Positions 1 to 61,896 of a stretch of 61,896 nucleotides of DNA are shown one piece after another. The stretch covers positions 1 through 61,896 of IMG/VR virus record IMGVR_UViG_3300030103_002748. One strand, written 5' to 3'. Made by a program: the position numbers and the translations under genes. This stretch comes from a virus. Numbering within the stretch: the first letter of the stretch is position 1; each line of letters starts with the position of its first letter. The notes beneath the pieces were generated by a model. That model was not told the origin of the DNA and did not search any database. It saw only the letters and a list, made by a program, of their open reading frames with translations.

Positions 1-56
1 TGCTTTCTCTGTTTACCCCTGATTTAAACTGTAATTTTCTAACTGCCATCTCGCCC

Positions 57-482
57 TCACTCTGCGTATTCACCGCTAGAGATCATGTCAGTCAACTCCA
101 AAGCACGCCCACCCACTTGTTTAGCCCACTTAGAATCAAGGAACTCAGTAGCTGCTACCTTATATTCTCCTTCTTCCATAGCAGTCAAAGCGCGTTTGAA
201 AAGTCGCAAACGTGTTGCACCTAGGTTAAAAGATATATCAACCATAGCGTCTCTACGAACATCGTCAAGATCGCTAAACCAAGAATATTCGGCAGCAAGC
301 TCTTTCATAACCCGCTCTATATCATTCTGTAGCAGGTAATCAACCTCGTCATCAGACAGCCCTATGCCGCCTTCTTGGTCTATGTTACGACCAACACCTA
401 CAGTAACTTTTCCTTCAGAGCATTCATAAGCATGTGTCTCCACACCCTCATGTCTCCTTAGCATTGCAATTAGTTTTTCCAT
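57..482 (-). CDS. T4-type lysozyme (GH24 endolysin), copy A
   Basis: A 141-residue protein of the GH24 muramidase family, expected to cut the glycan strands of peptidoglycan at lysis. The T4-type catalytic signature is visible: RRHEG with Glu12 as general acid, then Y-E-C-S-E-G-K-V-T with Thr27, followed by VGVGRN. The residue matching T4 Asp20 is Cys21. Cysteine at this site is known to support activity in T4 lysozyme mutants, so the enzyme is probably active. There is no signal peptide, so it depends on the holin encoded immediately upstream (stop and start adjoin at 482). A paralogue with the same Cys lies at 17871-18311. Confidence 0.9.
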   Translation of the reverse strand: MEKLIAMLRRHEGVETHAYECSEGKVTVGVGRNIDQEGGIGLSDDEVDYLLQNDIERVMKELAAEYSWFSDLDDVRRDAMVDISFNLGATRLRLFKRALTAMEEGEYKVAATEFLDSKWAKQVGGRALELTDMISSGEYAE

Positions 483-955
483 TACTGGCCTCTGTTATTG
501 CTGCTACCAAAAAAGAAAGCACTAATACCGCTAATAAGCCCACCAAGGTAGCCCAATATGATGTTGGCTAGAGCGTCATCTACTGCTTCAGCGCGAAAGG
601 TAACTAGGAATATATACGCCAGAAAGCCCATCAAGCTGATAATTGCAAATATCTTAGGTGTAGGGTCTTCACCAAAAATCTCTCTTGCCGCTTGTCTGTC
701 CTGAACTTCTACCTTGAAATTCTCAAGGTCTATCTTGCGCTCTTCCAAAGTTCTTGCAAACTCTAGCTCTGCCTCTTGTAATGCGCTGATGGAGTCTGGA
801 TGTTCTTCAATGTATTTTTCTAGCTTGGCAGGATCAGTGGTGTTGCTTACTCCAAGTTTATCTGCCACTAGCTTAACCGCCATACCGCCCATAGGCCCAC
901 CAATGGCTTTGCCCACGGTAGGTGCTAGTGTCGATAACAGTCCTTTTAACTTCAT
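482..955 (-). CDS. Holin-like membrane protein (3-TM GTA-holin type), copy A
   Basis: 157 residues. The N-terminus is amphipathic and rich in Gly/Ala/Met (about residues 1-35). A charged, helical, coiled-coil-like middle (about 40-100) follows, then two hydrophobic segments near residues 103-122 and 132-150 (IFAIISLMGFLAYIFLV and a Gly-rich LGYLGGLISGISAFFF stretch). This organisation matches holins of the 3TM/GTA family and the gene adjoins lysozyme, so it likely controls lysozyme release. The paralogue at 18311-18784 has the same layout and the same lysozyme neighbour. The start overlaps the stop of the upstream 301-residue gene by 4 bases. Confidence 0.75.
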   Translation of the reverse strand: MKLKGLLSTLAPTVGKAIGGPMGGMAVKLVADKLGVSNTTDPAKLEKYIEEHPDSISALQEAELEFARTLEERKIDLENFKVEVQDRQAAREIFGEDPTPKIFAIISLMGFLAYIFLVTFRAEAVDDALANIILGYLGGLISGISAFFFGSSNNRGQ

Positions 956-1857
956 ACTTCCACCATAAAAGTGCTTTTGGGCGGGTTTTCTACCCTGTCT
1001 CTTGGGTATGGGGCAATGCCCAAGTGATCAATTATTATGCCGAAGCTCTCTATCTTTTGAGCAACTTCGTTTATATTCTGTTTTGCGTAAGCTGCTGTGC
1101 CAACATTGTCAAACCACATGTTGAATCTGCCGTGGTTGTCAACGACCCGACCTTGTAACCAAATATGATCCCGATCACCAATGTCAGCATCAATATTAAT
1201 TTCCCAGTCCTCATCATTGCCAAGTAGCTGCTCGAATCCCATCCATTCTTCTTCACCGCTGTTGATTTCCCCGTCAGTAAAGTCCACATAGGTTTCACCC
1301 AGCTTAACATCTTCAAGCTCTCTGGCTTCGGGCGCATCCCACGCCCAAGAGTTTATTTCGGTATCGTATTTGTTAATCTCCACCTCAACAGGTGGCAAAT
1401 CAGCAAACAGATCAAGCTCTCCAAATACCGAACTCTCTCCTCCTTCTATCGCTGCTTTAAGATCAGTAAGCAGCTTTTCTACATCCGCATTGTTGTCTAG
1501 CTTGGCAGATGTATTTTCAAATACTGTGTCTAGCTTTGACTGTCTTGTTGGCTCTTGGCCCTCAGTCTGCGGTCCTTGCTTGACCTCTGTGTCAGCAGGA
1601 GTCTCTGCTGATCTAACCCTGACGTTTACATCTTCGCCTGAGACTTGAGCAAAGCTACCAACTAAATTTACTTCGCCGTTCTCAGTGCTTATGGTTACTG
1701 AGTTACCGTCTTCAGATACTGACCCTTTAACGGTCTGTCCTTCTGGTAGATCAAGCTCTTTTACTGCATCAGAAGATAAGGTAACCGTTAGACTTTGAGT
1801 GGTATCTACCTGCGCTGCGTTGTAATTCGCAATCGGGTTATCAGGCGATATGATCAT
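952..1857 (-). CDS. Unknown 301-residue acidic protein, weakly FliK C-terminus-like
   Basis: I do not recognise this protein with confidence. Residues 1-90 look like short beta-strands (SLTVTLSSDAV, NSVTISTENGEV). An acidic, low-complexity linker follows. A C-terminal part of about residues 225-290 (IWLQGRVVDNHGRFNMWFDN, then IESFGIIIDHLGIAPYP) resembles the pattern of flagellar hook-length control C-terminal domains, but this is a remote impression only. It lies between a holin-like gene and a lipoprotein gene, and the second lysis cassette lacks it. Its role could be virion or lysis related. Confidence 0.5.
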   Translation of the reverse strand: MIISPDNPIANYNAAQVDTTQSLTVTLSSDAVKELDLPEGQTVKGSVSEDGNSVTISTENGEVNLVGSFAQVSGEDVNVRVRSAETPADTEVKQGPQTEGQEPTRQSKLDTVFENTSAKLDNNADVEKLLTDLKAAIEGGESSVFGELDLFADLPPVEVEINKYDTEINSWAWDAPEARELEDVKLGETYVDFTDGEINSGEEEWMGFEQLLGNDEDWEINIDADIGDRDHIWLQGRVVDNHGRFNMWFDNVGTAAYAKQNINEVAQKIESFGIIIDHLGIAPYPRDRVENPPKSTFMVEV

Positions 1858-1895
1858 CCATTACAGAGTCAACAAATAGATTCTCGTAAGAGCGT

Positions 1896-2132
1896 CTATG
1901 TTTCTGATGACTTTCCCTCAGTATCCTCCTCGACGATCTCGTCAATACTTTCGCATACATCGGGTACAGCTATGCCTGTAGTTACTTCAGTAGCCACACG
2001 GCCCACAGCACGGATGCCTTTATAGACACCAGAGCAGTACAAGTCTTTGTTAGCAATCATGTCCTCAGAGATGGTGCATCCAGACATTATGGATAAACTA
2101 ATCAGCACTGGGAAAATCAATTTCATCTTCAA
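1896..2132 (-). CDS. Small lipoprotein of lysis cassette, copy A
   Basis: 78 residues with a type II signal peptide: charged MKMK, a hydrophobic core and lipobox SIMSGC, so Cys19 would be lipidated. The mature part is about 60 residues and contains [14 protein letters not shown] and VPDVC, giving two further cysteines that could form a disulfide. The paralogue at 18781-18996 conserves both of them. By position it could be an outer-membrane spanin-like partner, but it lacks the proline-rich stretch of classical o-spanins. Its start lies inside the 3' end of the lipase gene (35-base overlap), so translation is probably coupled. Confidence 0.75.
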   Translation of the reverse strand: MKMKLIFPVLISLSIMSGCTISEDMIANKDLYCSGVYKGIRAVGRVATEVTTGIAVPDVCESIDEIVEEDTEGKSSET

Positions 2133-2868
2133 TCCTTTTTAACTCTCTCATTTCGCCTTTGGTTAAAGGAACAACCTTCTTAGCTTCTTGCTCCTGCTCT
2201 TCGAGAAACTCCTTCAGTCTTTCTTTGTATCCTTCCATCATGTGATCGGTTATTCGATCTCTTAGACCGCCTCTGTCAGCAGCCCTTACGTCTTTGCTTG
2301 GGTCTATATAGTCAGGACCGTTATTGCTGAAGTACAACATAGTCTGTGAGCTTGACGGTCCGTAGCACAAACGCGGTATTCTGGCGACCATATCACTTCC
2401 CTGAACACAGGATATCTGGTTGTCCAGCGTCATTGGCTTTTTAAATCCTTTGAAGAACACATTAGGCTTGCCAAAGGTAACCAGATTAATGTTGTCGTGC
2501 TTGCCGTTCAACATAGATGCAGACAGTTCTGCCAATGCTCCCCCAAGACTATGACCGCAAATTAACGTGCGCTTTTTCGGGTCTATATGTTCTTTTATCT
2601 TCTTCCATACAGACTTGTGAGCAAGGGCAAAACCACCGTGGCATAACCTTCCCGCATAGGGTACTGGTATGACGTTTAAGTCCGTCAGAATGTCCAGCTT
2701 CTGCTTTGTTCCTCTGAAGGCAATAACATCTACGGACTTACGCTTTACTACAAATGCTGTAGTTGATGTCCATTTGCTATTTATTTTTATAGCATCTTTG
2801 TTATTTACAGCATACGCCTTCATAGACCACGAACAGGCCATATTGAGAAGGACAGGATCAAGTTTCAT
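2098..2868 (-). CDS. Class 3 lipase-like alpha/beta hydrolase, copy A
   Basis: 256 residues with the lipase class 3 signature GHSLGGALAE (Ser107). The rest of a Ser-Asp-His triad can be placed at Asp159 (GSDMVARIP) and His209 (TDHMMEGY). AFRGT near residue 50 is the usual oxyanion-side strand. The expected reaction is ester hydrolysis of lipids. There is no signal peptide. It sits in the lysis cassette, so membrane or outer-membrane lipid attack during lysis is plausible, but a role in the virion or in host lipid use is also possible. A second copy (32921-33625) conserves all three residues. The C-terminal 35 residues are a charged extension absent from copy B. Confidence 0.88.
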   Translation of the reverse strand: MKLDPVLLNMACSWSMKAYAVNNKDAIKINSKWTSTTAFVVKRKSVDVIAFRGTKQKLDILTDLNVIPVPYAGRLCHGGFALAHKSVWKKIKEHIDPKKRTLICGHSLGGALAELSASMLNGKHDNINLVTFGKPNVFFKGFKKPMTLDNQISCVQGSDMVARIPRLCYGPSSSQTMLYFSNNGPDYIDPSKDVRAADRGGLRDRITDHMMEGYKERLKEFLEEQEQEAKKVVPLTKGEMRELKRIEDEIDFPSAD

Positions 2869-3092
2869 TTATCAGCCTTGTTTTCTAGTCGCTTGAAAAT
2901 CGCACCCAGCATCTCTTTGATCTCGCGGATGTCTTCACGGTAATCGTCTTTGGCAACATACTTCTCAGCGATCTGCTTCATTTCTAAATCTACACGATCC
3001 AGCAAAGTGTAGATGCGGTTGTACGCCCACGCTGCCAGAAAGCCGCCGATCAGGATAATTACATCAAAGACTATTTGACCAGTAAGCTCCAT
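2865..3092 (-). CDS. Small membrane protein with coiled coil (XhlA/i-spanin-like topology)
   Basis: 75 residues: one N-terminal transmembrane segment (IVFDVIILIGGFLAAWAYN, about 7-25) and then a highly charged helical region (about 30-75) ending in EIKEMLGAIFKRLENKADK. This is the shape of phage hemolysin XhlA-like proteins and of inner-membrane spanins. It overlaps the lipase start by 4 bases and the 86-residue gene by 1 base, so it belongs to the same transcript. Given the lipoprotein nearby, a spanin-type pair is a reasonable hypothesis but is not shown. Confidence 0.65.
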   Translation of the reverse strand: MELTGQIVFDVIILIGGFLAAWAYNRIYTLLDRVDLEMKQIAEKYVAKDDYREDIREIKEMLGAIFKRLENKADK

Positions 3093-3352
3093 TACTCAGA
3101 CTCTTCTCTTGGGTCTACCCAATCTTCTACTGCCGTGAACGTGCCGTCAGACGCACATGTATATTTACACCCGTACCAATCTTCAGGCTCAGTAACTCCC
3201 TCGATAAGAGTGGCGTTGCCGCTGTTGAGATCACCAATGATAAACTCAGCAGGATCGCCAACAGTAATTGTGTCGCTTCCCATCGTGACTGACTTGTCAT
3301 CAGCAAAGAGATACCGTGATGTGTTCGTTGCATTGTCTACAATAGTCTTCAT
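3092..3352 (-). CDS. 86-residue array-associated protein, copy 1
   Basis: Function unknown. Mostly beta-rich, with SVTMGSDTITVGDPAEF in the middle and a C-terminal part with two cysteines (YGCKYTCASDG). It differs at only four residues from the protein at 58577-58837 (about 95% identical), and both lie directly downstream of a DUF2190-like/propeller gene. It is therefore part of a duplicated module. Likely a small structural or fibre-associated protein, since everything it travels with looks like virion surface material. Confidence 0.7.
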   Translation of the reverse strand: MKTIVDNATNTSRYLFADDKSVTMGSDTITVGDPAEFIIGDLNSGNATLIEGVTEPEDWYGCKYTCASDGTFTAVEDWVDPREESE

Positions 3353-3355
3353 GTC

Positions 3356-4810
3356 TTAACCTTTAAGTAAAAGTGTTGTTGCAGCCAAAGCCTTACCAGC
3401 GGTCACACTGGTAGAACCTGTTCCGAGACTGCCATCTGTTTGAACGTAATATGTAGTTCCGGGTGTTAAAGTCAAACCCAGACTTGCGTTAGTAATCACC
3501 CCGCCCTCGACCACCACTTCGCCTGATGCAGAGTTGTTGATAGCTTGGTTGGTGATGCCTACGAAGTCGGCGAAGTTGGTTGATCCGACCTGAAGAACCA
3601 CTGAAGTCCCGTAATTGCTATTACCACCGTCTTCAAAGCCAATTACTACTTTGTCTGAATTGGTGTCATAAGCAGCAGTGCATCTTTCTGACGTTGCTGC
3701 GGCAAACACAACAGGCGTTTCGTAAGTAATCGACGTACCACTCACAGTGCCAACGGCATAGGTTCCGTAATTGCTGTTGCCTTTATCCATATACACCACA
3801 ACCGCTTTCCCTGCGTCTGGGTCAAACGTCATTCCAACTTCTTGTATGCCGCCACTCTCAAATTCCACTTCAGAGCCATAGGATATAGACGTACCGCTGA
3901 CCGTCCCAACGAGTGACTTACCTTTTTCTGAATCAGCAGTATCTTCATACGCAATAACCACTTTGTTATTAGTGGTGTCAAATGCACACACTGAATTGGC
4001 AGTGCCAGCGGCATGAAATACAACAGCAGTTCCAAATGAAATAGAAGTGCCACTCACAGTGCCAACTATAGCTGTACCGTGACTTGAATTTCCTACATCA
4101 GTATATACCACTACTGTTTTATTGCTTGATGTGTCAAAGCAAGACGATTGTTGATATAAACTTGATTGAGCAGACTCAAAAACAACTGGAGACCCGTATG
4201 AAATAGAAGTGCCACTTACAGTGCCTACTGCGGCTGTACCATAGTTGCTATTGGATGTGTCTTTGTAAAACGTAACTACTTTATTTGAATTGCTGTCAAA
4301 TGTCGTGCTGGTATCTGATGCAACATTTGTGGTGATGGTCGCCTCAGAACCGAAACTAATACTGGTTCCGCTTACAGTGCCAACTATTGAGTTAGTTTTA
4401 TTGCTGTCTCCGACATCTTTATAAACAATGACTATTTTATTTGCATTGCTATCGTAAGTACCAGAGATTTGATACGTTGTGGCAGCATTAAATGTCACAG
4501 CCGTACCAAAGCTAATGCTTGTACCGCTCACAGTGCCTACGATAGCTTTACCGTGATTTGAATCTCCAGAATCAGTATAGACAATGACTACCTTGTTATT
4601 TGAGGAGTCATAAATAGGCAGAATGTGATAAGACTGTGCGGTTTCAAAAACTACTTCTGAACCTGTGCTTTCTGCTTGTCCAGAAATTTCAGACACCGTA
4701 CCGTTGGCATTCAGAACTACAGCCTGTCCTGTAGCCAGATTACCACTAGCCGTGGCCGTTATAACTTTTGCGCCAGCACCCGCTGGAAGTAGATCGCTTA
4801 GATTGCTCAT
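3356..4810 (-). CDS. DUF2190-like scaffold protein with one inserted seven-repeat propeller (array 1, position 2)
   Basis: 484 residues. Residues 1-43 and about 415-484 match the two halves of the ~120-residue scaffold seen alone at 6282-6647. Between them lie seven repeats of about 52 residues, each starting F/Y-D-x-x-x-x-K-V-V and containing VGTVSGTSISFG. Seven four-stranded units, with strands supplied from both ends of the block (EVVFE before it, SVVLQV at its end), fit a seven-bladed beta-propeller closed by a velcro strand arrangement. Expected to be a virion surface adhesin or decoration protein. No signal peptide. Confidence 0.75.
   Translation of the reverse strand: MSNLSDLLPAGAGAKVITATASGNLATGQAVVLNANGTVSEISGQAESTGSEVVFETAQSYHILPIYDSSNNKVVIVYTDSGDSNHGKAIVGTVSGTSISFGTAVTFNAATTYQISGTYDSNANKIVIVYKDVGDSNKTNSIVGTVSGTSISFGSEATITTNVASDTSTTFDSNSNKVVTFYKDTSNSNYGTAAVGTVSGTSISYGSPVVFESAQSSLYQQSSCFDTSSNKTVVVYTDVGNSSHGTAIVGTVSGTSISFGTAVVFHAAGTANSVCAFDTTNNKVVIAYEDTADSEKGKSLVGTVSGTSISYGSEVEFESGGIQEVGMTFDPDAGKAVVVYMDKGNSNYGTYAVGTVSGTSITYETPVVFAAATSERCTAAYDTNSDKVVIGFEDGGNSNYGTSVVLQVGSTNFADFVGITNQAINNSASGEVVVEGGVITNASLGLTLTPGTTYYVQTDGSLGTGSTSVTAGKALAATTLLLKG
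3560..4640 (-). repeat. Seven ~156-bp coding repeats (propeller 1)
   Basis: Each unit encodes about 52 residues with GTVSGTSISFG in the centre. Units differ by substitutions but keep the core string, so recombination between units or genes is possible. Confidence 0.85.
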
Positions 4811-6285
4811 GTGCTGTAATCCAAATTAATGCTTGTGGCTGACATTGCTTTGCCAGCTTCTACGCTAGGGCTTGCCGCGGATGTCGCTAATGTCCCGTCC
4901 CTTTGAACATAATAGGTTGATCCCGGAGTCAAACTGCTCAGACCGTTGGAGGCAATCCCGCCTTTCATCGTTACGTTTCCGCTTGCTGCGTTAGATATAG
5001 CTTCGTCCGCTATACCTAGGAAGTTAGTGGCAGTGAGGTTTGTACTATCGTAGGCAACTTGGAATACAACCGCTGTTCCATAGTAGGAGTTATCAACATC
5101 TCGGTAGGTAATAACCACTTTATTCAAATTAGAATCAAATGTTGACCCAATAAATTGAACGTGAGCAGACTCATACACAACTTCTGACCCAAACGAAATA
5201 CTGGTTCCTGATACAGTACCAACAATAAGAGTTCCATAAAGAGAGTTACCAGCATCTCTGTACGAAAAAACAACTTTATCTGCGGTGGAGTCAAATGTAG
5301 ATGAGATATAATTTGCACCAGCAGCTTGAATCTGCACAGAGCTACCGAACGATATAGAGGTTCCACTCACTGTTCCTACAACTGCGTATGAATAGCCATT
5401 CGCTGACTGATTATAACCAATAGCAACTTTGTTATTACTGGAATCAAATGTTGCTGTTATGTAAGTAGTAAGCGCATTAGTATCAAATGTTCCTGCTGAG
5501 CCGTAAGATATGCTCGTACCACTAACAGTGCCTACGATTGCTTTACCTTGGTTATCGCCAGAGTCTTTATAAGCAATAACAACTTTATTTGAGTTTGAAT
5601 CAAATGTTGCAGCCTGATCTGAAGTGTTTTCACTGTTGTATGCGGCTTTAGTCCCGAACGATATGCTTGTCCCGCTTACCGTCCCTACTATGGCAGTGCC
5701 ATAACCACCAGACGCACCGGACGCATCTCTAAAAACAACAACTACCTTATTGTTAGATGAATCAAATACGGTTGATATGTAGTCAGCACTTGACGCCCTA
5801 AACACCACTTCACTACCAAACGAGATTGATGTTCCACTAACTGTGCCTACTATTGCCGTGCCGTGAGATGAGTTCCCTCCATCTGTATAAGCAATCACAA
5901 CTTTGTTATTAGATGAGTCGAATGTCGCAGATGTATACGATGTAGAACCAGAATTAAAAACAACAGGCGTACCAAATGTTATTGAATTATCACTTGCTGG
6001 CGTTCCTACTACTGCGGTTCCGTAGCTTGAGTTGCTATTATCACAATACGCTATAACAACTTTGTTGTTAGACGAGTCAAATGTTGGTGAACTATATGGA
6101 GCACTTCCAGACTCAAATACTGTTGGTGAACCAATACCTTGATCGGCAGATTCTCCTGCCACCTGTGTAACCGTACCATTAGCGTTCAAGATGACAGGTT
6201 TACCCTGTGCAATTGTTCCACTCGCAGTAAATTCAAGCTGCTTACTCGCCGCACCTGCTGGTAAAAGATCGCTTAGATTTGTCAT
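4807..6285 (-). CDS. DUF2190-like scaffold protein with one inserted seven-repeat propeller (array 1, position 3)
   Basis: 492 residues, with the same design as its neighbour: scaffold N-part (MTNLSDLLPAGAASKQL), seven ~52-residue repeats beginning FDSSNNKVVIAY, then scaffold C-part ending SINLDYST. The scaffold halves are closest to the propeller-free protein at 61429-61791, which occupies the matching position in the second array. The two genes therefore differ mainly by presence or absence of the propeller block. Start overlaps the stop of the upstream gene (ATGA). Likely displayed on the virion surface; the ligand is unknown. Confidence 0.75.
   Translation of the reverse strand: MTNLSDLLPAGAASKQLEFTASGTIAQGKPVILNANGTVTQVAGESADQGIGSPTVFESGSAPYSSPTFDSSNNKVVIAYCDNSNSSYGTAVVGTPASDNSITFGTPVVFNSGSTSYTSATFDSSNNKVVIAYTDGGNSSHGTAIVGTVSGTSISFGSEVVFRASSADYISTVFDSSNNKVVVVFRDASGASGGYGTAIVGTVSGTSISFGTKAAYNSENTSDQAATFDSNSNKVVIAYKDSGDNQGKAIVGTVSGTSISYGSAGTFDTNALTTYITATFDSSNNKVAIGYNQSANGYSYAVVGTVSGTSISFGSSVQIQAAGANYISSTFDSTADKVVFSYRDAGNSLYGTLIVGTVSGTSISFGSEVVYESAHVQFIGSTFDSNLNKVVITYRDVDNSYYGTAVVFQVAYDSTNLTATNFLGIADEAISNAASGNVTMKGGIASNGLSSLTPGSTYYVQRDGTLATSAASPSVEAGKAMSATSINLDYST
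5040..6120 (-). repeat. Seven ~156-bp coding repeats (propeller 2)
   Basis: Same unit as propeller 1; starts FDSSNNKVVIAY in several units. Confidence 0.85.
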
Positions 6286-6647
6286 GCGAAATCCATCATG
6301 TTGATTGTTGTGGCAGTGACAGCCTGTCCTATCTTCACCGCTGGGCTTGTGCTGGTAGTAGAGACACTGCCATCGCTTTGGGCGTAGTAGTCAGAGCCAA
6401 TAGTCAACGAGGACTGCTTGCTGTTGATGCTGCCCTTGACGTTGATCTTGCCTGTTGCAGTATCTGATATAGCCGCATCTGCTAAACCTATAAACCTAGC
6501 TAAATTACCGTTGGCAGAAGTTATTTTTTTAACCTTGCCGTTAGTTTCTAAACTGACAGGATCACCAGCAGAAATCGCTCCATCTGCCGTGAAACTAACA
6601 ATGTTCTGCCCACCACCGCTGGGCAGCAGATCAGAAAGATTACTCAT
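6282..6647 (-). CDS. Propeller-free DUF2190-like scaffold protein (array 1, position 4)
   Basis: 121 residues. The pattern is that of DUF2190/capsid-cement-like proteins: FTADGAISAGDPVSLETNGKV, then FIGLADAAISDTATGKINVKG, then DYYAQSDGSV and a final strand ending INMMDFA. It gives the minimal scaffold into which the propellers of the neighbouring genes are inserted, at about residues 43-48 and 75-80. A closely similar copy is cut by the right edge of the window. Family assignment comes from sequence pattern only. Confidence 0.65.
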   Translation of the reverse strand: MSNLSDLLPSGGGQNIVSFTADGAISAGDPVSLETNGKVKKITSANGNLARFIGLADAAISDTATGKINVKGSINSKQSSLTIGSDYYAQSDGSVSTTSTSPAVKIGQAVTATTINMMDFA

Positions 6648-7781
6648 TTACACGCTCCAGCCTATAGTGCCGTTGATGTACACCAACGTAATCTCAGCGA
6701 AGTTCTTGTCGAACGTAAGATCACTTGCGCTTGACGCTATGTTGCTTGAGTTGCGACCTACGGTAAAACTTGTAGTTTCTGCTGCACCCGTACCGTCTTT
6801 AATAGTGACGTAATCACCTGCACTGGGACTAGCGGGTAGCGTAATAGTAATCGACCCCGCACTCGCTACAATAAATTCACCGACAGTAGCAGTATAGTTA
6901 CCGCTTTTCAGTTGTGGCGCAGAATACTCAGTAACTGTAGCGAAAGCTAGTTTGCCGGAACCATTAGATGCTTTTACAAACTGACCTGTACTACCTACAG
7001 CATCAGGTAGTTCTAAAGAATAGGTCGCTCCTGCGGAGTGTGGTGGGCCTTTTAGCGTTACACCGTGACTGTTGCTTTCACAGTTGAAGCGAATAGCACC
7101 TGCGTTGGTGTTACCGTAAAGCTCGGTAAAACCTGTGCCGTTTGGAAAGAGCTGTATGTTGCCATTAGTATTTGTAGATTTGACCGCATTTGCGTCTATC
7201 TGAATATTATCTACATCAAGCTCATTAGCGACTATCTGACCTGCGGAGCCATATATAACAGCCTTTGAATTAACTACGGTATCAGCAGCCGATCCATCTA
7301 CTAGGTTTAGTTCTGATGCACTAGATGTGACATCTGTAAGCTGAGTAACAGCGACTTGAGGACTCGCTAGAACCACCGCTGCGCCAGAACCTGCCCCGTC
7401 TAAATACAATAAGGCTGTTTTACCGTTGGCTATAGTGACGTTTGCACCAGAGCCCTGACTAACATTTATTGATTGACTGCCCGAAGTGGCATTTTCAATA
7501 AACATCACGCGAGAAACGGTGTTGGGCGCTATTGTTAACGTCCTGGTTGCCGTTAAGCTAACACCCGAGGTTACTTTAAAATAAAGTGCCCTGGCCGGAT
7601 CGGCAGCGCCATCCGCGACTGTCGTCGTGACATCGGCATCTGAACTAAAAGACGCCTCTGTTTTAAAGCCAAGGGCCTCACCTATAAGCTCTAAATTGGT
7701 ATTTGTGCTGGTTCCCCAGGTTCCGCTTTCGTCACCTGTGGCGATTTCTTTTAATCGTAAGTTGTTTACATAAGTTGCCAT
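6648..7781 (-). CDS. Tail fibre-like structural protein
   Basis: 377 residues. The N-terminus YVNNLRLKEIATGDESGTWG is typical of marine phage fibre or baseplate-attached proteins. The middle carries SSASELNLVDGS, a motif common in phage fibre shafts, and the C-terminal part is beta-rich (SITITLPASPSAGDYVTIKD). Low in cysteine and rich in Ser, Thr, Gly and Asn. Located just upstream of the propeller array, so it may form the attachment base of the receptor-binding apparatus. Virion location is inferred. Confidence 0.65.
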   Translation of the reverse strand: MATYVNNLRLKEIATGDESGTWGTSTNTNLELIGEALGFKTEASFSSDADVTTTVADGAADPARALYFKVTSGVSLTATRTLTIAPNTVSRVMFIENATSGSQSINVSQGSGANVTIANGKTALLYLDGAGSGAAVVLASPQVAVTQLTDVTSSASELNLVDGSAADTVVNSKAVIYGSAGQIVANELDVDNIQIDANAVKSTNTNGNIQLFPNGTGFTELYGNTNAGAIRFNCESNSHGVTLKGPPHSAGATYSLELPDAVGSTGQFVKASNGSGKLAFATVTEYSAPQLKSGNYTATVGEFIVASAGSITITLPASPSAGDYVTIKDGTGAAETTSFTVGRNSSNIASSASDLTFDKNFAEITLVYINGTIGWSV

Positions 7782-7793
7782 TGGTACACCTCA

Positions 7794-8699
7794 TTAAGCG
7801 GCTATTTCTACCCAACCTGGGGTTTGTGACGGAGTTTCCTCTGTCCAATTTGGATTTTGATCTGGACCTATTTCACCCCAAACTATGACTCTTCCAACTT
7901 GCCCAGTAGCAAACAACCCCGTAACAGGAGAGGTTGCGTCGGCTTCAATTGTAACTGCTCCTACGCTACCGGTGGCTTGAAGACCTGTTACAGGTACGTC
8001 AAGTTGTAAATCAATCGTTACCGACCCAACCGAGCCGGTTACTGTTAAGCCCGTAACAGCGGTTGACGCTCCTGCGTTAACACTAACACTGCCCACGCTG
8101 CCCGCAGCAGATATGCCCGTGACTGGCGTTAAAACACCGGCATCAACTGTTACACTACCCACAAAGCCGGTTGCGGACAACCCAAGAGAGGCTCCCCAAC
8201 CGCCTTCGCCCCAACTACCTCGGCCCCAACCGTCAAAACGAACGGTTTTATTAAATATGACCTGGGCTGTCGATCCTGTGGCACTAACACCAGTCACACT
8301 AACGTTAGATAAACCTGTGACCGTTACCGATCCAACACCACCAGTGGCACCTATACCAGTCGGGAATACGCCAGTTCCCTCTAAAGTGCCTGCACTGCCA
8401 ACGCCACCAGTAGCGGACAATCCTGTGACTGACAGATTGTTGTTGGAAACCGTTGAAAGTGTTCCAACGCCGCCCGTAGCGGCTATGCCGGTTACTGCAA
8501 CATCTCCCGCAGCTACAGCAGTTACGCTACCAACGCCACCAGTGGCCGATAAGCCGGTTTCCGGGACATTGGCCTCTGCGATAACTGTTACACTACCAAC
8601 AGCACCTGTGGCTAAGGGTAGAGTTTGAGCAGAGCCATATCCGCCTGATCCCCAAGCAACATAACCCCAACCAGCTATAGGGACGGTAACGTCGGCCAT
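7794..8699 (-). CDS. Repeat-rich structural protein (ATGxVGSVTV repeats)
   Basis: 301 residues. About eleven ~23-residue units with the core TG(L/I)xATGxVGSVTV run through the whole chain. They are interrupted near residue 165 by a Trp/Gly-rich segment (GWGRGSWGEGGWG) that echoes the N-terminal GWGYVAWGSGGYG. Such regular short beta repeats suggest a fibrous or beta-solenoid virion component. Single units of the same repeat form the C-termini of the otherwise unrelated small proteins at 10072-10377 and 53123-53425. Confidence 0.65.
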   Translation of the reverse strand: MADVTVPIAGWGYVAWGSGGYGSAQTLPLATGAVGSVTVIAEANVPETGLSATGGVGSVTAVAAGDVAVTGIAATGGVGTLSTVSNNNLSVTGLSATGGVGSAGTLEGTGVFPTGIGATGGVGSVTVTGLSNVSVTGVSATGSTAQVIFNKTVRFDGWGRGSWGEGGWGASLGLSATGFVGSVTVDAGVLTPVTGISAAGSVGSVSVNAGASTAVTGLTVTGSVGSVTIDLQLDVPVTGLQATGSVGAVTIEADATSPVTGLFATGQVGRVIVWGEIGPDQNPNWTEETPSQTPGWVEIAA

Positions 8700-8703
8700 G
8701 TCA

Positions 8704-9138
8704 CTATGCGATTCTTATAATCGCACTGCTCGCATCTGCTGTTGGAAAAACAATTGTAAAATCACCCGCCGTGGACGTTTTATCTCCACCAAAATCCAAC
8801 ACCACTACGGATGGATCACCAGATGCGCTGTCATTGTAAATAAGTGCGCCCCTGGCAGTAATCGTTGCAGAGCTAAAAGTTAAATCACTAAAATCAGTAA
8901 GTGCCGTTGTACTGCTTGTAGTGGGAGTAACGTTTGTTAAAGCTGATCCACCTGCACTGTATCCGGTCCCACTTACCTCATTACTAGTCGTATAAGCGGT
9001 GGTAGCTGCCGTAAAACTGGCACTGTTGGTATACAAAGCAAGTTTGAAAGTATTGCCCGAGCTGTTAGTAAAATTATGTGTAGCCGTCATCAATTCTTTT
9101 TTGAAGCTGGTACACATGAAGTTGCCTGAAAAAGCCAT
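8704..9138 (-). CDS. Small virion structural protein, unknown
   Basis: About 144 residues, beta-rich and Thr/Ser/Ala-rich, with NTFKLALYTNSASFTA, ATITARGALIYND and AGDFTIVFP. Proteins of this pattern are common in marine phage structural blocks, but I cannot name a family. The start is chosen at 9138 because the ribosome-binding site AGGAGG lies 5 bases before that ATG. An ATG 3 bases further upstream sits too close to it. The stop of the preceding gene overlaps this start. Confidence 0.6.
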   Translation of the reverse strand: MAFSGNFMCTSFKKELMTATHNFTNSSGNTFKLALYTNSASFTAATTAYTTSNEVSGTGYSAGGSALTNVTPTTSSTTALTDFSDLTFSSATITARGALIYNDSASGDPSVVVLDFGGDKTSTAGDFTIVFPTADASSAIIRIA

Positions 9139-9425
9139 CATAGCCTCCTTATTAGTTCTGCGAGTTTAGGCTGGCCAGCCTCCTGAATAGCATTATAAAC
9201 AGTGGTTCTATCACTCGCTGCCGCCTGTTTTAAATAATGCAAAACCGTGTGTCTAACTTGTTCTTTAAAAGCCTCTGCCTGTTGCCGAATAGTAGGATGT
9301 GCCGTTTGCGAAACAGAAACTATTTTTTCTGCACACATGTCTGCAAGCTCTTCCGGTGTGTGTCCTCTATAGGATGTGGTCTGCACTCCTACAGAAAAGT
9401 CATTGGTCACTTCTAATTTAAACAT
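9138..9425 (-). CDS. Conserved hypothetical protein, 95 residues
   Basis: Not recognised. Residues 1-25 look like beta-strands (FKLEVTNDFSVGVQTTSYRG). The rest is alpha-helical and charged (TPEELADMCAEKIVSV through AGQPKLAELIRRL). It stands between two structural genes with one-base or direct overlaps, so it is probably a small structural or assembly protein. Confidence 0.55.
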   Translation of the reverse strand: MFKLEVTNDFSVGVQTTSYRGHTPEELADMCAEKIVSVSQTAHPTIRQQAEAFKEQVRHTVLHYLKQAAASDRTTVYNAIQEAGQPKLAELIRRL

Positions 9426-10075
9426 TAAGTTTTATCTCTAATAACCAGACCTGTTCTATAAGCGTCTGTGACCTCTTTAGCCTCACCAAAATTCTTCATA
9501 GAAACCACGCCTTCTGCAAATCGTTTTTCGTACTCTTGCATAACATCCGGCTCACCTTTCATATAAGTGTAAGCCTCTATTAAACACCCATATAATAAGG
9601 TCGTTTGGGCATTTTCACTCAACCAAGTGGTGCCACTTTCTGAACCAGCGGAAAGACTATTGGGCCTGTAAAAATAGTGTAACTCCACATTATAATTGTC
9701 ATTTGGCGTAGGTCCCAAGATAAAATTACTGTCATCAAACAAAGCATAATATCTTGGGTTCCCCGTGGTAGCACTGTTTGGATTAAATTCTTGCACAAAA
9801 TTTACGTCTTTATAGTCCAAAAATACTTGGTTTGAGCTGCTATCGGTAAAGGACAAAGAAAACGGCGCTAAAAAGTCCCCAGGAGCCGCAAGGAACTTAT
9901 TGCCGCTACTGGCTGTTCCTGCTGCATTTTTCCTGAAATACGTCAATTGAACATTTTTTAAAATGCGCTCCTCTGCCTGACGAATAAACACCGGCAAGTT
10001 TGTCACAAAACTAGTTTCAGTATTCTGAGTGTAGTCCTGAATAGCGGTTTTTAATTGTGCAAAAGTGAAGCTCAT
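9425..10075 (-). CDS. Head-tail adaptor-like protein (SU10/P22 gp4-type)
   Basis: 216 residues. The pattern FIRQAEERILKNVQLTYFRK near the N-terminus, then FLAPFSLSFTDSS, a YRPNSL element and a C-terminal helical part (CLIEAYTYMKGEPDVMQEYEKRF), matches the adaptor/stopper family of short-tailed phages. Such proteins bind below the portal and connect it to the nozzle. A second adaptor-like protein follows at 10377-11045, as is usual in these phages. Assignment rests on pattern recognition. Confidence 0.65.
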   Translation of the reverse strand: MSFTFAQLKTAIQDYTQNTETSFVTNLPVFIRQAEERILKNVQLTYFRKNAAGTASSGNKFLAAPGDFLAPFSLSFTDSSSNQVFLDYKDVNFVQEFNPNSATTGNPRYYALFDDSNFILGPTPNDNYNVELHYFYRPNSLSAGSESGTTWLSENAQTTLLYGCLIEAYTYMKGEPDVMQEYEKRFAEGVVSMKNFGEAKEVTDAYRTGLVIRDKT

Positions 10076-10377
10076 GAAATTGTCACCGTGACACTACCAA
10101 CTTGCCCATTAGCTAATAAGGGTTTAAAACTAGGTCCCTCTACTTGAGGCACCCCAACGGAAATGTCTAAAGGCTCTACTCGGTCCGGCCTGGGATTACG
10201 CAAAGCCTGCGGGTCTGTAATGCTTTTTGGAGACTCTAACTGAGGCTGTTTCTCTTCCCATTCGTCTTTGCCCACCAAGAGGCCATTCCACTCTCGTTTC
10301 ATCTCGTTTAACTTGTAACGAAACCCGCTTCTGTCTGATATGCCATAGGCATGTTTACCAACAGCGAACTTACCCAT
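10072..10377 (-). CDS. Small protein ending in a VGSVTV repeat unit
   Basis: 101 residues, unknown. The first 70 residues are basic and polar (FRYKLNEMKREWNGLLVGKDEW). The last 15 residues (LLANGQVGSVTVTIS) are one copy of the repeat that builds the 301-residue protein at 7794-8699. The protein at 53123-53425 ends almost identically. It lies between the two adaptor-like genes with 1-4 base overlaps, so a role at the head-tail joint is likely. Confidence 0.55.
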   Translation of the reverse strand: MGKFAVGKHAYGISDRSGFRYKLNEMKREWNGLLVGKDEWEEKQPQLESPKSITDPQALRNPRPDRVEPLDISVGVPQVEGPSFKPLLANGQVGSVTVTIS

Positions 10378-11045
10378 TACAAATTCTGCGAATACGCCAA
10401 ACTTGGCACAATATTAAAAGAGGCTCGATCACGATCCATGCTCATAGCACGATCCATTTCCTCTTCATACACAGCTTTCAATAGTTGTACTCTATCCGGG
10501 GCTTTTTTTATGGCTATGTAATAAGCCAACCCTGCCGCCAAACAAGGATAAAATCGGAAGGGCACCTCTACTGTGTTTTGTGCGGTATCCGCGTCATCTA
10601 TTCGAACTAACCGATCAAACACAACCACGTCCGTACTGTTCTCTGGCACGGGCCAAAGCTTCAAAACCGGTGTAATTAACCTGTCAAGAAAAAATTGAGA
10701 CGGACGTCCTTGAGTCGTCTTGTTGGGGATATTCAAGTAATCATCCCGACTCAATCGCTCTATGCCATAATCAACGTCTGACCTACGCACCACCACCGAT
10801 AGAATATCTATAGTGTCGGCCCCCAAACTGTAACTAGAAGTCCCTTGGGTCAAAGCCTGCGTCGTTTGTTCTATTGTCCAGGCGTTTAAGCCTCTATTGG
10901 CCCAATCTGCAAACAGCAGGTTCATAGAGCGTTTAGCGGTCTTAATGTCGTAACCGGTACGAACCTCTCGACCACAACGCTCAAACGCCTCCTCAATGTA
11001 TTCGGTGACGTCTAACTCAAAGTTTTTAGAACCAGAAACAGCCAT
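10377..11045 (-). CDS. Head-tail adaptor-like protein, second member
   Basis: 222 residues. An N-terminal helical part (VTEYIEEAFERCGREVRTGYDIKTAKRSMN, split here as EYIEEAFERCG then AKRSMNLLFADWANRG) and LWPVPENS with FRFYPCLAAGLAYYIAIKK resemble P22 gp4-like tail accessory proteins and SU10-type adaptors. Expected to form a ring between portal and tail nozzle. The late helix AVYEEEMDRAMSMDRDRA is also typical. Supported by neighbouring structural genes; no catalytic motif is seen. Confidence 0.6.
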   Translation of the reverse strand: MAVSGSKNFELDVTEYIEEAFERCGREVRTGYDIKTAKRSMNLLFADWANRGLNAWTIEQTTQALTQGTSSYSLGADTIDILSVVVRRSDVDYGIERLSRDDYLNIPNKTTQGRPSQFFLDRLITPVLKLWPVPENSTDVVVFDRLVRIDDADTAQNTVEVPFRFYPCLAAGLAYYIAIKKAPDRVQLLKAVYEEEMDRAMSMDRDRASFNIVPSLAYSQNL

Positions 11046-11047
11046 TG

Positions 11048-11410
11048 TTATTTCTTCTTGTTAATGGGTCCACCGCGCATTCTCTTCATGACGCCCGCCT
11101 TCTTAGAGACCTTTCCGCCCATGTTTCTCTTCATAACGCCCGCCTTCTTAGAGACCTTTCCGCCCATGTTCTTTTTAACGGGTTTTTCACCTCTAGCAGC
11201 CATAATACGATCTCTTTGAGTAATTTTACCGTCACCACTCATGTCTTTCAGGCCACCGCCGTCTTTCATTTTCTTGGGTTTCATGGGACCACCTACATCT
11301 CCACCGCCCCTCATCTTTTTAGGTTTTTTGGTAGCTCCATTGCCTAAATTAACCACAGACCTTGAAGAGCCGCCCGCACCTGCTTCTTTCTTTCTAGGAC
11401 TCATTGCCAT
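11048..11410 (-). CDS. Very basic Lys/Gly-rich protein with tandem 15-residue repeat
   Basis: 120 residues, rich in Lys, Arg, Gly and Met. Short Lys-rich units (GATKKPKKMRGGG, GPMKPKKMKDGGG) are followed by SGDGKITQRDR and then two near-identical 15-residue units R-N-M-G-G-K-V-S-K-K-A-G-V-M-K. There is no known domain. It is the first of a run of four very basic genes and could be a packaged DNA- or RNA-binding protein. Start at 11410 is supported by GGAG 8 bases upstream. Confidence 0.6.
   Translation of the reverse strand: MAMSPRKKEAGAGGSSRSVVNLGNGATKKPKKMRGGGDVGGPMKPKKMKDGGGLKDMSGDGKITQRDRIMAARGEKPVKKNMGGKVSKKAGVMKRNMGGKVSKKAGVMKRMRGGPINKKK
11080..11169 (-). repeat. Two tandem 45-bp direct repeats inside the basic protein gene
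   Basis: Two adjacent units at 11080-11124 and 11125-11169 differ at a single visible position and encode the 15-residue unit R-N-M-G-G-K-V-S-K-K-A-G-V-M-K. The near identity at DNA level suggests recent duplication and possible slippage to other copy numbers. Confidence 0.9.
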
Positions 11411-11975
11411 CTTTCAGTCTCCTGTAAAATTCATGACGAATCTTATACATGTTTTCGACGTCGTATGCGTCAAAATAACGTTCATAATAACCCAACTGGC
11501 GTATCTTATCTGCCGATTCCTCTAACTTGCTAAGACGTTGGACAAATATCATCGCATATTCGTCCTCTGTTTCTGCTTCAAATGTGCCATCATCTACAAG
11601 CTCATTCACATCTTGATCGGGATGAAATCCCATGACCCAAATGTCACGGTCTATAAATATACCGTCAGATATAGCTTGATTGATGTCATCGAGGTATTCG
11701 TGGAAGGCGTCTGAGTCTTCGGTAAACGCTAAATCCACGATAATTACCAAATCCACCTTGTCGTCCCAGGTAGATATGACCGTCCACAAGTCCTGATAAT
11801 TAGCGGGATCGCGTTTAAAAATAACCGAAACCCGTTGCGCTGCCCAAGCTGCTTTAGCATAAGGGCAAGCGGGTAACCCATTAAATTCTGGGTTCTTTTT
11901 CTCTAAGAGAGTTCTGGACCACTCTCTTATTTCATTGTAAATCTTTTTTTCGTTTCCAACAAAAAATTCATGCAT
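11394..11975 (-). CDS. Conserved hypothetical protein with LPACPYA motif
   Basis: 193 residues, acidic, function unknown. It contains GLPACPYAKAAW near residue 36, an alternating beta/alpha middle (KVDLVIIVDLAFTED) and a helical, aromatic C-terminus (GYYERYFDAYDVENMYKIRH). The start is set at the ATG at 11975, which overlaps the upstream stop by 8 bases. A GTG at 12011 would add 12 unlikely residues. It interrupts the run of basic genes and is itself strongly acidic, which might allow it to pair with them. Confidence 0.55.
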   Translation of the reverse strand: MHEFFVGNEKKIYNEIREWSRTLLEKKNPEFNGLPACPYAKAAWAAQRVSVIFKRDPANYQDLWTVISTWDDKVDLVIIVDLAFTEDSDAFHEYLDDINQAISDGIFIDRDIWVMGFHPDQDVNELVDDGTFEAETEDEYAMIFVQRLSKLEESADKIRQLGYYERYFDAYDVENMYKIRHEFYRRLKDGNES

Positions 11976-12282
11976 ACCGTGTCTTTTTCTTACGATCTGG
12001 CATGATGGCACCGCATCCTCTGCTTACTAAACCGCCCTCACTCATTTTACGGACTTTCGCTTTTTCAGTGTTAGATACTACCGTTTTGCCTTTAGCCCCT
12101 TCTTTTCTTTTTTTACGAGCAGTAGTTGCGCGTTCTTTTTTAGACAAACTTTGTGCTTTAGAACGGGGCAAACACCGATCAGGGTTTTTCTTGTCCTTAG
12201 ACGTGCCGCATTTCCCCGCAATATTGCCGGAACTATCTATCCTGACCCAATCCTGCTTGAGCCATTTTTTTAGCTCACCCAT
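11968..12282 (-). CDS. Basic protein, DUF6321-like
   Basis: 104 residues, about one third Lys/Arg. WVRIDSSGNIAGKCGTS, PDRCLPRSKAQSLSKKERA and TTARKKRKEG match the pattern of short phage proteins of the DUF6321 type (Trp-Val, CG, C-P, Lys-rich). Function unknown. A nucleic-acid-binding virion protein is one possibility. Confidence 0.55.
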   Translation of the reverse strand: MGELKKWLKQDWVRIDSSGNIAGKCGTSKDKKNPDRCLPRSKAQSLSKKERATTARKKRKEGAKGKTVVSNTEKAKVRKMSEGGLVSRGCGAIMPDRKKKTRYA

Positions 12283-12521
12283 TAACGTCCTTTCCTCTTA
12301 CCGCCTTTCGATTTTTTGGCGTAATTAGGGTCTTTACAATACTTTGAAGCAGCTAAATTGGCGTATGCGCTTGGATAAGTATCAAATGTTCTTTTCGCCC
12401 AGGCTTTGCCCTCCGGGCAAATTTTGCTGCCCTTTTTCTTGGCAGCGCCACCTTTAGCCATTTTAATAACACCACACTTGGACGCAGGCACTACCGTTCC
12501 TGTTCGAACTCTACTACCCAT
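12282..12521 (-). CDS. Basic small protein, marine-phage type
   Basis: 79 residues. A Lys/Gly-rich N-terminus (KMAKGGAAKKKGSKICPEG) is followed by FDTYPSAYANLAASKYCKDP and a Lys-rich tail. The segment FDTYPSAYANLAASKYC is a pattern seen repeatedly in marine phage small proteins. Role unknown. It overlaps the next gene at its stop and lies in the four-gene basic block. Confidence 0.55.
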   Translation of the reverse strand: MGSRVRTGTVVPASKCGVIKMAKGGAAKKKGSKICPEGKAWAKRTFDTYPSAYANLAASKYCKDPNYAKKSKGGKRKGR

Positions 12522-12533
12522 GAGCAGTTCCTC

Positions 12534-12821
12534 TTAACATTTCCACCTTTTTCTAGCCTGACGTAGCCTAGAGTTAGGGTTTTTGGCAGCTTTGGGAAAT
12601 TTTTTCATCTGCCCCGCAGAACGCGCACAAAAAGATTTACGACGTTTTGCATCTTTGCTGCCCTTTTTAACTTTTCCGGTTACGGCTGTTTGCAGTTTAG
12701 AACCAGGATTTTTCTTTCGGTAAGCTTTTACTCCGGCCTTAGTCATCCCCGCTCCCTTTTTAGTGGGGCGAAAATTAGTCTTATTGCGCTTCGGCATATT
12801 GTTGCGTTTGCGCTCTGCCAT
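12534..12821 (-). CDS. Very basic protein, DUF6321-like
   Basis: 95 residues with more than 30 Lys/Arg. MTKAGVKAYRKKNPGSKLQT, then VTGKVKKGSKDAKRRKSFCA and RLRQARKRWKC make a conserved pattern of phage small basic proteins. Two cysteines are present. Likely nucleic-acid binding, perhaps packaged with the genome, but this is inferred from composition only. Confidence 0.6.
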   Translation of the reverse strand: MAERKRNNMPKRNKTNFRPTKKGAGMTKAGVKAYRKKNPGSKLQTAVTGKVKKGSKDAKRRKSFCARSAGQMKKFPKAAKNPNSRLRQARKRWKC

Positions 12822-12828
12822 AAATCAC

Positions 12829-13104
12829 CTAGCTAAAGAATATGGTTAAAGCCGTAATGTTCGTTGCTGTCCCCACATGTATATCAGAGATAAACAGTAG
12901 CCCCTCGTCCGGTATGTTTACAGAGTGCGTGGACGATTGAACAAAGTCTAGATCAACTATTGTTGCACCACCATTACCGTTGGTAAGGGTTAAACGGCCC
13001 GCTCCCGAACCAACCAGGACCTGAACTTGACGAAGCCTAGCGCGGCCAGTATTGGCCGCCCCAGTTCCCGTCAGACGTTTCGATCTTACGTCTGAATTAG
13101 CCAT
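12829..13104 (-). CDS. Small structural protein, unknown
   Basis: 91 residues. Mostly beta-strands after a basic N-terminus (SDVRSKRLTGTGAANTGRAR): LRQVQVLVGSGAGRLTLTNG, ATIVDLDFVQ, LLFISDIHVG. The size and pattern fit a small decoration or tail protein. No family recognised. It stands between the basic block and another beta-rich structural gene. Confidence 0.5.
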   Translation of the reverse strand: MANSDVRSKRLTGTGAANTGRARLRQVQVLVGSGAGRLTLTNGNGGATIVDLDFVQSSTHSVNIPDEGLLFISDIHVGTATNITALTIFFS

Positions 13105-13116
13105 ATCTATCTCCTA

Positions 13117-13599
13117 TTAGGATGCGTCAGAAGAGCTAGATATGCCAAAAAACTTCAGAACAATCACTGTGTCGCCGCCGGGATCACCCGAAACAACAAG
13201 CTCCACTTCGTCTGCCGTTTCTGTGGCCGCTGTAGTTGCGCCACCCGACATTCCAAGAACGCCGTTACACGGGAAAAAACCTTTGAATCCGACTGAATTT
13301 ACAGCGGCGGAAATGCCATCGACAAAGCCATCTGTGTTTGCATCGGTGCCTATATCATTGAGAGTTACAGCGTTTGCAGCGGCTGTGGTAACAGCGACCG
13401 TAACAGCCATAGGTATAAAGTTTGACGGAATACCAATAGCCGCCTCTTTACCAGTGGTGGCACCGTCTGCCACAGTAATGGTCGTCTCGTAAGTCTTGAG
13501 CGTCATTGTGCTAGTAACAGCACCGGTGGTGGCATTTTTGGTTATATCTTGAAAACCGTTCTCTGAACGGACGGGACCACTAAAAGTAGTATTAGCCAT
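13117..13599 (-). CDS. Structural protein next to capsid (decoration-like)
   Basis: 160 residues, starting MANTTFSGPVRSENGF, a beginning seen in many marine phage structural proteins. The rest is beta-rich with ETTITVADGATTGKEAAIG and ELVVSGDPGGDTVIVLKFFG. It is the first gene downstream of the terminator that follows the major capsid gene, so it may be expressed at a lower level than capsid. Function as a minor capsid or decoration protein is inferred. Confidence 0.6.
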   Translation of the reverse strand: MANTTFSGPVRSENGFQDITKNATTGAVTSTMTLKTYETTITVADGATTGKEAAIGIPSNFIPMAVTVAVTTAAANAVTLNDIGTDANTDGFVDGISAAVNSVGFKGFFPCNGVLGMSGGATTAATETADEVELVVSGDPGGDTVIVLKFFGISSSSDAS

Positions 13600-13666
13600 G
13601 CTGATCTCCTGTCTTGGCTAGTGTCAGTCACAGGATGCGACTGTCAGGATTTGTGTACGATACGAT

Positions 13667-13693
13667 AAAAAAAGGGGTGACACAAGCCACCCC
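13667..13693 (-). terminator. Rho-independent terminator after the capsid gene
   Basis: Read on the minus strand: GGGGTG, an 8-base loop, CACCCC, then seven T. It lies 20-50 bases beyond the capsid stop codon in the only sizeable gap of the structural block, so it probably lets capsid be made in excess over the genes beyond it. Confidence 0.85.
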
Positions 13694-13714
13694 TTCTTCC
13701 ACACCTTCCGGTGG

Positions 13715-14620
13715 TTAAGCGCCTTCAGTTCCGAAAACACATCTCCAATCAGAGACACCGAAGCTATATCGCTCCCGAGCCTTGAATCGCATGTTTCCAG
13801 TATCAAAGTCGCCTTCCATACCCGTAGTTATGGCAGTACGTTCGAACAACTTAAACCCATTAGGTGCATCTGTCTTAATGAAGAAGGCATCCGTATCGGT
13901 GAGGAAGTGATTTACCACCGCACCTTCAGGGAGCATACCCATAGATTTAAGAGCGTTTACGTCGTTATCCGCCGTAGCTGAACGTAGGTTGGAGTTCATC
14001 ACACGCTCTGCAATAAATTGCAGCTCTTTTGGAATGATTAACTTCATGCCACGTATGGCGATCTTTAGACCTCGCTCGTCAGTTAAACCAGCAATATCGA
14101 TAAGCATTTGCTCAAGCGACGTCTCATTGAGGTCCGCTGCAACAGTAAGCTTATTACGCTGGTTACCCGTCAGAGAGGGGTGCGCTGCCGAACAAAGCGC
14201 GGCACCGTCACCAACAGGTGAGCCTGTGCTAAACGCATTGTTCAATATAGAGGCCGCCTTGATTTGCTTGGTCTGAGACATAGACCGCGCTAAAGCACGG
14301 GTATATCGAGCAGCAAGCCTATCGTACAGGTTGTCCTCTACAGCTTCTTCAGTAATGCTAAAAGCCAGAGCAATGGTTTCGTGTGTATAACGAGCAGTAT
14401 AAGTCTCCTGCGCGTCATCAAATGAAATCGCTCCACCTTCTGATTTAACTGGCGCAGTGCCAAAACCAGACAGCATCACTTCTTCTTCAAAAGCACGATC
14501 TGAAGATTCTGTTTCAAAAATCTCAGTATGCTCGTTGTCGTATCGGTCGTATTCGAGCCCGAACAAGGCATTAAGGCCGGGTTCTAGCTCTTTCGCAAGT
14601 TGTGCGCGAGAAATAGCCAT
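13715..14620 (-). CDS. Major capsid protein (HK97-fold, gpT-like)
   Basis: 301 residues. Typical features are an N-terminal FGLEYDRYDNEHTEIF region and AISFDDAQETYTARYTHETI for the E-loop/N-arm area. A long spine helix follows (DNLYDRLAARYTRALARSMS, then QTKQIKAASILNNAF), then LIIPKELQFIAERVMNS and a P-domain-like C-terminus. The pattern resembles Mu gpT-like heads. It is followed by a strong terminator and lies after a scaffold gene, as expected for the abundant head subunit. Confidence 0.8.
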   Translation of the reverse strand: MAISRAQLAKELEPGLNALFGLEYDRYDNEHTEIFETESSDRAFEEEVMLSGFGTAPVKSEGGAISFDDAQETYTARYTHETIALAFSITEEAVEDNLYDRLAARYTRALARSMSQTKQIKAASILNNAFSTGSPVGDGAALCSAAHPSLTGNQRNKLTVAADLNETSLEQMLIDIAGLTDERGLKIAIRGMKLIIPKELQFIAERVMNSNLRSATADNDVNALKSMGMLPEGAVVNHFLTDTDAFFIKTDAPNGFKLFERTAITTGMEGDFDTGNMRFKARERYSFGVSDWRCVFGTEGA

Positions 14621-14634
14621 TAGTTAAACCCTCC

Positions 14635-15285
14635 TTAAATGCCGGTAGAATCCGCAGTGGTTTGAGAATCAAACCGGCGGCTTCCAGCGTTAAAATGCGC
14701 GTTCAGACGAACTAACAACGGTATGCCAGCAGCGGCAAAATCGCTATTCGCTTCATCGTCCACGATACCAACAATACGCAGCGGTAATGTCGCAGTCACT
14801 GCAACATTAGCCACACTAGCTGCCGAATTAGAGCGACCAGTGTTTGTGCTGCCTGTACGAGCTGACGTGCCCAAATCTGTGTTAGCAAATACCGTAGCCA
14901 ATGCTGTTGCTCTGTCTGTAAGAGACGCATCAGAAGCGACTTGGAAAAGCTGATTTGGGTTGTCTGCAACGAAAGCTTTTACGGGGAAATTAGTGTCCAC
15001 GCTCACGCTTCCGCTACCAGGCCAATAGTTAATAAAGACCGGCTTTTTCTGAACCGAGTCTTGGTACTCTACACCCATTAGGACGCCAAGTGCCTGCGTG
15101 GTACCACCATTGGTAGCACCTGCTTGATCAATTACGCCCGCTGCCGTAGGAACGACAATAGCGCCATTGAAAATGGCATTTGTATTGTTGCTGGCAATCT
15201 CGTACTGAGTTACCCCAGTGGAGTTAACACCTGCACCAACAAGCCCAACAGGACGTAGACCATAGGCAGTTTCTTGATTTGCCAT
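14635..15285 (-). CDS. Capsid-associated structural protein
   Basis: 216 residues, starting ANQETAYGLRPVGLVGAG, a common motif of phage head-associated proteins. Beta-rich, with GAIVVPTAAGVID, LGVLMGVEYQDS and FINYWPGSGSV, and a Ser/Thr/Asn-rich segment near 145-165. The position between scaffold-side genes and the major capsid suggests a decoration or minor capsid protein. Confidence 0.65.
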   Translation of the reverse strand: MANQETAYGLRPVGLVGAGVNSTGVTQYEIASNNTNAIFNGAIVVPTAAGVIDQAGATNGGTTQALGVLMGVEYQDSVQKKPVFINYWPGSGSVSVDTNFPVKAFVADNPNQLFQVASDASLTDRATALATVFANTDLGTSARTGSTNTGRSNSAASVANVAVTATLPLRIVGIVDDEANSDFAAAGIPLLVRLNAHFNAGSRRFDSQTTADSTGI

Positions 15286-15313
15286 TGGAACATCTCCTTA
15301 TTGGGGTGACCTA

Positions 15314-15799
15314 CTAATCTTTTCGTGGGCCACCAAAAGTTACACGAGATTGACGATCAGGTTTATTGATCGCCATGCTTTCATGAGCATTTTCTCGCAT
15401 CATATCGTGATCAACAGCGTCTAAAAGGTCTTTGCTCTTCCCTTGGAAGTATTCTGTCCTTTCTTTAACCGTTTCTATCGGTATACGTGCGAGAACCAAT
15501 CCACCAACTCCAAACACACCTTCAAATTTTCCTGATTCAACTACCGGGGCCTCAAAATCAGGGTATTCATCTGCTCTCACAAGCTCATACCCCTCTCTCA
15601 AACGAGCAGAGATGTTCTTACGGTCGTCAAAACCTCGAACCTCTGCTCTAATCCACCGGTGCTTATACCCTTCGGGTGCAGGCGGTGCTTCGAGCATGGA
15701 TGGGGGAGCCCAAGGCTTTCGCCGTTGCTCCTTCTCCCTGCTGTCTTTAGCGCGAGGAGATCGATCAATACCTTCAAAACCAACTTTCTTTGTAGCCAT
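15314..15799 (-). CDS. Conserved phage protein near scaffold
   Basis: 161 residues, unknown function. The pattern PEGYKHRWIRAEVRGFDDRKN, then GYELVRADEYPDFEAP and LVLARIPIETVKERTEYFQG, is recurrent in marine phage head operons. The start at 15799 is preferred over an ATG at 15805 because the ribosome-binding site AGGAG (15806-15810) touches 15805 but lies 6 bases before 15799. Probably a head-assembly helper. Confidence 0.6.
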   Translation of the reverse strand: MATKKVGFEGIDRSPRAKDSREKEQRRKPWAPPSMLEAPPAPEGYKHRWIRAEVRGFDDRKNISARLREGYELVRADEYPDFEAPVVESGKFEGVFGVGGLVLARIPIETVKERTEYFQGKSKDLLDAVDHDMMRENAHESMAINKPDRQSRVTFGGPRKD

Positions 15800-15808
15800 T
15801 GTCATCTC

Positions 15809-16744
15809 CTATTTGACATATTTCGCGTATTCTTCTAGCGGCACACCCAATCTTTTGGCTATAGCAACCTGGCTAGGTGTGAGTTTCCGTTTTTTAGAGC
15901 GCCCTGTTGACGAATTGGTGCGAGATACTCCAGCCACGTTTTGGGCGGGTTTTCGACTGGTCTCGTTATCAGAATTATTAGAGAATTTATGCGGGAACTC
16001 CTGCTTAATCCTCTTATCTAACTCATCATAGTACTCATTAGTTTGTGGGTCAAACCCCTCATCCTCAATAAGTTCCTGATGTATCCCATACGCAGCAAAA
16101 GTCATGGTGCGGTCCTTACCAAACCACTCGTTTTTATCCGCCCACTCTTCCGCTTTTGGGTCAGGACGTTGCGGAGCTTGTTGGGGTTGTTGCTGCGGAG
16201 CTTGTTGGGGTTGTTGCTGCTGTTGGGCTTGAGGTGCTTGTTCCTGACGGGCAGCCCGAGCTTGCTGCGCTCTTTTAGCATCCTCTAACTTGCTAGAGGC
16301 CACCTGTAAATTAGTCAGCTTTTGCTGTGCCTCCAAGGCTTTGTCGGGATCACCTGTCGCTATGGCACGTTTATAATCGTCCTGTGCCTGTGCCAGCTCC
16401 GCAGTGATTCGGCCACCGTATTCATTCAAGTATCCAGCATCTACCTGCTTTAATTTAGCTTTTAATTGATCCGATTCTGTCTGAACAGACTGGGCATAGG
16501 TTACGGCTTCTTCGCGCTGCCTTTCGGCTTCGCGCATTTTTTTTGTCAGACGGTCTATACGCTTTTGAACACCAGCAGTGTATTTCTGATGTTCATCATC
16601 GTCTTCTGACTGATCTTCTGACTCTTCTGAAGTGGTTTCAGCAACTTCTACCTCTACCTCTACAGCCTCCTCGTTTTCCCCCAGCTCTATATCTACGGTG
16701 CCGTCATCCGGCTTGTGAGCTTTCGCTTCGTTCTCTTCGGCCAT
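15809..16744 (-). CDS. Scaffolding protein
   Basis: 311 residues, strongly acidic at the N-terminus (residues 14-52), then a long coiled coil (about 55-180: VQKRIDRLTKKMREAERQRE and following). A Gln/Pro-rich tract of about 35 residues near 180-210 comes next. The C-terminus is basic (GRSKKRKLTPSQVAIAKRLG). This order of acidic region, coiled coil and basic capsid-binding end is characteristic of phage scaffolds. Placed just before the capsid genes. Expected to direct prohead assembly and be lost before packaging. Confidence 0.75.
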   Translation of the reverse strand: MAEENEAKAHKPDDGTVDIELGENEEAVEVEVEVAETTSEESEDQSEDDDEHQKYTAGVQKRIDRLTKKMREAERQREEAVTYAQSVQTESDQLKAKLKQVDAGYLNEYGGRITAELAQAQDDYKRAIATGDPDKALEAQQKLTNLQVASSKLEDAKRAQQARAARQEQAPQAQQQQQPQQAPQQQPQQAPQRPDPKAEEWADKNEWFGKDRTMTFAAYGIHQELIEDEGFDPQTNEYYDELDKRIKQEFPHKFSNNSDNETSRKPAQNVAGVSRTNSSTGRSKKRKLTPSQVAIAKRLGVPLEEYAKYVK

Positions 16745-16753
16745 GTTTACCTC

Positions 16754-17254
16754 TTAAAAGCTAATGATGTCTTCTGGATCAGATATAGTGGCTAAAATTT
16801 CATCATCATTAAGAATGCGAACCTCACCACCATCTATGCGAAACCTGGAACCAGCGTATCGGGCAAAAATCACCCAATCTTTTTCCTGACACCAGGGGCC
16901 CTCTGGGAACTTTTCTGTATCTTTGTAAGCCAAAGGACCTTGTTTTAAAACACAGCCAACCACGGTCTGTATTTGACCGTCGTCCAAAACTTGATCAGGG
17001 ATATAAATGCCGCCCTCTGTTTGAGCCTTGCCCCGAAAAGGAAGGATCAGCATACGCCAGCCCGTTGGGTTTGGCATACGTTCTAGAAGAGAGGCATCCG
17101 CCTTAGAGGGGTCTAAAACACGGGCTTTAGGGTCAACATACATCTTGTCAACGCCTTCTTTTTCCGTGGTTTCACGTGAAACTTCTTCTTTTTGCTTGGT
17201 TTCTTCAGCTTCTTTATCTAGCTGATCCGCCAAGTAACCCGGCACTTCAATCAT
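16754..17254 (-). CDS. GroES-like co-chaperonin
   Basis: 166 residues. From about residue 60 the chain follows the cpn10 pattern: GWRMLILPFRGKAQTEGGIY and IPDQV (mobile-loop-like), VVGCVLKQGPLAY, KDWVIFARYAGSRFRIDGGE and VRILNDDEILA. The first 50 residues are a charged extension absent from bacterial GroES. It probably replaces or modifies host GroES in folding the capsid protein, as T4 gp31 does. Located in the head operon, two genes before scaffold. Confidence 0.82.
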   Translation of the reverse strand: MIEVPGYLADQLDKEAEETKQKEEVSRETTEKEGVDKMYVDPKARVLDPSKADASLLERMPNPTGWRMLILPFRGKAQTEGGIYIPDQVLDDGQIQTVVGCVLKQGPLAYKDTEKFPEGPWCQEKDWVIFARYAGSRFRIDGGEVRILNDDEILATISDPEDIISF

Positions 17255-17444
17255 GCATACGCTCCTGTTGTTCTAGCAGGCCCAAGAGTTCCTGTGCTAT
17301 GTAATTTAAAGCGTCTAATTCCCCCATGAGTTGCTTGTAAGCTTCTAAAGAGGTAACGCCGTTGTTTTCTAAAAGGTCCAAAACCAAAGACTTTCGTTCT
17401 TTTATCTTTTTTTGGACAAACTGCACTACGACTAAATCATCCAT
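17247..17444 (-). CDS. Conserved small helical protein
   Basis: 65 residues, almost entirely helical (FVQKKIKERKSLVLDLLENN, then LMGELDALNYIAQELLGLLE). No motif. Its start is isolated from the nuclease gene by about 30 bases and its stop overlaps the co-chaperonin start by 8 bases. Function unknown. Confidence 0.6.
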   Translation of the reverse strand: MDDLVVVQFVQKKIKERKSLVLDLLENNGVTSLEAYKQLMGELDALNYIAQELLGLLEQQERMHD

Positions 17445-17476
17445 AACGTCCTCGTCTTATAAAGTCGTAGCGAATC

Positions 17477-17878
17477 TTATATCAGATGTTTTCTATTAGC
17501 TAGGTGTGCTTCCTTTATTGCAAACTTACTTTGGCCAAAATATTCAACGGCCATGTGGTTTTTAATCAACTCCTCGCAAAGCCACTTGTCGTGACGTTTG
17601 AAATCACCCATATAACGACCGTATTTACCGCCTTTGTCCTTGTACGTTTTTAAAGTTACCACCGTGCCTACCGGCATGAAGTCCTCTACAAACTTCTTGG
17701 CCATGAGTCCGTATTTCTTTTCCTCTTTATCTCGGGTTCTGCTCTCAGGCGCATCAATTCCATAGAGGCGAATACGACCACGCTTGCCACCCACGTAAGT
17801 ATCAAAGCCAAGGTCCACCAAAACATCAACCGTGTCTCCATCTACAATTTTAACGACGGTTGCGGAATACTCATACAT
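17477..17878 (-). CDS. Thermonuclease-like (SNase) endonuclease
   Basis: 133 residues, a single SNase domain. Visible active-site elements are DGDT (13-16), RLYGIDAPE (Arg37, Asp42, Glu45) and GRYMGDF (Arg88), corresponding to staphylococcal nuclease Asp21/Arg35/Asp40/Glu43/Arg87. Ca-dependent cleavage of DNA or RNA is expected. No signal peptide. It lies just upstream of the capsid-side genes and directly downstream of lysozyme copy B (8-base overlap). It may degrade host nucleic acid. Confidence 0.88.
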   Translation of the reverse strand: MYEYSATVVKIVDGDTVDVLVDLGFDTYVGGKRGRIRLYGIDAPESRTRDKEEKKYGLMAKKFVEDFMPVGTVVTLKTYKDKGGKYGRYMGDFKRHDKWLCEELIKNHMAVEYFGQSKFAIKEAHLANRKHLI

Positions 17879-18311
17879 AAGTGCCAGCTTTTATAATGTC
17901 GGTTAGTTCTAAGGCCCTATTGCCAACTTGCCGAGACCACCTAGAATCCATAAATTCTACTGCGGCGGCATCATAGTCCTGCTTTTCCATAGCCGCTATG
18001 GCGTTTTTAAAACCCCTAAACCGGGTAGCACCAAGGTTAAAGAAAATGTTCAAAATAGCGTCTTTACGAGGCCCCTCTAGGCTTCGAAACCAAACATATT
18101 CTGCGCTAAGTTCTGCCTCACACCTCTCCAGGTCGTTTTGGAGCAGAAAATCAACCTCCTCCTCCGACAAACCGATACCGCCATCCTCATCCACATTGCG
18201 ACCAATACCTATTGTCCATTTTCCGTCTGGACACTGATAAGCCACGTGGCGGCCATCCTCAGACCTAACCTCACCCTCGTGGCGTTTAAGCATATCTATT
18301 AATTCACTCAT
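17871..18311 (-). CDS. T4-type lysozyme (GH24 endolysin), copy B
   Basis: 146 residues. Glu12 in KRHEG, then Y-Q-C-P-D-G-K-W-T with Cys27 at the Asp20 position of T4 lysozyme and Thr33, followed by IGIGRNVD. It has a six-residue insertion (residues 15-22) not present in copy A; the rest is clearly paralogous (GGIGLSEEEVDFLLQNDLER). Directly follows holin copy B. Having two complete, diverged lysozymes in one phage is unusual. Confidence 0.9.
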   Translation of the reverse strand: MSELIDMLKRHEGEVRSEDGRHVAYQCPDGKWTIGIGRNVDEDGGIGLSEEEVDFLLQNDLERCEAELSAEYVWFRSLEGPRKDAILNIFFNLGATRFRGFKNAIAAMEKQDYDAAAVEFMDSRWSRQVGNRALELTDIIKAGTYV

Positions 18312-18784
18312 TAGTTTTTACCGTTGGAGCCGCCATAGAAGAATGCGGCTGCTGTGCCCAATATCCCGGATAGCTGCCCCAACACCAGACTAATAATGGT
18401 CTCGTCATTCTGATCGTGTGGCATCAAAGTGACGATCACAACAAATCCGCCATAAAGTAGGAGAGTAAGTATTGAAAACACTTTGGGAGTCCAGTCTGTA
18501 GAGAACTTAGTCCTAGCGTCCTTTCTATCCTCTACCTCAGTCTTAAAAGACTCTAGATTAATCTCCATTTCCCTTATCTTAGTCTTAAAGTCAGCGTCCG
18601 CCTGCTTTACCAGCACGGCCTTTTCTGGCTCTCTTTCGATAAGGTCTTCAATTTCATTAGCCGTGGCTGAGTCTGGAAGACCCAACTTTTTGGCAGCCAT
18701 CTTGACGGCCATCCCGGCCATAGGGCCGCCAGCAGCACTGGCTATTGTAGGAGCGAGGGATTTAAGTAACCCGCCTAACTTCAT
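18311..18784 (-). CDS. Holin-like membrane protein (3-TM GTA-holin type), copy B
   Basis: 157 residues, the same length as copy A and the same layout: Gly/Ala/Met-rich N-terminus (LAPTIASAAGGPMAGMAVKM), coiled-coil middle, hydrophobic segments near 103-120 (VFSILTLLLYGGFVVIVTL) and 130-150 (LVLGQLSGILGTAAAFFYGG). Diverged in sequence but with conserved order next to lysozyme and lipoprotein, so it is a duplicated lysis cassette rather than a chance similarity. Confidence 0.75.
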   Translation of the reverse strand: MKLGGLLKSLAPTIASAAGGPMAGMAVKMAAKKLGLPDSATANEIEDLIEREPEKAVLVKQADADFKTKIREMEINLESFKTEVEDRKDARTKFSTDWTPKVFSILTLLLYGGFVVIVTLMPHDQNDETIISLVLGQLSGILGTAAAFFYGGSNGKN

Positions 18785-18996
18785 TCGGTGTCGTTTTCTT
18801 CAGCAACTATGTCATCTATAGTATCGCATACATCTGGGACAACTACACCTGTTGTGGCAGATAAAGCACCGCGTCCAACAGCTCGGATGCCTTTGTAAAA
18901 TTGGGAACAATATAACTCTTTATTATCAATGACTTGCTGAACTGAAGTGCAACTGCTCAACAAAACAAACACCGACAATATCGCATATCTCATCAA
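18781..18996 (-). CDS. Small lipoprotein of lysis cassette, copy B
   Basis: 71 residues with lipobox VLLSSC (Cys16 lipidated). The mature part shares YC-S[12 protein letters not shown], [10 protein letters not shown] and IDDIV with copy A (1896-2132), including both non-lipid cysteines. Lies immediately upstream of holin B with a 4-base overlap. In cassette A the 301-residue gene separates the equivalent pair. Confidence 0.75.
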
Positions 18997-19196
18997 AAAA
19001 CTCCTTGAAAACGTTGGGGTTTAATCACAATCGGGCTATACCCTTTTAAAGCAACACCACCCTTGTTCATCTTTTTTGGCTTTCCTGCTTTATTCAAAGC
19101 AATAGCCACCGCTTGCTTCTGAGGATAACCCTCATCTTTAAGCTTGCTGATGTTAGAACTGATGGTCTTCTGACTAGACCCACGCATCAAAGGCAT
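18993..19196 (-). CDS. DUF6496-like small basic protein
   Basis: 67 residues. [20 protein letters not shown] followed by [21 protein letters not shown] matches the short conserved pattern ([10 protein letters not shown], AGKPKK) of DUF6496-type proteins common in marine phages near the portal. Function unknown; likely DNA- or protein-binding by charge. Confidence 0.6.
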
Positions 19197-19204
19197 ATTG
19201 TCAC

Positions 19205-19408
19205 CTACGCATTAGTAAATTCGGCACCACGCAGCGCAGCACCCATACCACGACGTTTACCCTTGGTGACCTTTGCTTTGGCTGTATTTGGGGTCTTTTC
19301 ATCTTTTAAAGTTGCATATGGTATGCGACCTTGGTCCTTGATGTCAGCATAATTCGTAGCTTTTGGTGGTTCTTTTATCGGTCCACCCATAATTTTTACG
19401 ACACTCAT
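19205..19408 (-). CDS. Small basic protein downstream of portal
   Basis: 67 residues, unknown. [20 protein letters not shown] and a basic Gly-rich end ([19 protein letters not shown]). It starts one base after the portal stop, so it is translationally linked to portal. Could be a small virion or assembly factor. Confidence 0.5.
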
Positions 19409-19409
19409 C

Positions 19410-21857
19410 TTAACCTCCTCTACGGTTTTGAAGTCTGAGTAATTCTCTTTTTGCTTGCGCGTCTAACCTGGCTGCTGTCTGAGCCTCCTGACTAGCCAGT
19501 CTTTCATCAAACTGACGAGCCCTTTCTTGTATCTTTTGCTCTTCCAGGCCAAGCTTGGCTTGATCTAATGCGGCATCATTTTGTTCCGCCTGTGCTTTGA
19601 TTTGCAACTCTTGCTGTTTCAAGGCAATCAATGGATCAGGCCCTTGTTGCTCTTTCGGATTGGCCTGACCGGCAATGCCTATACTAAGCTGCCTCAAATT
19701 TTGCAGCTCCTGCGCGATAATCTGAGCAACGGCACTTTCTATCTCCAACATCTGGTCATCCGTTGGAGACTGCTGACCATTGGCTTGTAAAAACTGCACC
19801 ATAGCAATCTCTTCGGATTTCAATTGCACATGCTCTGTCACGTGTTTTTGAAGAGCCGTAAGAACCACCACGTTTTGTGCCGCTATAGGCGACGCACTAA
19901 ATAAAAGGTGAGCCATTATATGAGCATCATGGTTTTGACCATAAAACGCTTTCAACGGAACATTGTTCAAGACATCGATGTTTTCTTGAGCAGGGTCCTT
20001 CGGCATCGGCTCATCTGTGTCCGCCTCATTTAAAATCTTGTCTACATCCTTAACACCCAAAGCATCGTACATGCGACGATACGCTTCATGCAGGTTGTGA
20101 AGCTGTGGTGCTTGTGTGGCAAGCTGTAGCTGAGACTGAGCTAAGGCAATACGTTGCGCCTGTGAAAAAACATTTGGATTAGAAACAGGAATAACGTCTA
20201 CACGGTCGTCAAAATCTGACGCCATGACCTCTTGATCGCCTCCTTCAATAGAAAACGGATATTCTTGAGGCAAGGACTCATGCATAACGCGAGCCATAAG
20301 CTTGAATTCCAACCGCATGGCGTAGTGCAAACGTTTATGCACCGCGCTCATGACACGGCTGCCCTGCTCCAAGAGAGCGACTGTGGTGCCCACAGCGGCC
20401 TGTTGGTTACCCTCCCCTACCTTCATGTCAGTTATGGTGGCAAAACGCCTTCCCGCCTCTACCACGAAGCCTAATAGCTGAAAAAGAGTAGTATCGGGGC
20501 CTTTAAAGGGCAGCGGCAGCAAACTCTCTCGAATCGCGCCACCAGGAGCGTCTACATCCCTAAATTCACCAGGTTGGAGAGGTTCACTGTCTTCCGCTAT
20601 GCGTAAACCACGTGCTTTGAAGCCCGCAGGAAGGTTTGACAAGGTTCCTGCATCAATTAATTGCCTCAAAGCGGCTGTAGCCGTCCTAGAAAGACCCCCA
20701 ATGGTGTGAATTAGACCCAAACCGTAAAAACCGAGACCTGGGAGAAACTTATAATGCACAAAATACTGAATTTTTGCTTTATTCTCGTCATCCTCGGCAT
20801 AATTTCGTCGAATTGACAGAACTTGGCCGGTATCTTCGGCTATTGTGATAATGTAAGGTAGTTTTATGCCTGTTTCTTCGCCATTTTCGTCCTTGTCTTC
20901 AAAATCGGGAAGGTCTAATTCAGCATGAAATTCAAAGATGGTAGTGTCGTAGTCAATATTTCCAGGCTGTTGGCCCTGAATCTTGTCCATTTCTTCAGAA
21001 ATGTCGCTCTGATCCGGTTGTGTGGCCGAAACAGGGACATCTCTGTAAAAACCAGAGATTTGAAGCTTTCGAAGCTGGTTCAAAGGCATCGAAATCACGT
21101 TGGTTATGCAGGGACAGGTCTCCAAACTGCTGGTGTTGTACGGAACCACCAGGTTTTCGGCTGGAACAAAGCTACTAACGACCCTATCCAGTGCTGCATC
21201 AAAGTAAACTTTCTTAAATGTTGACCCTGCCAGTGGCAAATAGAACAACATTTGGTCAAACTCAGGAGTGTACTCTTCCATCACATTGGTGATGTAGTAA
21301 TTCATAAACTCCCGAACACGTTTGGCTTGTTTTTCTTTTTCTTTAGTAACACCTCCAACCACAGTAGTCCTGACAGGCCCTGACGGAGGCAGCATTTCGT
21401 TAAAGGCTTGAGCTTGAAACTGAGTGGCAGCTTCCGCTAAAAGAGGGTGAGTGACGCCAGTAGCGCCTCTGAAGGGCTCGGATCGCTCTTGGTAGTTGAA
21501 ACCCAACATTTCCAAACCTTTAGAATAGCCGTCTTCCCAGTCCTGACGAGAGGCTTTGTTAGAGTCGTACTCACTCAACAAATCATTGGCCACAGCGCCT
21601 AGTTGGCCCATGTCCATCTCTTCCGCTAGATTTCGGTTGAAGTCGCTCTCATCCACTGAATCCGATCCAGGGTCAAAGTCAACTATGACCCCACCGTCCT
21701 CAGTCTGTTCAATTTCAATATCCAAGCCCTCTCTTGGTGCATTGTTCAACGCACCCGGCAAAGCTATTTCTACTTGTTCCTCAACGGTTAGCTCTATCGG
21801 TGCATCGCCCGTGAGCCGCTCTACCATTGATGTTACGCCTTCAGTGCCGTTAGCCAT
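19410..21857 (-). CDS. Portal protein
   Basis: 815 residues, in the size range of podovirus portals. Recognisable elements include YNYQERSEPFRGATGVTHPL near the N-terminus (written here from GFNYQERSEPFRGATGV), GGLSRTATAALRQLIDAGTL, KVGEGNQQAAVGTTVALLEQ and a C-terminal Gln-rich coiled-coil barrel region (LKQQELQIKAQAEQNDAALD). It forms the dodecameric DNA gate at the head vertex. The gene lies between the RTX/peptidase-like gene and the small basic genes, two genes from large terminase. Confidence 0.85.
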   Translation of the reverse strand: MANGTEGVTSMVERLTGDAPIELTVEEQVEIALPGALNNAPREGLDIEIEQTEDGGVIVDFDPGSDSVDESDFNRNLAEEMDMGQLGAVANDLLSEYDSNKASRQDWEDGYSKGLEMLGFNYQERSEPFRGATGVTHPLLAEAATQFQAQAFNEMLPPSGPVRTTVVGGVTKEKEKQAKRVREFMNYYITNVMEEYTPEFDQMLFYLPLAGSTFKKVYFDAALDRVVSSFVPAENLVVPYNTSSLETCPCITNVISMPLNQLRKLQISGFYRDVPVSATQPDQSDISEEMDKIQGQQPGNIDYDTTIFEFHAELDLPDFEDKDENGEETGIKLPYIITIAEDTGQVLSIRRNYAEDDENKAKIQYFVHYKFLPGLGFYGLGLIHTIGGLSRTATAALRQLIDAGTLSNLPAGFKARGLRIAEDSEPLQPGEFRDVDAPGGAIRESLLPLPFKGPDTTLFQLLGFVVEAGRRFATITDMKVGEGNQQAAVGTTVALLEQGSRVMSAVHKRLHYAMRLEFKLMARVMHESLPQEYPFSIEGGDQEVMASDFDDRVDVIPVSNPNVFSQAQRIALAQSQLQLATQAPQLHNLHEAYRRMYDALGVKDVDKILNEADTDEPMPKDPAQENIDVLNNVPLKAFYGQNHDAHIMAHLLFSASPIAAQNVVVLTALQKHVTEHVQLKSEEIAMVQFLQANGQQSPTDDQMLEIESAVAQIIAQELQNLRQLSIGIAGQANPKEQQGPDPLIALKQQELQIKAQAEQNDAALDQAKLGLEEQKIQERARQFDERLASQEAQTAARLDAQAKRELLRLQNRRGG

Positions 21858-21860
21858 TAA

Positions 21861-24800
21861 CTATCCCTCCCGGTCATACGGGTCACCGCGTTTATTCACC
21901 CTAGTTATGTTAGGGCTTTCTTCTATCCTCTGACCTCTGGTACGACCAGTGTTTTCTTGATTTTTTATTCTCTCTAATATTCGAGCCATCGTTTCGTCTA
22001 TTTTTTGAGAATCGCTTTTATTAAGGAAATCAAACCCAAGTCCTCTGGCCGTCTCTGGGTCTTCTTTCAATAGGTCTCTAATCCTTGGGTTTTCGTTTAA
22101 GTATTTCTGCCGCAATGCAGCGGCATCTGTCATTTGATCAAGGGAGCGATCTTGTGAGAGATAAGGAAGCTGCGTTTTCCTTCCAAAAAGATCGGTAATA
22201 GGGTCTTCAAACCTTCTTTGAACATTACGAGCTTCAACCTCAACGGGTAGTCCGCGATATTGCTCATGAGTAAGAAAACCTTCCGAGAAACTTTCTGGCT
22301 TTAAATAACCTTCTATATCTTGAACAGCGTGTTGCACTTCATGCAAAACTACGGAAGTTAACGGAACTTGAGAAAATTCTATTTCATTAGGATTTAATCT
22401 AATTATTTTGTTCGCAGGAGCGTATGAGCCTTTCTCACCGGGTTTTGGGTCCAAAGTCACTTTTACATCTTTAAGTTGAGGATAGTTCTCATATAACTCT
22501 GGGAAATCTAAAACTTGTGGTAACTCGATGGGTCGAATGTCTCCCATATAGGTAAACATGGTCATTAAAGCGTTTTCGTTAACTCTTGCGTCTCTGGTGT
22601 CTATTTCAAATTGACGTTTTCCGTCAGGCGCTAAAAAAGCCCCTGTTTCAAGAAAAACTTCTTCTTCTAATTCCCTCGCACGATCTGAAGCACTTCTGCC
22701 ACCCATCTCCCCATAATCGTATTCTCGCTGTATTTGATTTAATCTAACATCCGTTAGCTTTTCCATGGAGGTTCTGGCCACAGGTCCTGCAATGATGGAT
22801 TTTAAAGCAAAACCCGTTGGCAAAGGGTTCAACATGTCTGTGGTGCTTAAAGATGCCAAGGAACGTGTTTTTGCAGCAGAGAGGTTGTCTCCTCGTGCTT
22901 CTAAATTGTCAGCCTCTTCATACAAACGATTTGCTTCCATGCCCGCTCTTACGTTAGACACCACCGGTAAAATATCTAAAGTAAAACCTACGGGGTCCTC
23001 TACGGCACTCGCCGCCATAGCTTTACCAAGACCCAATGCATCGCTGGCGACCTCTGTTGGAGAAACCAAACTAGGCTGACCTTTCTCGTCTGGTCTTATA
23101 AAATAATTAGCCACAAAACCTGGGATGTCTGCAAAACCCTGACCCACGTCTTGGAGCCTATCCATTACGGAATCAAAAGTTTTTTTTCCTGTTAAACTGG
23201 AATCAAAAGGTATTTCTGCACGTTGCATGTCAGAAAGTGCCGCAGCAGATGGCACTCTATCATCCCTGATATACAGGGGGTCCGTGGGCGAAAGGGGACG
23301 TCTCGCTTCACCTCCATTTTGAAAAGAAGGCAACGCACCAGCCTTATTGAGCAGCATCCGAGTGACCGCGCCCTCTCGACGCTTCATTAACGAGCCAATG
23401 CCATCAGAAGACTCCGCCACACCTCCGCCTGCAAACAGGCGCATGTCCCCGTCCTCTTCTGTGTCCCTTGGTTTTGTAGGGTCAAAGCGTGGCGTTTCTA
23501 AAATGCTTTGTGGTCGAACAGGGAAGTTTCGAGAAGCATCGGGGATGTTTATCCCAAACTGTGTCTCAAAAGGCGTAATCTCATCTTGGGGGAAATCTTG
23601 TGGGCCCACGCCAAATCGCTGCGCGTAATCCTCTACACGAGCCATAGTCTCTGGGCGCTGATCCAAGCCCTGAGAGGGTCTGAAGCCCAGAACGTCCAAA
23701 GAGGACGCTATGTCCCCGGCCCTGCGGTCTGCTAAGAACGGCTCAGTAGTAGGGGCCGGTAGAATCGAATAGGGGTCATAATCGGGAGTATCAAACTCCA
23801 CCAGGACGTCATCGCGTGTAACAAACCCTGGGTCCGCCGGGACACCTCCCACAGGCACCGGTAAGGGTGGTTGAGCCACAGAATCGGGATCGGGATCATC
23901 GTCTTTATCTTCCGGCAAGAAACCACCTATGAGACCCGGTAAAAGGTCAATGAGGCCAGGTAAGAGGTCGATATCGAGGTCGTCGTTTTCCGCTGAATCG
24001 GTCTCACCGTTTAAATCGTCGTTGCCCCCACCACCCGTTAGTGTATCGTTACCTCCACCACCTATAACCGTGTCATTACCGGCCCCTCCCGTAAGAGTGT
24101 CGTTGCCAGCACCACCTGAAAGCGTGTCATTACCAGCCGCTCCTGTAAGAGTGTCATTACCAGCACCACCTGTAACCGTGTTAGACGTGTTATCATCTAC
24201 AGCTTTCTGTACTTCCGTGGGATCAACACCGTATCTGTCAGCAATTTGCTGGACGGTGTACGCACCAGCGTTTATCAACCCGACGACTTTCATTATGTCA
24301 TCGAAGTTGTAATCACCGTCTACCTCCGGCAGATCATCCTTTTTGTCTTCTTCGCCCGCTCCGCTACCCGCCACGGCCTCTACCGATACAGAGCCGTCTT
24401 TCTGTGTAACCAGCTTATACGTGCCACCGTCTACGACGTTGATGGGTTTTCCATCAGCGCCTTTGGAACTCACCCCATCATAGCGGTAGAAGACTCCGTC
24501 AATATCAAAGCCGCCCGCAGCGGCGTCATACACGCCTTGAAAAGAATCGGGAGTGAACTCTATTTCGTCCTCTCCAGAGCCGTTTAAATTCTCAAACCCA
24601 GTCTGATTGGCATCCTGTGCGCCAAGATTCATGGCATCAAAAGCCAGTGCCTGGTTAAAAGCCGCTGTAGAGGCGTCTCCCATGCCCAGGGCATCAATAG
24701 CCTCTGCGTATGCAAAAGGGTTATTAAAACCAGATTTTTCCTCTTCTTCAGCAGCCGCAAGAGCCGCTGCTCGCTGCTCTGGGGTCATAGCATCAAAAGG

Positions 24801-25034
24801 TATGTCTGAAAGAGGGACGTTTTCAAAAATAGAAGGGGAGCCCAAAGTGTCGAAAACGGAGAAGTTGTCCGCGCTGGGAGCGCCCATACCGATAAACGAT
24901 GCACCAGGGCCTGAAACACCCCCCGGACGTTGCCCCACGACATTTATTTGTCGAATATCAGAAGCTGGGACAAAATTTCCCGGACTAACTTGGACCATCG
25001 TGCCAGGACTAAAACCTGTTTTTTTGCTACCCAT
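21861..25034 (-). CDS. Large RTX-repeat protein with HExxH peptidase-like domain
   Basis: 1057 residues. About six RTX-type nonapeptides (GGAGNDTLT pattern) lie near residues 287-345 and would bind calcium. After a Pro-rich linker come an Asp/Arg-rich region and, near residue 898, [13 protein letters not shown], a zinc-metallopeptidase HExxH motif (His898, Glu899, His902). [12 protein letters not shown] just before it is typical of phage polyvalent-protein peptidase domains. It lies between large terminase and portal, an unusual place, so it may be a head-internal or ejected protein. Whether it is active is unknown. Confidence 0.65.
24030..24180 (-). repeat. DNA tandem repeats encoding RTX nonapeptides
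   Basis: Six 27-bp-type units of the form ggtggtgctggtaatgacac (read on the minus strand) encode GGAGNDT(L/V)x. The units differ at third codon positions, which argues for an old, selected repeat rather than fresh slippage. Confidence 0.8.
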
Positions 25035-25039
25035 ATTTA

Positions 25040-26500
25040 TTACCCGTAGTAACGAAAGGACCGTGAGCCGTGATCCTTATCCTCCCAATCATCTGTCGGG
25101 AGCTGTACAAAGTTACCCTGACGGTAACGCATCAACGCCTGCGTGGTACTGTCCACCAGATCGTCATGCTCACCATTAGGAAACGCCGCACACTCTTCGA
25201 CCAACTCATGTGCCCACTGGGTATCGGGGGCCCAAACCATTCCCGCTTCTAACAACGGGGCGATAGCATGCACTCTCGTGACCTTATCATTGCCCCGAGA
25301 CGGGGTAAAGTTTACCACAGGAATTCCCATATTACGTAGCTCGTGCGTCAACGGCATACCCGTGGCCTTCGCCTCAATAATCACCGTCTCCGGGTCCCAG
25401 TACTTCCACTGGTCATACGCTATGGTTTTTAGCTCGGGGAAGTCCCAACGGCCCTTCTGGCTGTCCAGGAGGATCAGATTGGGCTGAGAGCCCTCATCTG
25501 GGTAAAAAACGCCCCATGTCGTAATCGCACTGTAGTCCGCTGTCTCGCGCTTAGAAAAGGCCGTGTCATAGCTCTGTATTACAAAAGAAAGCTTCGGAAT
25601 CTTCTCAGCCTCCCACACATTCCACCACTCGCGCTTGAGAATGCTGTTATCGTCACCCGTGGGCTGCTGCTGGTACTGCGCGTTCCACTTACTCGGCGGA
25701 ATCGACGCCTTAACAGAAACCAAATCCTCCAACGACCAGTATTCGGGCCAAACAGGCTTGCCAGAGGGTAACTCCATAGGAAATTCAACAACTTCCCACT
25801 GATCAGCGTTCTCGTCCCTGGCCATCTGACGAACCAGTTGACCCGTCAAATCCTTCTCGGACCAACGGGTCATCACCAAAACTATCGATCCACCCGGCTG
25901 CAAACGCTGTCTGGGACCACCCGTGTACCAGTCCCAGGCGTCATCAAACCCCGCATTCGACATAGCAGTCTGCTCAGAATGGGGATCGTCGATAATACAT
26001 AAATCGGCACCGCGACCAGCCAGATTACTGCCAACACCAACAGCATAGTACATGCCGCCACGAGCCGTATCCCACCGACCACTGGCTTTAGAATCCGCAG
26101 CCAGCTTCGAGTCAGGAAATATGTCAAGATAATCCTCCCGCTCCAGCAAGTTCTTCACCTTACGACCAAAGCCTACCGCAAGCTCCGTGGTGTGCGTCGC
26201 CTGAATAATCTTCATCGCAGGATTCTTACCCACCATCCAGGCAGGAAACAGAAAACTCGCAAACTCACTCTTGGTATGACGCGGCGGCATATTGACTATC
26301 AACCGCTTCAACTCGCCCCGCGCTACCCGTTCAAGCTTCTCAGAAATAATTCGATGATGCTCACCGGCAATAAACTCCGGCCACATCGCTCGAACAAAGT
26401 CCAGGAAGTTAGTCTGACACCCCTCAATGCGCTCAAGCTGCGCTAATCGCAGCTCAAGTTTAAGCAGATGTTCGTCAGTTTCTTTAGCTAATTCAGTCAC
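25040..26500 (-). CDS. Terminase large subunit
   Basis: 486 residues. ATPase part: Walker A-like MPPRHTKS (71-78), Walker B LCIIDD (167-172), and coupling TRWSEKDL near 211. Nuclease part: [15 protein letters not shown] with Asp312 and Asp322, and HDDLVDS near 456 as metal ligands. The motor cuts concatemers and pumps DNA through the portal. The small subunit is not adjacent but lies about 5 kb away at 31437-32069. It starts 4 bases inside the upstream 91-residue gene. Confidence 0.93.
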
Positions 26501-26772
26501 TTATCCCAAAGTTCTCGGTAATCCAAAACAGCCCGGTCCAGGAAAATAGGGGTCTGTGGGCCGTGAAACGCGCCTATCACGTTAAAATTAAAGTACTCAT
26601 AGGCTTCTTCACGCTCCATGTCCACCGCGCCGTCCATAATGATATCAACACATTTTTCAATGTCGTAGATCAGAATAGGTCCCCCATCCTCATCCACAGT
26701 CATGCCGTGGGCCGTGCCCACTATCGCGTCGTCAAATCCGTCAGCTTTCAGGTATTGCTTTTCATCGTACAT
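26497..26772 (-). CDS. Conserved small acidic phage protein
   Basis: 91 residues, acidic. YLKADGFDDAIVGTAHGMTV, then DIEKCVDIIMDGAVDMEREE and FNFNVIGAFHGPQTPIFLD. Proteins with LxADGFDDAI are widespread in phages but have no known role. First gene of the late leftward operon; AGGAG lies 9 bases before the ATG. It overlaps terminase by 4 bases. Confidence 0.65.
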   Translation of the reverse strand: MYDEKQYLKADGFDDAIVGTAHGMTVDEDGGPILIYDIEKCVDIIMDGAVDMEREEAYEYFNFNVIGAFHGPQTPIFLDRAVLDYRELWDK

Positions 26773-26800
26773 GGCCCAAGGCTCCTTGTTTATGCAAGTT

Positions 26801-26860
26801 TATTATACCTCGGTAAATTTTTTTATAAAATTATTTTTTACATGATTGTTTGTGACAAAC
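26801..26860 (-). promoter_or_regulatory. Candidate activated promoter of the terminase/structural operon
   Basis: On the minus strand a perfect -10 TATAAT (26802-26807) lies in CCGAGGTATAATA, a 13-base string repeated exactly at 27443-27455. No -35 hexamer can be found at 16-18 bases; an A/T tract lies there instead. About 40-50 bases upstream of the -10 is a perfect dyad GTTTGT-G-ACAAAC (26848-26860), well placed for an activator. Inferred, not shown. Confidence 0.45.
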
Positions 26861-26962
26861 ATGCACAAGCTGCTGTCTGACACACGACACTGCCCTACAT
26901 CTCCAGCAACTATCTCACGGAATCCTAAACATCTCTACTAGCCTCTATTCCGGGACTCCTAC

Positions 26963-27020
26963 TCACACTCCCCCCTCCGCCTAAAGTCAAAAGGGAAGGC
27001 GGGCGGAGGGGGGAGTGTGA
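26963..27020. repeat. 19-bp perfect inverted repeat
   Basis: Arms 26963-26981 (tcacactcccccctccgcc) and 27002-27020 are exact reverse complements, separated by 20 bases. The arms are strongly purine/pyrimidine biased. There is no T-run, so it is not a simple terminator. Confidence 0.9.
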
Positions 27021-27042
27021 CACATGGCCCCTTGGCCATGTG
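27021..27042. repeat. 9-bp perfect hairpin directly abutting the 19-bp repeat
   Basis: CACATGGCC (27021-27029), loop CCTT, GGCCATGTG (27034-27042). It begins at the base after the previous inverted repeat ends. Confidence 0.9.
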
Positions 27043-27097
27043 GGACACGCGGCACTTTTTGCGTGTGTGGGGGTCGGGTCGCACAGATTGCAGGCAT

Positions 27098-27125
27098 AAA
27101 AAAGCCCAGTCGGGACTGGGCTTTT
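27098..27125. terminator. Bidirectional rho-independent terminator
   Basis: AAAAAA, GCCCAGTC, GG, GACTGGGC, TTTT. Works in either direction; on the minus strand it ends with six T. It separates the early genes (to the right) from the late operon. Confidence 0.88.
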
Positions 27126-27135
27126 GTTTGGGGTC

Positions 27136-27153
27136 GGTGGCCCTCGGGCCACC
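27136..27153. repeat. 8-bp perfect hairpin
   Basis: GGTGGCCC, TC, GGGCCACC. Located between the terminator and the stop codon of the small gene ending at 27165. No T-run. Confidence 0.85.
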
Positions 27154-27164
27154 AGTCGCGGAGG

Positions 27165-27383
27165 TCAGTCGTCCTTATCCACCATTGTGATCTGGGCGCC
27201 TGTTACTTGGCTGCGGTAGATCTTATAGCTCAGATTGCGAATCGCTTCGAGGTTACTAATATATTTGGTTCCAGAAGGTCTATCATCTTCTGCTATATGC
27301 GAAATATTAGAAGCGATATCCAGAGCCTCCGCAATAGCTTGGGCTTCCTTTTTTGTGAACTCAATATTTGTGTGTTTTTTCAT
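27165..27383 (-). CDS. Small early protein, unknown
   Basis: 72 residues (MKKHTNIEFTKKEAQAIAEA start), mostly helical, no known domain. The ATG at 27383 is chosen because GGAG lies 7 bases upstream; longer readings would run through the promoter. It is last in the leftward series of early genes and ends before a terminator. Confidence 0.6.
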   Translation of the reverse strand: MKKHTNIEFTKKEAQAIAEALDIASNISHIAEDDRPSGTKYISNLEAIRNLSYKIYRSQVTGAQITMVDKDD

Positions 27384-27438
27384 TTTGTATCTCCACGATT
27401 GTTTAAGTTTACATGGGACGTCGTTGCCCCATGCACAT

Positions 27439-27467
27439 AGAATATTATACCTCGGCTCTCTGGTCAA
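27439..27467 (-). promoter_or_regulatory. Sigma70-type early promoter
   Basis: Minus strand TTGACC (27462-27467), N17, TATTCT (27439-27444). A better -10, TATAAT, lies 5 bases upstream within CCGAGGTATAATA and also contains the stop codon of the gene ending at 27445. Serves the gene at 27165-27383. Confidence 0.5.
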
Positions 27468-27705
27468 GCTCTTCTTGGATAAAATTCCGAAAGCTTGCGC
27501 CTATCATCCAAAGCAACATCTCAGGGCTCTCGCTGCTCCCGACCAAACAGGCGCTTACATATTGCCGGAGCTGCTCGGTGGTTTTGTATCCCACGATCCA
27601 AGGGCATCGTTCGCCCTCGGGTCGGTGTCCGACGCCCGCGAACAACCAGTCCATCTGGTTGTTGCTGTTGACTGCGTCAGCAATTGCCTTCTCTTTTTGG
27701 TCCAT
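27445..27705 (-). CDS. Small early protein, unknown
   Basis: 86 residues starting MDQKEKAIADAVNSNNQMDW; contains GVGHRPEGERCPWIVGYKTT and a helical C-terminus (MLLWMIGASFRNFIQEELDQ). No family recognised. Start at 27705 is supported by GGAG 7 bases upstream in the same CGTGGAGA context as the neighbouring gene. Its TAA stop lies inside the next promoter. Confidence 0.6.
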   Translation of the reverse strand: MDQKEKAIADAVNSNNQMDWLFAGVGHRPEGERCPWIVGYKTTEQLRQYVSACLVGSSESPEMLLWMIGASFRNFIQEELDQRAEV

Positions 27706-27738
27706 TGTCTGTCTCCACGTTTCAATAAAAGAGAACCC

Positions 27739-27767
27739 ATTATATGCGACTGCTATGTGCATGTCAA
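27739..27767 (-). promoter_or_regulatory. Consensus sigma70 early promoter
   Basis: Minus strand TTGACA (27762-27767), N17, TATAAT (27739-27744), a perfect match. The spacer begins TGCACATAG, the CACATA element shared by several promoters in this region. Confidence 0.8.
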
Positions 27768-27808
27768 CTATCCCCCACCTCCTGCGGAGGTCGTTTCACT
27801 TGGGGGAT

Positions 27809-27839
27809 AAAAAAAGCCCGCCCCCTTTCGAGGGCGGGC
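27809..27839 (-). terminator. Rho-independent terminator
   Basis: Minus strand GCCCGCCC, 8-base loop, GGGCGGGC, then seven T. Ends transcription from the DUF2958-like gene. Confidence 0.9.
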
Positions 27840-27920
27840 CCGCCGATCCGTGACGCCAGGACAAAAACGGGATAACCCCGACCCACGGCTCACGGCTCGC
27901 CACCCGTGGAGTGGTAGCGA

Positions 27921-28256
27921 TCAGGCAACGATCATGCCCGCTGCTCGGGCATCCTTCGCGTATTCAGAAAGGGTTTTTTCTGGGGTGAAATACATATCAC
28001 GCTCGACCACCTCGACCCCCGCGCCATGCATCCCGAACCGCAACCGCTCAAGCTCGGACTGGGAAACATAACCTAATTCAGGGTAGCCCATGCCCAGATC
28101 GCACAACCCGAAAAGCGTATCCTTATCTAGACGCTCAGAGATCAACCACGTACACGCGCCGCCCCCAAATAGTTTAAGGACGGGGCGGCGCGTGGATTCT
28201 TCCACGCTCGCGTTATCCGCGAGCGCCTTTTCGATTTCTTTTGTGAATAGTTTCAT
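27921..28256 (-). CDS. DUF2958-like protein
   Basis: 111 residues. LKLFGGGACTWLISERLDKD followed by LFGLCDLGMGYPELGYVSQS is the signature of DUF2958, a small protein family of phages and mobile elements. Biochemical role unknown. Own promoter upstream and own terminator downstream, so it is monocistronic. Confidence 0.85.
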   Translation of the reverse strand: MKLFTKEIEKALADNASVEESTRRPVLKLFGGGACTWLISERLDKDTLFGLCDLGMGYPELGYVSQSELERLRFGMHGAGVEVVERDMYFTPEKTLSEYAKDARAAGMIVA

Positions 28257-28287
28257 TTTTCAATACTCCCGTTTTGATTGAATGGCC

Positions 28288-28318
28288 ATTATACGCACAT
28301 TAGTTGCATATATGTCAA
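28288..28318 (-). promoter_or_regulatory. Sigma70-type early promoter
   Basis: Minus strand TTGACA (28313-28318), spacer of 19, TATAAT (28288-28293). Perfect hexamers with a long spacer. The leader carries AAAACGGGAGT before the ATG, shared with neighbouring leaders. Confidence 0.65.
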
Positions 28319-28392
28319 GCCTCAGCCCCCACGGTCCACGAGTCAAAAACTTTTACTTGACAGGGGCGGGCCGAGGGGCGCTTGTTTCACTG

Positions 28393-28554
28393 TTAATTAT
28401 CGCGCAGCTCTTGATATTCGACTTCTATATGAAAAGCAAACGATTCGGCTTTGATCTCTAACGCGGCCAAATGATCTGCAATTAATTCGCTCAGATAGTC
28501 TGTGTCGCGTTTATCGAAATCACCGAGCATAATTGTTTTGATTTCATCAGTCAT
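28393..28554 (-). CDS. Small early protein, unknown
   Basis: 53 residues (MTDEIKTIMLGDFDKRDTDY start), acidic and helical. The start at 28554 overlaps the stop of the 57-residue gene by 8 bases, indicating coupled translation. Longer readings upstream would overlap that gene. No family recognised. Confidence 0.6.
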   Translation of the reverse strand: MTDEIKTIMLGDFDKRDTDYLSELIADHLAALEIKAESFAFHIEVEYQELRDN

Positions 28555-28720
28555 GAATAATTCCCGCCTCCAGTAATGCCACACAATTGCGACCGAAAAA
28601 GCCCTGCAATTGATAGGCAAGGCCGGTATCGTGCAAATATTGCCAGGCGTCAATCACGTCATCCGGCTGCGCCGTATCATCTAGACCCTCTGCTATCTCT
28701 ATCGCTTCGAATAGTGTCAT
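28547..28720 (-). CDS. Small conserved phage protein (DUF7417-like)
   Basis: 57 residues: MTLFEAIEIAEGLDDTAQPD, then DVIDAWQYLHDTGLAYQLQG and FFGRNCVALLEAGIIHD. The pattern of EAWQYL-x2-TG-x2-x-QLQGxFGR is familiar from many phage genomes, with unknown function. It begins one base after the stop of the 87-residue gene and overlaps the 53-residue gene. Confidence 0.75.
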   Translation of the reverse strand: MTLFEAIEIAEGLDDTAQPDDVIDAWQYLHDTGLAYQLQGFFGRNCVALLEAGIIHD

Positions 28721-28721
28721 T

Positions 28722-28985
28722 TTAAAATTCCCCCGCCATCATCAAATAATCATCCGGTGACCACTCGTCAGGAAAGTCCGAGAAATCTTGTAGCTGTGCG
28801 CTAATCGCCGCCCGTTTAGGGTCTACCATTGATCGGCTGCACGGGTCGGTTCGGTCGCCATCATCATATAGGGCATTGCATCCTAGCTTTGCGAATAGCT
28901 TTGCCCGCTGCTGAAAAGTGTCGTCAAAATCGTGCAAGGTCTCAATTTCCCACGGCTCACCGCAATGTCTGCAATATATATCCAT
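28722..28985 (-). CDS. Small protein with CxxC motif
   Basis: 87 residues. N-terminal IYCRHCGEPWE is one zinc-knuckle half; further cysteines at CNALYDD and DPCSRS could complete a site. Acidic C-terminus (FPDEWSPDDYLMMAGEF). A pattern found in many phages; function unknown. First gene of a three-gene unit with its own promoter. Confidence 0.7.
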   Translation of the reverse strand: MDIYCRHCGEPWEIETLHDFDDTFQQRAKLFAKLGCNALYDDGDRTDPCSRSMVDPKRAAISAQLQDFSDFPDEWSPDDYLMMAGEF

Positions 28986-29018
28986 CGTTTAATTCCCGTT
29001 TTAGTTAGTTGAGGTTAA

Positions 29019-29047
29019 AATATATGTGGTATTTATGTGCATGTCAA
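29019..29047 (-). promoter_or_regulatory. Sigma70-type early promoter overlapping a stop codon
   Basis: Minus strand TTGACA (29042-29047), N17, TATATT (29019-29024). The spacer begins TGCACATAA. The TGA stop of the gene at 29044-29763 lies within the -35 hexamer. Confidence 0.78.
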
Positions 29048-29763
29048 CCCACAGAAAAGGCCGGTATTCTGTTGGCGTCAATAACGAAACTTGAGTGCAA
29101 TGGATCAATCTGCCTACCGCGAGGGGGCTTGTATTTCAAGCCGACTATTTTGCCGCGCTGCTGTAAGTTAACGATGTCGCTGTTATCACCATTGACCACG
29201 GGCCGCCCTAAAAAACTCTCCGGCATACCGCCGTGAAATACTGCTGAAATCGGTCTATCAGTCTTTAACGCTGTTTCGACCTGAGATTGATATCGCCTCG
29301 CTTTGGAATAGCTGAACATTAGCGAATAATTATGAGGAACACGGTCGAGTCTTTTGGCGATTTTAGTGTAGTCAAACAGATTCAATTTCGGAAAGCTTTG
29401 CGGTATCGCACCATTGGTTTCCAATTCCCATTGAACGTCGGAAAGGACGTTAAGCCGCACATAAGGCTCGACGTTATTACGGTCGCATAGTTTTTGAAAA
29501 TTGTGCAATTCGTTATAGAGCTTTTCCAGAAAGCCGGAACGGTCTTGCATATAGAAATCAGTCTTCCGCTGCCGCCCCTCACTAACGTTTGACATGCCGC
29601 CCCGACCCGCAGCTTCGAGGCAAGGCAATTCGCATTCCGCGGTTTTACGCATAGGGCAAAGCGAATCATTCGGTTTTAAGGATAAGCCCGCGACCCGTAT
29701 AGCTTTATCGCGGTTATTTTTGCGTAGCTTTGTATTGCCGCCACTGGTGTCTAATAGTTTCAT
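29044..29763 (-). CDS. GP88/DUF7227-like phage protein
   Basis: 239 residues. The N-terminal pattern LLDTSGGNTKLRKNN, VAGLSLKPNDSLCPMRKT, CELPCLEAAGRGGMSNVSEG and RQRKTDFYMQDR matches the gene-88-type family of phages. In that family CP, CLxxxGxG and KTxxFxxxR motifs recur and cysteines may bind metal. The function is unknown. Monocistronic, with its own promoter. Confidence 0.75.
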   Translation of the reverse strand: MKLLDTSGGNTKLRKNNRDKAIRVAGLSLKPNDSLCPMRKTAECELPCLEAAGRGGMSNVSEGRQRKTDFYMQDRSGFLEKLYNELHNFQKLCDRNNVEPYVRLNVLSDVQWELETNGAIPQSFPKLNLFDYTKIAKRLDRVPHNYSLMFSYSKARRYQSQVETALKTDRPISAVFHGGMPESFLGRPVVNGDNSDIVNLQQRGKIVGLKYKPPRGRQIDPLHSSFVIDANRIPAFSVG

Positions 29764-29796
29764 TTTTGATTCCCGTTTTATGGTGGATAAAAGGCT

Positions 29797-29825
29797 AATG
29801 TATGCGCCTTTTATGTGGGCGTCAA
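29797..29825 (-). promoter_or_regulatory. Sigma70-type early promoter overlapping a stop codon
   Basis: Minus strand TTGACG (29820-29825), N17, TACATT (29797-29802). The spacer contains CCCACATAA, in which TAA is the stop codon of the preceding gene (29811). Confidence 0.75.
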
Positions 29826-30146
29826 GTCTTTTATTTCAGCTTCTAATCGGATGCGAGCCTCACGCATTACAGAGGCCAGATACACGCCTTCCTCAGTGTC
29901 CACTAGGCCGTCCCTGAAAACCTCTTCACCAAACTCTAAAGCCCCGACGCGATCCTTCATTACGTCTAGCCGGTTTTCGTCCAGTTGTTTTTTCAACGTT
30001 TTTATATAGCTGTCCAATTTTTCCTGAGTTTTAAAATCAGAACGAATGTCGAGAGTGCCACTTACCCCAACGTCCCAACTCCAGTACTCCAGAATTTTCA
30101 ACAAATACTCTGCATACGGTCTCAGTTCTTTTTCACTTCTTTCCAT
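29811..30146 (-). CDS. Small early protein, unknown
   Basis: 111 residues, charged and helical (YAEYLLKILEYWSWDVGVSG, then EKLDSYIKTLKKQLDENRLD). No family recognised. Of the adjacent ATGs, 30146 is preferred: AGGAG lies 7 bases upstream, versus 4 for the ATG at 30149. It starts inside the upstream gene's 3' end. A loose similarity to that neighbour may indicate an old duplication. Confidence 0.6.
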   Translation of the reverse strand: MERSEKELRPYAEYLLKILEYWSWDVGVSGTLDIRSDFKTQEKLDSYIKTLKKQLDENRLDVMKDRVGALEFGEEVFRDGLVDTEEGVYLASVMREARIRLEAEIKDLTPT

Positions 30147-30477
30147 CATCGTTCTCCTCAAACAAACTAGCCAACTCCAAACACAGTTTGTGAAGTGTTT
30201 CTGGTGCTTTTTCTTGTTGAATCTTTTCTTTTAACTCACGAATAACCTTGTCTCTTGGGTTCAAAATTTCTTTAGCATCTCTCACTTCTTCATAAAGATT
30301 AGCTAGGTACTCATTCATATCTTCTTCGCTATCAAATGACGGCGTTCCGCTTGTACTGAAATTAACAGTATCAATGTCATTTCCGAGGAACTTATATCTC
30401 AAGTCTTCAGCGTAGCAATCTAAACTGTGGATAAGCGATTCAAAAAACTTTGCATCCATTGTTACTTGTTCAGCCAT
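30133..30477 (-). CDS. Small early protein, unknown
   Basis: 114 residues, acidic and helical (MAEQVTMDAKFFESLIHSLD, DMNEYLANLYEEVRDAKEIL). No known domain. Directly downstream of its own promoter; leader contains CGTAACGGGAG before the ATG. Coupled to the next gene. Confidence 0.6.
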   Translation of the reverse strand: MAEQVTMDAKFFESLIHSLDCYAEDLRYKFLGNDIDTVNFSTSGTPSFDSEEDMNEYLANLYEEVRDAKEILNPRDKVIRELKEKIQQEKAPETLHKLCLELASLFEENDDGKK

Positions 30478-30510
30478 ATCAAACTCCCGTTACGTGGTGG
30501 ATTTGAGGCC

Positions 30511-30539
30511 AATGTATAGAATCTTTATGTGTACGTCAA
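30511..30539 (-). promoter_or_regulatory. Sigma70-type early promoter overlapping a stop codon
   Basis: Minus strand TTGACG (30534-30539), N17, TACATT (30511-30516). The spacer begins TACACATAA. The TGA stop of the gene at 30536-30841 is inside the -35 hexamer. Confidence 0.75.
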
Positions 30540-30841
30540 GCCTCAAAAAAGACATTATCCTCACCAAACCATTTCACCAAGTAATCTATAGCAGAGGAAA
30601 AACAAGCGTCAGACTCTTCTGGGGTCCAATCCTCCCCGCTGCCGAAAGTGTCTTTCCACCCTAGTGACTCAGCCAACTCGGTGATCTGTGCGAAGCTACT
30701 TTCCTCTGTAATCGTCAATTTCATTTCTGCGTCTCCTGAATAATGTTCTTTTGTTTTCCCACCACATTCGCAACGCTCTGGGACTTCGCTGTCGCTCATC
30801 ATCGCTGACCATTGGTGGCCGCAAACTTCACATATCCACAT
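30536..30841 (-). CDS. Small zinc-ribbon protein
   Basis: 101 residues. N-terminal rubredoxin/zinc-ribbon pattern: WICEVCGHQW and ERCECGGKTKEH. An acidic C-terminal part follows (DWTPEESDACFSSAIDYLVK). An internal Met at about residue 40 could start a shorter product. Function unknown; last gene of a three-gene small-protein unit. Confidence 0.65.
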   Translation of the reverse strand: MWICEVCGHQWSAMMSDSEVPERCECGGKTKEHYSGDAEMKLTITEESSFAQITELAESLGWKDTFGSGEDWTPEESDACFSSAIDYLVKWFGEDNVFFEA

Positions 30842-30873
30842 CGTCTAATTCCTCTTAGCACAAACATATTCAC

Positions 30874-30990
30874 TCATTTCTGCGTCTGCTCCGGTCGAGT
30901 AAGGTTTACCAGCTCCCAAGCAAGCTCATGCAATCGAGCTTTGTTTTCAATCTCATGCTGAAGTTGATTAATCAATTCTTCTATTGTCAT
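30874..30990 (-). CDS. 38-residue protein
   Basis: MTIEELINQLQHEIENKARL, then HELAWELVNLTRPEQTQK. Helical, no known family. Supported by GGAG 8 bases before the ATG and by overlap with the upstream 39-residue gene. Lies between a consensus promoter and the zinc-ribbon gene. Confidence 0.55.
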   Translation of the reverse strand: MTIEELINQLQHEIENKARLHELAWELVNLTRPEQTQK

Positions 30991-31087
30991 TTCTGCGTCT
31001 CCTCTCTTCCTTTTCCTTTAATCGTCTAATGGTTTCTTTCGTTCCTGGACCCCTGATCCATTTCTCAAGCAGATAGAATATAAACAT
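30968..31087 (-). CDS. 39-residue protein, short hydrophobic start and very basic end
   Basis: MFIFYLLEKWIRGPGTKETI, then RRLKEKEERRRRNDNRRID. The first eight residues are hydrophobic and the rest strongly charged. AGGAGG lies 4 bases before this ATG and 1 base before a second ATG just upstream, so 31087 is chosen. First gene after a consensus promoter. Confidence 0.5.
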   Translation of the reverse strand: MFIFYLLEKWIRGPGTKETIRRLKEKEERRRRNDNRRID

Positions 31088-31111
31088 CATGCCTCCTAGA
31101 TATGAGACATT

Positions 31112-31140
31112 ATTATATGGGGCTATCTAGTGGGTGTCAA
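31112..31140 (-). promoter_or_regulatory. Consensus sigma70 early promoter overlapping a stop codon
   Basis: Minus strand TTGACA (31135-31140), N17, TATAAT (31112-31117). The spacer CCCACTAG contains the TAG stop of the nuclease gene ending at 31127. Confidence 0.82.
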
Positions 31141-31585
31141 TGTGATCGATGAGAGCATTGACAGTGTTGGAGTGGAGAACAGGCTCTACCGCTTCAAGCC
31201 CGTGTCGTTTGACGTCCTCGACCTGATCGCCAGAGAACAGGAAGTAATCGGTATCCTCCGCCCGCATCCGACGGACCACGAGCCAGACAGGAGCATCCGC
31301 ATGTGTGGTAAGAAAACTTACTTGATGAGGACTAATTGTTACTTTGTTGGTAGTGGTGTTCTTGAGTTCGATTAGTTGAAACCTAGACTGTGTGTCTAAG
31401 ATCATAACGTCTGGGACACCCTGAGATGCCCAACTTTCAAGCCGTGTTACCTTCCATTGAGGCATCTGCTTGGCTATCTGTCGTTTCATGCTTGACCAGA
31501 ATTGGCTTTCCGTCGATCTCCTCGTAATTGGCGTCTTCCGCTTCTGCTTCGATGGTTCTTCCCACGGTACCTCTAAGTTCTGCAA
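31127..31585 (-). CDS. VRR-NUC/resolvase-like PD-(D/E)xK endonuclease
   Basis: 152 residues. TESQFWSSMKRQIAKQM, VTRLESWASQGVPDVMIL and RFQLIELKN give the E-GxPDV-ELK pattern of PD-(D/E)xK nucleases of the VRR-NUC/phage endonuclease group. A role in processing branched DNA or in packaging is likely. Its first 50 codons overlap the 3' end of small terminase by 149 bases in another frame. The ESQFW motif of the family lies in the overlap, so a long start is favoured. Confidence 0.75.
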   Translation of the reverse strand: MQNLEVPWEEPSKQKRKTPITRRSTESQFWSSMKRQIAKQMPQWKVTRLESWASQGVPDVMILDTQSRFQLIELKNTTTNKVTISPHQVSFLTTHADAPVWLVVRRMRAEDTDYFLFSGDQVEDVKRHGLEAVEPVLHSNTVNALIDHIDTH

Positions 31586-32069
31586 TTGCTTTTAAAACCT
31601 CTTCTTTTGACATGCTGTCTATTGTGCCATGCCTGATTTCAGACTTGTTGATGTAAATATTGCCATGAGCCTGACCGCGACGATATTCCGCCATCACGGC
31701 TGCGGAGTAGTTTTTGTCAGAAAAGGCCGCATCCCGAATCTTCTGTAGGTCACGCAGATGACGACTGAAGTCTATCCCATATTTACGGTCCAGTTCAGCG
31801 CGATACTGATTGATTGCCTTGACCACATGCGGACAGATAGCCGGATTGGTCATCTCGTAGGCTCGGGTGTGAGCAGAGGATTCAGGGTAGCCCGCATTGA
31901 CGGCTGCTTCTCTCAAAGTTATCTGGCCATCTTTCGACACCAGTTCTTTAACAAAAAGCTCTTGCTTACGGGTGAGTGGAGTGTCTGGAGTGACCTTGGG
32001 TCTACCGGGCTTGCCAGGTTTCTTCTCAAGATCGCGGTACTTTGCTTTAGCTAGGGCTGAACTATTCAT
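31437..32069 (-). CDS. Terminase small subunit
   Basis: 210 residues. LTRKQELFVKELVSKDGQIT, LREAAVNAGYPESSAHTRAY and NPAICPHVVKAINQYRAELD form the HTH and helical region of Terminase_2-like small subunits. It recognises the packaging site and feeds DNA to the large subunit. The N-terminus is basic and the C-terminus acidic. Located about 5 kb from the large subunit, next to a repeat array that could be its target. Ribosome-binding site weak. Confidence 0.82.
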   Translation of the reverse strand: MNSSALAKAKYRDLEKKPGKPGRPKVTPDTPLTRKQELFVKELVSKDGQITLREAAVNAGYPESSAHTRAYEMTNPAICPHVVKAINQYRAELDRKYGIDFSRHLRDLQKIRDAAFSDKNYSAAVMAEYRRGQAHGNIYINKSEIRHGTIDSMSKEEVLKAIAELRGTVGRTIEAEAEDANYEEIDGKPILVKHETTDSQADASMEGNTA

Positions 32070-32157
32070 GCCGCAGTAGTATATAGAGCCAGAAAAATAA
32101 AAAAAATAAAAAAAGCTAGACCCCCCTTAACGAGTTTTTGATCTTAACGATACTTCT

Positions 32158-32274
32158 GTAACCCGTGTAACCATAGTGTAACCAACAAACCCAGTAAATA
32201 CGGGGCCTCTGGGCCGTGGTTACACGGTTACGCCGGTTACGCCATTTTAAATAAAAAAATATTTTTTTATTTTC
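32158..32274. repeat. Three GTAACC plus three GGTTAC sites with A/T-rich flank (ori- or pac-like)
   Basis: GTAACC at 32158, 32167 and 32178 and its complement GGTTAC at 32218, 32226 and 32235, arranged as two inverted triplets around a GC-rich centre of 34 bases. The flank at 32246-32274 is almost pure A/T. Iteron-like sites beside an unwinding-type tract suggest an origin; adjacency to small terminase also allows a packaging-recognition site. Confidence 0.6.
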
Positions 32275-32289
32275 TGGCCCTATATATAG

Positions 32290-32311
32290 AAAAAGACCCG
32301 TAACGTGGGTC
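32290..32311 (-). terminator. Rho-independent terminator
   Basis: Minus strand GACCC, 7-base loop, GGGTC, then TTTTT. Short stem, but well placed after the gene at 32439-32798. Confidence 0.65.
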
Positions 32312-32438
32312 GGACGGCTTGATCACCGGTTGGAATCGATTCATACCTCTATGCAAGGCAGAATACTGAGACCGGCTCAAGCTGCGGGTGTTACAGGGGA
32401 TGAAGATGATACCCTACGCACCGCCCGCTGGCGTTTGG

Positions 32439-32798
32439 TTAGGACTTTGGTTCAGCCCGTGGGTTTTCCATCTTGGTGTATGCCTCGAAGTCGAACTTGA
32501 TTAACTCCTCATCTGTGTCCGGGACGTCGAACCACTCTTTTATCAGATCGTTGTCCTCACTGATCCGCTTGAAGTATTTCCAAAAGACCGGATCGTGGAT
32601 GTGATACTCGTGGATGCTGTGGTCGTGGGGCGTGATGTGTATGCAGTTGACCCCGATCGCGTGACTCTGCCAAGTGTACTTAGTCGAGCCGAAGTGACCG
32701 TAATCCACGGTTTGTTTTTCGGACGTCTGGATTACGATGGCGGTGAAGAAGTCTGGGTTGCCCTCGTTTTTGACGGCTGTAATTTTAATTACTTGCAT
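32439..32798 (-). CDS. Early protein with His-rich segment, unknown
   Basis: 119 residues. N-terminal beta-strands (VIKITAVKNEG, FFTAIVIQTSE). A His-rich stretch (CIHITPHDHSIHEYHIHDP, about 52-70) might bind metal. The C-terminus is acidic (DVPDTDEELIKFDFEAY). No family recognised. Own promoter, with an AGCTGA/TCAGCT hairpin (32831-32850) in the leader. Confidence 0.6.
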   Translation of the reverse strand: MQVIKITAVKNEGNPDFFTAIVIQTSEKQTVDYGHFGSTKYTWQSHAIGVNCIHITPHDHSIHEYHIHDPVFWKYFKRISEDNDLIKEWFDVPDTDEELIKFDFEAYTKMENPRAEPKS

Positions 32799-32859
32799 TG
32801 TAATTTCCTAAAAGTTGTTAAAGGACGTGGAGCTGATCTTTTTGTCAGCTTCTAAACAC

Positions 32860-32888
32860 ATGGTATCATACTTTATGTGTACTGTCAA
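32860..32888 (-). promoter_or_regulatory. Sigma70-type early promoter
   Basis: Minus strand TTGACA (32883-32888), N17, TACCAT (32860-32865). The spacer begins GTACACATAA, the same element as in the other early promoters. The leader contains a 6-bp hairpin at 32831-32850. Confidence 0.7.
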
Positions 32889-32920
32889 ACCCTTTATTTT
32901 CGGGGCTTTTAAGGATTGGG

Positions 32921-33625
32921 TCAAATTTTGAGGTTATCGAGGGGGAGTTCGGACTTGTCGAAGTCTTCGACGCACTTGCGGTAGGCGTCCATAAAATGGT
33001 CGGACACTGAGTCGGTTACCTGCCAATCTTCTTTCTTGAAATCTTTGCTTGGATTGACGTGTCCCTTACCGGTGGCGTTATCGAAGTAGAGTTGGGTTTG
33101 CCCACCGTCGGGGCCGAAGAAGAATTTCGGCACTCGGGGGATGGCATCAGAGCCGCAGACTACGGAGAGTTGTGTTTTTAACCAGGGCATTTTGCCGTTG
33201 TAGACGGGTCGGAAGAATACGTTGGGTTTTCCTAGTGTCACGAGGTGGGCGTCTTTGAACTCGGAGCAGGACCAGGCGGAGAGTTCCGCCAGGGCCCCGC
33301 CCAAGCTGTGCCCACATATCAACAGCTTTTTGGCCGGGTCCAGGAGTTTTCTGATCTCCGTCCAAACTGAACGATGGGCCCTGACGAAACCTGCATGACA
33401 GAGTCTACCTTTATACGGTCGAGGTAGGCTTAAAACGTTGTACATCCAGTCCCTGACCTGCTGTGTGCCTCTGAATACGACGATATCGAGATGCGGGGTC
33501 CGGTGGACAAAAGCCGTGGTAGACGTTCTGTCACACTCTACTTTGGTGGCTCCGACGATGTTGTCGTTATAGGCATTTTCAGCGTAGATGCAAGCGGTGT
33601 CTAAATTGTCTTCGCTGAATGACAT
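32921..33625 (-). CDS. Class 3 lipase-like alpha/beta hydrolase, copy B
   Basis: 234 residues. GHSLGGALAE (Ser107), GSDAIPRVP (Asp160) and SDHFMDAY (His210) give a complete triad. YKGRLCHAGFVRAHRSVW and LGKPNVFFRP are shared with copy A at 2098-2868. It lacks the charged C-terminal extension of copy A. No signal peptide. It lies among early genes, not beside holin or lysozyme, so its timing and role may differ from copy A. Confidence 0.87.
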   Translation of the reverse strand: MSFSEDNLDTACIYAENAYNDNIVGATKVECDRTSTTAFVHRTPHLDIVVFRGTQQVRDWMYNVLSLPRPYKGRLCHAGFVRAHRSVWTEIRKLLDPAKKLLICGHSLGGALAELSAWSCSEFKDAHLVTLGKPNVFFRPVYNGKMPWLKTQLSVVCGSDAIPRVPKFFFGPDGGQTQLYFDNATGKGHVNPSKDFKKEDWQVTDSVSDHFMDAYRKCVEDFDKSELPLDNLKI

Positions 33626-33630
33626 GAGGG

Positions 33631-33771
33631 TTAGGGGTTACGCTTCGTGGTGTTTTTTGTTTTTTTCGGAAGCGATTTTTCTAATTTGTCGGCTTGACCA
33701 GAGTGCAGCTTAGAAGCTTTTCTAAGTTCTCTGATCATTTTACGTTTTTGTGCGTCTGTAAAAGTACCCAT
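33631..33771 (-). CDS. 46-residue basic protein
   Basis: MGTFTDAQKRKMIRELRKAS, then KLHSGQADKLEKSLPKKTKN and TTKRNP. Lys-rich, helical first half. No family recognised. A TATAAT string lies about 10 bases before the ATG, directly after a strong terminator, so the transcript may have a very short leader. Confidence 0.5.
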   Translation of the reverse strand: MGTFTDAQKRKMIRELRKASKLHSGQADKLEKSLPKKTKNTTKRNP

Positions 33772-33786
33772 CCCCTAATTATAAGT

Positions 33787-33813
33787 AAAAAAAACCCCGG
33801 AACAAGTCCGGGG
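33787..33813 (-). terminator. Strong rho-independent terminator
   Basis: Minus strand CCCCGGA, 5-base loop, TCCGGGG, then eight T. Closes the small-gene operon that starts at 34729. Confidence 0.92.
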
Positions 33814-33840
33814 GCTAGGAATCAAGGAAATAATGAATAA

Positions 33841-33987
33841 CTATACAGCGTTTGTTACTTTACGCTTGCGTCCAACGGGTGTCAAACGTTTGTCGGCGGT
33901 CTCCCAGCCGCGCTTATAGGACGCATAACGTCCTTTGCTCATATTTGGGTATGTTTTGCGGGCCGTGGTCAGTGAGGGGCACTTCAT
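33841..33987 (-). CDS. 48-residue basic protein
   Basis: MKCPSLTTARKTYPNMSKGR, then YASYKRGWETADKRLTPVGR and KRKVTNAV. Very basic with aromatic residues; possibly nucleic-acid binding. Its ATG overlaps the stop of an 18-residue reading frame (ACATGA). Followed by a strong terminator. Confidence 0.6.
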   Translation of the reverse strand: MKCPSLTTARKTYPNMSKGRYASYKRGWETADKRLTPVGRKRKVTNAV

Positions 33988-34040
33988 GTGTGACAGACCA
34001 CTAGCCAGGAGACCACTATACCGATCAGTAGGACTTCCAT
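33984..34040 (-). CDS. 18-residue hydrophobic peptide, coupled
   Basis: MEVLLIGIVVSWLVVCHT. Almost wholly hydrophobic, a possible single membrane helix. It begins through a TGATG junction with the upstream gene and ends through an ATGA junction with the 48-residue gene. This argues for translation, either as a product or as a coupling leader. Confidence 0.4.
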   Translation of the reverse strand: MEVLLIGIVVSWLVVCHT

Positions 34041-34288
34041 CAGTGCATCATCCGTCTTTCTTCTTCTGTGATTTCAGGAAGATCGCTGCCCATTGATGCG
34101 GTCATTTGTTGCCAGATGACTTGTGGCAGCTCGACTTCCTCGGCTAGGGCTCCGGTCACGTGCAGTAGGGCCGCCAGGACGGTGCCTGACTCCACCTCTG
34201 CAAAATCTTTTTTAAGAATCTCCATAATTGCACTTTCAATCTCCTTGCCTTCTTTCATAAATTTCATAAATTTTGTGTCTACGTTCAT
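34040..34288 (-). CDS. Small helical protein, unknown
   Basis: 82 residues (MNVDTKFMKFMKEGKEIESA start), helical and acidic. The start at 34288 is fixed by an ATGA overlap with the upstream stop. No family recognised. Coupled to genes on both sides. Confidence 0.6.
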   Translation of the reverse strand: MNVDTKFMKFMKEGKEIESAIMEILKKDFAEVESGTVLAALLHVTGALAEEVELPQVIWQQMTASMGSDLPEITEEERRMMH

Positions 34289-34518
34289 GAGTCTGGATGC
34301 CTCCTGAGTTCCCAAGCGTAATCGGTCAGCTTGTTGAGAAGGTCTTCTGCTGAGAAGACGTTTTCTTTCAGTATTTCGGCAATGATACGTCGATCTTGTG
34401 CCATGAGCCGGTCGCAATGGTCGTCGTAGGCTCGGTCCTCGTCGATTTCATAGCGTGGGGTAGATTTGCCGTAGTCTTCATCTTCTACGCGCATGGGGTT
34501 ATCAGATATGTCCTTCAT
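34285..34518 (-). CDS. Small acidic protein, unknown
   Basis: 77 residues (MKDISDNPMRVEDEDYGKST start), acidic, with many Asp and Arg. The ATG at 34518 is chosen because GGAGG lies 9 bases upstream; an ATG at 34551 has no such site. It overlaps the preceding gene by 17 bases. Function unknown. Confidence 0.55.
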   Translation of the reverse strand: MKDISDNPMRVEDEDYGKSTPRYEIDEDRAYDDHCDRLMAQDRRIIAEILKENVFSAEDLLNKLTDYAWELRRHPDS

Positions 34519-34729
34519 TACTGGGGTCCTCCAAGGTTTGTTTGCATTCATTAAGTACAGATTGAGCGGTGTCCAGGGCTCTAGAAAGGGTGTGCGGGGT
34601 TTTCTTGAGGTCTGCTACATGCTCCAAGGTTTCTAAATCGTCCCGCAAGTCCACGACGTATTCCTGAGCCATGCGCTGAACCATCTTCAGTTGTTCGGTT
34701 GTGAGTATTAAGTTGTGGTTGTGTGCCAT
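34502..34729 (-). CDS. Small helical protein, first gene left of the control region
   Basis: 75 residues (MAHNHNLILTTEQLKMVQRM start), helical, coiled-coil-like (VVDLRDDLETLEHVADLKKT). AGGAGG lies 4 bases before the ATG at 34729. First gene of a leftward operon whose promoter overlaps repeated operator-like half-sites. Function unknown. Confidence 0.65.
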   Translation of the reverse strand: MAHNHNLILTTEQLKMVQRMAQEYVVDLRDDLETLEHVADLKKTPHTLSRALDTAQSVLNECKQTLEDPSNEGHI

Positions 34730-34738
34730 ATGCCCTCC

Positions 34739-34819
34739 TGTGTAAAGATACACATAATATTCATATAAGAGTGCATAGTCAAATTGTTTTACACAAAAAA
34801 ATCTGGTATACTTTGTGTA
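34739..34819. promoter_or_regulatory. Divergent promoter pair with TGTGTA/TACACA half-sites
   Basis: Leftward promoter: TTGACT (34777-34782), N17, TATTAT (34754-34759). Rightward promoter: TTGTTT (34784-34789), N17, TATACT (34807-34812). Their -35 boxes are one base apart, back to back. A perfect dyad TGTGTA-AAGA-TACACA (34739-34754) adjoins the leftward -10. TACACAAA (34790) and TTTGTGTA (34812) flank the rightward -10. Four half-sites in 81 bases make this a likely control switch. Confidence 0.75.
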
Positions 34820-34838
34820 TAAAGTTTGGAGACCAGTA

Positions 34839-34994
34839 ATGGCTGAAAAGAAATACGATTTTGACAAGGTCCAGGCGGTACGCCATGCTCGTAACGAAGA
34901 GAAGCGTAGTATCAAGTGGATAGCAAACGCCTATGAAGTACCCGTTGATACGGTTAGGGATTGGATATACCGAGACCGTCGTGTCCGAAGTTAA
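34839..34994 (+). CDS. 51-residue HTH regulator candidate
   Basis: MAEKKYDFDKVQAVRHARNE, then EKRSIKWIANAYEVPVDTVR and DWIYRDRRVRS. Residues 23-47 fit a homeodomain-like helix-turn-helix (SIKWIANAY, EVP, VDTVRDWIYR). GGAG lies upstream of the ATG. It is directly expressed from the rightward promoter of the divergent pair, so it is the obvious candidate to bind the TGTGTA/TACACA sites and regulate itself. One of very few plus-strand genes here. Confidence 0.7.
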   Translation: MAEKKYDFDKVQAVRHARNEEKRSIKWIANAYEVPVDTVRDWIYRDRRVRS

Positions 34995-35181
34995 AACCTT
35001 CGAATGTTCCCGTTGTGAGACTGATTTCAATATTGAAATTGAATATCACAGAAAAGGAGCGGAGGCAGAAATAGTGTCGCTGCTTTGTCCGGCTTGTTTT
35101 ACTCAGATTCTTGAGCAGAACCCCGCTTTACAGACATATTTTGCAGTAGACCTGCCAATGTCCTTCGAAGTTCTTCATTGA
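34981..35181 (+). CDS. Small zinc-ribbon protein coupled to the HTH gene
   Basis: 66 residues from a GTG at 34981. FECSRCETDFNIEIEYHRKG and LLCPACFTQILEQ give two CxxC pairs, a classical zinc ribbon. It overlaps the end of the HTH gene by 14 bases. Its 3' end is antisense to the minus-strand gene at 35099-35287 for 83 bases. A regulatory partner is plausible. Confidence 0.6.
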   Translation: MSEVKTFECSRCETDFNIEIEYHRKGAEAEIVSLLCPACFTQILEQNPALQTYFAVDLPMSFEVLH

Positions 35182-35287
35182 TCTGTTTTAGGTCCTCAAC
35201 GGCGTCTGTCAGGTCATCTATTTTAGCGAGCTTTGATTCCAGCTCCTGCATTTCTTCCAGGGACTCAAACTCAACCGAAAACCTCAT
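35099..35287 (-). CDS. Small coiled-coil protein
   Basis: 62 residues: MRFSVEFESLEEMQELESKL, AKIDDLTDAVEDLKQINEEL and a basic end. A beta-strand followed by a heptad-like helix. It overlaps the ribbon-helix-helix-like gene by 4 bases and is convergent with the zinc-ribbon gene. Function unknown. Confidence 0.6.
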   Translation of the reverse strand: MRFSVEFESLEEMQELESKLAKIDDLTDAVEDLKQINEELRRTLAGLLQNMSVKRGSAQESE

Positions 35288-35514
35288 GCCCTGAACTCGG
35301 GCCGTGGGCGACCTTCGTCGATCCGCTTCTGCTCGACCTGGTCACTCAGGAATTCGCGGTCTTTCTGGCTCAGGTTCTCTGCAACCCAGGACTCGAAAAT
35401 TATTCGGAGCTGCCCGGACAATGTGCGTCCCTCCACTTTCGAGACAACAAATAGTTGATCATAGACCTCACGTGGCAATAGCACGGATTTCCATTTGGTT
35501 GTGTCCAATTTCAC
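35284..35514 (-). CDS. Ribbon-helix-helix-like protein
   Basis: 76 residues. KWKSVLLPREVYDQLFVVSK followed by VEGRTLSGQLRIIFESWVAE matches the Arc/CopG ribbon-helix-helix pattern: a strand, then two helices, with GRTLSGQ at the turn. A DNA-binding regulator is likely. Last genes of the replication operon; AGGAG is upstream of the start. Confidence 0.65.
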   Translation of the reverse strand: MKLDTTKWKSVLLPREVYDQLFVVSKVEGRTLSGQLRIIFESWVAENLSQKDREFLSDQVEQKRIDEGRPRPEFRA

Positions 35515-35540
35515 TCTCCTGTATAAGATTATCGTATATT

Positions 35541-37460
35541 TTACCGCTTAACTTCGGAAAATTCACCCCAATTTGCACCCATTTCTATATCGCACTTGTT
35601 GGGTACAGCCAGGGGTAGCGCATTCTCCATCATTTGGGCCAGTTCTTTGGCCTGCTCCACAGACTCCACGCTGAAAGCCAGCTCATCATGCACCTGTAGC
35701 AGGGGCGTGGTCCCTGATTCGTAGATGTCCACCATCGCTTTTTTCGTCATGTCTGCGGCGGATGCTTGAATTAGCCGGTTGACCGCCTTGTAGGTGTAGG
35801 CTCTTTTAAGCCGGGTCGTTGGGCCGTAGTGGTTGACGGCCTCCTCGTAGGGCATGGCCTTGCTCATCTCGAACGTGTCTGGCTCCCACATATCAAACCG
35901 GCACTTGCGACCTTTCAGGCTGCGTATGGTGCCGTTAGACTTGGCGCTCTCGATGTGTTTCTGCACCCCTTGGGTCAGGCTCTTAACGAACGGGACGCGG
36001 TCGTGGTACAGCCTGGTGAGGGCTTTGGCCTCGTCCATGTCGATGCCCAGTTGGTCCGCCAGCTTGCCTGCCCCCATGCCATACATCATGGCTAGGTTGA
36101 TGGTCTTTGCCTGCTTGCGTGGGATGTCTGCCATCTCTGCCACCATCGTATGAAAATCCATGTCAGGGTTCTCGGTGTAGCCTTTGACAAACTCCTCGAC
36201 GCCTTCCATAGGCATCTTGCGATAGTCCCCAAATACCTTAGCGTAATGGGTCAGGATGCGTGGTTCCTGCTGTGAGAAGTCTATGGCCGCCCACTGCTGA
36301 TCTTCTTCCGGTAGAAACAGTTGCCTGATCATCGGGCCCAGCTCCGGGTCGCGGGCCGGGATTTGTTGCATGTTGGGGTTGTTCATAGAAATGCGGCCTG
36401 AGACGGTGCCCCCGTCATCGGAGCGCACCTGATTGATGTGGCTGTGTACCCGCCCGTCTTTATTGACATGCTTGAGCAGTCCGTCGATGAATCCGCCCTG
36501 GGTCTTGTTCAGGTTACGGGCTTTAACGATGCACTGTGCCAGTTCATGCTCGTGATCGTTCAGGAATGCTTTAGTGAAGCTGGGAGAGCCCTTGTCCGTG
36601 CGTGGGTAGGTAAGCCCTACCTTATCGAAGGCTTTGGCTATGGAGGCAGCCGCCCAGATTTCTACGTCGGACCCGGCGATTTCTTTAATGCGTTTACGCA
36701 TGGCCTTTTCACGCTTGAGCAACTCTTGTTTGGTCCGTTCAGCGCGGTCTACGTCAAACCGGATGCCTTGCATAGTCATGTCCACAAGGCACGGCAGCAG
36801 CGCAGTCTCCAGCTCCCAGATTTGCCATAGCTCTTCTTTGTTGAGCAGGGTCTTGTAGTGGTTCCACAGCTCCAGGGTAATCTCAGCGTCCACCTCCGCG
36901 TAGGGACCGACGAACTGGCTGGGCAACTTCCACATCTCGCCTTTGGGGTCGAGTCCAAACTCCACAGCAGCCTGAGTCAGCACCTTCTCTGACTTGGTTT
37001 TGTTGAGGTAGTCGTAGCACAGCGCGTTGAGGCTGTAACTGAACCGGTTCTCGTCCAGAAGCGACGCAGTCAGCATGGTATCGATGATGCGACCTTTGAC
37101 CTCAAAGCCCATAGACTTGATCCATCCCAGGTCGTACTGGGCGTTGTGCATGATCTTGTCTGCGGGGGTATTGAACACCTTTTGTAGATATTTGTTGATC
37201 TGCCGTTTGTCCATGTTGCCACCGCCAAGATGACCCACAGGGAAGTAGCCCTTCCAGCCGGGAACCGCAATGGCGTAACCCACCACCTCACCGTTGCTGG
37301 TTGGCCATCCAGGGCCGTTGGACTTGATGTCCGGGTCGCGGGTCTCGACGTCTATGGCAATCTCTTTTGCCTCTAGTATGGCTTCAGGGAACGGATGCTC
37401 TGGGGGAAGCCAGTCGGACTTTGGCGGAAACATCGCCATCTGTAGTTTACCCGTGGCCAT
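35541..37460 (-). CDS. DNA polymerase, family A, with 3'-5' exonuclease
   Basis: 639 residues. Exonuclease: IAIDVET (Asp37, Glu39), MHNAQYDLGWI, YAEVDAEITLELW. Polymerase: motif A AAIDFSQQEPRIL, motif B RKQAKTINLAMMYGMG, motif C LQVHDELAF. There is no 5'-nuclease domain, as in T7-like phage polymerases. The residue equal to E. coli Phe762 is Leu456. It replicates the genome together with the helicases, primase and SSB encoded alongside. Confidence 0.95.
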   Translation of the reverse strand: MATGKLQMAMFPPKSDWLPPEHPFPEAILEAKEIAIDVETRDPDIKSNGPGWPTSNGEVVGYAIAVPGWKGYFPVGHLGGGNMDKRQINKYLQKVFNTPADKIMHNAQYDLGWIKSMGFEVKGRIIDTMLTASLLDENRFSYSLNALCYDYLNKTKSEKVLTQAAVEFGLDPKGEMWKLPSQFVGPYAEVDAEITLELWNHYKTLLNKEELWQIWELETALLPCLVDMTMQGIRFDVDRAERTKQELLKREKAMRKRIKEIAGSDVEIWAAASIAKAFDKVGLTYPRTDKGSPSFTKAFLNDHEHELAQCIVKARNLNKTQGGFIDGLLKHVNKDGRVHSHINQVRSDDGGTVSGRISMNNPNMQQIPARDPELGPMIRQLFLPEEDQQWAAIDFSQQEPRILTHYAKVFGDYRKMPMEGVEEFVKGYTENPDMDFHTMVAEMADIPRKQAKTINLAMMYGMGAGKLADQLGIDMDEAKALTRLYHDRVPFVKSLTQGVQKHIESAKSNGTIRSLKGRKCRFDMWEPDTFEMSKAMPYEEAVNHYGPTTRLKRAYTYKAVNRLIQASAADMTKKAMVDIYESGTTPLLQVHDELAFSVESVEQAKELAQMMENALPLAVPNKCDIEMGANWGEFSEVKR

Positions 37461-37629
37461 TAGTGCTTCTCCAAATGGTCTCTCTGCCTATGGCTGGATT
37501 GAAATGTGTGCAGTGTTCGCAATACCAGCCCTTACGAGTGTTGGTTGCTGTATCCGCTACGGATGTAGCCGTCAGCCCACATTGCGGGCAGACGTTGTAG
37601 TAGAGCTTGTCAAATTCCTCTTTCTTCAT
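37447..37629 (-). CDS. Small zinc-finger protein
   Basis: 60 residues. NVCPQCGLTATS and GWYCEHCTHF form two CxxC pairs. It overlaps the helicase stop by 4 bases and the polymerase start by 14, so it is made with the replication proteins. Possible polymerase or helicase accessory; function unknown. Confidence 0.7.
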   Translation of the reverse strand: MKKEEFDKLYYNVCPQCGLTATSVADTATNTRKGWYCEHCTHFNPAIGRETIWRSTNGHG

Positions 37630-39128
37630 ATGGAATAGGCCCTCTGATAGTCCTCTGGTTCAACGATAAAGAGGTTAGACATAGTTCGTGTAACCCCCAC
37701 GTAGAACACTCTGTGCAAATCATCGCCGGGAGTGTCCAGAGCTGCCTGCGTAAGGTCTGTGAATAACACCACGTTCTCTGCTTCTCCGCCTTTTGTCCCG
37801 TGAATCGTGGACAGTCGGATGCGAGGTATGGCGTTAAACTTTTCGCCGCGCCGCAGTAGAGCCGTGATGTATATTCGTTCCGTTGGTGGGATTTTGTTTA
37901 GAGCTTCAAACCAAGGTTCATCCTTGGACGCAAGCAGCCCGTGGTTTTCCACCAGTTTGTCGTATGTTAGGAGGTCTCCAGAATCACCAGTAATGGTCTT
38001 CTTGCCTCGCGCAATCTTTTCTCCATTGCCTGCCATATAGCTGTATACAGCCTTGGCAGATGAGCGGTAGATTGCGGCACCTTTACGCAGCCGTTCCCAT
38101 GAGTTGACGGCTGTGGATAACTTTTCGGATATAGAGCGAACGCCGTTGCGTTCGAATAGATAGCCCCCGGACTTGAGTAGTTCCGCCACCGGAGCCAGCA
38201 TGTAGTTGGCCTGTGCCATAATCAGCCAGGAGCCCTCAGACATGTCTAACATCCGCACGTCAGATATGATTAGGACTTCTCCAATGTCACGCTTAGGTTT
38301 GTATGCCTTGGGGAAACGGTGAACGATTCGCTTGGCAATGCCTTCTGCGAGTTGGTGTACTTTGCTTGGGATTCGATAGGACTGTTCGAGAACTTCACTT
38401 CCGCCCGGAAGGTTGATGAAGTGATCAACGTCTGCACCTGCCCATCGATAGATAGCTTGATCGTCGTCTCCGGCGCAGTACATTTTTTCTGATTTGTCGT
38501 CGAGGGCATGAGCTATGTCCCATTGTAGTGGTGATAGGTCCTGCGCTTCATCTAGGAAGCACAGCTTGAATGACGGACAGGTAGTTTCGTAGCTTTTGAC
38601 AAACAGCGACAGCATGTCGGTGTAGTCCACCAGGTGGTTAGTGTCCTTATAGTCATCATAGGATGTGGCCACGTATTCAACCTCATGCCAAGTGCTGCGG
38701 ATGTTGGACAGGTTGTACTGTGCCTTTAGTGATATTTTCTTGAGCCGCGCTAAGTTGATGATCGACAGTATCGGGTGTTCGCTGATACCCGCTTTTCCAC
38801 CGTCCATATCCGAATTTTTTACTTGATTGAGCTGAAAGCCAATCATCGCACCCAACTCTCTGTAATGCTTTGCTTGCATTAAGTCCTTTTCTTTGATGTT
38901 GAGCATACGATAGGCAAAACTGTGCAGAGTCCTGAAATAAAACAGGTCGGTCTCTGGGTTGAGCTGAAACCGTTCTGAGGCCCGTTCCTTAGCTTCGTTA
39001 GCCGCTTTGCGAGTGAAGGCAAGAAAAGCTATCTGGCTCGGTTGTATGCCGCTCTCAAGCGCCTGATCTACCATATTGAGCAGCTTGGTTGTCTTTCCTG
39101 TACCGGGAGGTCCAAAGATGCGAAACAT
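37626..39128 (-). CDS. UvrD/PcrA-like SF1 DNA helicase
   Basis: 500 residues. Motif I GPPGTGKT (6-13), motif II FLDEAQDLSP, motif III GDDDQAIYRWAGAD, motif IV EQSYR, motif V TIHGTKGGEAENVVL, motif VI VFYVGVTRT. An ATP-driven 3'-5' helicase is expected. The start at 39128 (MFRIFG) is fixed by a TAATG junction with the primase stop; a start further upstream would add a non-homologous segment inside primase. Confidence 0.92.
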   Translation of the reverse strand: MFRIFGPPGTGKTTKLLNMVDQALESGIQPSQIAFLAFTRKAANEAKERASERFQLNPETDLFYFRTLHSFAYRMLNIKEKDLMQAKHYRELGAMIGFQLNQVKNSDMDGGKAGISEHPILSIINLARLKKISLKAQYNLSNIRSTWHEVEYVATSYDDYKDTNHLVDYTDMLSLFVKSYETTCPSFKLCFLDEAQDLSPLQWDIAHALDDKSEKMYCAGDDDQAIYRWAGADVDHFINLPGGSEVLEQSYRIPSKVHQLAEGIAKRIVHRFPKAYKPKRDIGEVLIISDVRMLDMSEGSWLIMAQANYMLAPVAELLKSGGYLFERNGVRSISEKLSTAVNSWERLRKGAAIYRSSAKAVYSYMAGNGEKIARGKKTITGDSGDLLTYDKLVENHGLLASKDEPWFEALNKIPPTERIYITALLRRGEKFNAIPRIRLSTIHGTKGGEAENVVLFTDLTQAALDTPGDDLHRVFYVGVTRTMSNLFIVEPEDYQRAYSI

Positions 39129-40669
39129 TAGAATGGTGCTTCCACTTCTTTTGACCTTAATTCTGGCGTCTTTGCACCGGACGTGTATGTCTCGAACACA
39201 GGTATGCTCCACACCCTTACAGCTTTGCCGTTTATCTTTATGACAAGAGAATCGCCATCTATATCCCGAAGGCGTTGCGCTACCTTGTGTGACTTGAAGT
39301 CAAAAAACTTATTCTTTGTAAGGTAGGCCATGAAGTCTTTTAGTCGGAAGAACGTGCGGCCCTCTTCTTCATCTGTGTATGGACGCCGTAACAGGATTTC
39401 ATCCTTGTTCTCAGCGTTCTGCATAGCGGTGCAAAACTCTTCCAATAAATCGTAAAACTGACCCGTGACACTGGCGTCTTGTGACACCTCGACAATGGCA
39501 CCATCAGTCTCAGACATTTCACCCAGCAATCCGTTGATCCGACCTTCCCATCGGTCTTTCTTAACGGACTGAGGCATGAAGTTCAGTTGCTCAACGCAAG
39601 CACGTTGAAAGGCGGTTTGATTCATTAAAGCATCGGTGTCGAGTTCAAGTGGGTGACCATTCACATCCATGAACCAGACCGGGGGTAGGCTGTTGTACTT
39701 ACGCAGGTTAGCTATGGTCGCACCCGATACTGCGCTATCGATACCGTACTTCCTGGTCTTGCAGACCTCGGCATTACAATAGTCGCAGATCGGGGCGTCA
39801 GAACACTTGTAGGCGTAGTCCTTCTTGTTGAGCTGTTTAGCTACCAGAGTGACTTCAGGAAGGGGGAGGGGTGGGTCGAAGTATTTGGTATTGTACACCA
39901 TAATCTCCGATTCCCAACTATCCGGGTACGCCTTACGTAAGTAAACGCCCACATTGAACAGACCATTGTTTCTACCGCCCTCTGATATTTTTTGACGACA
40001 GAGAGTTTGCAGGCAGGGTGGACCATCTTTGACAATGATGTTCTTTTCTTCAACGATAGTAAGTGCTAACAACTGCTCTTTGGTCTGAGCATATGTTTCG
40101 TGAAGCGCGAAAAACTCTTCAACTGTGGCGGACTGTCCATCGTCTTTAATGCCATACCGCAAACCCTCCTCGGAATCGTAGTACGGCATGTTCAAGAAGT
40201 TACCTACGTCACCTCTGTCGAGGTTCAGGCTTTTCTGTTTGGGGAATATTTCGCTGGTGCCGTAACCGAGTCCTGCGGCCACCGTCTGCAAGGTTTCCTG
40301 CATGTCTTTGGCGGACACCCAATCGGTTGTAAACAGGAAGCAGTGAGCCCCTCCTGACTTGGAGCGACACACCACTAACGGCAGTTTCAAACGCCGTATG
40401 TCCTGAATCAGCTTTGTTAGGTCTAGCGGATAGGTATCAACATCGATGCAACCCCATTTACAGTTGTTATCTTCGTTAATGGGTATGATGCCTATGGCAT
40501 CTCCTTCGCCACTAAGGTGGCCTTCCCATAAGTCGTCTGTGCGCGGAGACTTAATAACCTGCGCTTTGCCAGTGTTCTTCCCGTTTTGATTCGTTCTATC
40601 AATCCGATAAGTGCCGTAGGCACACCGCAATCCGTCAAAAATCCCCGCGAATCTCTTCGCGTTATCCAT
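39128..40669 (-). CDS. Archaeo-eukaryotic-type primase (PrimPol/TOTE-like)
   Basis: 513 residues. WGCIDVDTYPLDL carries the catalytic D-x-D; CRSKSGGAHCFLF carries the sxH motif; LNLDRGDVGNFLNMPYY is the third conserved element. Four cysteines near 290-310 (APICDYCNAEVCKTR) could bind zinc. This is an AEP-type primase rather than a TOPRIM one. No helicase domain is fused. Upstream of the SF1 helicase in the same operon. Confidence 0.82.
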   Translation of the reverse strand: MDNAKRFAGIFDGLRCAYGTYRIDRTNQNGKNTGKAQVIKSPRTDDLWEGHLSGEGDAIGIIPINEDNNCKWGCIDVDTYPLDLTKLIQDIRRLKLPLVVCRSKSGGAHCFLFTTDWVSAKDMQETLQTVAAGLGYGTSEIFPKQKSLNLDRGDVGNFLNMPYYDSEEGLRYGIKDDGQSATVEEFFALHETYAQTKEQLLALTIVEEKNIIVKDGPPCLQTLCRQKISEGGRNNGLFNVGVYLRKAYPDSWESEIMVYNTKYFDPPLPLPEVTLVAKQLNKKDYAYKCSDAPICDYCNAEVCKTRKYGIDSAVSGATIANLRKYNSLPPVWFMDVNGHPLELDTDALMNQTAFQRACVEQLNFMPQSVKKDRWEGRINGLLGEMSETDGAIVEVSQDASVTGQFYDLLEEFCTAMQNAENKDEILLRRPYTDEEEGRTFFRLKDFMAYLTKNKFFDFKSHKVAQRLRDIDGDSLVIKINGKAVRVWSIPVFETYTSGAKTPELRSKEVEAPF

Positions 40670-40707
40670 ATTATTTTCCGGGGAAAGGGGGCACTAGGCC
40701 CCCTTGG

Positions 40708-41481
40708 TTAGAACGGAATGTCATCAGTATTGACGTCTGCCGACTCATCCTGATGCTTGACGTTGACCTCACCAGCCAGGATAGACGTGGCAAACGCCTT
40801 GGCTGACTGGTAGATGTTAGCGTCCTCTACGGGGCCGTTCAGGCTGATCTCCCAGCCGTGCCACGAGCCCTTCGAGTTTTCCTCAGACACCGTCTTGAGG
40901 GCATACACGTGCGAGAAACGCGGTGGTGTAAACATACCGTTCTTACCCTGCATTGTGCGGGACTGAACCATAGAGTTCCACTTGCGGGATTTCTTGAGCT
41001 GCGTGGACTTCATCGCAATCAACGCGGTTTCCATAGTGCCGTCTTTACCAATGATGACGACAAAATGCTGATGGGTCTCTTCAAGGTACGAGCCTTGGCC
41101 GTCAACCACATACTCGCGGTTATCCTCTGAGCTGCGCTCAGTCTTGGGCCGTTGGTCGTCTGGCGTGAAGATGTTGATAGGCGCTCCGGTGCCAGTGCCT
41201 CGGGGAGCCCACTCAATGTAACGGCGCTGGTAGACACAGGGCACCACACTGATGCCTTCTTTGCCTTTCCAGACCTGACCAGTCACGGTGTTGTAGATGT
41301 CGCCAGCTTTGGCGTCGTCCAGGTCATCAAGGATGGGGTCCTGACGGGACAACACCTTGAGGAAGGGCAGTGCCACATCTTCCTGACCTAGTTGGCCAAG
41401 GCCGATACCGGCATCTTCTTCAAACACAGACGCATCAAACGCCACGACGTTGCTTTCTTTCTTTTCTGCTACTTTACTCAT
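40708..41481 (-). CDS. Single-stranded DNA-binding protein-like
   Basis: 257 residues. The core pattern VALPFLKVLSRQDPILDD, VTGQVWKGKEGISVVPCVYQ, and RYIEWAPRGTG is found in many marine phage genomes next to primase. The chain ends in TDDIPF, the acidic tip characteristic of bacterial SSB proteins that recruits partners. Operon position between primase and the 191-residue gene supports a replication role. Confidence 0.7.
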   Translation of the reverse strand: MSKVAEKKESNVVAFDASVFEEDAGIGLGQLGQEDVALPFLKVLSRQDPILDDLDDAKAGDIYNTVTGQVWKGKEGISVVPCVYQRRYIEWAPRGTGTGAPINIFTPDDQRPKTERSSEDNREYVVDGQGSYLEETHQHFVVIIGKDGTMETALIAMKSTQLKKSRKWNSMVQSRTMQGKNGMFTPPRFSHVYALKTVSEENSKGSWHGWEISLNGPVEDANIYQSAKAFATSILAGEVNVKHQDESADVNTDDIPF

Positions 41482-42056
41482 TATCTCGTTCCTTTCTTGA
41501 TAGTTGCGCGTTGGCCCACGTATGCACCGAATAGGTCCATAGGAAATTCTTCACCGTTCTCAACACGCTCCTTGACAAAAGCCTTGAGTGTGCTGGGATG
41601 AACTTCTTCTTTCTGGGAGGCAGGGACACCGGCGTCATGCGCGACCTTGATAAAGGTCTCAGCCTTCTTGTCTTCACCGCGACCGAATACACAAGCGACG
41701 GTGTTCTTAATAATGTCGTCAAAGCCATTGGTTCTTAGCCAGCCAAAAGCCGCATCGCGGTTGTCTACCTTGATGTGCGCTCCATAGGTCGGCTTGAGTT
41801 CAATCTTGCTGCCGTCGTCCAGTTCGAACTTGGCCAGACCGATCTCATGCAACAGTGCCGGTAGGTCCTCGTCGGTCAGCTTGAGGAGCTTTTTCTTCTC
41901 CTCTTTGACACGATCTTCGAGACCAGACACCAATGTGGATTGTGCTTCGACAGCACGAGCCATCTCGGCAATAGTTTTCAAGCCTTCAGTGTTGATGCTG
42001 TGCAACTCGGAGGTCTCGGCTTGATCGGCCTCCATCTCAGCAAATAGATCATTCAT
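41481..42056 (-). CDS. Replication-operon coiled-coil protein, unknown
   Basis: 191 residues. The first 90 residues are acidic and coiled-coil (LVSGLEDRVKEEKKKLLKLT). The rest is globular with FELDDGSKIELKPTYGAHI and RDAAFGWLRTNGFDDIIKNT. Similar proteins accompany SSB-like genes in marine phages; no function is known. First gene of the leftward replication operon; its stop abuts the SSB start. Confidence 0.6.
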   Translation of the reverse strand: MNDLFAEMEADQAETSELHSINTEGLKTIAEMARAVEAQSTLVSGLEDRVKEEKKKLLKLTDEDLPALLHEIGLAKFELDDGSKIELKPTYGAHIKVDNRDAAFGWLRTNGFDDIIKNTVACVFGRGEDKKAETFIKVAHDAGVPASQKEEVHPSTLKAFVKERVENGEEFPMDLFGAYVGQRATIKKGTR

Positions 42057-42083
42057 ATGTCATCCTCGTGGTTAAAGTGTCGT

Positions 42084-42131
42084 TTGAACACTTGAGCCAC
42101 ACATGATAATCATATAAACTCGTATATGCAA
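42084..42131. promoter_or_regulatory. Divergent promoter region of replication operon and SNF2 helicase
   Basis: Leftward: TTGCAT (42126-42131), N17, TATCAT (42103-42108), a good sigma70 match. Rightward: TTGAAC (42084-42089), N15, GATAAT (42105-42110), weaker. The two -10s overlap. Dyads ATGAT-A-ATCAT (42103-42113) and CATATA-N6-TATATG (42111-42128) could be operators. Confidence 0.5.
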
Positions 42132-42133
42132 CT

Positions 42134-43582
42134 ATGAATTACAAATTTAAAACAGAACCGTATCAACATCAGCACGACATCTGGGAAAAGTCGTGGAGGG
42201 CCGAATATTATGCCCTCTTTCTGGAGATGGGTACAGGCAAATCAAAGATCGCTATCGACACGATGGGGGCGCTGTACCAGGCCGGTGAAATAGACACCGC
42301 GCTTTTGATTGCCCCCAAAGGTGTATTTGACAACTGGGTCCGCAAAGAAGTTCCCACACACCTGCCGGATGACATTGAATGTCGCATCGTGCGTTGGCAG
42401 CCCAACTTTACGCAGAAATTCACAAACGAAATTAAAGATGTGGCGATACGCGGCGAATCTAAGGCGCTGCATATCCTGGTCATGAACATTGAAGCGTTGT
42501 CTACAAAGAAGGGAGCGCAGAGCGCGTACCGGTTTCTACAGCGCAATCCCAACAACTTTTGCCTGATAGATGAGTCCACGACCATTAAGAACCGTCAGGC
42601 CAGTCGCACGAAAAACGTCATGGCTTTGACGGGGGTGTCAAAATACCGGCGCATACTAACAGGCAGTCCGATCACCAAAAGTCCTATGGATTTATACAGC
42701 CAGTGTGACTTTTTGCACAGCGACGCTCTGGGTTTTAAAAGTTTTTACAGTTTTCAGGGTCGGTATGCGGTGATACAGCGCCGGTCTATGGGACATCGCA
42801 GCTTTCAACATATTGTTGGATACCGTAAGCTGGACGAGTTGACTCAAAAGTTAAACGGCTTTTCTACCCGAGTCCTAAAATGTGAGTGTCTGGACCTGCC
42901 TGACAAAGTGTACACACAGCGTGAAGTACCGCTGACCACAGAGCAGAAGAAAGTCTACAACCAAATGAAGGAAATGGCCCTAGCCCAGGTAGAATCCGGG
43001 GAGTTGGCCACCACTCAAAGTGTCCTGACCCAGCTAATGCGCTTGCAGCAGATAGCCTGCGGATCATTACGCACCGATGACGGTGAGATACAAGATATTA
43101 AAAACAACCGAATGACTGAGCTGTTGGCCGTGGTCGAAGAAGTGCCCGAAAAGGCCATAATATGGGCTACCTTTACACAGGACATTCTGAACATACAGGA
43201 GGCCCTGACCAAGGCATATGGTGAGGATTCTGTGGCAATTTACTACGGTGACACGCCCCAGGACGAACGCCAGGCCATTGTTGAGCGGTTCCAGGACCCG
43301 GACTCGCCACTGCGTTTCTTTGTGGGACAGCCCAGAACTGGGGGATACGGCATCACTCTGACGGCTGCCAACACGATGATCTACTACTCTAACAGCTATG
43401 ACCTGGAGATACGGTTGCAGTCTGAGGACCGGGCTCATCGGATTGGGCAGGACAGGTCGGTGACTTATGTAGACCTGGTATCGCCTGACACTATTGACGA
43501 AGTCATCTTACGAGCCCTGCGTAACAAGATAAACCTTGCCAGCACGGTGCTAGGAGAGGACCCCAAGGAATGGTTACGTTAG
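42134..43582 (+). CDS. SNF2-type DEAD-like DNA helicase/translocase
   Basis: 482 residues. Walker A LEMGTGKSK (about 31-38), motif II LIDESTTIKN (DEST in place of DEAH), motif III ILTGSPITKSPMDLY, and C-terminal motifs RTGGYGITLTAANTM and QSEDRAHRIGQDR. A double-strand DNA translocase or annealing helicase is expected, perhaps for recombination or replication restart. The only large plus-strand gene. Its stop codon overlaps the stop of the convergent gene at 43579 without a terminator between. Confidence 0.9.
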   Translation: MNYKFKTEPYQHQHDIWEKSWRAEYYALFLEMGTGKSKIAIDTMGALYQAGEIDTALLIAPKGVFDNWVRKEVPTHLPDDIECRIVRWQPNFTQKFTNEIKDVAIRGESKALHILVMNIEALSTKKGAQSAYRFLQRNPNNFCLIDESTTIKNRQASRTKNVMALTGVSKYRRILTGSPITKSPMDLYSQCDFLHSDALGFKSFYSFQGRYAVIQRRSMGHRSFQHIVGYRKLDELTQKLNGFSTRVLKCECLDLPDKVYTQREVPLTTEQKKVYNQMKEMALAQVESGELATTQSVLTQLMRLQQIACGSLRTDDGEIQDIKNNRMTELLAVVEEVPEKAIIWATFTQDILNIQEALTKAYGEDSVAIYYGDTPQDERQAIVERFQDPDSPLRFFVGQPRTGGYGITLTAANTMIYYSNSYDLEIRLQSEDRAHRIGQDRSVTYVDLVSPDTIDEVILRALRNKINLASTVLGEDPKEWLR

Positions 43583-44574
43583 TTGAAAAGTCTGTCTAAG
43601 ACAGCTTGGAGGATTCGGTCATTGAAGAGGGGTTTCTTTTCTTGCTCGGGCTCTTCAGGTTTTTCAGGCGGAAGAGATCGAATGGGCATTCGAAGGTTGT
43701 ATCTTTCTAGACGTTCGGGAGTAAGGAACTCTCGCAGACCTTTATCGATGGTCTCCAAGTCCTCTACAAACTCAGAATGAAGCTCTTTCTTAGTCCTTAT
43801 GCCAAGTTGCCGGTCATTATAACGGTAATAAGACCCGTCATCGTAAGCCTCCTCTGGCGATTCTCCACGCGGGCTTGCGGCTAATCGACCTATAGTGTAG
43901 GCCAAGTCTTCGTTATAGCTGCTGCGTTTTAAAGGTTTTTCTATAATGTCAGCATCTTTTTCGCTTAAATTTTCTTTTGCCCAGTCGGCAAAGTCACGAT
44001 ACATTGCAGAGTTGAAGCCTCTATGAACAAACTCGTGCGTCAAAGCCGCCGCTTCACCCGGTCTTTTTAGGCCAGGACTGACGGGTTTGCCAAAGACAAT
44101 ATCTTTAGAATCCTCTGCAACAGCCGAGTCTGCGTATTGTTGTAGGAATATTTCTCCTGGGCGTAATGGTTCTAAACCTCGGTCAATTAAAACTTGACTG
44201 TAAGTTGGAAACCCTCCCTGCTCATTTAAGGCAAAGCCCTGCTTATCTACTTGACCCACGCCCTCTCTTCTATATAGCGCCTCCCTGTTTGGATCATACA
44301 TTGATCCAGGTACGACAGTTACGTTTTTAAACCTAGCGCCCCCATCACGACTTTGACCCAAATAGGGCAAAAGACCGAATATCCCTCCTGGTGCGACATT
44401 CTGGTTAAGTCGATTATAGATGTCTGCCATCATCTCTTGATCGGCAAACTGTTCGTAGGCTTGGCGAGCCAGTTCTAGCTCCTCTGACGTGGCCATGCTT
44501 TGAACTCCGCTAGGAGCCCTTTGTGCGGTGACAACCATCTCAAACGAAGGGGATGATCTTTCTTGCTTATCCAC
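43579..44574 (-). CDS. HExxH metallopeptidase-like virion protein
   Basis: 331 residues. ALTHEFVHRGF contains HExxH (His180, Glu181, His184). The region before it (RPGEIFLQQYADSAV) and the charged C-terminus show no other domain. It follows directly after the 1337-residue putative internal protein with an 8-base overlap, so it is probably a virion or assembly peptidase. Activity is not proven from sequence. Confidence 0.6.
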   Translation of the reverse strand: MDKQERSSPSFEMVVTAQRAPSGVQSMATSEELELARQAYEQFADQEMMADIYNRLNQNVAPGGIFGLLPYLGQSRDGGARFKNVTVVPGSMYDPNREALYRREGVGQVDKQGFALNEQGGFPTYSQVLIDRGLEPLRPGEIFLQQYADSAVAEDSKDIVFGKPVSPGLKRPGEAAALTHEFVHRGFNSAMYRDFADWAKENLSEKDADIIEKPLKRSSYNEDLAYTIGRLAASPRGESPEEAYDDGSYYRYNDRQLGIRTKKELHSEFVEDLETIDKGLREFLTPERLERYNLRMPIRSLPPEKPEEPEQEKKPLFNDRILQAVLDRLFN

Positions 44575-47500
44575 GTAGAGAGCCTATGCCCTGCTGCGAT
44601 CTAATCACGTCGCTAGTAACGTCAAACGGAAAAGCCGCAGCAAACTGCTGACGATTGACCCGTGACGCCTGAGCCGTGGGTGCTGGCGTTTGAAACGTTG
44701 GCGCTGGAGCCTGAGCCACGGGGGGTGGTGCGACTTGTGGCGCACTGGCTTGCGGGGGTACAGGTCGCTGTGTGGCAAAAGGGCTGTCGCTAGTCTGTCT
44801 ACCTCGCGTTCTAATGGCCTCTCGACGTTGCTGTATCTGTTCTTCACTACGTCCGTAGTAACGGTCAGCAAAATCTCTGAATTCAGTGCCCACGGGCACT
44901 AGGCCACCGCCAAGTAAAAAAGTATACATACGCTGTAGTTGAGGGCGAGGAAGCTTGTCACCGGGCTTGTAGGTTCTGCTCAACTCCAAAATATCTGCCA
45001 TCACTTTCGGTTCTTTTAGCATCTGAGTCATCAGAGTTTGAGTCATTAGTTGAGGGTTTCTACTCAATATTTCTCTAGCTACGCTGGCACCAAGAGCAGA
45101 CGTGATAAGCGAACCTTGACCACCAACAATGCCTGCCCTGGCTAATAAGCCGTACATTTTTGAAGCTATGCCTGCACCGAATATACCGACACCAGCTTCT
45201 TCTAACTTACGTTTTATGTCGCTTCCGAGGTCCTTATCAACCTGTGCCGCATTTTTTGGATCAAGCTCTACACCCCTTGCTGGTGCAAGAGATGCATCTA
45301 TCTTATCCATCTGTCGAAGGACTGCATTGATTTGACCAATCTGACGGTTACCCTCTTCCAACACGTCAGTTTCGGACAAAATGTCTAGAATAGAATCTCT
45401 CTGTCCTGGGACCATCGGGTCATTCAAATATTGAAGCATTATCTTCAAATTAAATGGTTGAAGATTGGTTTGAGGGTCTAACGGAGAAAAACCACCTGAA
45501 AGCGTGTAAGCGTGATTTAAAACAACGTCTATCAAACCCTGTTTGACTTGAGCATCACCCGATTCTGCGGCAGCCGTGGCTATGTTTCTAAAGTCTCTTA
45601 CCGGGTTAGCCCTGCCTGTAATTCGGTCCTGCCCTGGCGTACCCAACATTCTGTGAATACCTTCAATGGGGTTATCCATTCGGTCTTGAAAGAATTCAAC
45701 AAAGCGATCTGAGCGAGCAATTTCTTTATTTAGATTTCCCTCTCGGTTTTGCATGTTTCGGTAAATGCGATCAAGAGAGTTAACATCTTGTAAGTCATTA
45801 CGAAGCGTTGGGAAATACTGTGTTAAGACGTTGTCCACAGCCGGATCGTTAAGGAATCGATTAAAGCCATCCTGCGCTTCTATCCTTTGTAAAGGCATCT
45901 CTCTTCCAGGGTTATCTGGATCGGGAATCATCACAAAGTTTCCAGAAGCGTCTTGTACATCGACTTTCCTGAAATAACGAGGGTTATCTAACAGCCCCTT
46001 CAACACACGGTCTTGTGTTGCTCGCAGTAAAGGCTCGCCGCTTTGTAAGTTGTCTTGCATTTCTGTGAGTTGAGCGGCGTCTAATACGTTACTTGCCGCA
46101 GCGAACTCATTGGCCGCAGACAAAGCGCCATCTAAATCCGCACTTACGTTAACTCCACTTGCGCTGTCGTAATTCATCAAGAAATTTGCAGCGTCATCCA
46201 TTTGTCTTAAACGAAGAAGCGTTGTATCACCCAAGTTGTCAAACAGCGCGTAACCGGCTAACTCTGGAGCTATGTCCCTACGCATTTGTCCAGTGAAGGC
46301 TTGAGAAAAAACGTTGTTTACTTCGTCTTCAAAAGCTAAATAGTTGTCAAAGTAAACTTGAAATTGACCACCGGGAGATGTTTTTCTAAAGGCTAAGGAA
46401 GAGCTTGCCGGAGCTTCACGCCCAGCAAAGGCTAAACTGTTTTTTACGCCCGTCTCAATTTCATTTAAAAGCCCCAACAGGTTTTGATTGCCCTTTGCCA
46501 TAGCGTTGCGTTTCGACTGCCCAATGACATCGAGCATGTTTAACAGCTCACCTGTGGTTACACTTTCTTGTCCTTCGGTAGGTTCACCAACAGTTTTTTC
46601 AGCCGCTCTCTCTACGGTTCTACTGCTCTTGAGATCGTTAAGCTCTATTTCTAATCTACGAAGGTCATCAGCAAACGCTGCCTGTTGTTCTCGATAAGCT
46701 CTTGTTCTTCGGTCTCCTGGAGCATTAGCTGCTTCTTCTCGCTTACGAGCGATTTGTCGTTCTTTATTTCGAACATCTATTTCAAAAAGTTCTTGCCGGG
46801 AAGGCAACTCGGGCACGTCAGAAGCATCTGGCGGGTTGACGTAGTCGTTAAACTCTCGAAGAACTTTGTCTAAGCTAACTAAGTCGCTACCATAACTGAG
46901 CCTGGGCCGTTCGCCGCGAATGGAGAGTTCTTGGCCAATACGGTTATAAACGTCGATCAAGCCCTCGGGTCCTATTGGCTCATCATCAACACTAGGGACC
47001 ACCAAAGCGGCTTGTGAAACGGACATATTTTTAGGTATTAAATCTCGCAAAACTCGACTTTGTCTGCGAATGTCCCCGTATACGCCACCCTGACCGTCTT
47101 CGCCAAAGAAGATATTGTAGAGCTGTCGCTTTTCATCAAAAGCCTCTCCGCCCGTTAATGCGTTTTGTCGGGCTCGATCAAATGCTTCGTAAGCGCCTTC
47201 GACTACGTTGTTTATCTCAGCTCTAAAGTTTTGATCACGCAAGTCAGCGTACATGGCCAAAGACTCGGGCGTGTCAAACTCTATTAAATCAGCTAAAAAC
47301 TGGTTAAGAACATTTCTGGCGTTTTGCTGTTGCTCGGCAATCGCCGCATCAGGAGAAAACTCTTGACCTCTTTGTGAGCCAAACCGCCCTGTTTGACGTT
47401 GAGCCCCTAACCCTTCTAGGTAGTAAAGGATTGGAACGCCCGTCTGTAACGCGGCGGTTCGATCTTCAAACGGAATCCCCGCTTGGTTCATCAAAGCTAT

Positions 47501-48580
47501 GTATTCTTTATTGTCTTCACCACGCAGGAACCGAATGATTTTTTCTGGGTCCTCTCCAGCTTTTTCTAAAATCTCTGCCATTCGACGCCCGACGTTCATC
47601 ATGCGCCTATCCAGAGAAATGTTTTCCATCAAACTTTGAACGCCAGGAACTTTGTTGTAGATAAACCGTCCTGTTCGAGACACGGGGTCCAACATTACAG
47701 CGGCTGTTTCGGCCAGTAAATCCGCAGCTACGTTAGCACCACCCCGCTCTCCGGGCTGAAACTGTTCCATCCCGTAACCAGCGGCTGCCGCTGTAAATAC
47801 ATCTTTACCTTCACTTAAAACAAAGCCAAGAGGGTTGCTTCTTGCGGACTCAAGCCCCTGTTCTATGACATTTTCGCCTCTTCTTAAAAGGTTAGAGGTT
47901 GGTGTAGCAAAGGGCATTCGCCTTAGATTGTTTCCAATAAAGTCCGCGCCGAGGGTAATCGAACCTTTAGTGGCCAGCCAGGGCACTTGAAAGCCAGGGA
48001 CAGAGCCACCAAATATTTGACCGGAAACCGCTAGTCCAGATTTGTTGGCATAGGGTAGCTCTAACTCAGGGGCCATCATGCGGCGGTACGCATCACCGGT
48101 CAGATAACTCAGTAATCCAGCCCCTATGGCGGGAGCAAGGCCGTATGGTCCTGCCGACGTGAATGCGGCTATTGCAGGAGCCGTGGCCGTTGCTTCGATG
48201 GCAGCTTGCTCCATGAACTGTTGAAAGGGCCCTACGTTACGAACGTTGGCAAACCTTTCTAATATTTGCTGATCAGCAAGGCCGTCTCTTTTCATAGCAT
48301 CGTAAAAACCACTGGGAAGTCTCTGGTAATTACCTTCGGCGTCCTGGTATTTATACAGGTCCTGAACAACCGTTTTGGTAAGGAACGGTAAATCCATCCC
48401 CATTCCTACCGCCTTGTCCACATCTATGTTGATTTTGTTGAAATCTTGAATGGGACTAAGATTAGTCGGGACATCCCTCGTTTCAGGAATAGTCAAAGAC
48501 TGCGCCTGCTGACTAATTAAAACGTCATCAGTGGGTCTTTCTTCTTCTTCAACTATTGTAAGAGGTGGTTGATCAGCCAT
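44567..48580 (-). CDS. Giant putative internal virion protein, 1337 residues
   Basis: Largest gene of the window. Residues 120-170 are hydrophobic and Ala/Gly-rich (PAIAAFTSAGPYGLAPAIGA). Most of the rest is helical and charged, with a long coiled coil near 610-670 (EIDVRNKERQIARKREEAAN). Another Gly/Ala-rich hydrophobic segment lies near 1150 (GVGIFGAGIASKMYGLLARA), and the end is Pro/Ala-rich. The size and composition fit ejection or internal core proteins of podoviruses. No enzymatic motif recognised. Confidence 0.6.
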   Translation of the reverse strand: MADQPPLTIVEEEERPTDDVLISQQAQSLTIPETRDVPTNLSPIQDFNKINIDVDKAVGMGMDLPFLTKTVVQDLYKYQDAEGNYQRLPSGFYDAMKRDGLADQQILERFANVRNVGPFQQFMEQAAIEATATAPAIAAFTSAGPYGLAPAIGAGLLSYLTGDAYRRMMAPELELPYANKSGLAVSGQIFGGSVPGFQVPWLATKGSITLGADFIGNNLRRMPFATPTSNLLRRGENVIEQGLESARSNPLGFVLSEGKDVFTAAAAGYGMEQFQPGERGGANVAADLLAETAAVMLDPVSRTGRFIYNKVPGVQSLMENISLDRRMMNVGRRMAEILEKAGEDPEKIIRFLRGEDNKEYIALMNQAGIPFEDRTAALQTGVPILYYLEGLGAQRQTGRFGSQRGQEFSPDAAIAEQQQNARNVLNQFLADLIEFDTPESLAMYADLRDQNFRAEINNVVEGAYEAFDRARQNALTGGEAFDEKRQLYNIFFGEDGQGGVYGDIRRQSRVLRDLIPKNMSVSQAALVVPSVDDEPIGPEGLIDVYNRIGQELSIRGERPRLSYGSDLVSLDKVLREFNDYVNPPDASDVPELPSRQELFEIDVRNKERQIARKREEAANAPGDRRTRAYREQQAAFADDLRRLEIELNDLKSSRTVERAAEKTVGEPTEGQESVTTGELLNMLDVIGQSKRNAMAKGNQNLLGLLNEIETGVKNSLAFAGREAPASSSLAFRKTSPGGQFQVYFDNYLAFEDEVNNVFSQAFTGQMRRDIAPELAGYALFDNLGDTTLLRLRQMDDAANFLMNYDSASGVNVSADLDGALSAANEFAAASNVLDAAQLTEMQDNLQSGEPLLRATQDRVLKGLLDNPRYFRKVDVQDASGNFVMIPDPDNPGREMPLQRIEAQDGFNRFLNDPAVDNVLTQYFPTLRNDLQDVNSLDRIYRNMQNREGNLNKEIARSDRFVEFFQDRMDNPIEGIHRMLGTPGQDRITGRANPVRDFRNIATAAAESGDAQVKQGLIDVVLNHAYTLSGGFSPLDPQTNLQPFNLKIMLQYLNDPMVPGQRDSILDILSETDVLEEGNRQIGQINAVLRQMDKIDASLAPARGVELDPKNAAQVDKDLGSDIKRKLEEAGVGIFGAGIASKMYGLLARAGIVGGQGSLITSALGASVAREILSRNPQLMTQTLMTQMLKEPKVMADILELSRTYKPGDKLPRPQLQRMYTFLLGGGLVPVGTEFRDFADRYYGRSEEQIQQRREAIRTRGRQTSDSPFATQRPVPPQASAPQVAPPPVAQAPAPTFQTPAPTAQASRVNRQQFAAAFPFDVTSDVIRSQQGIGSLRG

Positions 48581-48584
48581 TTGG

Positions 48585-50837
48585 TTAATTCCCAGTGTTT
48601 ATGCTGATTGGGTAAGGGGCACTTATGCTACCTTGTTGGGCCATGTTTTCTAAAATTCTTCTAAACCGCGCTTCGGGCACTGCTTGAGTGGCACCGGAGC
48701 CCTGAGTCTGAAGAGCGTTAGTGATTGCGTTTAAATTTCTTAATTGTGTTTCCAAGTTTTCTTTAACAAAACTAAACTTTTGTCTTTCCTCTTGACTCAG
48801 GTTTTGACTGAGGAACCCATTAGTTCGGTTCAAATCTTCCTGCATCTGTCCTCTAAGGAAGTCGTACATACCTAAAGCTTGGGGTCGGTTAGTAAAAAGC
48901 GAATTAGTAGCTGGGAAGAGTTGTTTAAGTTCACGTCTCGTTTCGTCGGAAGCTCTACCAGGCCGAGCAGCCAACATAGCCTCAATGCTTATGATTTCAA
49001 AACCCTTTAACGCTGCTTCGGCATTGTTTTCTGCTTGTGTGCCCGCAGCAGCTTCTGCGGCTCCTGGGCCTAAAATTCCAAACAATGCGGGAAGATTAGT
49101 GTTAATGGTCTTGTCAATTTTAGCCCAAGTTCCAAATTGACCAGATATTGGGTAACTCATGATTGCTTGTTCGAATTGAGTCGGCTGTTCCTGATATTCA
49201 GGGAACTGTAGGCTGTTTAACTCTTGCAAACTAAAGATGTCAGTTTTTTCACCGTCTGGTTGAGCTTCCTCTTGTCCATCAAGTGAGGTGGTCTGCGGTT
49301 CTTGGAGATATTCGGGAAGCTGGACAGGTATGCCTCGACGACGTGCCGCCAGAATGGCGTCATTCCACTCATTCGGCAGTCGGTCAAAGTCTTCTGTCAT
49401 TATTTCGTTTCCGGTAGGACCAAATTGTCCAGTCGGTTTCAAAACTTTTTGCGTTTTCTGTTGTATCGCAGCATTCAGACGAGTCAGCTTGTCCCTCGGA
49501 ATCATGGTGACCTGCGTATTCTGTAGTTGATTCAACAACTCGGAATCAGCAAACTGACCCTCTATTTGGGCTGCGTTAAGCTCTATGGCGTCTGGAGCTT
49601 TAAGCGCCTCGGGGATTTCACCCTCTATACCTATCTCTATACCACCATTATCTGTCAAGTCTTGAGCATATGCTGCTTGGTCCGCTGGGTTTGAAAGGTT
49701 GTAGTTTCTGACGTCACCGTTAGGCATTTCAAGACGCTTAAAATTATCGACGTCAAAAGTTGCCGTTCCTGGTTCAATGTCTCCTGTTTTCTTCAAAATC
49801 GCAGTGTTTCTAAATCCCATATTAAGAGAGGCGGCCTTTTCCCTGCCCGCAGGTGTGCTGATGTCGATTAGTTCAGAAACAGGACGTCCTGTTGTAGCGT
49901 CTATAAACTGCCTGAAATCGGGTTCCCGTGGCTCTATAGACTTTTTATACCTCTCTAAAAGCATTTCGTTTTGCAACTCTGCGGCTCTTTCAGCCGCTGC
50001 CGCAGCCGCAGCTTTTCTGGCTTGTTCCTGGTCTAAGGCAAACTGCGCCGCAGGCGCATTTATGTTTTGTCGCATCAACTGATCAACAGCCATATCTGCC
50101 TCAGAGCCAGCACCCAGGGCCTCAAAGACAGTGGGCAGAATTTGCTGCGCTGCGCTTTCGCCTAAACGAGGCTGCCTTGTCAACCCTTGTAGTCCGGCCT
50201 GCATCAACCCTCTAGACGTAGCTCTGCGTCTAAGAGCCTCTGGATCAAGCCCCAGGGTGTCTTGCAGGAAAGCCTGTTGGCTCTCAAAATCTGCCATGCG
50301 TGGATCACCACCATCTTGCATTTTCACAGGAGCTTGACGCATGATCCCTGCGCCCATGTTGCCCTGCATCGGGGCGTTCGCTTGCGGCATCCCCGCCATC
50401 AACTGACCTATGCCGCTGTCGGCAGCTCCTTTTTCGGTCATCATGATTGTAGGCTGCACCATCGTAAGGACGCTGGTCGGTGTGCTTTGAGCGTCATTGG
50501 GTCCAACATACTCAGCCAGCTCCTGATACCGGGCAGCGATAGGCTTCTGATTGCCTCTGAAGGCGTTGATTAACTCTTCTGGACCCTGGGCCGTGGCCAG
50601 ATCGGCCTTGGCCTTGTCGGCTACCATACTGGCTATGCCCTGGCTGTCAGGAGCCTTGGGCCGTGAAGGGGCAGCAGGGATGCGTGGAGCAGGAGCCATT
50701 GGGGCATTAGACGGTCTCATTGGCGGCATAGCGCCAGAGGGGGCTCGTGCCATCGGCATATTCGCCGTCGGAGTGGGAAGGCGGGGGGTAGCGGCCCCAC
50801 CCTGCTGCATAAACATTGGTCTTTTATAAAGGTTCAT
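48585..50837 (-). CDS. Large putative internal virion protein, 750 residues
   Basis: The first 90 residues are Pro/Ala/Met-rich (PTPTANMPMARAPSGAMPPM). The middle is helical with an Ala-rich stretch (KAAAAAAAERAAELQNEMLL). The C-terminal part is globular (AMLAARPGRASDETRRELKQ and following). No known domain. Lies in a row with other large virion candidates, 5 bases from the 1337-residue gene. Confidence 0.55.
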   Translation of the reverse strand: MNLYKRPMFMQQGGAATPRLPTPTANMPMARAPSGAMPPMRPSNAPMAPAPRIPAAPSRPKAPDSQGIASMVADKAKADLATAQGPEELINAFRGNQKPIAARYQELAEYVGPNDAQSTPTSVLTMVQPTIMMTEKGAADSGIGQLMAGMPQANAPMQGNMGAGIMRQAPVKMQDGGDPRMADFESQQAFLQDTLGLDPEALRRRATSRGLMQAGLQGLTRQPRLGESAAQQILPTVFEALGAGSEADMAVDQLMRQNINAPAAQFALDQEQARKAAAAAAAERAAELQNEMLLERYKKSIEPREPDFRQFIDATTGRPVSELIDISTPAGREKAASLNMGFRNTAILKKTGDIEPGTATFDVDNFKRLEMPNGDVRNYNLSNPADQAAYAQDLTDNGGIEIGIEGEIPEALKAPDAIELNAAQIEGQFADSELLNQLQNTQVTMIPRDKLTRLNAAIQQKTQKVLKPTGQFGPTGNEIMTEDFDRLPNEWNDAILAARRRGIPVQLPEYLQEPQTTSLDGQEEAQPDGEKTDIFSLQELNSLQFPEYQEQPTQFEQAIMSYPISGQFGTWAKIDKTINTNLPALFGILGPGAAEAAAGTQAENNAEAALKGFEIISIEAMLAARPGRASDETRRELKQLFPATNSLFTNRPQALGMYDFLRGQMQEDLNRTNGFLSQNLSQEERQKFSFVKENLETQLRNLNAITNALQTQGSGATQAVPEARFRRILENMAQQGSISAPYPISINTGN

Positions 50838-50845
50838 ATCTGATC

Positions 50846-51994
50846 CTATGCGACTCCCGCTGACAATGCTCCGAGGCCCGCGATTCCCGTGCTGATGGCT
50901 TGCGCGGCAGCACTTTGTGTTGGGTTACTGGTGTAAGTTGCCTTTGAAGCTCTGGCAGGCACTCCAGATAAAATATCCTGTAGGTAGGCATATTGGTCAG
51001 AGGGAAACTCTTGTCGATCTATATTGGTTAACCGCATGGCATCCAAAACATTTTGCTCTACCAGTTGTTCCTGACCACCTAATTGATTAAGAGCAGAAAC
51101 ATCAGAACGTGCCTCTCTGGCCGCAATCGGACCAAGAGCAGCCTCTTGCTGACCAATAGTGCCAATGCCTCGTGCTACATCGCCCAGTATTTGTACGTCC
51201 CTCTGTCCTACGGTTCCCAGGGCTTGGCCTATGTTACCGAGATATGCGCCGCCGGTAAGGGCACGACGCTGCTGTGCTTCTTGTGCCTGCTGTGCAGCAC
51301 TCAGTGCTTCGCTGTAACCCGCTGTGCGTAGTCTAGACAAAGCGTCCAGTTCTTGACGGTTCAGACCCTCGATGGCCTGTTGCCTGGCTATTTCAGCCCT
51401 CGAACCACCAAAAGCACCCTTATCTATGGCGGTTGCCGCTGATATGGCGTCCTGCTCTCGTCTGGCACGATCAAAGTCTCTTTGCACTTGCCCAACAACT
51501 TCATCCTCAAACGGATTGAAAAAAGCCGATATGCCTGAGCTGGGGTCATCTAACGTCCCTGGACGGAATGCGTCCATGCCTCCTTGTATAGCTGTTGCAC
51601 CAGCCTCTCCGTATTGAAAAGGGGTCTCACGGGTTTCACCAGCTAACTGCGCGGCCTGTTCAAGTAGAGCCTGTCCACGTTGAAGACCACCAAGGCCACC
51701 CTGGATATACGGCATAAAGCCACCCAGGTTTTCCTGGGTCAACATCCGCGCCTGTTGTTGCATCGGTGTAAGACCGGCAACTTGGCGAGTGGGAGGGAAA
51801 AGTTGACCGGTTCCGGTCTCAACCATATCAAATATTTCATTCCCAGCTTCGTCTTTCTTGCCTGTGGGAACACGCTGAAAGCCCAGGCGCTGATTGACCA
51901 GATCAAAGGCAGACTCAAACAGACCCCGTTTATACGCCTCGGTATACGGGTCTTCTCTTTCAACGATCTCCTGGGTCATTATGCCGTTAGACAT
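50846..51994 (-). CDS. Putative virion core protein, 382 residues
   Basis: Helical, Gln/Ala/Gly-rich. Elements include LTPMQQQARMLTQENLGGFM, EVVGQVQRDFDRARREQDAI and GAFGGSRAEIARQQAIEGLN; the last is a pattern seen in many podovirus internal proteins. Ends with an Ala-rich tail. Probably an internal or ejected virion protein; no catalytic motif. Confidence 0.6.
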   Translation of the reverse strand: MSNGIMTQEIVEREDPYTEAYKRGLFESAFDLVNQRLGFQRVPTGKKDEAGNEIFDMVETGTGQLFPPTRQVAGLTPMQQQARMLTQENLGGFMPYIQGGLGGLQRGQALLEQAAQLAGETRETPFQYGEAGATAIQGGMDAFRPGTLDDPSSGISAFFNPFEDEVVGQVQRDFDRARREQDAISAATAIDKGAFGGSRAEIARQQAIEGLNRQELDALSRLRTAGYSEALSAAQQAQEAQQRRALTGGAYLGNIGQALGTVGQRDVQILGDVARGIGTIGQQEAALGPIAAREARSDVSALNQLGGQEQLVEQNVLDAMRLTNIDRQEFPSDQYAYLQDILSGVPARASKATYTSNPTQSAAAQAISTGIAGLGALSAGVA

Positions 51995-52899
51995 TACGCC
52001 ACACTCCTTTCAAAATTGTTCATCATGTCGTACATGCGACGTATCCCAGCCTCTCGGTTACCGTCCCCTGCTCCGCGCACAGCTTTGGCGGTCATCACAA
52101 ACTCACCGTCACTGAGCATAGCAGGGATGTCGTCTGAGGTTTCTGTCCCTGGCCCGGCTATAGCACCCGTTTTACGTGGGAAGCCACCGTCAGCCATAGC
52201 AGCGGGCCGTGCGACTTGAGGTACGCCTGGACGATACGTGCCAGGGTATTTGGCCTGCAAATCTATGTTGCCAATACCGCCATACGGGCCCGGTAGAACA
52301 TTTGACATGTCCGGGTCAAAGAACCCGTCTTTGTATGCTAGAAACGTCGCTAACGCGCCCAAAGGTCCAAATTTACGCAACCTATCCGGGTTACCCGCAG
52401 GGTCTGGGAAGAAAAGCTGTTTGAGAGCAGACATTCTACCGCCATCTCCGGTAACCACGTCGCCCAGAGCCTCCATAATCCCACGATTGTCGATGTCGGT
52501 TACGTTCACATCTTTAACTTCAGTAGGAAACAGAGAGGGAAACAAATCAGCTTTCGCTTCCTCCTCCGATATACCCTTATTCATAGCCAGAAAGTCTACT
52601 TGTTGTTGTTGCTTTTGGGACAGGGGAACGGGTTGTCTTTGAATTGTAGGGGCCGTGCGGCCGCGTGAAACAGTGACATTTTGCCGGGATGGCACAGGGG
52701 TTCCAGGCTGCTGCTGTTGCTGCCTAAAAAAGTCTAAAGGGGAGTCCTTGCCTGAGATCGCAGTGAGTGCAGCGAGGCCCGCCTGCTGCTTGAAGGCATC
52801 GCCGTAGTCTTGCCCGGTCACAAGGGACTGTATACCGGCGTTGACAGCGGTATCTACAGTTTTACCTAACAGCTCTCTAAAAAGTTCTGCGCTCATCAA
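51994..52899 (-). CDS. Virion protein with SDDIPAMLSDGEFVMTAKAV tail
   Basis: 301 residues. N-terminal helical part, a Pro-rich middle and a C-terminus with GPGTETSDDIPAMLSDGEFV followed by MTAKAVRGAG. This motif recurs at the C-termini of marine phage structural proteins. The ~60-residue end may be a docking or oligomerisation element. Function unknown; the start overlaps the upstream zinc-ribbon gene. Confidence 0.6.
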   Translation of the reverse strand: MMSAELFRELLGKTVDTAVNAGIQSLVTGQDYGDAFKQQAGLAALTAISGKDSPLDFFRQQQQQPGTPVPSRQNVTVSRGRTAPTIQRQPVPLSQKQQQQVDFLAMNKGISEEEAKADLFPSLFPTEVKDVNVTDIDNRGIMEALGDVVTGDGGRMSALKQLFFPDPAGNPDRLRKFGPLGALATFLAYKDGFFDPDMSNVLPGPYGGIGNIDLQAKYPGTYRPGVPQVARPAAMADGGFPRKTGAIAGPGTETSDDIPAMLSDGEFVMTAKAVRGAGDGNREAGIRRMYDMMNNFERSVA

Positions 52900-53126
52900 G
52901 CCTCACCCTTTATCGCTTCTGGAGCAGTGACCGTGATTTCGGTATGTCTGCTCTCTGCGCCAGTCCACGGATTGTCGCACTGGGGACACCGACCTGAAGG
53001 GTAGGAAGCTATTTCCGCAGGAGTATCGACCAAATTGTCACAAGATGCACACTGGATTCTATCAACACTAGTAGCAGGCCGCCAGTTCGAGCCGTCGTTC
53101 ATCGTAATTACTGTTTCATCGCTCAT
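52896..53126 (-). CDS. Small zinc-ribbon protein
   Basis: 76 residues. IQCASCDNLVDT and GRCPQCDNPW give two CxxC pairs. Acidic ends. ATGA-type overlaps on both sides. Sits between nozzle-side and internal virion genes; structural zinc-binding protein or assembly factor, not resolved. Confidence 0.6.
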   Translation of the reverse strand: MSDETVITMNDGSNWRPATSVDRIQCASCDNLVDTPAEIASYPSGRCPQCDNPWTGAESRHTEITVTAPEAIKGEA

Positions 53127-53425
53127 GATATTGTCACCGTAACAGAGCCCACACTACCCGTGGCGGATGATCCACGTAAATTTGGCTCATTTGCTAAACT
53201 TATTTTAAGAAACCCATTTTTCTCGTATACCGCCCCTGTTTCAAGGCCCTGATCGTCCCCAGACTGTAGGTTAGTCAGAGTTAGATTCGTGTGCCGTGCA
53301 TCGCCAGGGTTCTGTAATTGCTGCAAAAACAACAAAAACGCCCTCTGCACCTCTGCTTGATGGCTCTGTTGGTAGGTGTCTGGCGCATTAGGAAAGAATA
53401 ACCTTGTTAAGCTACGCGAAGACAC
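53123..53425 (-). CDS. Small protein ending in a VGSVTV repeat unit
   Basis: 100 residues. SLTRLFFPNAPDTYQQSHQA and QRAFLLFLQQLQNP in the first half. The C-terminus SSATGSVGSVTVTIS matches one unit of the repeat protein at 7794-8699 and the end of the protein at 10072-10377. Lies next to the nozzle-like gene; likely a small tail component. Confidence 0.55.
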   Translation of the reverse strand: MSSRSLTRLFFPNAPDTYQQSHQAEVQRAFLLFLQQLQNPGDARHTNLTLTNLQSGDDQGLETGAVYEKNGFLKISLANEPNLRGSSATGSVGSVTVTIS

Positions 53426-55350
53426 TATCTTCTGCCATCCTGTCTAGCATCCACACGAGCGGTGCCCAAACGCCATTGCATATCTATGCTATCGGACTGA
53501 ACTTTCAGAGCGAAAGACCGCCCTCGCAATCGAACGAACGCTTGCTCGGTAAACTGCTCTACTGGTGTCGTGGCACTTTGCGTCACCGCAGAATCTTTGG
53601 TTTGCAGATACTGACCTCCAGGAAAGTTTCTCGCCTGAAGCGTAAAATCTGCGCTGGGACCGTTGGTTACGGACCCATCAAAGGTAATATCCGGTATTAG
53701 CCTGCTGAGAAAAACAAAATTGTTGCCCTCACCAATACTGAGCTGGCTGCTTTCTATAAAGCTCGTCATCGGCGTCGGTGGGTTGGTGCTGCCGTCATTC
53801 AGACCGTTTTCATGATCATACAGGTAACCATCTGTGCTTGCCGCTAATGGAAAGTTGTTTACCCCACGGTCTAGCCACACAGTGCGAGGCAGAGTACCAA
53901 AGTACCAAACCTTTTCCTCATAATTGTAGATAACGTATCGATCTATTTCTGTGGAGCTGGCAGACGGATAAAACCACCAAACCTCTGAGTTGCTGCTGTT
54001 AAGGGCCGCTGTGACCTTTTCCGACTGAGAGCTATTGAAGTCATTAAAAACATAACTTCTTACCGTGCAAGGCAGCTTTTGTACCTGCCCGTTGTACACA
54101 TAAAAGTCCTCGAAACCCATCCAGAAAACGGCATCGTCCACAGCTTTTGCTGCCATCGGTCCCATAATTGTAGTGTTTTCTGATATTTGGGACACACCAA
54201 AGGTAAAAGGTGGGCCCAAGAACTGCAAACTGTGTACAGATACGTCTGTGAACACCAGTACCTGGCTTTTGGTCTCCACCGCAGTGATGATCTCAGACCC
54301 AGAGCTAATACGAAGCTCCCCCGCCGTGTTTGTGGCTTCTGCTTTCCAGGTGGTTAAAGACTCCTGACTGCTAAATCTAATCAACAAGGGGTCCTGGGTG
54401 CCAATGCTAGTCTCTCCGTCGCAACCAAAAACAAGCACGTGACGGTCTCTATCTGAGACTAAGACCTGTTTGGCTATGGTGGGGGTTTCAGCGTCAGCAT
54501 TCGTTAAAGACGCTAGAGCGGTAACACGATCTGTGCCAAGAGCGTCTGCACTGGTATCCCAGAAGAAGATACCACCGTCACGGACGCAGGATAGAAGGTC
54601 TTCACCAAAATTATCTTGCGTCCAAATACGCAGGGTGTTGACCACCGTCAATGCGGAGGCAGTGCCCCAAGTTCCGCCACCCCAGGTTCCTGCACCCCAT
54701 CCTGTGCCGGTAACTACGTTGGTCAAGCCAGTGTTTATTTGATATTTACCAACGACGCTAGAGCCCCCGTTACCTGTGTCTGAGCTGTTAGCGGTCACCG
54801 GAGTGGCGCTTATTTGACCGTCTACAGTGATGCTTTTAATGGTGGTGGAGGCAGCACGAGCGGATATCTTGTAACTGTCAACATTAACAACTTCAGTAAT
54901 TTGGTATTCCTGATTCAGCACGTTTGCCGTGATGTTACCGCCAAGAGAAGCAGCACCACTAAAAGTCACAAAGTCGTTCTGTGCTGCTCCATGATTCGTG
55001 TCCGTGACCGTTATAACTGACGATCCGTTGGTCGCGGAAAAGGTGACGTCACCCGCAGCCGTGGTGGAGCGAATGGGTGTTACATCGTAAAACTCTCCAC
55101 CCTGGTTTATGTAAAGCTTCAGACTTGTGCCAACTCCAGTGAGCTTGGTGCCAGACAACGTAACCCAGGTATGCAGGGACCTAGCTGTGCCCAGAAAACT
55201 GTTGTCCCCGTTCTTTTGCCAACCGCCTATTTTTTCGGGTAAGCCAAAACGAAAACGCACCTTATCAGAGTTAAACCATCCGCCTTCATTGGTATATGAG
55301 GTAGTTTCTCGGTTTACGCCAGGTCTAAATTGTAATTTTGTAAGTGGCAT
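53425..55350 (-). CDS. Tail nozzle/stabilisation-like protein (P22 gp10-type)
   Basis: 641 residues. The start PLTKLQFRPGVNRETTSYTN and GGWFNSDKVRFRFGLPEKIG is typical of podovirus tail proteins equivalent to P22 gp10 or SU10 nozzle. Beta-rich throughout, with repeated Trp/Gly strands (GWGAGTWGGGTWG; FWMGFEDFYVYNG). Expected to form the hexameric tail tube tip below the adaptors. Confidence 0.7.
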   Translation of the reverse strand: MPLTKLQFRPGVNRETTSYTNEGGWFNSDKVRFRFGLPEKIGGWQKNGDNSFLGTARSLHTWVTLSGTKLTGVGTSLKLYINQGGEFYDVTPIRSTTAAGDVTFSATNGSSVITVTDTNHGAAQNDFVTFSGAASLGGNITANVLNQEYQITEVVNVDSYKISARAASTTIKSITVDGQISATPVTANSSDTGNGGSSVVGKYQINTGLTNVVTGTGWGAGTWGGGTWGTASALTVVNTLRIWTQDNFGEDLLSCVRDGGIFFWDTSADALGTDRVTALASLTNADAETPTIAKQVLVSDRDRHVLVFGCDGETSIGTQDPLLIRFSSQESLTTWKAEATNTAGELRISSGSEIITAVETKSQVLVFTDVSVHSLQFLGPPFTFGVSQISENTTIMGPMAAKAVDDAVFWMGFEDFYVYNGQVQKLPCTVRSYVFNDFNSSQSEKVTAALNSSNSEVWWFYPSASSTEIDRYVIYNYEEKVWYFGTLPRTVWLDRGVNNFPLAASTDGYLYDHENGLNDGSTNPPTPMTSFIESSQLSIGEGNNFVFLSRLIPDITFDGSVTNGPSADFTLQARNFPGGQYLQTKDSAVTQSATTPVEQFTEQAFVRLRGRSFALKVQSDSIDMQWRLGTARVDARQDGRR

Positions 55351-55352
55351 TT

Positions 55353-55856
55353 TTACTCTTCAGTATTTAAGGGATTGTCTAAAATGCGTTGTATTCTTTC
55401 CTCAAGATCGTCGCGCATTTCACGCAATTCATTATCTATGTCTCTTAAACTGTCGTTGACTCGTTCTTCCAAAGCATACACATCATCTCGAAGTTCTCTC
55501 GTAGCTAAAACGACAGAGTCATCTGTGTCTCTGGCAACACGCTCTACAATGTCTATGTCGGACTGTAGACGATCCATATTGTTCATTAACTCCACAATAT
55601 CTTGATCTATTGCTCTTTTCACCGCCTCTATTAACACATCGGCAGCGTCTAGTTTGGTGTCTAACACAGCAAGCTCTTCATCATATGAGCTGAAATCAGG
55701 CGATACATACGATGTTATCGCCTCTTCCGCCGTAAGAAGTCTTTGATACAGCTCAAAACCACCCCATAACGCAGCACCAATACTACCCAAAAACGGTATA
55801 ACAAGCAGTAACTTGCCACCTGAAACCTTTACGTCTCCAAATTCTACCTCTGCCAC
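55353..55856 (-). CDS. Membrane-anchored coiled-coil protein
   Basis: 167 residues. One hydrophobic segment near residues 14-36 (KLLLVIPFLGSIGAALWGGF), then a long acidic coiled coil to the end (DDVYALEERVNDSLRDIDNE and neighbours). Similar in shape to the 75-residue protein at 2865-3092 but longer. It starts inside the NIDO-like gene by 13 bases. A membrane-contacting virion or lysis role is possible. Confidence 0.6.
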   Translation of the reverse strand: MAEVEFGDVKVSGGKLLLVIPFLGSIGAALWGGFELYQRLLTAEEAITSYVSPDFSSYDEELAVLDTKLDAADVLIEAVKRAIDQDIVELMNNMDRLQSDIDIVERVARDTDDSVVLATRELRDDVYALEERVNDSLRDIDNELREMRDDLEERIQRILDNPLNTEE

Positions 55857-57733
55857 TGTAACTCCACTAAATCGTTGTATCCATCTGTTCCGGTTATACG
55901 CAGCAATCCTCTTGGGTCTACCGTAGGAGCATTGTCTGGGTACATCTGCGTACTTTCATAAAACTCCCTATCGGTTAAATTCACGTTTTGGTATTGATTA
56001 AACGCCGGATTGTTTGAAATCAAAAACACCGCTAGGCTCTGGTCAGTAAAACCTCCAGTGTCTCCAATATCTTCCAACTCATTTTCTAAGCTCTGTTCAA
56101 GGTCCTGTTGACTCATCGTCTGTATTTGGGCCTCGGCGCGTTGGACGGTGCGTTGCTCTTGTTGACTTGGGGGAGCTACGTCAAACCGACTAAAATCCGG
56201 TAGTTGTGCGGACAGAAATTGTCCTATGGACTGCCCTGTGGCTATTGCATCGTTGAAATCCTGCTCAAACTGCATTTGACTCGGAGGAGCTAAGTCTTCT
56301 TGCGTAAGTCCGTTAGACTCCTGTTGATCGGCCTGAGTAGTTACTGTTTGCGTTATTTGCTGTTGCATACCTGCTACAGCTTGATCCGGGCCTGTATTCT
56401 CAAATATGTTCATATTCTGTGGTTGAGAGCCAAATGACTGCGATTGTCCCGACAAACTTAAAGCGATACCCACGACATCTACTGCGGGCTTCACTGCTGC
56501 GCTAACTCTTTCAGCAGCGGGCTCTGCTCTGGTCTCAGCGGCTACCTCAACCGAGGCAGCTTTGGTTTGCGCTTCCACAGCTTGCACCTCTCGAACCACT
56601 GGCTCTGCTCTAATAACCACTCGCTCTGGGGCGGGCTCTGGTCTTGGCTCGCGTGTAACCTGGACTACTTCTGCAACGGCTTCTACAACTTCAACCGCTC
56701 TAGCCTCTCGGACTTCTTCGACCTGTGTTGGTTCACCGGTAATCTCTGGTGCTTGTTGCTGCTGTTGTTGGTCTTGTCTAACTGGCTCTCCCGTGGGTGC
56801 CCTACCCATCACCTGGGGGCCACCAAACATCTGCTGCTGTGGTGCATCTTGGTAGACCTGTGGTTGCGATAACTGTGTCAGAACCCGTGGTCTGCCCATA
56901 GCGTCAGGCTGATCAAGATGCATAAAATCATCCGCCGAATCACCAAAAACTGTATCTGTAGCTTGTTCTGCATAGCTGGGTGGAGCGGACGCTGCCTCTC
57001 CACCTCCGCCTTGTTGCTGGTTTAAGGTGCTTGCAGACATTATTAAACTAGCTACGCCGTTGTTTAATCCAAAAGTTGTACTGCCGCCATAGTTCTGAAC
57101 ATCATTGGTGGTGAAACCATTCATTTCCCATTCTTGTGTCCAAGAGCCACCGTATCCATCACCATTTGGAAAATTAGGGCCACCATACCAACCAACAAAT
57201 GCCTTGTGGTGAAAGCTCACATTGACATCTTGGTACTCAAATTTAAACCCACCTGTACGATCTAGCGTTAATCCGAAGGTATTTTCGTTTGTGGTGGCAT
57301 ATTCTCTAACCTTGTTCCATAAAAAGCTGGTTGAGTCGGCGTTAGTCTTATAAAAATACCCTGCGTTAGCGTCATTACTAGTATCATCAAGATCAGTCCA
57401 CAATGGCGCAAGCATGTAAGAAAAGCTTCCCAAACCATAATCTCGCGGCATATAAGTCGGCATTCCAGTGGCGTGAGTGTAGCCATCACAGCAATACCCA
57501 TACAACGGAGCAGTCTGTTTACCAACTCCGGTGGTTGGGTTATACATCAACACAAAACCATTGGTACTCATCCAGGCATGAGTAAAAATCTGATCCAACC
57601 ACGGAAACGTATGACCCATTTCTACTGAAACGGCCTTATCATCTACTCCGCTCATGACCTGGGTCATGCCCGTAGGGTTGAGATCCGCAAAAGAGAGTGA
57701 GGGTAAAAGGCAGAGTAAAGTAAAACGCTTCAC
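55844..57733 (-). CDS. Exported NIDO-like protein with low-complexity tail
   Basis: 629 residues from a GTG at 57733, chosen because AGGAGG (57739-57744) lies 5 bases upstream and the resulting start MKRFTLLCLLPSLSFA is a signal peptide. Residues about 20-240 resemble a nidogen-type beta domain (STNGFVLMYNP, LAPLWTDLDDTSNDANAGYF, TFGLTLDRTGGFKFEYQDVN). A Gln/Glu/Val/Ala-rich region follows, then a small C-terminal domain. Function unknown. An exported phage protein may act at the cell surface. Confidence 0.6.
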   Translation of the reverse strand: MKRFTLLCLLPSLSFADLNPTGMTQVMSGVDDKAVSVEMGHTFPWLDQIFTHAWMSTNGFVLMYNPTTGVGKQTAPLYGYCCDGYTHATGMPTYMPRDYGLGSFSYMLAPLWTDLDDTSNDANAGYFYKTNADSTSFLWNKVREYATTNENTFGLTLDRTGGFKFEYQDVNVSFHHKAFVGWYGGPNFPNGDGYGGSWTQEWEMNGFTTNDVQNYGGSTTFGLNNGVASLIMSASTLNQQQGGGGEAASAPPSYAEQATDTVFGDSADDFMHLDQPDAMGRPRVLTQLSQPQVYQDAPQQQMFGGPQVMGRAPTGEPVRQDQQQQQQAPEITGEPTQVEEVREARAVEVVEAVAEVVQVTREPRPEPAPERVVIRAEPVVREVQAVEAQTKAASVEVAAETRAEPAAERVSAAVKPAVDVVGIALSLSGQSQSFGSQPQNMNIFENTGPDQAVAGMQQQITQTVTTQADQQESNGLTQEDLAPPSQMQFEQDFNDAIATGQSIGQFLSAQLPDFSRFDVAPPSQQEQRTVQRAEAQIQTMSQQDLEQSLENELEDIGDTGGFTDQSLAVFLISNNPAFNQYQNVNLTDREFYESTQMYPDNAPTVDPRGLLRITGTDGYNDLVELQWQR

Positions 57734-58560
57734 CTCAACCTCCTGTCTGGCTCCGGTATCTTGTCTGGGTTTGCGTCCCACAACACCTTTGCCTCATCGC
57801 CTATCTTGCCCTCGTAAGGACATGGTGTTCCTGCACTCATCATGCTTGACCAAACACGGTAGTCTTGGCACATGAGACTTACCGCTGCGACGCGCATACC
57901 CATGTCGTACAGGGTCTTTCCCAATTTTATACGTTCGCAGTTTTGATCACGGACAGAACGCCCAGTGGATAAACCTAGTATCTGTGTTTGCACCGCACCA
58001 GATATGCCCGTAGTGCAAAGGTCTTGGCTATAACTACTACCAATACTGGGTGCGATAGCACTAGGTGGCGGTGACTCTAGCTTTTGGGTAACACGCTGTG
58101 TTGAGTCGCTAATGCTCTGACTATTGCTAACATTGTTGTTAGTGTTCATTGCGGTAATGTCACTAACACTGTTGCTTGTCGTAAAGCTCGTGCTGTTAGA
58201 CGTAGTATTACTGGTGTTGGTATTTACGTTGGTAGCACTGCTCGTAGATACCGTGTTGTTAATATTGGTGTTGGTGTTATTGCTTGTGCTGGTATTTATA
58301 TTTTCAATAAGACCGTCATAGTTCATCGAGTTGACGTTAGTGTTCAAGCTCGTTGAATCTGTAGTGGTGTTGATAGTGCTGTTATTCGTATTGGTGTTAG
58401 TTGACGCACCCGTATAAGTTGTATTGTTCGTATTATTGTTATTATTGGTATTGTTAGACGAACTTGTACTTGTGGCAGTCGTAGTTATCTCAGTCTGCGT
58501 TTGTGCAAACAAAGGAATAGCAAAAAAACTACATATCGCTAAAACCAATAGACGTTTCAT
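57730..58560 (-). CDS. Exported Asn/Thr/Ser-rich protein with Cys domain
   Basis: 276 residues. Signal peptide MKRLLVLAICSFFAIPLFAQ; residues 22-150 are almost only Asn, Thr, Ser with few others. A C-terminal domain has paired cysteines (QDLCTTGISG, DQNCERIKLG, SLMCQDYRVW, GTPCPYEG), suggesting disulfides outside the cytoplasm. It overlaps the NIDO-like gene through GTGA. Unknown function; likely secreted or periplasmic. Confidence 0.65.
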   Translation of the reverse strand: MKRLLVLAICSFFAIPLFAQTQTEITTTATSTSSSNNTNNNNNTNNTTYTGASTNTNTNNSTINTTTDSTSLNTNVNSMNYDGLIENINTSTSNNTNTNINNTVSTSSATNVNTNTSNTTSNSTSFTTSNSVSDITAMNTNNNVSNSQSISDSTQRVTQKLESPPPSAIAPSIGSSYSQDLCTTGISGAVQTQILGLSTGRSVRDQNCERIKLGKTLYDMGMRVAAVSLMCQDYRVWSSMMSAGTPCPYEGKIGDEAKVLWDANPDKIPEPDRRLR

Positions 58561-58576
58561 TACTCATACCTAAAAT

Positions 58577-58837
58577 CTATTCAGACTCTTCTCTTGGGTC
58601 TACCCAACCCTCTACTGCCGTGAACGTGCCGTCACTCGCACAGGTGTACTTGCACCCGTACCAGTCGGTTGGCTCGCTAACTCCAGTGATAAGAGTGGCG
58701 TTGCCGCTGTTGAGGTCACCAATGATAAACTCAGCAGGATCGCCCACAGTAATTGTGTCGCTTCCCATCGTGACTGACTTGTCATCAGCAAAGAGGTATC
58801 TGGATGTGTTCGTTGCATTGTCTACGATTGTCTTCAT
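58577..58837 (-). CDS. 86-residue array-associated protein, copy 2
   Basis: Identical to copy 1 (3092-3352) except for four residues (ITGVSEPTD versus IEGVTEPED, and VEG versus VED). It follows the two-propeller gene, just as copy 1 follows a one-propeller gene. Structural or fibre-associated role inferred from context. Confidence 0.7.
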   Translation of the reverse strand: MKTIVDNATNTSRYLFADDKSVTMGSDTITVGDPAEFIIGDLNSGNATLITGVSEPTDWYGCKYTCASDGTFTAVEGWVDPREESE

Positions 58838-58840
58838 GTC

Positions 58841-61432
58841 TTACCCTTTCAGTAGAAGTGTCGTGTTTGCTATTGCCTTGCCAGCCGTTACGCTGGAAGA
58901 CGTTGTGGAAAGTGTGCCATCGTCTTGGACGTAGTAGGTGCTGCCGATTGTGAAGTTAGGCACACCGCTGGATAACGTGCCTACGATGCCTGTGCCATAG
59001 TTTGAATTACCATTATCTTTGAACGCTATGACAATTTTATTGTTGTCAGTATCTTTAGTTATAGCAATCTCTCCGCCACTGGTAGAGGTAGAGTTAAAGA
59101 CAGCAGCATCACCAAACGTAATGGTGTCGCCATCAACCGTCCCTATCTTGGTTTTTCCTTTATTTGAATCATCGGTGTCGCTGTAACCTATGATAATTTT
59201 ATTTGTAGTGGAGTCATAAAACGCTGGTGTACCGTGAAAACCCACATTGGTGCTATTCCAAGTTACCTCTGTTCCAACGCTTATTGATGTGCCGCTGACT
59301 GTACCTATGATTGCTTTCCCAATGTTGGAGTTATCCGCATCGCTAAAAAATATTACCGATTTGTTTGCATTAGCGTCATAAGCCACAGCAGTTCTAAAGG
59401 CATTTGCTGCAACTCCCGTGGTGAATGATCCAACACTCATGCTTGTGCCTGATATTGTTACAACACAAGCGTCCCCACGATTACTGTTGGAATTATTTGC
59501 AAAGAACACAACGTGCTTTTGAGCGGTAGAATCGTAGGCGATTGCTATATATATTGCCGTATCGCTAGAAAGTGCAGATGCTCCACCAAAGCTGATACTT
59601 GTTCCTGACACTGTACCCACATTAGCAGTAAGTACATCAGAATTACCTCCATCGCTGTAAACAAACAAGGTCTTTGATGCGTTAGTATCGTATGATGCCT
59701 CAAGATACGCAGATGAAGCAGACTCTAACACTACCTCTGTACCGAAAGAGATACTTGTTCCTGACACAGTTCCCACTCTGGCCGTGCCGTATGAACTGTT
59801 CCCTACATCTCTGTATCCAATGACTACTTTCCCCGCAGAAGCATCAAAAACTGCGGTCACATAGTCTGTGCTGGCACTATTAAATTCTACAGGACTACCA
59901 TAACTAATCGACGTACCAGACACAGTGCCTACGATAGCTTTCCCTTTGTTTGAGTCACCGTAATCTGCGTACGCTATTACAATCTTGTCGTTTGCTGTGT
60001 CGTAAACAATTGCCGGATATCTCGAATTACCCGTATTATAAACCGCCTCACTTCCGTAACTCGCTGTCGTTATTGGTGACAACAACGACCCGTTAGTAAT
60101 CACCCCGCCCTCGACAACCACTTCGCCTGATGCAGAGTTGTTGATAGCTTGGTTGGTTATGCCTACGAAGTCAGAAGAGTTTGTGGATGCGCCAGCTAAC
60201 TGAAGCACATATGCTTTGCCTCGATTATTTGTAGAATCACTTAGAGCAATAACTGTTCTTCCTGCATTGGTGTCAAAAGCAGAACCGCCAAAATTATTGT
60301 TGTAGTTCGTAATTGCTACAGGAGTTGCATAGGATATGCTGTTACCCGCAGTAGGTGTCCCTACCACATAATAGCCATAGTCACTATTATTTTGATCTCG
60401 ATATTGAATTACAACTTTGTTTGCTACGGAGTCAAAAACTATTGAGTGAACGTCTACAATATTACTAGAAAATACGACACCAGTACCAAAAGATATGCTG
60501 GTTCCAGACACTTCACCTACAACTGCTACACCCCGTCTACTATTGTCGTAATCCTGATAAGCGACAACTATTTTGTTAAGATTGCTGTCAAATGTTGCTA
60601 CAATGTCTTCAGCGGTATCGCTTGCAGGAGAGAAAGCCTCACCTGACCCAAAGCTGATGCTTGAGCCGGACACTGTTCCGACTTTTGCCCGCCCTCTTGT
60701 GTTGTTATCATTATAAACTACGACAAATTTATCGTTCGTAGTATCGTAAAAAACAGCCATTGGGTCTGAAACAGAATTACTTTCAAAAACCTCTTCTGGA
60801 TTGGTTCTAGTGACCGAAGTGCCACTAACCGTTAGAAGTCTTGCTGCGCCTCTGTTGCTGTTCCCGCCATCTGCATAAATTATCATATGCTTGGCAGCAT
60901 CAGGACTGTAGGCAACATTAACGTACAATGATTGATTGCCCTCGACCTCTAAGGCAGAGCCGAAAGAAATACTGGTTCCTGACACAGTACCAACGATTGC
61001 TTTTGCTGGGCCGTTACCCTCATCATAAGACTGATAAGCGATTAATACCTTGTCCTCACCTGTATCATAGGAAGCGTCTACATGATTAGTGCCTGAACTC
61101 TGAAAAACCACCGCTGTGCCAAACGAGATTGAGTTACCTGATACCGTACCAACGCGAGCGGTTCCATAATTACTATTACCGTTATCCCTATATGCAACTA
61201 TTACTTTGTTGCTGTCAGGATCAAAAACAACCGCCGGGTACTCAGTTTGATTTGATGCTCCATATGTAACAGCACTGCCGATGTTTTCGGAATGTGCAAC
61301 CTCAGCGACCGCTTTAACAGTACCGTCACTCTGCAAGATCACGGTTTGTCCTGTAGCCAGATTACCACTGGCCGTGGCCGTTATGACTTTTGCGCCGCCA
61401 CCTGCTGGCAGTAAATCGCTTAGATTGCTCAT
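58841..61432 (-). CDS. DUF2190-like scaffold protein with two inserted seven-repeat propellers (array 2, position 2)
   Basis: 863 residues. Scaffold N-part (MSNLSDLLPAGGGAKVITAT), seven ~52-residue repeats, scaffold middle (FVGITNQAINNSASGEVVVE), a second set of seven repeats, then scaffold end (FTIGSTYYVQDDGTLSTTSS). Each set alone fits a seven-bladed propeller. The second block enters at about scaffold residue 75-80, a site not used in array 1. The scaffold ends are nearly those of the array 1 gene at 3356-4810. Confidence 0.75.
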   Translation of the reverse strand: MSNLSDLLPAGGGAKVITATASGNLATGQTVILQSDGTVKAVAEVAHSENIGSAVTYGASNQTEYPAVVFDPDSNKVIVAYRDNGNSNYGTARVGTVSGNSISFGTAVVFQSSGTNHVDASYDTGEDKVLIAYQSYDEGNGPAKAIVGTVSGTSISFGSALEVEGNQSLYVNVAYSPDAAKHMIIYADGGNSNRGAARLLTVSGTSVTRTNPEEVFESNSVSDPMAVFYDTTNDKFVVVYNDNNTRGRAKVGTVSGSSISFGSGEAFSPASDTAEDIVATFDSNLNKIVVAYQDYDNSRRGVAVVGEVSGTSISFGTGVVFSSNIVDVHSIVFDSVANKVVIQYRDQNNSDYGYYVVGTPTAGNSISYATPVAITNYNNNFGGSAFDTNAGRTVIALSDSTNNRGKAYVLQLAGASTNSSDFVGITNQAINNSASGEVVVEGGVITNGSLLSPITTASYGSEAVYNTGNSRYPAIVYDTANDKIVIAYADYGDSNKGKAIVGTVSGTSISYGSPVEFNSASTDYVTAVFDASAGKVVIGYRDVGNSSYGTARVGTVSGTSISFGTEVVLESASSAYLEASYDTNASKTLFVYSDGGNSDVLTANVGTVSGTSISFGGASALSSDTAIYIAIAYDSTAQKHVVFFANNSNSNRGDACVVTISGTSMSVGSFTTGVAANAFRTAVAYDANANKSVIFFSDADNSNIGKAIIGTVSGTSISVGTEVTWNSTNVGFHGTPAFYDSTTNKIIIGYSDTDDSNKGKTKIGTVDGDTITFGDAAVFNSTSTSGGEIAITKDTDNNKIVIAFKDNGNSNYGTGIVGTLSSGVPNFTIGSTYYVQDDGTLSTTSSSVTAGKAIANTTLLLKG
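58960..60060 (-). repeat. Seven ~156-bp coding repeats (propeller 4)
   Basis: Second block of the 863-residue protein, at the distinct downstream scaffold site. Confidence 0.85.
60190..61280 (-). repeat. Seven ~156-bp coding repeats (propeller 3)
   Basis: First block of the 863-residue protein, inserted after the scaffold N-part at the same site as propellers 1 and 2. Confidence 0.85.
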
Positions 61433-61791
61433 GTGCTGTAATCCAGATTGATGCTTGTGGCTGACATTGCTTTACCAGCGGTCACTGAAGAAGATGCGGT
61501 GCTAAGTGTGCCGTCATCTTGGACGTAGTAGGTCGCTCCTGGCGTTAGACTGCTCAGACCATTAGCTGCAATCCCGCCCTTCATAGTAACCTTGCCGCTT
61601 GCTGCGTTGGATATGGCTGCGTCTGCTATGCCTAAAAACCTACTGACGTTAGAGTTCGCTGAGGTTATTTTTTTAACTTTTCCATTGGTTTCTAAACTTA
61701 CCGTGTCGCCTTGCGCTATCGCCCCATCAGCAGTAAAACTTAGCTGCTTACTGGCCGCACCCGCTGGTAAAAGATCGCTTAGATTTGTCAT
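61429..61791 (-). CDS. Propeller-free DUF2190-like scaffold protein (array 2, position 3)
   Basis: 120 residues, MTNLSDLLPAGAASKQLSFT to SINLDYST. The ends match the propeller-bearing gene at 4807-6285; the middle (LETNGKVKKITSANSNVSRF) matches the propeller-free gene at 6282-6647. It looks like the position 3 gene without its propeller, or a hybrid of the two. Overlaps the next genes by ATGA. Confidence 0.65.
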   Translation of the reverse strand: MTNLSDLLPAGAASKQLSFTADGAIAQGDTVSLETNGKVKKITSANSNVSRFLGIADAAISNAASGKVTMKGGIAANGLSSLTPGATYYVQDDGTLSTASSSVTAGKAMSATSINLDYST

Positions 61792-61896
61792 GTCAAATCC
61801 ATCATGTTAATTGTTGTGGCAGTGACAGCCTGGCCTATCTTCACCGCTGGGCTTGTGCTGGTAGTAGAGACACTGCCATCGCTTTGGACGTAATAG
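61788..61896 (-). CDS. Partial propeller-scaffold gene, cut by window edge (array 2, position 4)
   Basis: Only the last 35 codons are present (YYVQSDGSVSTTSTSPAVKI to TTINMMDLT). They match the end of the protein at 6282-6647 almost exactly. The stop overlaps the next start by ATGA. Whether a propeller is inserted upstream cannot be seen. Confidence 0.75.
   Translation of the reverse strand, partial: YYVQSDGSVSTTSTSPAVKIGQAVTATTINMMDLT

Follow-up and report, generated by a model that had tools for sequence, protein, structure and literature searches.

Four blocks of tandem repeats in one viral sequence raise the question of why each holds exactly seven units and what such blocks do for the phage that encodes them. 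The window analysed here, the whole 61,896 nucleotides of IMG/VR record IMGVR_UViG_3300030103_002748, comes from a marine phage related to the SAR11 viruses of the ocean. Counting on the translations gave seven units of ~52 residues in the gene at 3356 (unit length 47-54 amino acids), seven in the gene at 4807 and seven plus seven in the gene at 58841, which is a single scaffold with two insertion loops and a 7-unit block in each (Table 1). A repeat HMM detected 28/28 units, which scored 47-85 bits each and were contiguous inside every block; Pfam matches on the repeats (Agenet, DehI and Rhodanese) were below cut-off and were taken as chance. The translations and the HMM confirm the seven ~52-residue units that a preliminary description had reported in each of the four blocks, and the two insert-free copies in the window likewise confirm that the blocks sit inside a ~120-residue scaffold that also exists without inserts.

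Table 1. Features of the two scaffold cassettes and their neighbours, in positions of the window.
Feature	Position	Strand	Description
Tail-fibre-like gene	6648..7781	-	homologue of HTVC027P gp69 'putative tail protein'; immediately before cassette 1
Insert-free scaffold, type I	6282..6647	-	121 aa; PF09956 E 8.8e-5, sub-threshold; alignable with other insert-free scaffolds
Scaffold gene, type II	4807..6285	-	492 aa; ends SINLDYST; one 7-unit block, loop 1
Predicted 7-bladed propeller block	5035..6132	-	residues 52-417 of gene 4807; repeat HMM
Scaffold gene, type III	3356..4810	-	484 aa; ends TTLLLKG; one 7-unit block, loop 1
Predicted 7-bladed propeller block	3578..4666	-	residues 49-411 of gene 3356; repeat HMM, AF2 and Foldseek
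86-aa gene closing cassette 1	3092..3352	-	37.8% identity, E 4e-7, to N-terminal part of ICBM2 tail assembly chaperone
Type I scaffold, C-terminal end, cassette 2	61788..61895	-	translation ends TTINMMDLT*; cut by window end
Insert-free scaffold, type II	61429..61791	-	120 aa; PF09956 E 3.4e-4, sub-threshold
Scaffold gene, type III	58841..61432	-	863 aa; 7-unit blocks in loop 1 and loop 2
Predicted 7-bladed propeller block 1	60176..61282	-	residues 51-419 of gene 58841; repeat HMM, AF2 model
Predicted 7-bladed propeller block 2	58952..60058	-	residues 459-827 of gene 58841; repeat HMM, AF2 model
86-aa gene closing cassette 2	58577..58837	-	near-copy of 3092-3352; 84% DNA identity over 362 bases

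The scaffold paralogues form ordered triplets of types I, II and III, in which each member carries 0, 1 or 2 propellers, and complete scaffold genes in viral relatives have discrete lengths of ~120, 490, 745 and 855 amino acids. The window closes with 116 bases that share 95% identity with positions 6275-6390. The label "DUF2190-like" that the scaffold had been given is marginal. PF09956 (Phage_cement_2, DUF2190) matches two of the four insert-free scaffolds weakly, over nearly the whole scaffold length, but the scores of 23.3 and 21.4 bits lie under the curated cut-off of 24, and on these profile scores membership of the family is not established. A scaffold profile found no credible relative among PDB sequences, and AF2 modelled the scaffold part with low confidence in the proteins of both gene 3356 and gene 58841.

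Structure prediction supports the reading of each block as a closed seven-bladed beta-propeller, as the preliminary description had proposed. The AF2 model of the gene 3356 protein, made without an alignment (pLDDT 59, pTM 0.61), matched closed seven-bladed lectins in Foldseek over ~356-374 alignment columns, with target-normalised TM scores of 0.70-0.76; the lectins matched by this predicted model are 336-354 residues long. The best structural matches were the Photorhabdus PLL/PHL lectins (6rgg, 6t96, 5mxg and 8q82), with PLL2, PLL3, PHL and PLL4 at the top (E 1.6e-8 to ~1e-6, TM 0.71-0.76), although these bacterial lectins share 9-12% identity with the model and lack the phage scaffold. A search of PDB sequences with gene 3356 gave no match up to E 10, and sequence likeness to the PLL/PHL lectins was not found. 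The gene 58841 model (18-sequence alignment, pLDDT 82) has regularly repeated strands in both blocks, and in the predicted models strands recur regularly per unit, as seven successive repeats of a four-stranded blade in each block. Foldseek of this two-propeller model was set aside, as it returned generic double-propeller proteins only, because the relative placement of the domains is undefined. Most blocks open with a unit that begins at position 1 of the repeat model, and their last unit mostly ends at 42-50 of 52, before the final strand, for which the N-terminus can stand in; the ends of the blocks are apparently phased for ring closure.

Lectins are not the only propellers among the Foldseek matches, which include the sialidases 1eut and 1eur (E ~1e-5), and phage tailspikes are often depolymerases. 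The blocks could thus be glycan-cleaving enzymes and not binding modules, but the lectins rank well above the enzymes, and near-regular repeats with variability across all blades would not suggest one conserved active site. We consider an enzymatic role improbable. Propellers do occur in phage adhesins. The receptor-binding protein Gp45 of Staphylococcus phage phi11 is a homotrimer with a helical stem and a five-bladed propeller, which is closed by an N-terminal strand and carries a proposed glycan (GlcNAc) site (PMC4901313). Gp45 differs from the proteins of the window in its five blades, in having neither an insertion into a scaffold loop nor a paralogue triplet, and in that no sequence relation was found. 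Closer in blade number is Pseudomonas phage phiKZ gp131C, as cited in PMC4901313, a seven-bladed propeller in a tail structure with a proposed receptor role; on that account, the propeller is the C-terminal domain of a baseplate protein and is not set in small scaffold loops.

The number of units is maintained in viral relatives, in which 261 uncut blocks score exactly 7 and nine score 14, and the block counts peak only at these two values. Repeat HMMs lost blades when iterated with loose gap columns, and an HMM fixed to 52 positions replaced them. In the first survey, apparent blocks of 1-6 units were rejected as counter-examples, as their measurable inserts are 364-410 residues or more, which is seven-blade length (a 7-unit insert measures 379 +/- 12 residues). 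Runs of 13 and 9 units (L178 and L179) proved on reading to be divergent, roughly two propellers and not exactly countable. Unit number in the relatives is not arbitrary, and the genuine exceptions in the measured set are two 6-unit blocks (L033, 332 residues; L065, 327 residues). The third scaffold loop in relatives holds a different repeat family, with five units in 176/210 blocks and a last unit that again stops short of its final strand; a 7+5 relative gave no credible relative among PDB sequences.

These counts bear on whether neutral tandem-repeat expansion produced the blocks, in which case the sevens would be coincidental or the blocks would be open solenoids. High DNA self-similarity is found in a few blocks, which include both 6-unit cases, and therefore gain or loss of a unit can occur. 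However, counts are fixed at 7 or 14 in blocks whose median blade identity within a propeller is 41%, another repeat family, unrelated to the first, keeps to 5, and the block ends appear phased for closure. Neutral expansion is already disfavoured, and we give it almost no weight. The earlier view that random expansion explains the sevens poorly is borne out by the peaks at 7 and 14, whereas its description of the four blocks as independent is not, since they are members of one large family in which the number is maintained. We conclude that seven is more than chance. Highly repetitive beta-propellers are likewise built by blade amplification and peak at preferred numbers, but for them a continuum of intermediate blade numbers is reported (PMC9218822), whereas in the phage blocks intermediates are nearly absent and blades have mostly diverged.

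The surroundings of the cassette suggest where on the virion the scaffold belongs. Capsid and fibre genes of the window are collinear with Pelagibacter phage HTVC027P (gp64-gp69), and the cassette occupies the slot of gp70, a tail-collar protein, in the tail-fibre region. A homologue of the tail-fibre-like gene lies just upstream of 49/54 cassettes that start with type I, and a homologue of the 86-aa gene comes after many cassettes in relatives; the product of the 86-aa gene resembles ICBM2 gp48 in the N-terminal part of the latter, which carries PF16778, but has no PF16778 match itself. In Lentibacter phage vB_LenP_ICBM2 (MF431616; gp49, gp51), which is in culture on Lentibacter sp. SH36, a 7-type-like protein is followed by a chaperone-like gene akin to the 86-aa gene, with a 5-unit protein nearby, in a variable region to which tail-fibre genes have been ascribed. 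These ICBM2 proteins differ in their tail-fibre-like N-terminus, very divergent blades and lack of a scaffold-gene triplet.

Against a tail location, the scaffold could be a true head cement protein whose propellers stud the head and give weak adhesion to cells or particles, with no specific host recognition. Phage_cement_2 is the scaffold's only Pfam match, and among PHROGs the scaffold weakly matches phrog_19421, "head decoration" (E 5.6e-4). However, the PF09956 score is under its cut-off, and the cassette, with its large loop insertions, is located away from the capsid gene, in the fibre region, where it adjoins the chaperone-like gene. In the relative DSL-LC04, the annotated cement gene follows directly on that of the major capsid protein, a place that a different gene (13117-13599) takes in the window. 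Furthermore, in L180-L186 the same scaffold, with a divergent propeller, stands at the end of very long tail-fibre-like proteins. By gene order, the cassette sits where a tail-tip adhesin, and not the capsid cement gene, would be encoded, and we regard capsid decoration as unlikely.

Comparison of orthologues revealed that the propellers vary far more than the scaffolds that carry them. Scaffolds that are 85-91% identical often bear propellers only 29-45% identical. Alignment of diverged repeats may have lowered these propeller identities somewhat. Fourfold sites are identical at ~75-86% in scaffolds versus a fraction of ~0.2-0.45 in propellers, and from this divergence, which extends to synonymous sites, we conclude that whole propellers were exchanged. 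By blade region, variability is highest at the crossover into strand A (3.16 bits) and in the B-C loop (2.59) and lowest, at 0.94, in the C-D turn. That two loops hold most of the variability would also fit a diversity-generating retroelement or blade-by-blade shuffling as its source. Nevertheless, the window, whose record may be incomplete, has no reverse transcriptase (PF00078) match, and the differences at synonymous sites are not what adenine mutagenesis directed at a few codons would produce. Pairwise blade comparison looked for recent single-blade exchange between propellers and found none, with a blade of at least 88% identity common to only 3/37,369 dissimilar propeller pairs, always in the same position. 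We therefore judge these sources of variation very improbable and retain exchange of whole propellers.

Taken together, we favour, with a probability of about 0.7, the reading that the blocks are not capsid cement but exchangeable adhesins of the tail fibre, which probably bind glycans. Support for display by the scaffold is indirect and comes from the exchange of propellers while the scaffold stays conserved, and from the position in the tail-fibre region. Unit counts, insertion sites, gene order, propeller exchange, predicted structural likeness and genome position are observed here, whereas we infer virion location, outward display, ligand and an effect on host range. We propose that each block is a closed, seven-bladed, lectin-like propeller, inserted as a unit in one loop of a small scaffold rich in beta structure, and that scaffolds I, II and III, encoded in tandem between a tail-fibre-like gene and a small chaperone-related gene, would come together at the tail tip or on the tail fibre with propellers pointing outwards. 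Variable propeller faces would then recognise molecules of the host surface, glycans most likely, and seven would persist since folding requires a complete ring. Host range may shift by swapping a whole propeller in the conserved scaffold, or by adding a second one, either of seven units in loop 2 or of the unrelated 5-unit type in loop 3. More tentatively, and at less than even odds, I+II+III may form one hetero-oligomeric tail tip, a multi-site socket that takes closed seven- and five-bladed propellers of two unrelated families whole, such that an abundant group of marine phages, by exchanging units with one another, would recognise hosts in a combinatorial and multivalent way.

A search of the literature on propellers borne by phage decoration proteins or DUF2190 found nothing relevant; new here are the I-II-III triplets, the third-loop family of five units, the propeller exchange and the cassette's slot in the tail region. 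The two unrelated families, which keep 7 and 5 on one scaffold, offer a large natural data set on exact blade number, and, on our reading, adhesins could be recognised by a sequence signature in viral metagenomes, in which such proteins lack annotation. Little is known of how phages related to the highly abundant SAR11 phages recognise their hosts, and, if our reading is true, these phages would possess a natural system of display that exchanges beta-propellers as whole units, with a conserved socket, a fixed blade number and variable binding faces.

The preliminary description had claimed that each repeat block holds exactly seven units, and the unit-by-unit layout of the translations bore this out for genes A, B and C, the repeat-bearing scaffold genes of the window. 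Gene C encodes a single scaffold with one block in loop 1 and one in loop 2. Units are 47-55 residues long and have the consensus TPVVFESANTSYISATFDSNANKVVIAYRDGGNSNYGTAIVGTVSGTSISFG (hereafter the 7-type family). The non-repeat remainder of the three proteins can be aligned with the insert-free scaffolds encoded at 6282-6647 and 61429-61791. Loop 1 lies between NGTV and F(V/I/L)GI of the scaffold, and loop 2 lies past the strand after loop 1, ahead of YYVQ.

Features of the window that bear on the scaffold genes and their surroundings (units counted from translations)
Feature	Position (strand)	Length	Content
Gene A	3356-4810 (-)	484 aa	7 units
Gene B	4807-6285 (-)	492 aa	7 units
Gene C	58841-61432 (-)	863 aa	7 and 7 units
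Cassette 1	3092-6647		I (empty)-II (7)-III (7)-86-aa gene
Cassette 2	58577-61896		I (cut by window end)-II (empty)-III (7+7)-86-aa gene
Lipase gene	2098-2868 (-)		Class 3 lipase (PF01764, E 1.9e-18), among late genes near endolysin
Short-repeat gene	7794-8699 (-)		protein with short VTGLSATGGVGSVT-kind repeats; position conserved with HTVC027P gp68
Low-complexity gene	57730-58560 (-)		long asparagine/threonine/serine-rich stretch; directly after cassette 2

Viral contigs of relatives were gathered by protein search and by pattern search, and units were counted with a repeat HMM of 52 positions. Among the 207 complete unique ORFs of the first survey, 128 had a single block of 7, 28 had 7+7 and 9 had 14 contiguous units. 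Undercounted blocks hold blades too divergent for the HMM, and the measurable inserts among them were 364-410 residues or longer, compared with 379 ± 12 for scored sevens. The exceptions were those of contigs L033 and L065 (332 and 327 residues), which contain 6 units each by eye. Because the DNA self-similarity of these two blocks ranks fourth and second among all blocks (0.81 and 0.84; median 0.40), they may have either lost a unit recently or been collapsed during short-read assembly. In the full set, blocks without a contig-end cut scored exactly 7 in 261 cases, 14 in nine, and 9 and 13 in one each, the latter two being long divergent runs; those scored 1-6 include many divergent blocks, not each measured for length. 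The 261 blocks at 7 and nine at 14 indicate that repeat number in homologues is not arbitrary. Independently of the HMM, complete scaffold genes (n = 183) fell into discrete length classes of ~120, 460-525, 720-780 and 840-890 aa, and few had other lengths.

Proteins of ~745 aa combine a 7-unit block with an insert of another repeat, of consensus TASYSVSFSVSSQDTSPRGIAFNSDGTKMYIVGSTNDTVYQYSLSTAFDVS, in scaffold loop 3, close to the C-terminus. All complete blocks of this second family in the first survey comprised five units, and a separate viral scan found exactly 5 in 176 of 210 uncut blocks, 10 in two and 15 in one. Four ORFs initially scored with 6-unit blocks were actually divergent proteins with weak terminal hits. 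Pfam matches of the second family were to the propeller families SGL and Lactonase, and unit count and phase suggest that it is five-bladed. Loop 3 carries it in L021, L118, L132, L156, L165 and others. It is also present in L152 (3276-4487), and it further occurs in other viral fibre-like proteins, including a 5+5+5 arrangement.

An AlphaFold2 model of the gene A product from its single sequence had modest confidence (pLDDT 59, pTM 0.61; blade region mostly 60-88). Its eleven best Foldseek matches in the PDB were Photorhabdus seven-bladed lectins (E 1.6e-8 to 9.8e-7, TM on target 0.71-0.76), which supports, at the level of prediction, the closed propeller anticipated earlier. The gene C model, built with 18 natural sequences, reached pLDDT 82 and pTM 0.49, the latter as expected because two domains sit on flexible links. 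Blocks of either repeat family usually open with a unit that starts at model position 1-3 and usually close with one that stops 2-10 positions short, its final strand incomplete; this appears to be the pattern required for closing a ring with the N-terminal strand. The nearest predicted viral structures were unnamed proteins (44-46% identity) and one ICBM2 protein.

Between orthologous scaffolds of the same type, propeller identity was poorly predicted by scaffold identity, spanning 0.33 to 1.0 at scaffold identities of at least 0.9. For pairs with scaffold identity of at least 0.85, identity at fourfold-degenerate sites of the scaffold often reached 70-86% on either side of the insert, compared with only ~40% in the propeller. 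Fast amino-acid evolution alone would leave synonymous sites as they were, whereas recombinational replacement of the propeller alters them too, so whole propellers have been exchanged between conserved scaffolds. Comparison of propeller pairs revealed no detectable rate of single-blade exchange.

Scaffolds were typed by their C-termini (I, INMMD; II, SINLDY; III, LLLKG). Adjacent pairs were ordered I-II (n = 41) or II-III (n = 16), and the reverse order never occurred among typed genes. Inserts of 7, 7+7 and 7+5 units occurred in each type; insert-free copies were uncommon, and two of the four observed lie in the window. Because different sequence lies beyond the 86-aa gene that closes each cassette, we consider cassettes 1 and 2 separate loci, with some assembly doubt from near-identity at the contig end. 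There, 61781-61896 resembles 6275-6390, such that the window terminates within a second copy, 95% identical, of the type I scaffold gene; this duplication is probably where the contig broke. Other scaffold proteins were also observed. A type II protein of L026 (621 aa) has, as read by eye, a short cupredoxin-like stretch and no propeller in loop 2, and a type I-like protein of L018 (393 aa) joins a propeller-free scaffold to a glycine-rich C-terminal Gly_rich_2 domain (PF21722), a kind of domain known from some fibre adhesins. The same scaffold, together with divergent 7-type blocks, is part of tail-fibre-like proteins of ~1,300-1,900 aa (L180-L186), some of which have it twice in tandem.

The TerL of the window is 64% identical to that of Pelagibacter phage HTVC027P, and its major capsid protein is 69-72% identical to those of HTVC027P and DSL-LC04. 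Genes at 10377, 10072, 9425, 8704, 7794 and 6648 are collinear with HTVC027P gp64-gp69; gp70, a tail-collar protein, directly follows gp69 in that phage, and a cassette occupies this slot in the window. A homologue of 6648-7781 lies upstream of 49 of the 54 cassettes that begin with type I. The 86-aa gene product is a relative of the N-terminal 80 residues of ICBM2 gp48, which is annotated as a tail assembly chaperone with PF16778. The published account of ICBM2 treats this region as variable and assigns to it genes for tail fibres, connectors or assembly proteins (PMC6775973). The repeat motif is almost restricted to viruses; the whole genome collection yielded 17 stretches of it, a much smaller viral one at least 120. 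Four motif copies were present on each of L196 and L204, two possible phage contigs of the genome collection that were assigned to MAGs of Euryarchaeota and Maricaulis.

Phage adhesins with propellers are already known, namely phi11 Gp45, PRD1 P2 and phiKZ gp131C (PMC4901313). Our search of the open-access literature turned up no account of a small scaffold with propellers inserted in its loops, of ordered scaffold triplets, or of one scaffold that bears two propeller families, each with its own fixed number. Beyond the fixed counts, insertion loops, ordered arrays, whole-propeller exchange, lectin-like predicted fold and tail-fibre slot, which we consider established, we propose that the scaffold would act as a socket on the tail tip, on which the propellers would face outward. 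The variable loops are the B-C loop and the crossover into strand A, which lie on the same face in standard propeller geometry, and glycans may bind there. Exchange of propellers would then alter host range.

Follow-up and report, generated by a model that had tools for sequence, protein, structure and literature searches.

The question raised by this locus is whether two back-to-back promoters, a set of short repeated words and a 51-residue HTH gene form a local genetic switch or one part of a wider control system of the phage. The locus lies in the virus record IMGVR_UViG_3300030103_002748, whose 61,896 bases, with leftward genes in the majority, were analysed as a whole (hereafter the window). 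Four TGTGTA/TACACA half-sites within 81 bases had been reported in the earlier note on this DNA, and all of them are present. Half-site 1 (TGTGTA, 34739-34744, +) and half-site 2 (TACACA on the + strand, 34749-34754, -), which lies at the -10 box of the leftward promoter PL, form the dyad TGTGTA-AAGA-TACACA. Half-site 3 (TACACA on the + strand, 34790-34795, -) lies in the spacer of the rightward promoter PR directly after its -35 box, and half-site 4 (TGTGTA, 34814-34819, +) stands immediately 3' of the PR -10 box, so that the second pair flanks this box as the note had described. The -35 boxes of the two promoters are one base apart, 34783 being the base between. PL (34754-34782, -) consists of TTGACT (34782-34777), a spacer of 17 nt and TATTAT (34759-34754); PR (34784-34812, +) consists of TTGTTT (34784-34789), 17 nt and TATACT (34807-34812). 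The description of both as good promoters was right for PL, which scored 10/12 in the promoter scan and keeps its boxes in close relatives, with changes confined to the spacer. It was too generous for PR, which was not among the promoter-scan listings and whose weak -35 box matches at three of six positions by eye, although its -10 box has TGG directly 5' and near relatives carry TATAAT.

The HTH gene occupies 34839-34994 (+), with a ribosome site GGAG at 34828-34831, and is recognised by its homologues, an AlphaFold2 model and a weak HTH_28 match. It overlaps by 14 bases a zinc-ribbon-like ORF of 66 residues with a GTG start in the same operon (34981-35181, +); this ORF gave weak zinc-ribbon matches only, and its homologues adjoin the HTH gene in many loci. 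The first gene from PL encodes 75 aa (34502-34729, -) and its domain search was empty. A ribbon-helix-helix (RHH) protein of 76 aa (35284-35514, -; RHH_5 at E 1e-3, below the cut-off) is encoded convergently with the HTH operon. Gene calls in the window were made with a rough script that missed some genes. Elsewhere in the record, paralogous tail-type genes that start with MSNLSDLLPAG or MTNLSDLLPAG lie near both ends (3356-7781 and 58841-61791).

Among 300 sequences simulated with a first-order Markov model, each as long as the window, none contained such a cluster of four half-sites, and TGTGTA/TACACA is not enriched in the whole window (23 occurrences against 29.9 expected). Other six-base words cluster likewise, with 12 listed places in the window where some word has four copies in 81 bases or fewer, so the half-site cluster by itself is just moderately unusual. 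The case must therefore rest on conservation in relatives, which is the stronger evidence.

Distinct homologues of the HTH protein were found in viral contigs in 37 cases, including one fragment, and 36 of them were aligned with the window protein at 41-98% identity. Their distribution across viral contigs shows that the 51-residue ORF is a real gene, as had been proposed. Nine contigs encode the protein at 92-98% identity. When the upstream alignment was shifted to allow for a 106-aa gene that separates promoter and HTH gene in seven of these nine, the core TACACATAATAT ... CATAGTCAAATTGTTTTACACAAAAAA ... TATA proved near-constant in all ten sequences (the window and its nine relatives). The expectation that the half-sites would be conserved was borne out for the inner sites 2 and 3, which are unchanged in 9/9 relatives, but not for the left arm of the dyad, half-site 1, which is exact in 1/9. 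Half-site 4 is exact in one relative, reads TGTGCA in L007 and is absent in the seven with the inserted gene. A perfect dyad as the main operator was considered as a general rule and rejected, since just one of the nine close relatives keeps it. In L007, the divergent gene beside the promoter is replaced by another gene. The two-way promoter is thus real and conserved, and we read the region as promoter and putative operator for a small gene that encodes a probable early regulator.

More distant loci were collected with a polymerase scan (the best 80 loci) and an HTH profile scan (the best 80 of 112 confirmed), and the homologues from these loci reach down to 41% identity. In nearly all of them the RHH gene follows downstream in convergent orientation, as a rule together with that of the polymerase. 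Their 81 upstream regions were grouped at a 72% threshold into 24 clusters, which are not fully independent because some (e.g. L154, L157 and L160) share near-identical promoter cores. The top 5-mer in these clusters was CACAT/ATGTG (37 occurrences against 11.0 expected, in 21/24 clusters) and the top 6-mer was TACACA/TGTGTA itself (19 against 3.6, in 13/24). Back-to-back -35 boxes (TCAA.{0,3}TTG) occur in 15/24 clusters against 2.4 expected, TTG.{4,6}CACA in 16/24 against 1.2, and TTG.{4,6}CACA.{16,20}TGTG in 11/24 against 0.02, while the full left-to-right arrangement is found in 8/24 against 0 expected. A TGTG at the place of half-site 4 recurs in distant clusters, and the right-hand CACA is missing from eight of the 24. 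These counts uphold the claim that operator-like words recur in a divergent, conserved control region 5' of a tiny HTH gene. In L174-L176, TACGCA ... TTTACG replaces TACACA ... TGTG at the rightward promoter, and these loci encode HTH proteins with R23-K24 where others have R23-S24; judged from the sequences, it is possible that the site changed alongside the protein.

The same element also stands in other early promoters of the phage. On the leftward strand, it was found as TTGACATGCACATAGCAGTCGCATATAAT in a 12/12 promoter (27739-27767), as TTGACATGCACATAAATACCACATATATT in an 11/12 promoter (29019-29047), as TTGACGCCCACATAAAAGGCGCATACATT (29797-29825), as TTGACGTACACATAAAGATTCTATACATT (30511-30539) and as TTGACAGTACACATAAAGTATGATACCAT followed by GTG, one base longer than the pattern (32860-32888); an inverted form, TTGACATATATGCAACTAATGTGCGTATAAT, lies in the promoter at 28288-28318 (-). 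The rightward helicase promoter (42092-42120, +) carries TTGAGCCACACATGATAATCATATAAACT, which also sits 3' of the -10 box of the leftward replication-operon promoter. The pattern TTGNNNNNCACATN{8,14}TANNNT gave six matches at five places in the window (27767, 29047, 29825 and 30539 on the - strand, 42092 on the + strand), against none for the reversed-pattern control. The element sits at nearly fixed distances from the -35 and -10 boxes; in the promoters at 28318 (-) and 27467 (-), ATGTG lies closer to the -10 box. Strong sigma-70 matches are included among the element-bearing promoters (12/12, 12/12 and 11/12).

With the limits of the early region (27.0-42.3 kb) fixed after the first matches were known, promoters scoring at least 10/12 contained CACAT, ACACA, ATGTG or TGTGT in 6/8 cases in the early region and in 2/9 elsewhere, and for promoters scoring at least 9/12 the figures were 11/19 and 5/34 (Fisher p 0.002). 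When orthologous promoters were aligned across close relatives, changes were seen in 1/115 base comparisons within the element and in 64/276 at the other spacer bases, a comparison that covers seven promoters with rows related by descent. The strict TTGNNNNNCACA word (9 against 11.4 expected) and CACA-N17-20-TGTG (4 against 4.8) show no excess over chance in the whole window. Since the raw word counts are at the level of chance, the signal lies in promoter context and conservation. From these sequences, the element appears to belong to a system that controls early genes throughout the genome. The promoter at 31112-31140 (-) is a perfect 12/12 sigma-70 promoter with CCACTAGATAG in its spacer where others have CACAT, and it is kept in 3/4 aligned close relatives. 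It is a second early promoter type and, being perfect without the element, it indicates that the element is dispensable for promoter function.

Beside the helicase promoter, another feature was observed in the leader of the leftward replication operon. A short hairpin lies directly 5' of the ribosome site and is followed by TAA(C/T)CACGA, both in the window (42060-42090) and in L186-L222. Its stem letters vary (AAGTGT, AAGGGC, AAGAGC, AAGTTC, AGCCC), and a per-sequence stem search found the pairing kept in nearly all of 25 sequences; RNAalifold predicted no pairs on the unadjusted helicase-leader alignment. The leader hairpin is possibly a translational control site.

We propose that the 51-residue HTH protein would bind the CACA(T)/(A)TGTG elements, repress its own promoter first and, as infection goes on, shut down or tune the early promoters scattered over the genome. 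The block would arise by occupation of the spacer between the -35 and -10 boxes, which would keep host RNA polymerase off. Repression fits better than activation because several promoters with the element are strong consensus matches, and no other promoter has sites as elaborate as those of the HTH gene itself, as expected of autoregulation. That a small autoregulated HTH protein acts on sigma-70 early promoters across the phage, probably as a repressor, is a reading to which we assign roughly even probability, and in it we infer both the repression and the identity of the binder.

A local switch of the lambda type does not account for these observations, since the same element occurs in many other early promoters. 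The Cro/CI immunity region of lambda combines divergent promoters, several short operators and a tiny HTH product. The earlier note had compared the present locus to this layout, and the likeness holds for the divergent promoters, the adjoining operators and the tiny HTH product, but not for the second repressor. The divergent product (34502-34729, -) gave no DNA-binding match and hence no opposing repressor, and searches of the record found neither an HTH_3 domain nor a tyrosine integrase (controls 14/14 in both; the integrase search covered the tyrosine type, and the record may be a fragment). Unlike in lambda, the operators are spread over the early region. A lysogeny switch was therefore rejected. 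The nearest named phage is DSL-LC04, whose polymerase matched 17% of a 2.5-kb query at 65% identity; in its published description it was predicted to be virulent by BACPHLIP (PMC10611076). A scan of 30 of its 61.5 kb gave neither a notable HTH or RHH match nor a promoter with the element. The phage studied here is apparently lytic.

Other parallels come from lytic and archaeal systems. Gp5.7 of the lytic phage T7 is a DNA-binding protein of about 7 kDa that represses early promoters read by the host polymerase on the phage genome and contacts DNA at -40 to -27 (PMC5569994). The HTH protein is of similar size, and the element studied here sits close to the position of this contact. Gp5.7 folds as a winged HTH, and the present AlphaFold2 model shows three helices but lacks strands; repression has been shown for Gp5.7, whereas we infer it here. 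By analogy, the HTH protein may be a damper of early genes of the Cro type or the T7 Gp5.7 type instead of half of a two-repressor lysogeny switch, with chances for and against about equal. In a study of archaeal viruses, one consensus sequence was described in front of numerous early genes across a group of viruses, and regulators akin to Aca are proposed (PMC11065993). One sequence before many early genes is likewise found here, although the promoters there are archaeal and those here are of the bacterial sigma-70 type with a spacer element.

The link between the HTH gene and the element was also examined in 50 viral records (of 52 first picked by length). Records found via the HTH gene were included, and because the choice was partly made through this gene, the 29 carriers among the 50 do not give a prevalence. 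The strict promoter pattern was found in 20/29 carriers, and so was missing from nine of them, against 0/21 non-carriers; a looser TTGAC version was found in 13/30 carriers (window included) and again in 0/21 non-carriers. Promoters of the form TTGACN{14,20}TATANT, chosen blind to CACAT, numbered 30 distinct ones in HTH-carrying phages, of which 14 had CACAT in the spacer (1.2 expected), against 0/7 distinct ones from non-carriers. On a polymerase tree of 47 rows (the window plus 46 records, as four of the 50 had no polymerase in the locus), the carriers form one clade, with one state change and one independent pair. The correlation between gene and element therefore amounts to a single independent contrast and is not strong proof, and the profile of 20/29 against 0/21 was set aside as decisive evidence.

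The non-carriers have an element of their own. A CGCAT version occurs at the same place of the spacer in 7/21 non-carriers and 5/30 carriers. In the last 110 bases of 38 helicase promoter orthologues, CACA/TGTG was present in 18/23 carriers and 5/15 non-carriers, and CGCAT/ATGCG in 3/23 carriers against 9/15 non-carriers; in some carriers this promoter has CGCAT, CCCAT, CTCAT or GGGAT-like letters. The CGCAT versions in phages without the HTH gene suggest that part of the element may predate this gene and serve another factor, and on these sequences it is quite possible that a CRCATA element came earlier and had a reader of its own. Dyad sites are usual for HTH dimers, and the elements here are often single or in tandem direct order, without a dyad.

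The most serious rival for the role of binder is the neighbouring RHH protein (35284-35514, -), for which the element would be an operator bound by dimers on helically phased CRCATA repeats; the HTH gene would then be merely one RHH target with some other role. The RHH gene is present in 49/50 records, including all 21 non-carriers, and the WKS strand of its product is very conserved. Pairs of CAT-CAT spaced 10-11 bp apart were found 11 times in 37 distinct promoters (about 0.5 expected), in both groups of phages, and one-turn direct repeats of this kind are a layout of RHH operators. Nevertheless, the non-carriers keep nearly the same RHH strand and have no CACAT-type promoter in 21 records, and the strictest CACA and TGTG sites are those at the HTH gene's own promoter. 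We regard the assignment of the element to the RHH protein, and the lesser role that it leaves to the HTH gene, as each rather unlikely, though of real weight. A joint arrangement is doubtful: the HTH protein (about 51 residues, sigma-region-4-like) and the neighbouring RHH protein might together read phased CRCATA repeats in most early-promoter spacers, the HTH arm having been added once with the shift from CGCAT to CACAT, in an undescribed system of an uncultured lytic clade.

The HTH protein itself could be an activator or sigma-like, a free-standing look-alike of sigma region 4 that recruits RNA polymerase via the element directly after the -35 box, and this we consider improbable. Its AlphaFold2 model (mean pLDDT 80.5) has helices at 8-19, 25-32 and 36-50. 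All aligned sequences share R23, W27, P35, D37, T38, R40, D41, W42, R45 and R48, and the recognition helix P-D-T-RDW is almost invariant. Sigma-factor models gave a weak match to one model in 33/37 family members, Sigma70_r4_2 matches 6/11, and the Foldseek listing includes many structures of ECF sigma region 4. However, the window protein scored 20.7 bits against a sigma-model cut-off of 265 that is set for a whole sigma protein, and several promoters with the element are already near-consensus in both boxes. The match to Pfam HTH_28 (PF13518; E 2.3e-4, 21.6 bits) is likewise below its curated cut-off of 25, as are the other weak matches (DUF1804, phage terminase small subunits, sigma region 4), with none at or above cut-off among the matches seen. 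No specific structural family could be assigned, since Foldseek gave no match at E 0.001 or better and the VIA-align matches, with Z of 7.1 at best, were scattered over unrelated tri-helical HTH proteins. As modelled, the protein has a common tri-helical HTH fold, and no family stands out as its nearest. With two different members as queries, nothing credible was found among 50,697 named phage records (only E 5 or worse), one scan of prokaryote genome contigs gave 24 pattern matches and no confirmed relative, and a literature search of limited scope found nothing on the family.

The inserted genes raise a further reading, namely that the HTH protein is an Aca-like repressor of a small, possibly anti-defence operon and that the likeness to other promoters is secondary. 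Aca repressors are small HTH proteins of early operons with conserved inverted repeats in strong core promoters and inferred autorepression (PMC9410906), and an inverted repeat inside its own core promoter is also found for the HTH gene in the 11 clusters given above. The 106-aa gene (e.g. L004 4662-4979, and six other contigs) has no assigned family, and L119 and L166 have other ORFs of about 100 aa at the same place; all are candidate accessory or anti-defence genes. However, no informative family matched these ORFs, and none of the genes adjoining the HTH gene was recognised as a known anti-CRISPR gene. In addition, the 106-aa gene was found in seven contigs, the same ones that have it beside the HTH gene, and the element is phage-wide and extends beyond the HTH operon. 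We find this reading quite unlikely. That the phage contributes no regulator at all, and the element is a mere feature of promoters for the host polymerase or for a host regulator, is very unlikely, as the nearly fixed distances to the -35 and -10 boxes would fit it but the perfect, conserved promoter at 31140 (-) lacks the element and the CACAT form is missing from relatives without the HTH gene.

If the reading of the HTH protein as a small autoregulated controller of the early promoters is true, the transcription programme of an uncultured phage group would become testable. Its parts, a single protein of 51 residues, a short DNA word and about ten promoters, would be small enough for reconstruction in laboratory E. 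coli. Early genes in these contigs could also be marked by means of the element.

Follow-up and report, generated by a model that had tools for sequence, protein, structure and literature searches.

On balance, the two gene arrays at the ends of this phage contig probably encode adhesin platforms carrying exchangeable β-propellers, and represent alternative versions of a single locus. The window analyzed here is the whole stretch of 61,896 nt, positions 1-61896 of the IMG/VR record IMGVR_UViG_3300030103_002748, which is entered as 'linear'. A search for near-identical DNA among named phages gave no match, and a scan of bacterial genomes returned one short contig of a Maricaulis MAG, too little for naming the host.

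All genes of both arrays lie on the minus strand, at the coordinates given in the original prediction. Array 1 begins with the class I (INMMD) gene (6282-6647), whose 121-residue product ends in INMMDFA and is a bare scaffold (scaffold HMM 1-118, 0 blades). It is followed by the class II (LDYST) gene (4807-6285; 492 residues, ending in NLDYST) and the class III (LLLKG) gene (3356-4810; 484 residues, ending in TLLLKG). Both have the architecture N-B7-MC, with a propeller at site 1 (~5047-6159 and 3569-4684, respectively). The last gene of array 1 (3092-3352) encodes a protein of 86 residues. In array 2, the contig end cuts the class I gene, leaving its 3' end (61788-61896) with the last ~35 residues (translation ..YYVQSDGSVSTTSTSPAVKIGQAVTATTINMMDL). 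The class II gene (61429-61791) encodes a bare scaffold of 120 residues ending in NLDYST (scaffold HMM 1-119, no blades). The class III gene (58841-61432) encodes 863 residues ending in TLLLKG, with the HMM architecture N-B7-M-B7-C: the site-1 propeller (60173-61306) and the site-2 propeller (58952-60100) are separated by the middle scaffold segment (60101-60172), a homology anchor. The 86-residue gene of array 2 occupies positions 58577-58837.

The likeness of the arrays is not due to chance, since their 86-residue proteins are 95% identical and the DNA of 3093-3454 is 84% identical to that of 58578-58939; positions 61730-61896 and 6224-6390 are 92.8% identical. The coordinates, the translations and this identity confirm that the arrays are colinear and have the same gene order. 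The blade HMM counts for classes I, II and III are 0, 7, 7 in array 1 and 7+7 for class III, 0 for class II and none obtainable for the cut class I gene in array 2, which agrees with the predicted propeller numbers per LLLKG, LDYST and INMMD gene (1, 1, 0 versus 2, 0, unknown). One correction concerns the 863-residue protein, whose two propellers occupy two different loops of one scaffold.

The scaffold, the pieces of which were delimited by segment HMMs (N, M and the class-defining C), is in the AlphaFold2 model a β-tulip-like domain of ~120 residues with two insertion loops, site 1 and site 2. The model of the bare class I scaffold (pLDDT 80) finds its top structural match in the HFTV1 capsid chain 8qsy_JJ (Z 12.0). 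Capsid stabilization and decoration proteins of XM1 (Z 10.4), Pam3 (9.8), Adjutor (9.6), T1 (9.0) and TW1 (7.5), as well as phi29 gp8.5 (7.0) and lambda gpD (6.3), are also matched, as is the phi29 tail appendage gp12 (Z 7.6). MoeA, the known non-viral member of the β-tulip fold, is a weaker match than the decoration proteins. The two bare proteins score 23.3 and 21.4 bits against Phage_cement_2 (PF09956), under the Pfam curated cut-off of 24 bits; the E-value is 3.4e-4 for the class II protein of array 2, and 9e-5 was also obtained for a bare form. The free-standing bare forms resemble plain decoration proteins.

The AlphaFold2 model of the 863-residue protein (pLDDT 85.5) contains two all-β propellers, the first of which matches solved seven-bladed propellers with Z 30-34 (YncE, Z 33.6). 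A Foldseek search with the whole model returns mostly multi-propeller proteins (WD40 proteins, DDB1), which says nothing about function. In ~40 related arrays the lengths of the inserts in the scaffold loops are quantized, and seven blades were detected in 188 of the 220 propeller inserts. As modeled, the inserts are seven-bladed β-propellers, the four-stranded blades of which close into one domain. The order of genes I-II-III followed by the 86-residue gene is invariant across the related arrays, which display at least 10 occupancy patterns. These arrays and their quantized inserts strongly support the original proposal that whole seven-blade units are added to or removed from fixed sites of the scaffold. 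The sites are indeed fixed, but there are two per scaffold, and site 2 also accepts another propeller-like family.

The array proteins are likely to sit at the tips of the tail fibers, with the 86-residue protein as an assembly partner. In relatives, the scaffold-propeller unit forms the C-terminal domain of fiber proteins, while the window's own proteins are free-standing. The fusion proteins of loci L028, L038 and L054 match tail fiber PHROGs, in L028 and L054 through their N-terminal parts. Upstream of array 1 lies a gene for a 377-residue tail-fiber-like protein (6648-7781, minus strand; phrog_31104 and phrog_972, tail fiber proximal subunit). The segment from residue 143 to residue 283 of this protein shares 85% identity with the N-terminal portion of an L189 protein that is fused to a scaffold and propeller, and a segment of this fiber is also common to L195 and L200. 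The 86-residue protein is homologous to the N-terminal 81 residues of a tail assembly chaperone of Lentibacter phage ICBM2 (38% identity). The chaperones of ICBM2 carry PF16778, and the 86-residue protein matches neither this nor another chaperone domain; judged from its sequence, it is a probable assembly partner or chaperone-associated domain.

It is also possible, with a distinctly lower probability, that the array proteins serve as cement proteins that decorate the head and expose their propellers on the capsid, in the manner of T4 Hoc or the phi29 head fiber. The structural matches of the bare scaffold, the Phage_cement_2 hit below the curated cut-off and the plain appearance of the bare forms all speak for such a role. 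However, relatives fuse the scaffold-propeller unit to the ends of tail fiber proteins, and a tail-fiber-tip adhesin is thus likelier than a protein of the capsid or head surface, even though the scaffold fold is that of decoration proteins. Furthermore, the array adjoins the fiber-like gene, with the major capsid gene (13715-14620) ~7 kb away; a decoration gene commonly, though not strictly, lies beside the major capsid gene. Tail assembly chaperones are relatives of the 86-residue partner, and the fold is shared by gp12, a tail appendage. Capsid decoration was initially the leading reading, and the fiber fusions moved it to second place. It is plausible that the array proteins have a binding role on the virion, and the propellers may bind glycans of the host surface.

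The original prediction treated the two arrays as paralogous arrays of one genome. This was not borne out, as relatives have a single copy and the contig ends carry alternative versions: the arrays are very likely two versions of one locus, originating from different co-occurring phages and placed on a composite contig. The 86-residue gene is single-copy in all 34 other records searched that hold it (a few of them near-duplicates of one another; all linear fragments), and a phrog_1544 protein is single-copy in 9 of 9 other records with it. The window has two of each. The two phrog_1544 genes are found at the two alternative positions, next to the portal as in G021, G046 and G047, and near the array as in G001, G005, G006 and G013. 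The copy near the array belongs to a lysis/accessory set at the left end (57-3092, minus strand), which consists of a 75-residue protein, a lipase, a 78-residue lipoprotein-like protein, a 301-residue protein, the phrog_1544 protein and a 141-residue protein. The other is one of the core's own lysis-type genes (17871-18996, minus strand), which adjoin the portal gene and encode an endolysin, the phrog_1544 protein and a 71-residue protein. The gene order in L014, L040, L042 and L050 is array-86-75aa-lipase-78-301-157-141-53428, where 53428 is a 641-residue virion structural gene (phrog_3287) located after the array locus in related records. In the window, its intact copy (53425-55350, minus strand) begins with MPLTKLQFRPGVNRETTSY, and positions 1-49 (minus strand) contain the initial 16 codons of another copy, which differs from the intact one (MAVRKLQFKSGVNRES). 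The two genes that are single-copy elsewhere, the presence of two lipases in the window and this second start of the 641-residue gene together argue for one locus with two alleles. A composite contig would run once around a circular map, its ends carrying the two versions of the locus. There is a step in identity near 7.8 kb; as phage mosaicism is common here, the step alone does not prove an assembly join.

A real genome with two arrays, in which the locus was duplicated and its copies then gained or lost propellers, was the model implied by the original prediction and is improbable. One assembled contig does bear both arrays, with genes intact except at the contig ends and with scaffold segments up to 97% identical between the arrays. 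However, such a duplication would also have to cover two lysis sets, two lipases and the second start of the 641-residue gene, and the 86-residue gene occurs twice in no other record searched. Moreover, the two arrays do not differ in their position on the map with respect to the fiber gene and the 641-residue gene, and both contig ends fall inside the would-be duplicated interval, which is the outcome of a walk around a circular map. More generally, when a locus seems to be duplicated at the two ends of a viral contig from a metagenome, the copies may be variants of one variable locus that come from two strains.

Within this single variable locus, the propellers almost certainly move between genes and between phages as whole cassettes, as judged from comparison of the related sequences, and are not merely gained and lost. 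Phylogenies do not show propellers and scaffolds always co-evolving, a pattern that would have contradicted the original prediction; the two trees disagree. The scaffold tree requires 3 class changes (6 without the class-defining C segment; ~55 when shuffled), and the propeller tree requires 49 changes of scaffold class (shuffled mean 61, range 53-67). The propeller tree retains some class signal, so that a portion of the propellers do remain associated with one scaffold class.

Scaffolds of different classes, with flanks of 56-74% identity, can contain propellers whose DNA is up to 97% identical. The class III propeller of L077 and the class I propeller of L088 are 97% identical in nucleotides and 98% at fourfold sites (n=206), with flanks of 60-74%; the corresponding values for class III of L014 and class I of L152 are 94%, 93% (n=187) and 56-61%. 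Conversely, scaffolds that are 88-98% identical carry propellers of ~45% identity with saturated fourfold sites. The nucleotides of the 863-residue gene and that of L130 are 93-94% identical in the N, M and C segments and 45-48% in the propellers (fourfold sites 22-31%). In its middle segment, the former is 94-97% identical in DNA to further class III genes, the propellers of which are only ~45-50% identical. The site-1 propeller of the 863-residue protein is 75% identical in amino acids to a class I propeller of L014, versus 38-43% to the other class III site-1 propellers compared. Its site-2 propeller is 91% identical to that of L042 (87% in nucleotides), where the site-1 propeller is only 39% identical. 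The propeller of the 484-residue protein is 91% identical to that of a class I gene of L152, and 95% to that of a 1395-residue fiber-like protein of L046. The sliding DNA identity has sharp borders, and the breakpoints fall at the propeller/scaffold junctions. Since near-identical propellers occur in different scaffold classes and the breakpoints coincide with the cassette borders, exchange, not only gain and loss, took place. The predicted modular gain and loss holds insofar as units come and go, but exchange of propellers is a main process as well. The sequences directly show the architecture, the quantized insert lengths and an exchange whose breakpoints coincide with the borders of the cassettes.

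Programmed variation within one phage, in which a diversity-generating retroelement, an invertase or a site-specific recombinase switches the cassettes, would fit a single highly variable locus. It is very unlikely: the gene scan, which was not exhaustive, revealed no reverse transcriptase or recombinase, a search for inverted repeats as recombination sites near the arrays found only short imperfect pairs, and the variation consists of whole-domain replacement at homologous flanks. Vertical descent without exchange, with propellers diverging faster than scaffolds under positive selection, is hardly credible and, unless the pairs are misassembled, already refuted, for although propellers are more diverged than scaffolds in many orthologous pairs, their fourfold sites are saturated (22-31%) where those of the adjacent scaffold in the same gene pairs are mostly 58-100% identical, and reverse pairs exist in which propeller fourfold sites are 93-98% identical and the scaffolds are diverged.

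By combining these results, it is possible to propose how cassette exchange might operate. The three array genes would encode paralogous adhesins, each loop of the platform holding a propeller, a propeller of the other family or nothing. Homologous recombination at conserved segments (N, M, C and the neighboring 86-residue gene) would then shift propellers as cassettes from one paralog or phage to another, and would also insert them into, or remove them from, tail fiber proteins ending in a scaffold and propeller. We infer this recombination pathway, and likewise the trimeric state of the platform. More tentatively, each phage might possess three paralogous two-slot platforms, perhaps associated as a I-II-III heterotrimer, which draw propellers from a shared marine pool. 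If so, recombination would generate combinatorial receptor specificity with the rest of the virion unchanged. The breakpoints can be placed to within tens of bases, there are two slots and three paralogs as carriers, and natural recombinants are numerous. The system therefore allows one to ask directly which propeller confers which binding specificity, and at what rate these modules are transferred in the sea.

A search of the literature for propellers on decoration proteins or for hypervariable marine fiber loci found nothing direct, and comparison is made here with better known systems. β-tulip decoration (cement) proteins include HFTV1 chain 8qsy_JJ, those of XM1, Pam3 and TW1, lambda gpD and the base of phi29 gp8.5 (PMC7602432, PMC12494034). 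The 120-residue scaffold resembles them in its predicted fold (Z up to 12), small β domain and N-terminal arm, and differs in its two propeller-hosting loops, its three paralogs beside tail fiber genes and its fiber fusions in relatives. T4 Hoc and related decoration proteins display variable binding domains on a conserved virion-binding part (PMC10385173). The same division is seen here, but the domains of Hoc are Ig-like and strung at one end, whereas the propeller is inserted within a loop of the scaffold and exchanged as a whole cassette. The lectins PLL/PHL and BP39L, and YncE, share the seven-bladed propeller fold (Z 29-34); a PDB sequence search with the 492-residue protein at E up to 1 gave no match, and the likeness to lectins is one of fold alone. 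In Lentibacter phage vB_LenP_ICBM2 the propeller region is 31% identical and is followed by the gene whose first 81 residues resemble the 86-residue protein, but no I-II-III array was seen there. Phage tail fiber tips are mosaic, with a conserved stem or platform, an exchangeable receptor-binding part and an adjacent tfa-like chaperone. The arrays are similar in having a small partner gene downstream and exchange at conserved flanks, and differ in the internal seven-bladed propeller, the two slots per protein and the three paralogous carriers. Domain exchange in phage adhesins is already known; here the unit of exchange, an intact propeller in an internal loop, is unusually clean.

The genes, coordinates, gene order and propeller counts of the original prediction were found to be correct for both arrays on re-reading the sequence with blade profiles. 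Array 1 (3092-6647, minus strand) and array 2 (58577-61896, minus strand, cut by the contig end) comprise genes of class I (ending in INMMD), class II (LDYST) and class III (LLLKG) and an 86-residue gene. The scaffold, a domain of about 120 residues, consists of segments N, M and C, with site 1 between N and M and site 2 between M and C. In the 863-residue class III protein of array 2 (58841-61432, minus strand), scaffold N is followed by seven blades, a 24-residue M, seven further blades and scaffold C, with the two propellers occupying two separate loops of a single scaffold. Its model predicts both propellers (pLDDT 85.5, pTM 0.52), and the first resembles YncE (Z 33.6), the seven-bladed lectins BP39L and PLL/PHL (Z 29-32) and many other propellers. 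It is solely the lectin-like fold that suggests sugar binding.

In relatives having all three scaffold segments (loci designated L), insert lengths cluster in narrow classes at both sites: mostly about 375 residues, at times none or about 755, at site 1, and none, about 120, about 265-285 or about 375 at site 2. The order I-II-III-86 is constant across arrays, and occupancy varies. Classes I, II and III carry 0,1,1 propellers in array 1 and ?,0,2 in array 2, compared with 1,1,2 in L014, 1,2,2 in L015 and L043, 1,2,1 in L178, 1,0,1 in L089, 0,1,1 in L125 and 1,1,1 in L018 and others. Class I scaffolds have a propeller at site 1 only (32), no insert (2) or a propeller and another site-2 insert (1). 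Class II scaffolds have a propeller at site 1 only (25), at both sites (5), at site 1 with a 265-285-residue (5) or 123-residue (1) insert at site 2, two propellers at site 1 (1) or none (2); for class III the counts are 18 with site 1 only, 20 with both and 6 with a 265-285-residue site-2 insert. The latter inserts belong to another propeller-like repeat family, whose blades are about 40 residues long (FNTDGTKMFVVG..EYTLSTGFDVSTASF) and which replaces the seven-bladed 52-residue type at site 2 in L010, L050, L076, L135, L203, L211 and others; that of L135 weakly matches SGL. The site-1 inserts of L190, L196, L175 and L146 (about 735-767 residues, double the usual length) are two tandem propellers. 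Some bare scaffolds are extended C-terminally by about 260-275 residues; they occupy the class I position or lie close to it (L042:2353-3531, L077:1376-2494, L066:5098-6210), and Pfam Gly_rich_2 matches the extensions of L042 and L077.

Pairwise comparisons and trees together indicate that propellers move and scaffolds hold their position. The propellers of L077 class III and L088 class I are 97% identical in nucleotides (98% at 206 fourfold sites) between flanks of 60-74%; those of L014 class III and L152 class I are 94% identical (93% at 187 fourfold sites) between flanks of 56-61%, and the array 1 LLLKG propeller is 87% identical to that of L152 class I between flanks of 55-67%. Conversely, the 863-residue gene and L130 share 93-94% of nucleotides in N, M and C and 45-48% in the propellers (22-31% at fourfold sites). 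Sliding identity falls and rises at the propeller borders. Rapid vertical divergence of the propellers is rejected by these near-identical propellers on diverged flanks and diverged propellers on near-identical scaffolds. The site-2 propeller of the 863-residue protein is 91% identical in amino acids to one in L042, its site-1 propeller is 75% identical to that of L014 class I, and the L052 site-2 propeller shares 69% identity with site-1 propellers, the window's among them. Label changes were counted on a scaffold tree (118 sequences) and a propeller tree (138 sequences) and compared with shuffled labels. The scaffold tree has three class changes (six without the class-defining C segment; shuffled mean about 55) and the propeller tree has 49 (shuffled mean 61, range 53-67). 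Site labels change 13 times, compared with 23 when shuffled. Similarity is slightly greater among the blades of a propeller than between same-position blades of different propellers, suggesting some homogenisation within propellers.

The two arrays probably represent one locus. Relatives have the order fibre gene, I, II, III, 86, accessory or lysis genes, and a homologue of the 641-residue virion structural gene (53425-55350, minus strand), and the window has this interval twice, once at each end. The left end holds array 1, a lysis set and the first 16 codons of a structural-gene homologue (MAVRKLQFK..) of the L014/L040 type; the right end holds the tail of the INMMD gene, array 2, another accessory set and the intact structural gene (MPLTKLQFR..), which is of a different type. 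The 86-residue gene is single-copy in all 34 other records holding it among those searched. Nine other records have the phrog_1544 protein, all in a single copy adjoining either the portal gene or the array; the window has it at both positions. Two esterase/lipase genes (2098-2868 and 32921-33625), both phrog_21992, also count toward a composite contig. In DNA, the two ends of the window are highly identical to array-bearing relatives, and the core shows little or no identity to them; no exact 55-base stretch shared by the two ends was found. The simplest reading would be a composite contig spanning one full turn of a circular map and bearing a variable locus in two alternative versions; natural mosaicism is also frequent in these phages. 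The accessory module at 55353-58560 encodes a 276-residue Asn/Thr-rich secreted-type protein and proteins of 645 and 167 residues. Only some relatives (L038, L041, L043-L045, L054) have a counterpart of it, placed between the 86-residue gene and the genes that come next.

The genes for terL (25040-26500), portal (19410-21857) and major head protein (13715-14620), together with those for DNA polymerase, primase and helicases, indicate a tailed phage, whose named relatives are distant. Kinship to Lentibacter phage and one Maricaulis MAG contig are thin pointers to the host. Upstream of the head genes, a 166-residue protein (16754-17254) whose C-terminal part contains a GroES-like Cpn10 domain (E 4.8e-8) is possibly a phage co-chaperonin. 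Two adjoining genes at 40708-42056 are akin to genes of cyanophage Pam3, one to gp34 (E 1.6e-61) and the other to gp33 (E 3.4e-31). A helicase gene (42134-43582) lies on the plus strand, and nearly all other main genes on the minus strand.

For the bare 121-residue protein, the model predicts a small domain composed mostly of beta structure (pLDDT 80). Its top structural matches are beta-tulip proteins that stabilise or decorate capsids: 8qsy_JJ of HFTV1 (Z 12.0), proteins of XM1, Pam3, Adjutor, T1, Sf11 and TW1, phi29 gp8.5 and lambda gpD. MoeA, the sole known beta-tulip outside viruses (PMC7602432), also matches, and Pfam Phage_cement_2 scores 23.3 bits, under the cut-off of 24. As the scaffold is predicted to have that fold, the array proteins might decorate the head. 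Fibre fusions, a shared fibre segment and the chaperone-like 86-residue protein favour instead an adhesin at the tail-fibre tip. Long proteins with tail-fibre matches (L028, L038, L054) end in the scaffold-propeller unit, as does a 1395-residue protein of L046; the propeller of this protein and the array 1 LLLKG propeller are 95% identical. The window's own 377-residue fibre-like protein shares a 141-residue segment (85% identical) with a scaffold-propeller fusion in L189, and segments 80-86% identical with L195 and L200. The 86-residue protein resembles the N-terminal part of a tail assembly chaperone from Lentibacter phage ICBM2, and in ICBM2 the chaperone gene likewise comes after a propeller gene, as the 86-residue gene does here.
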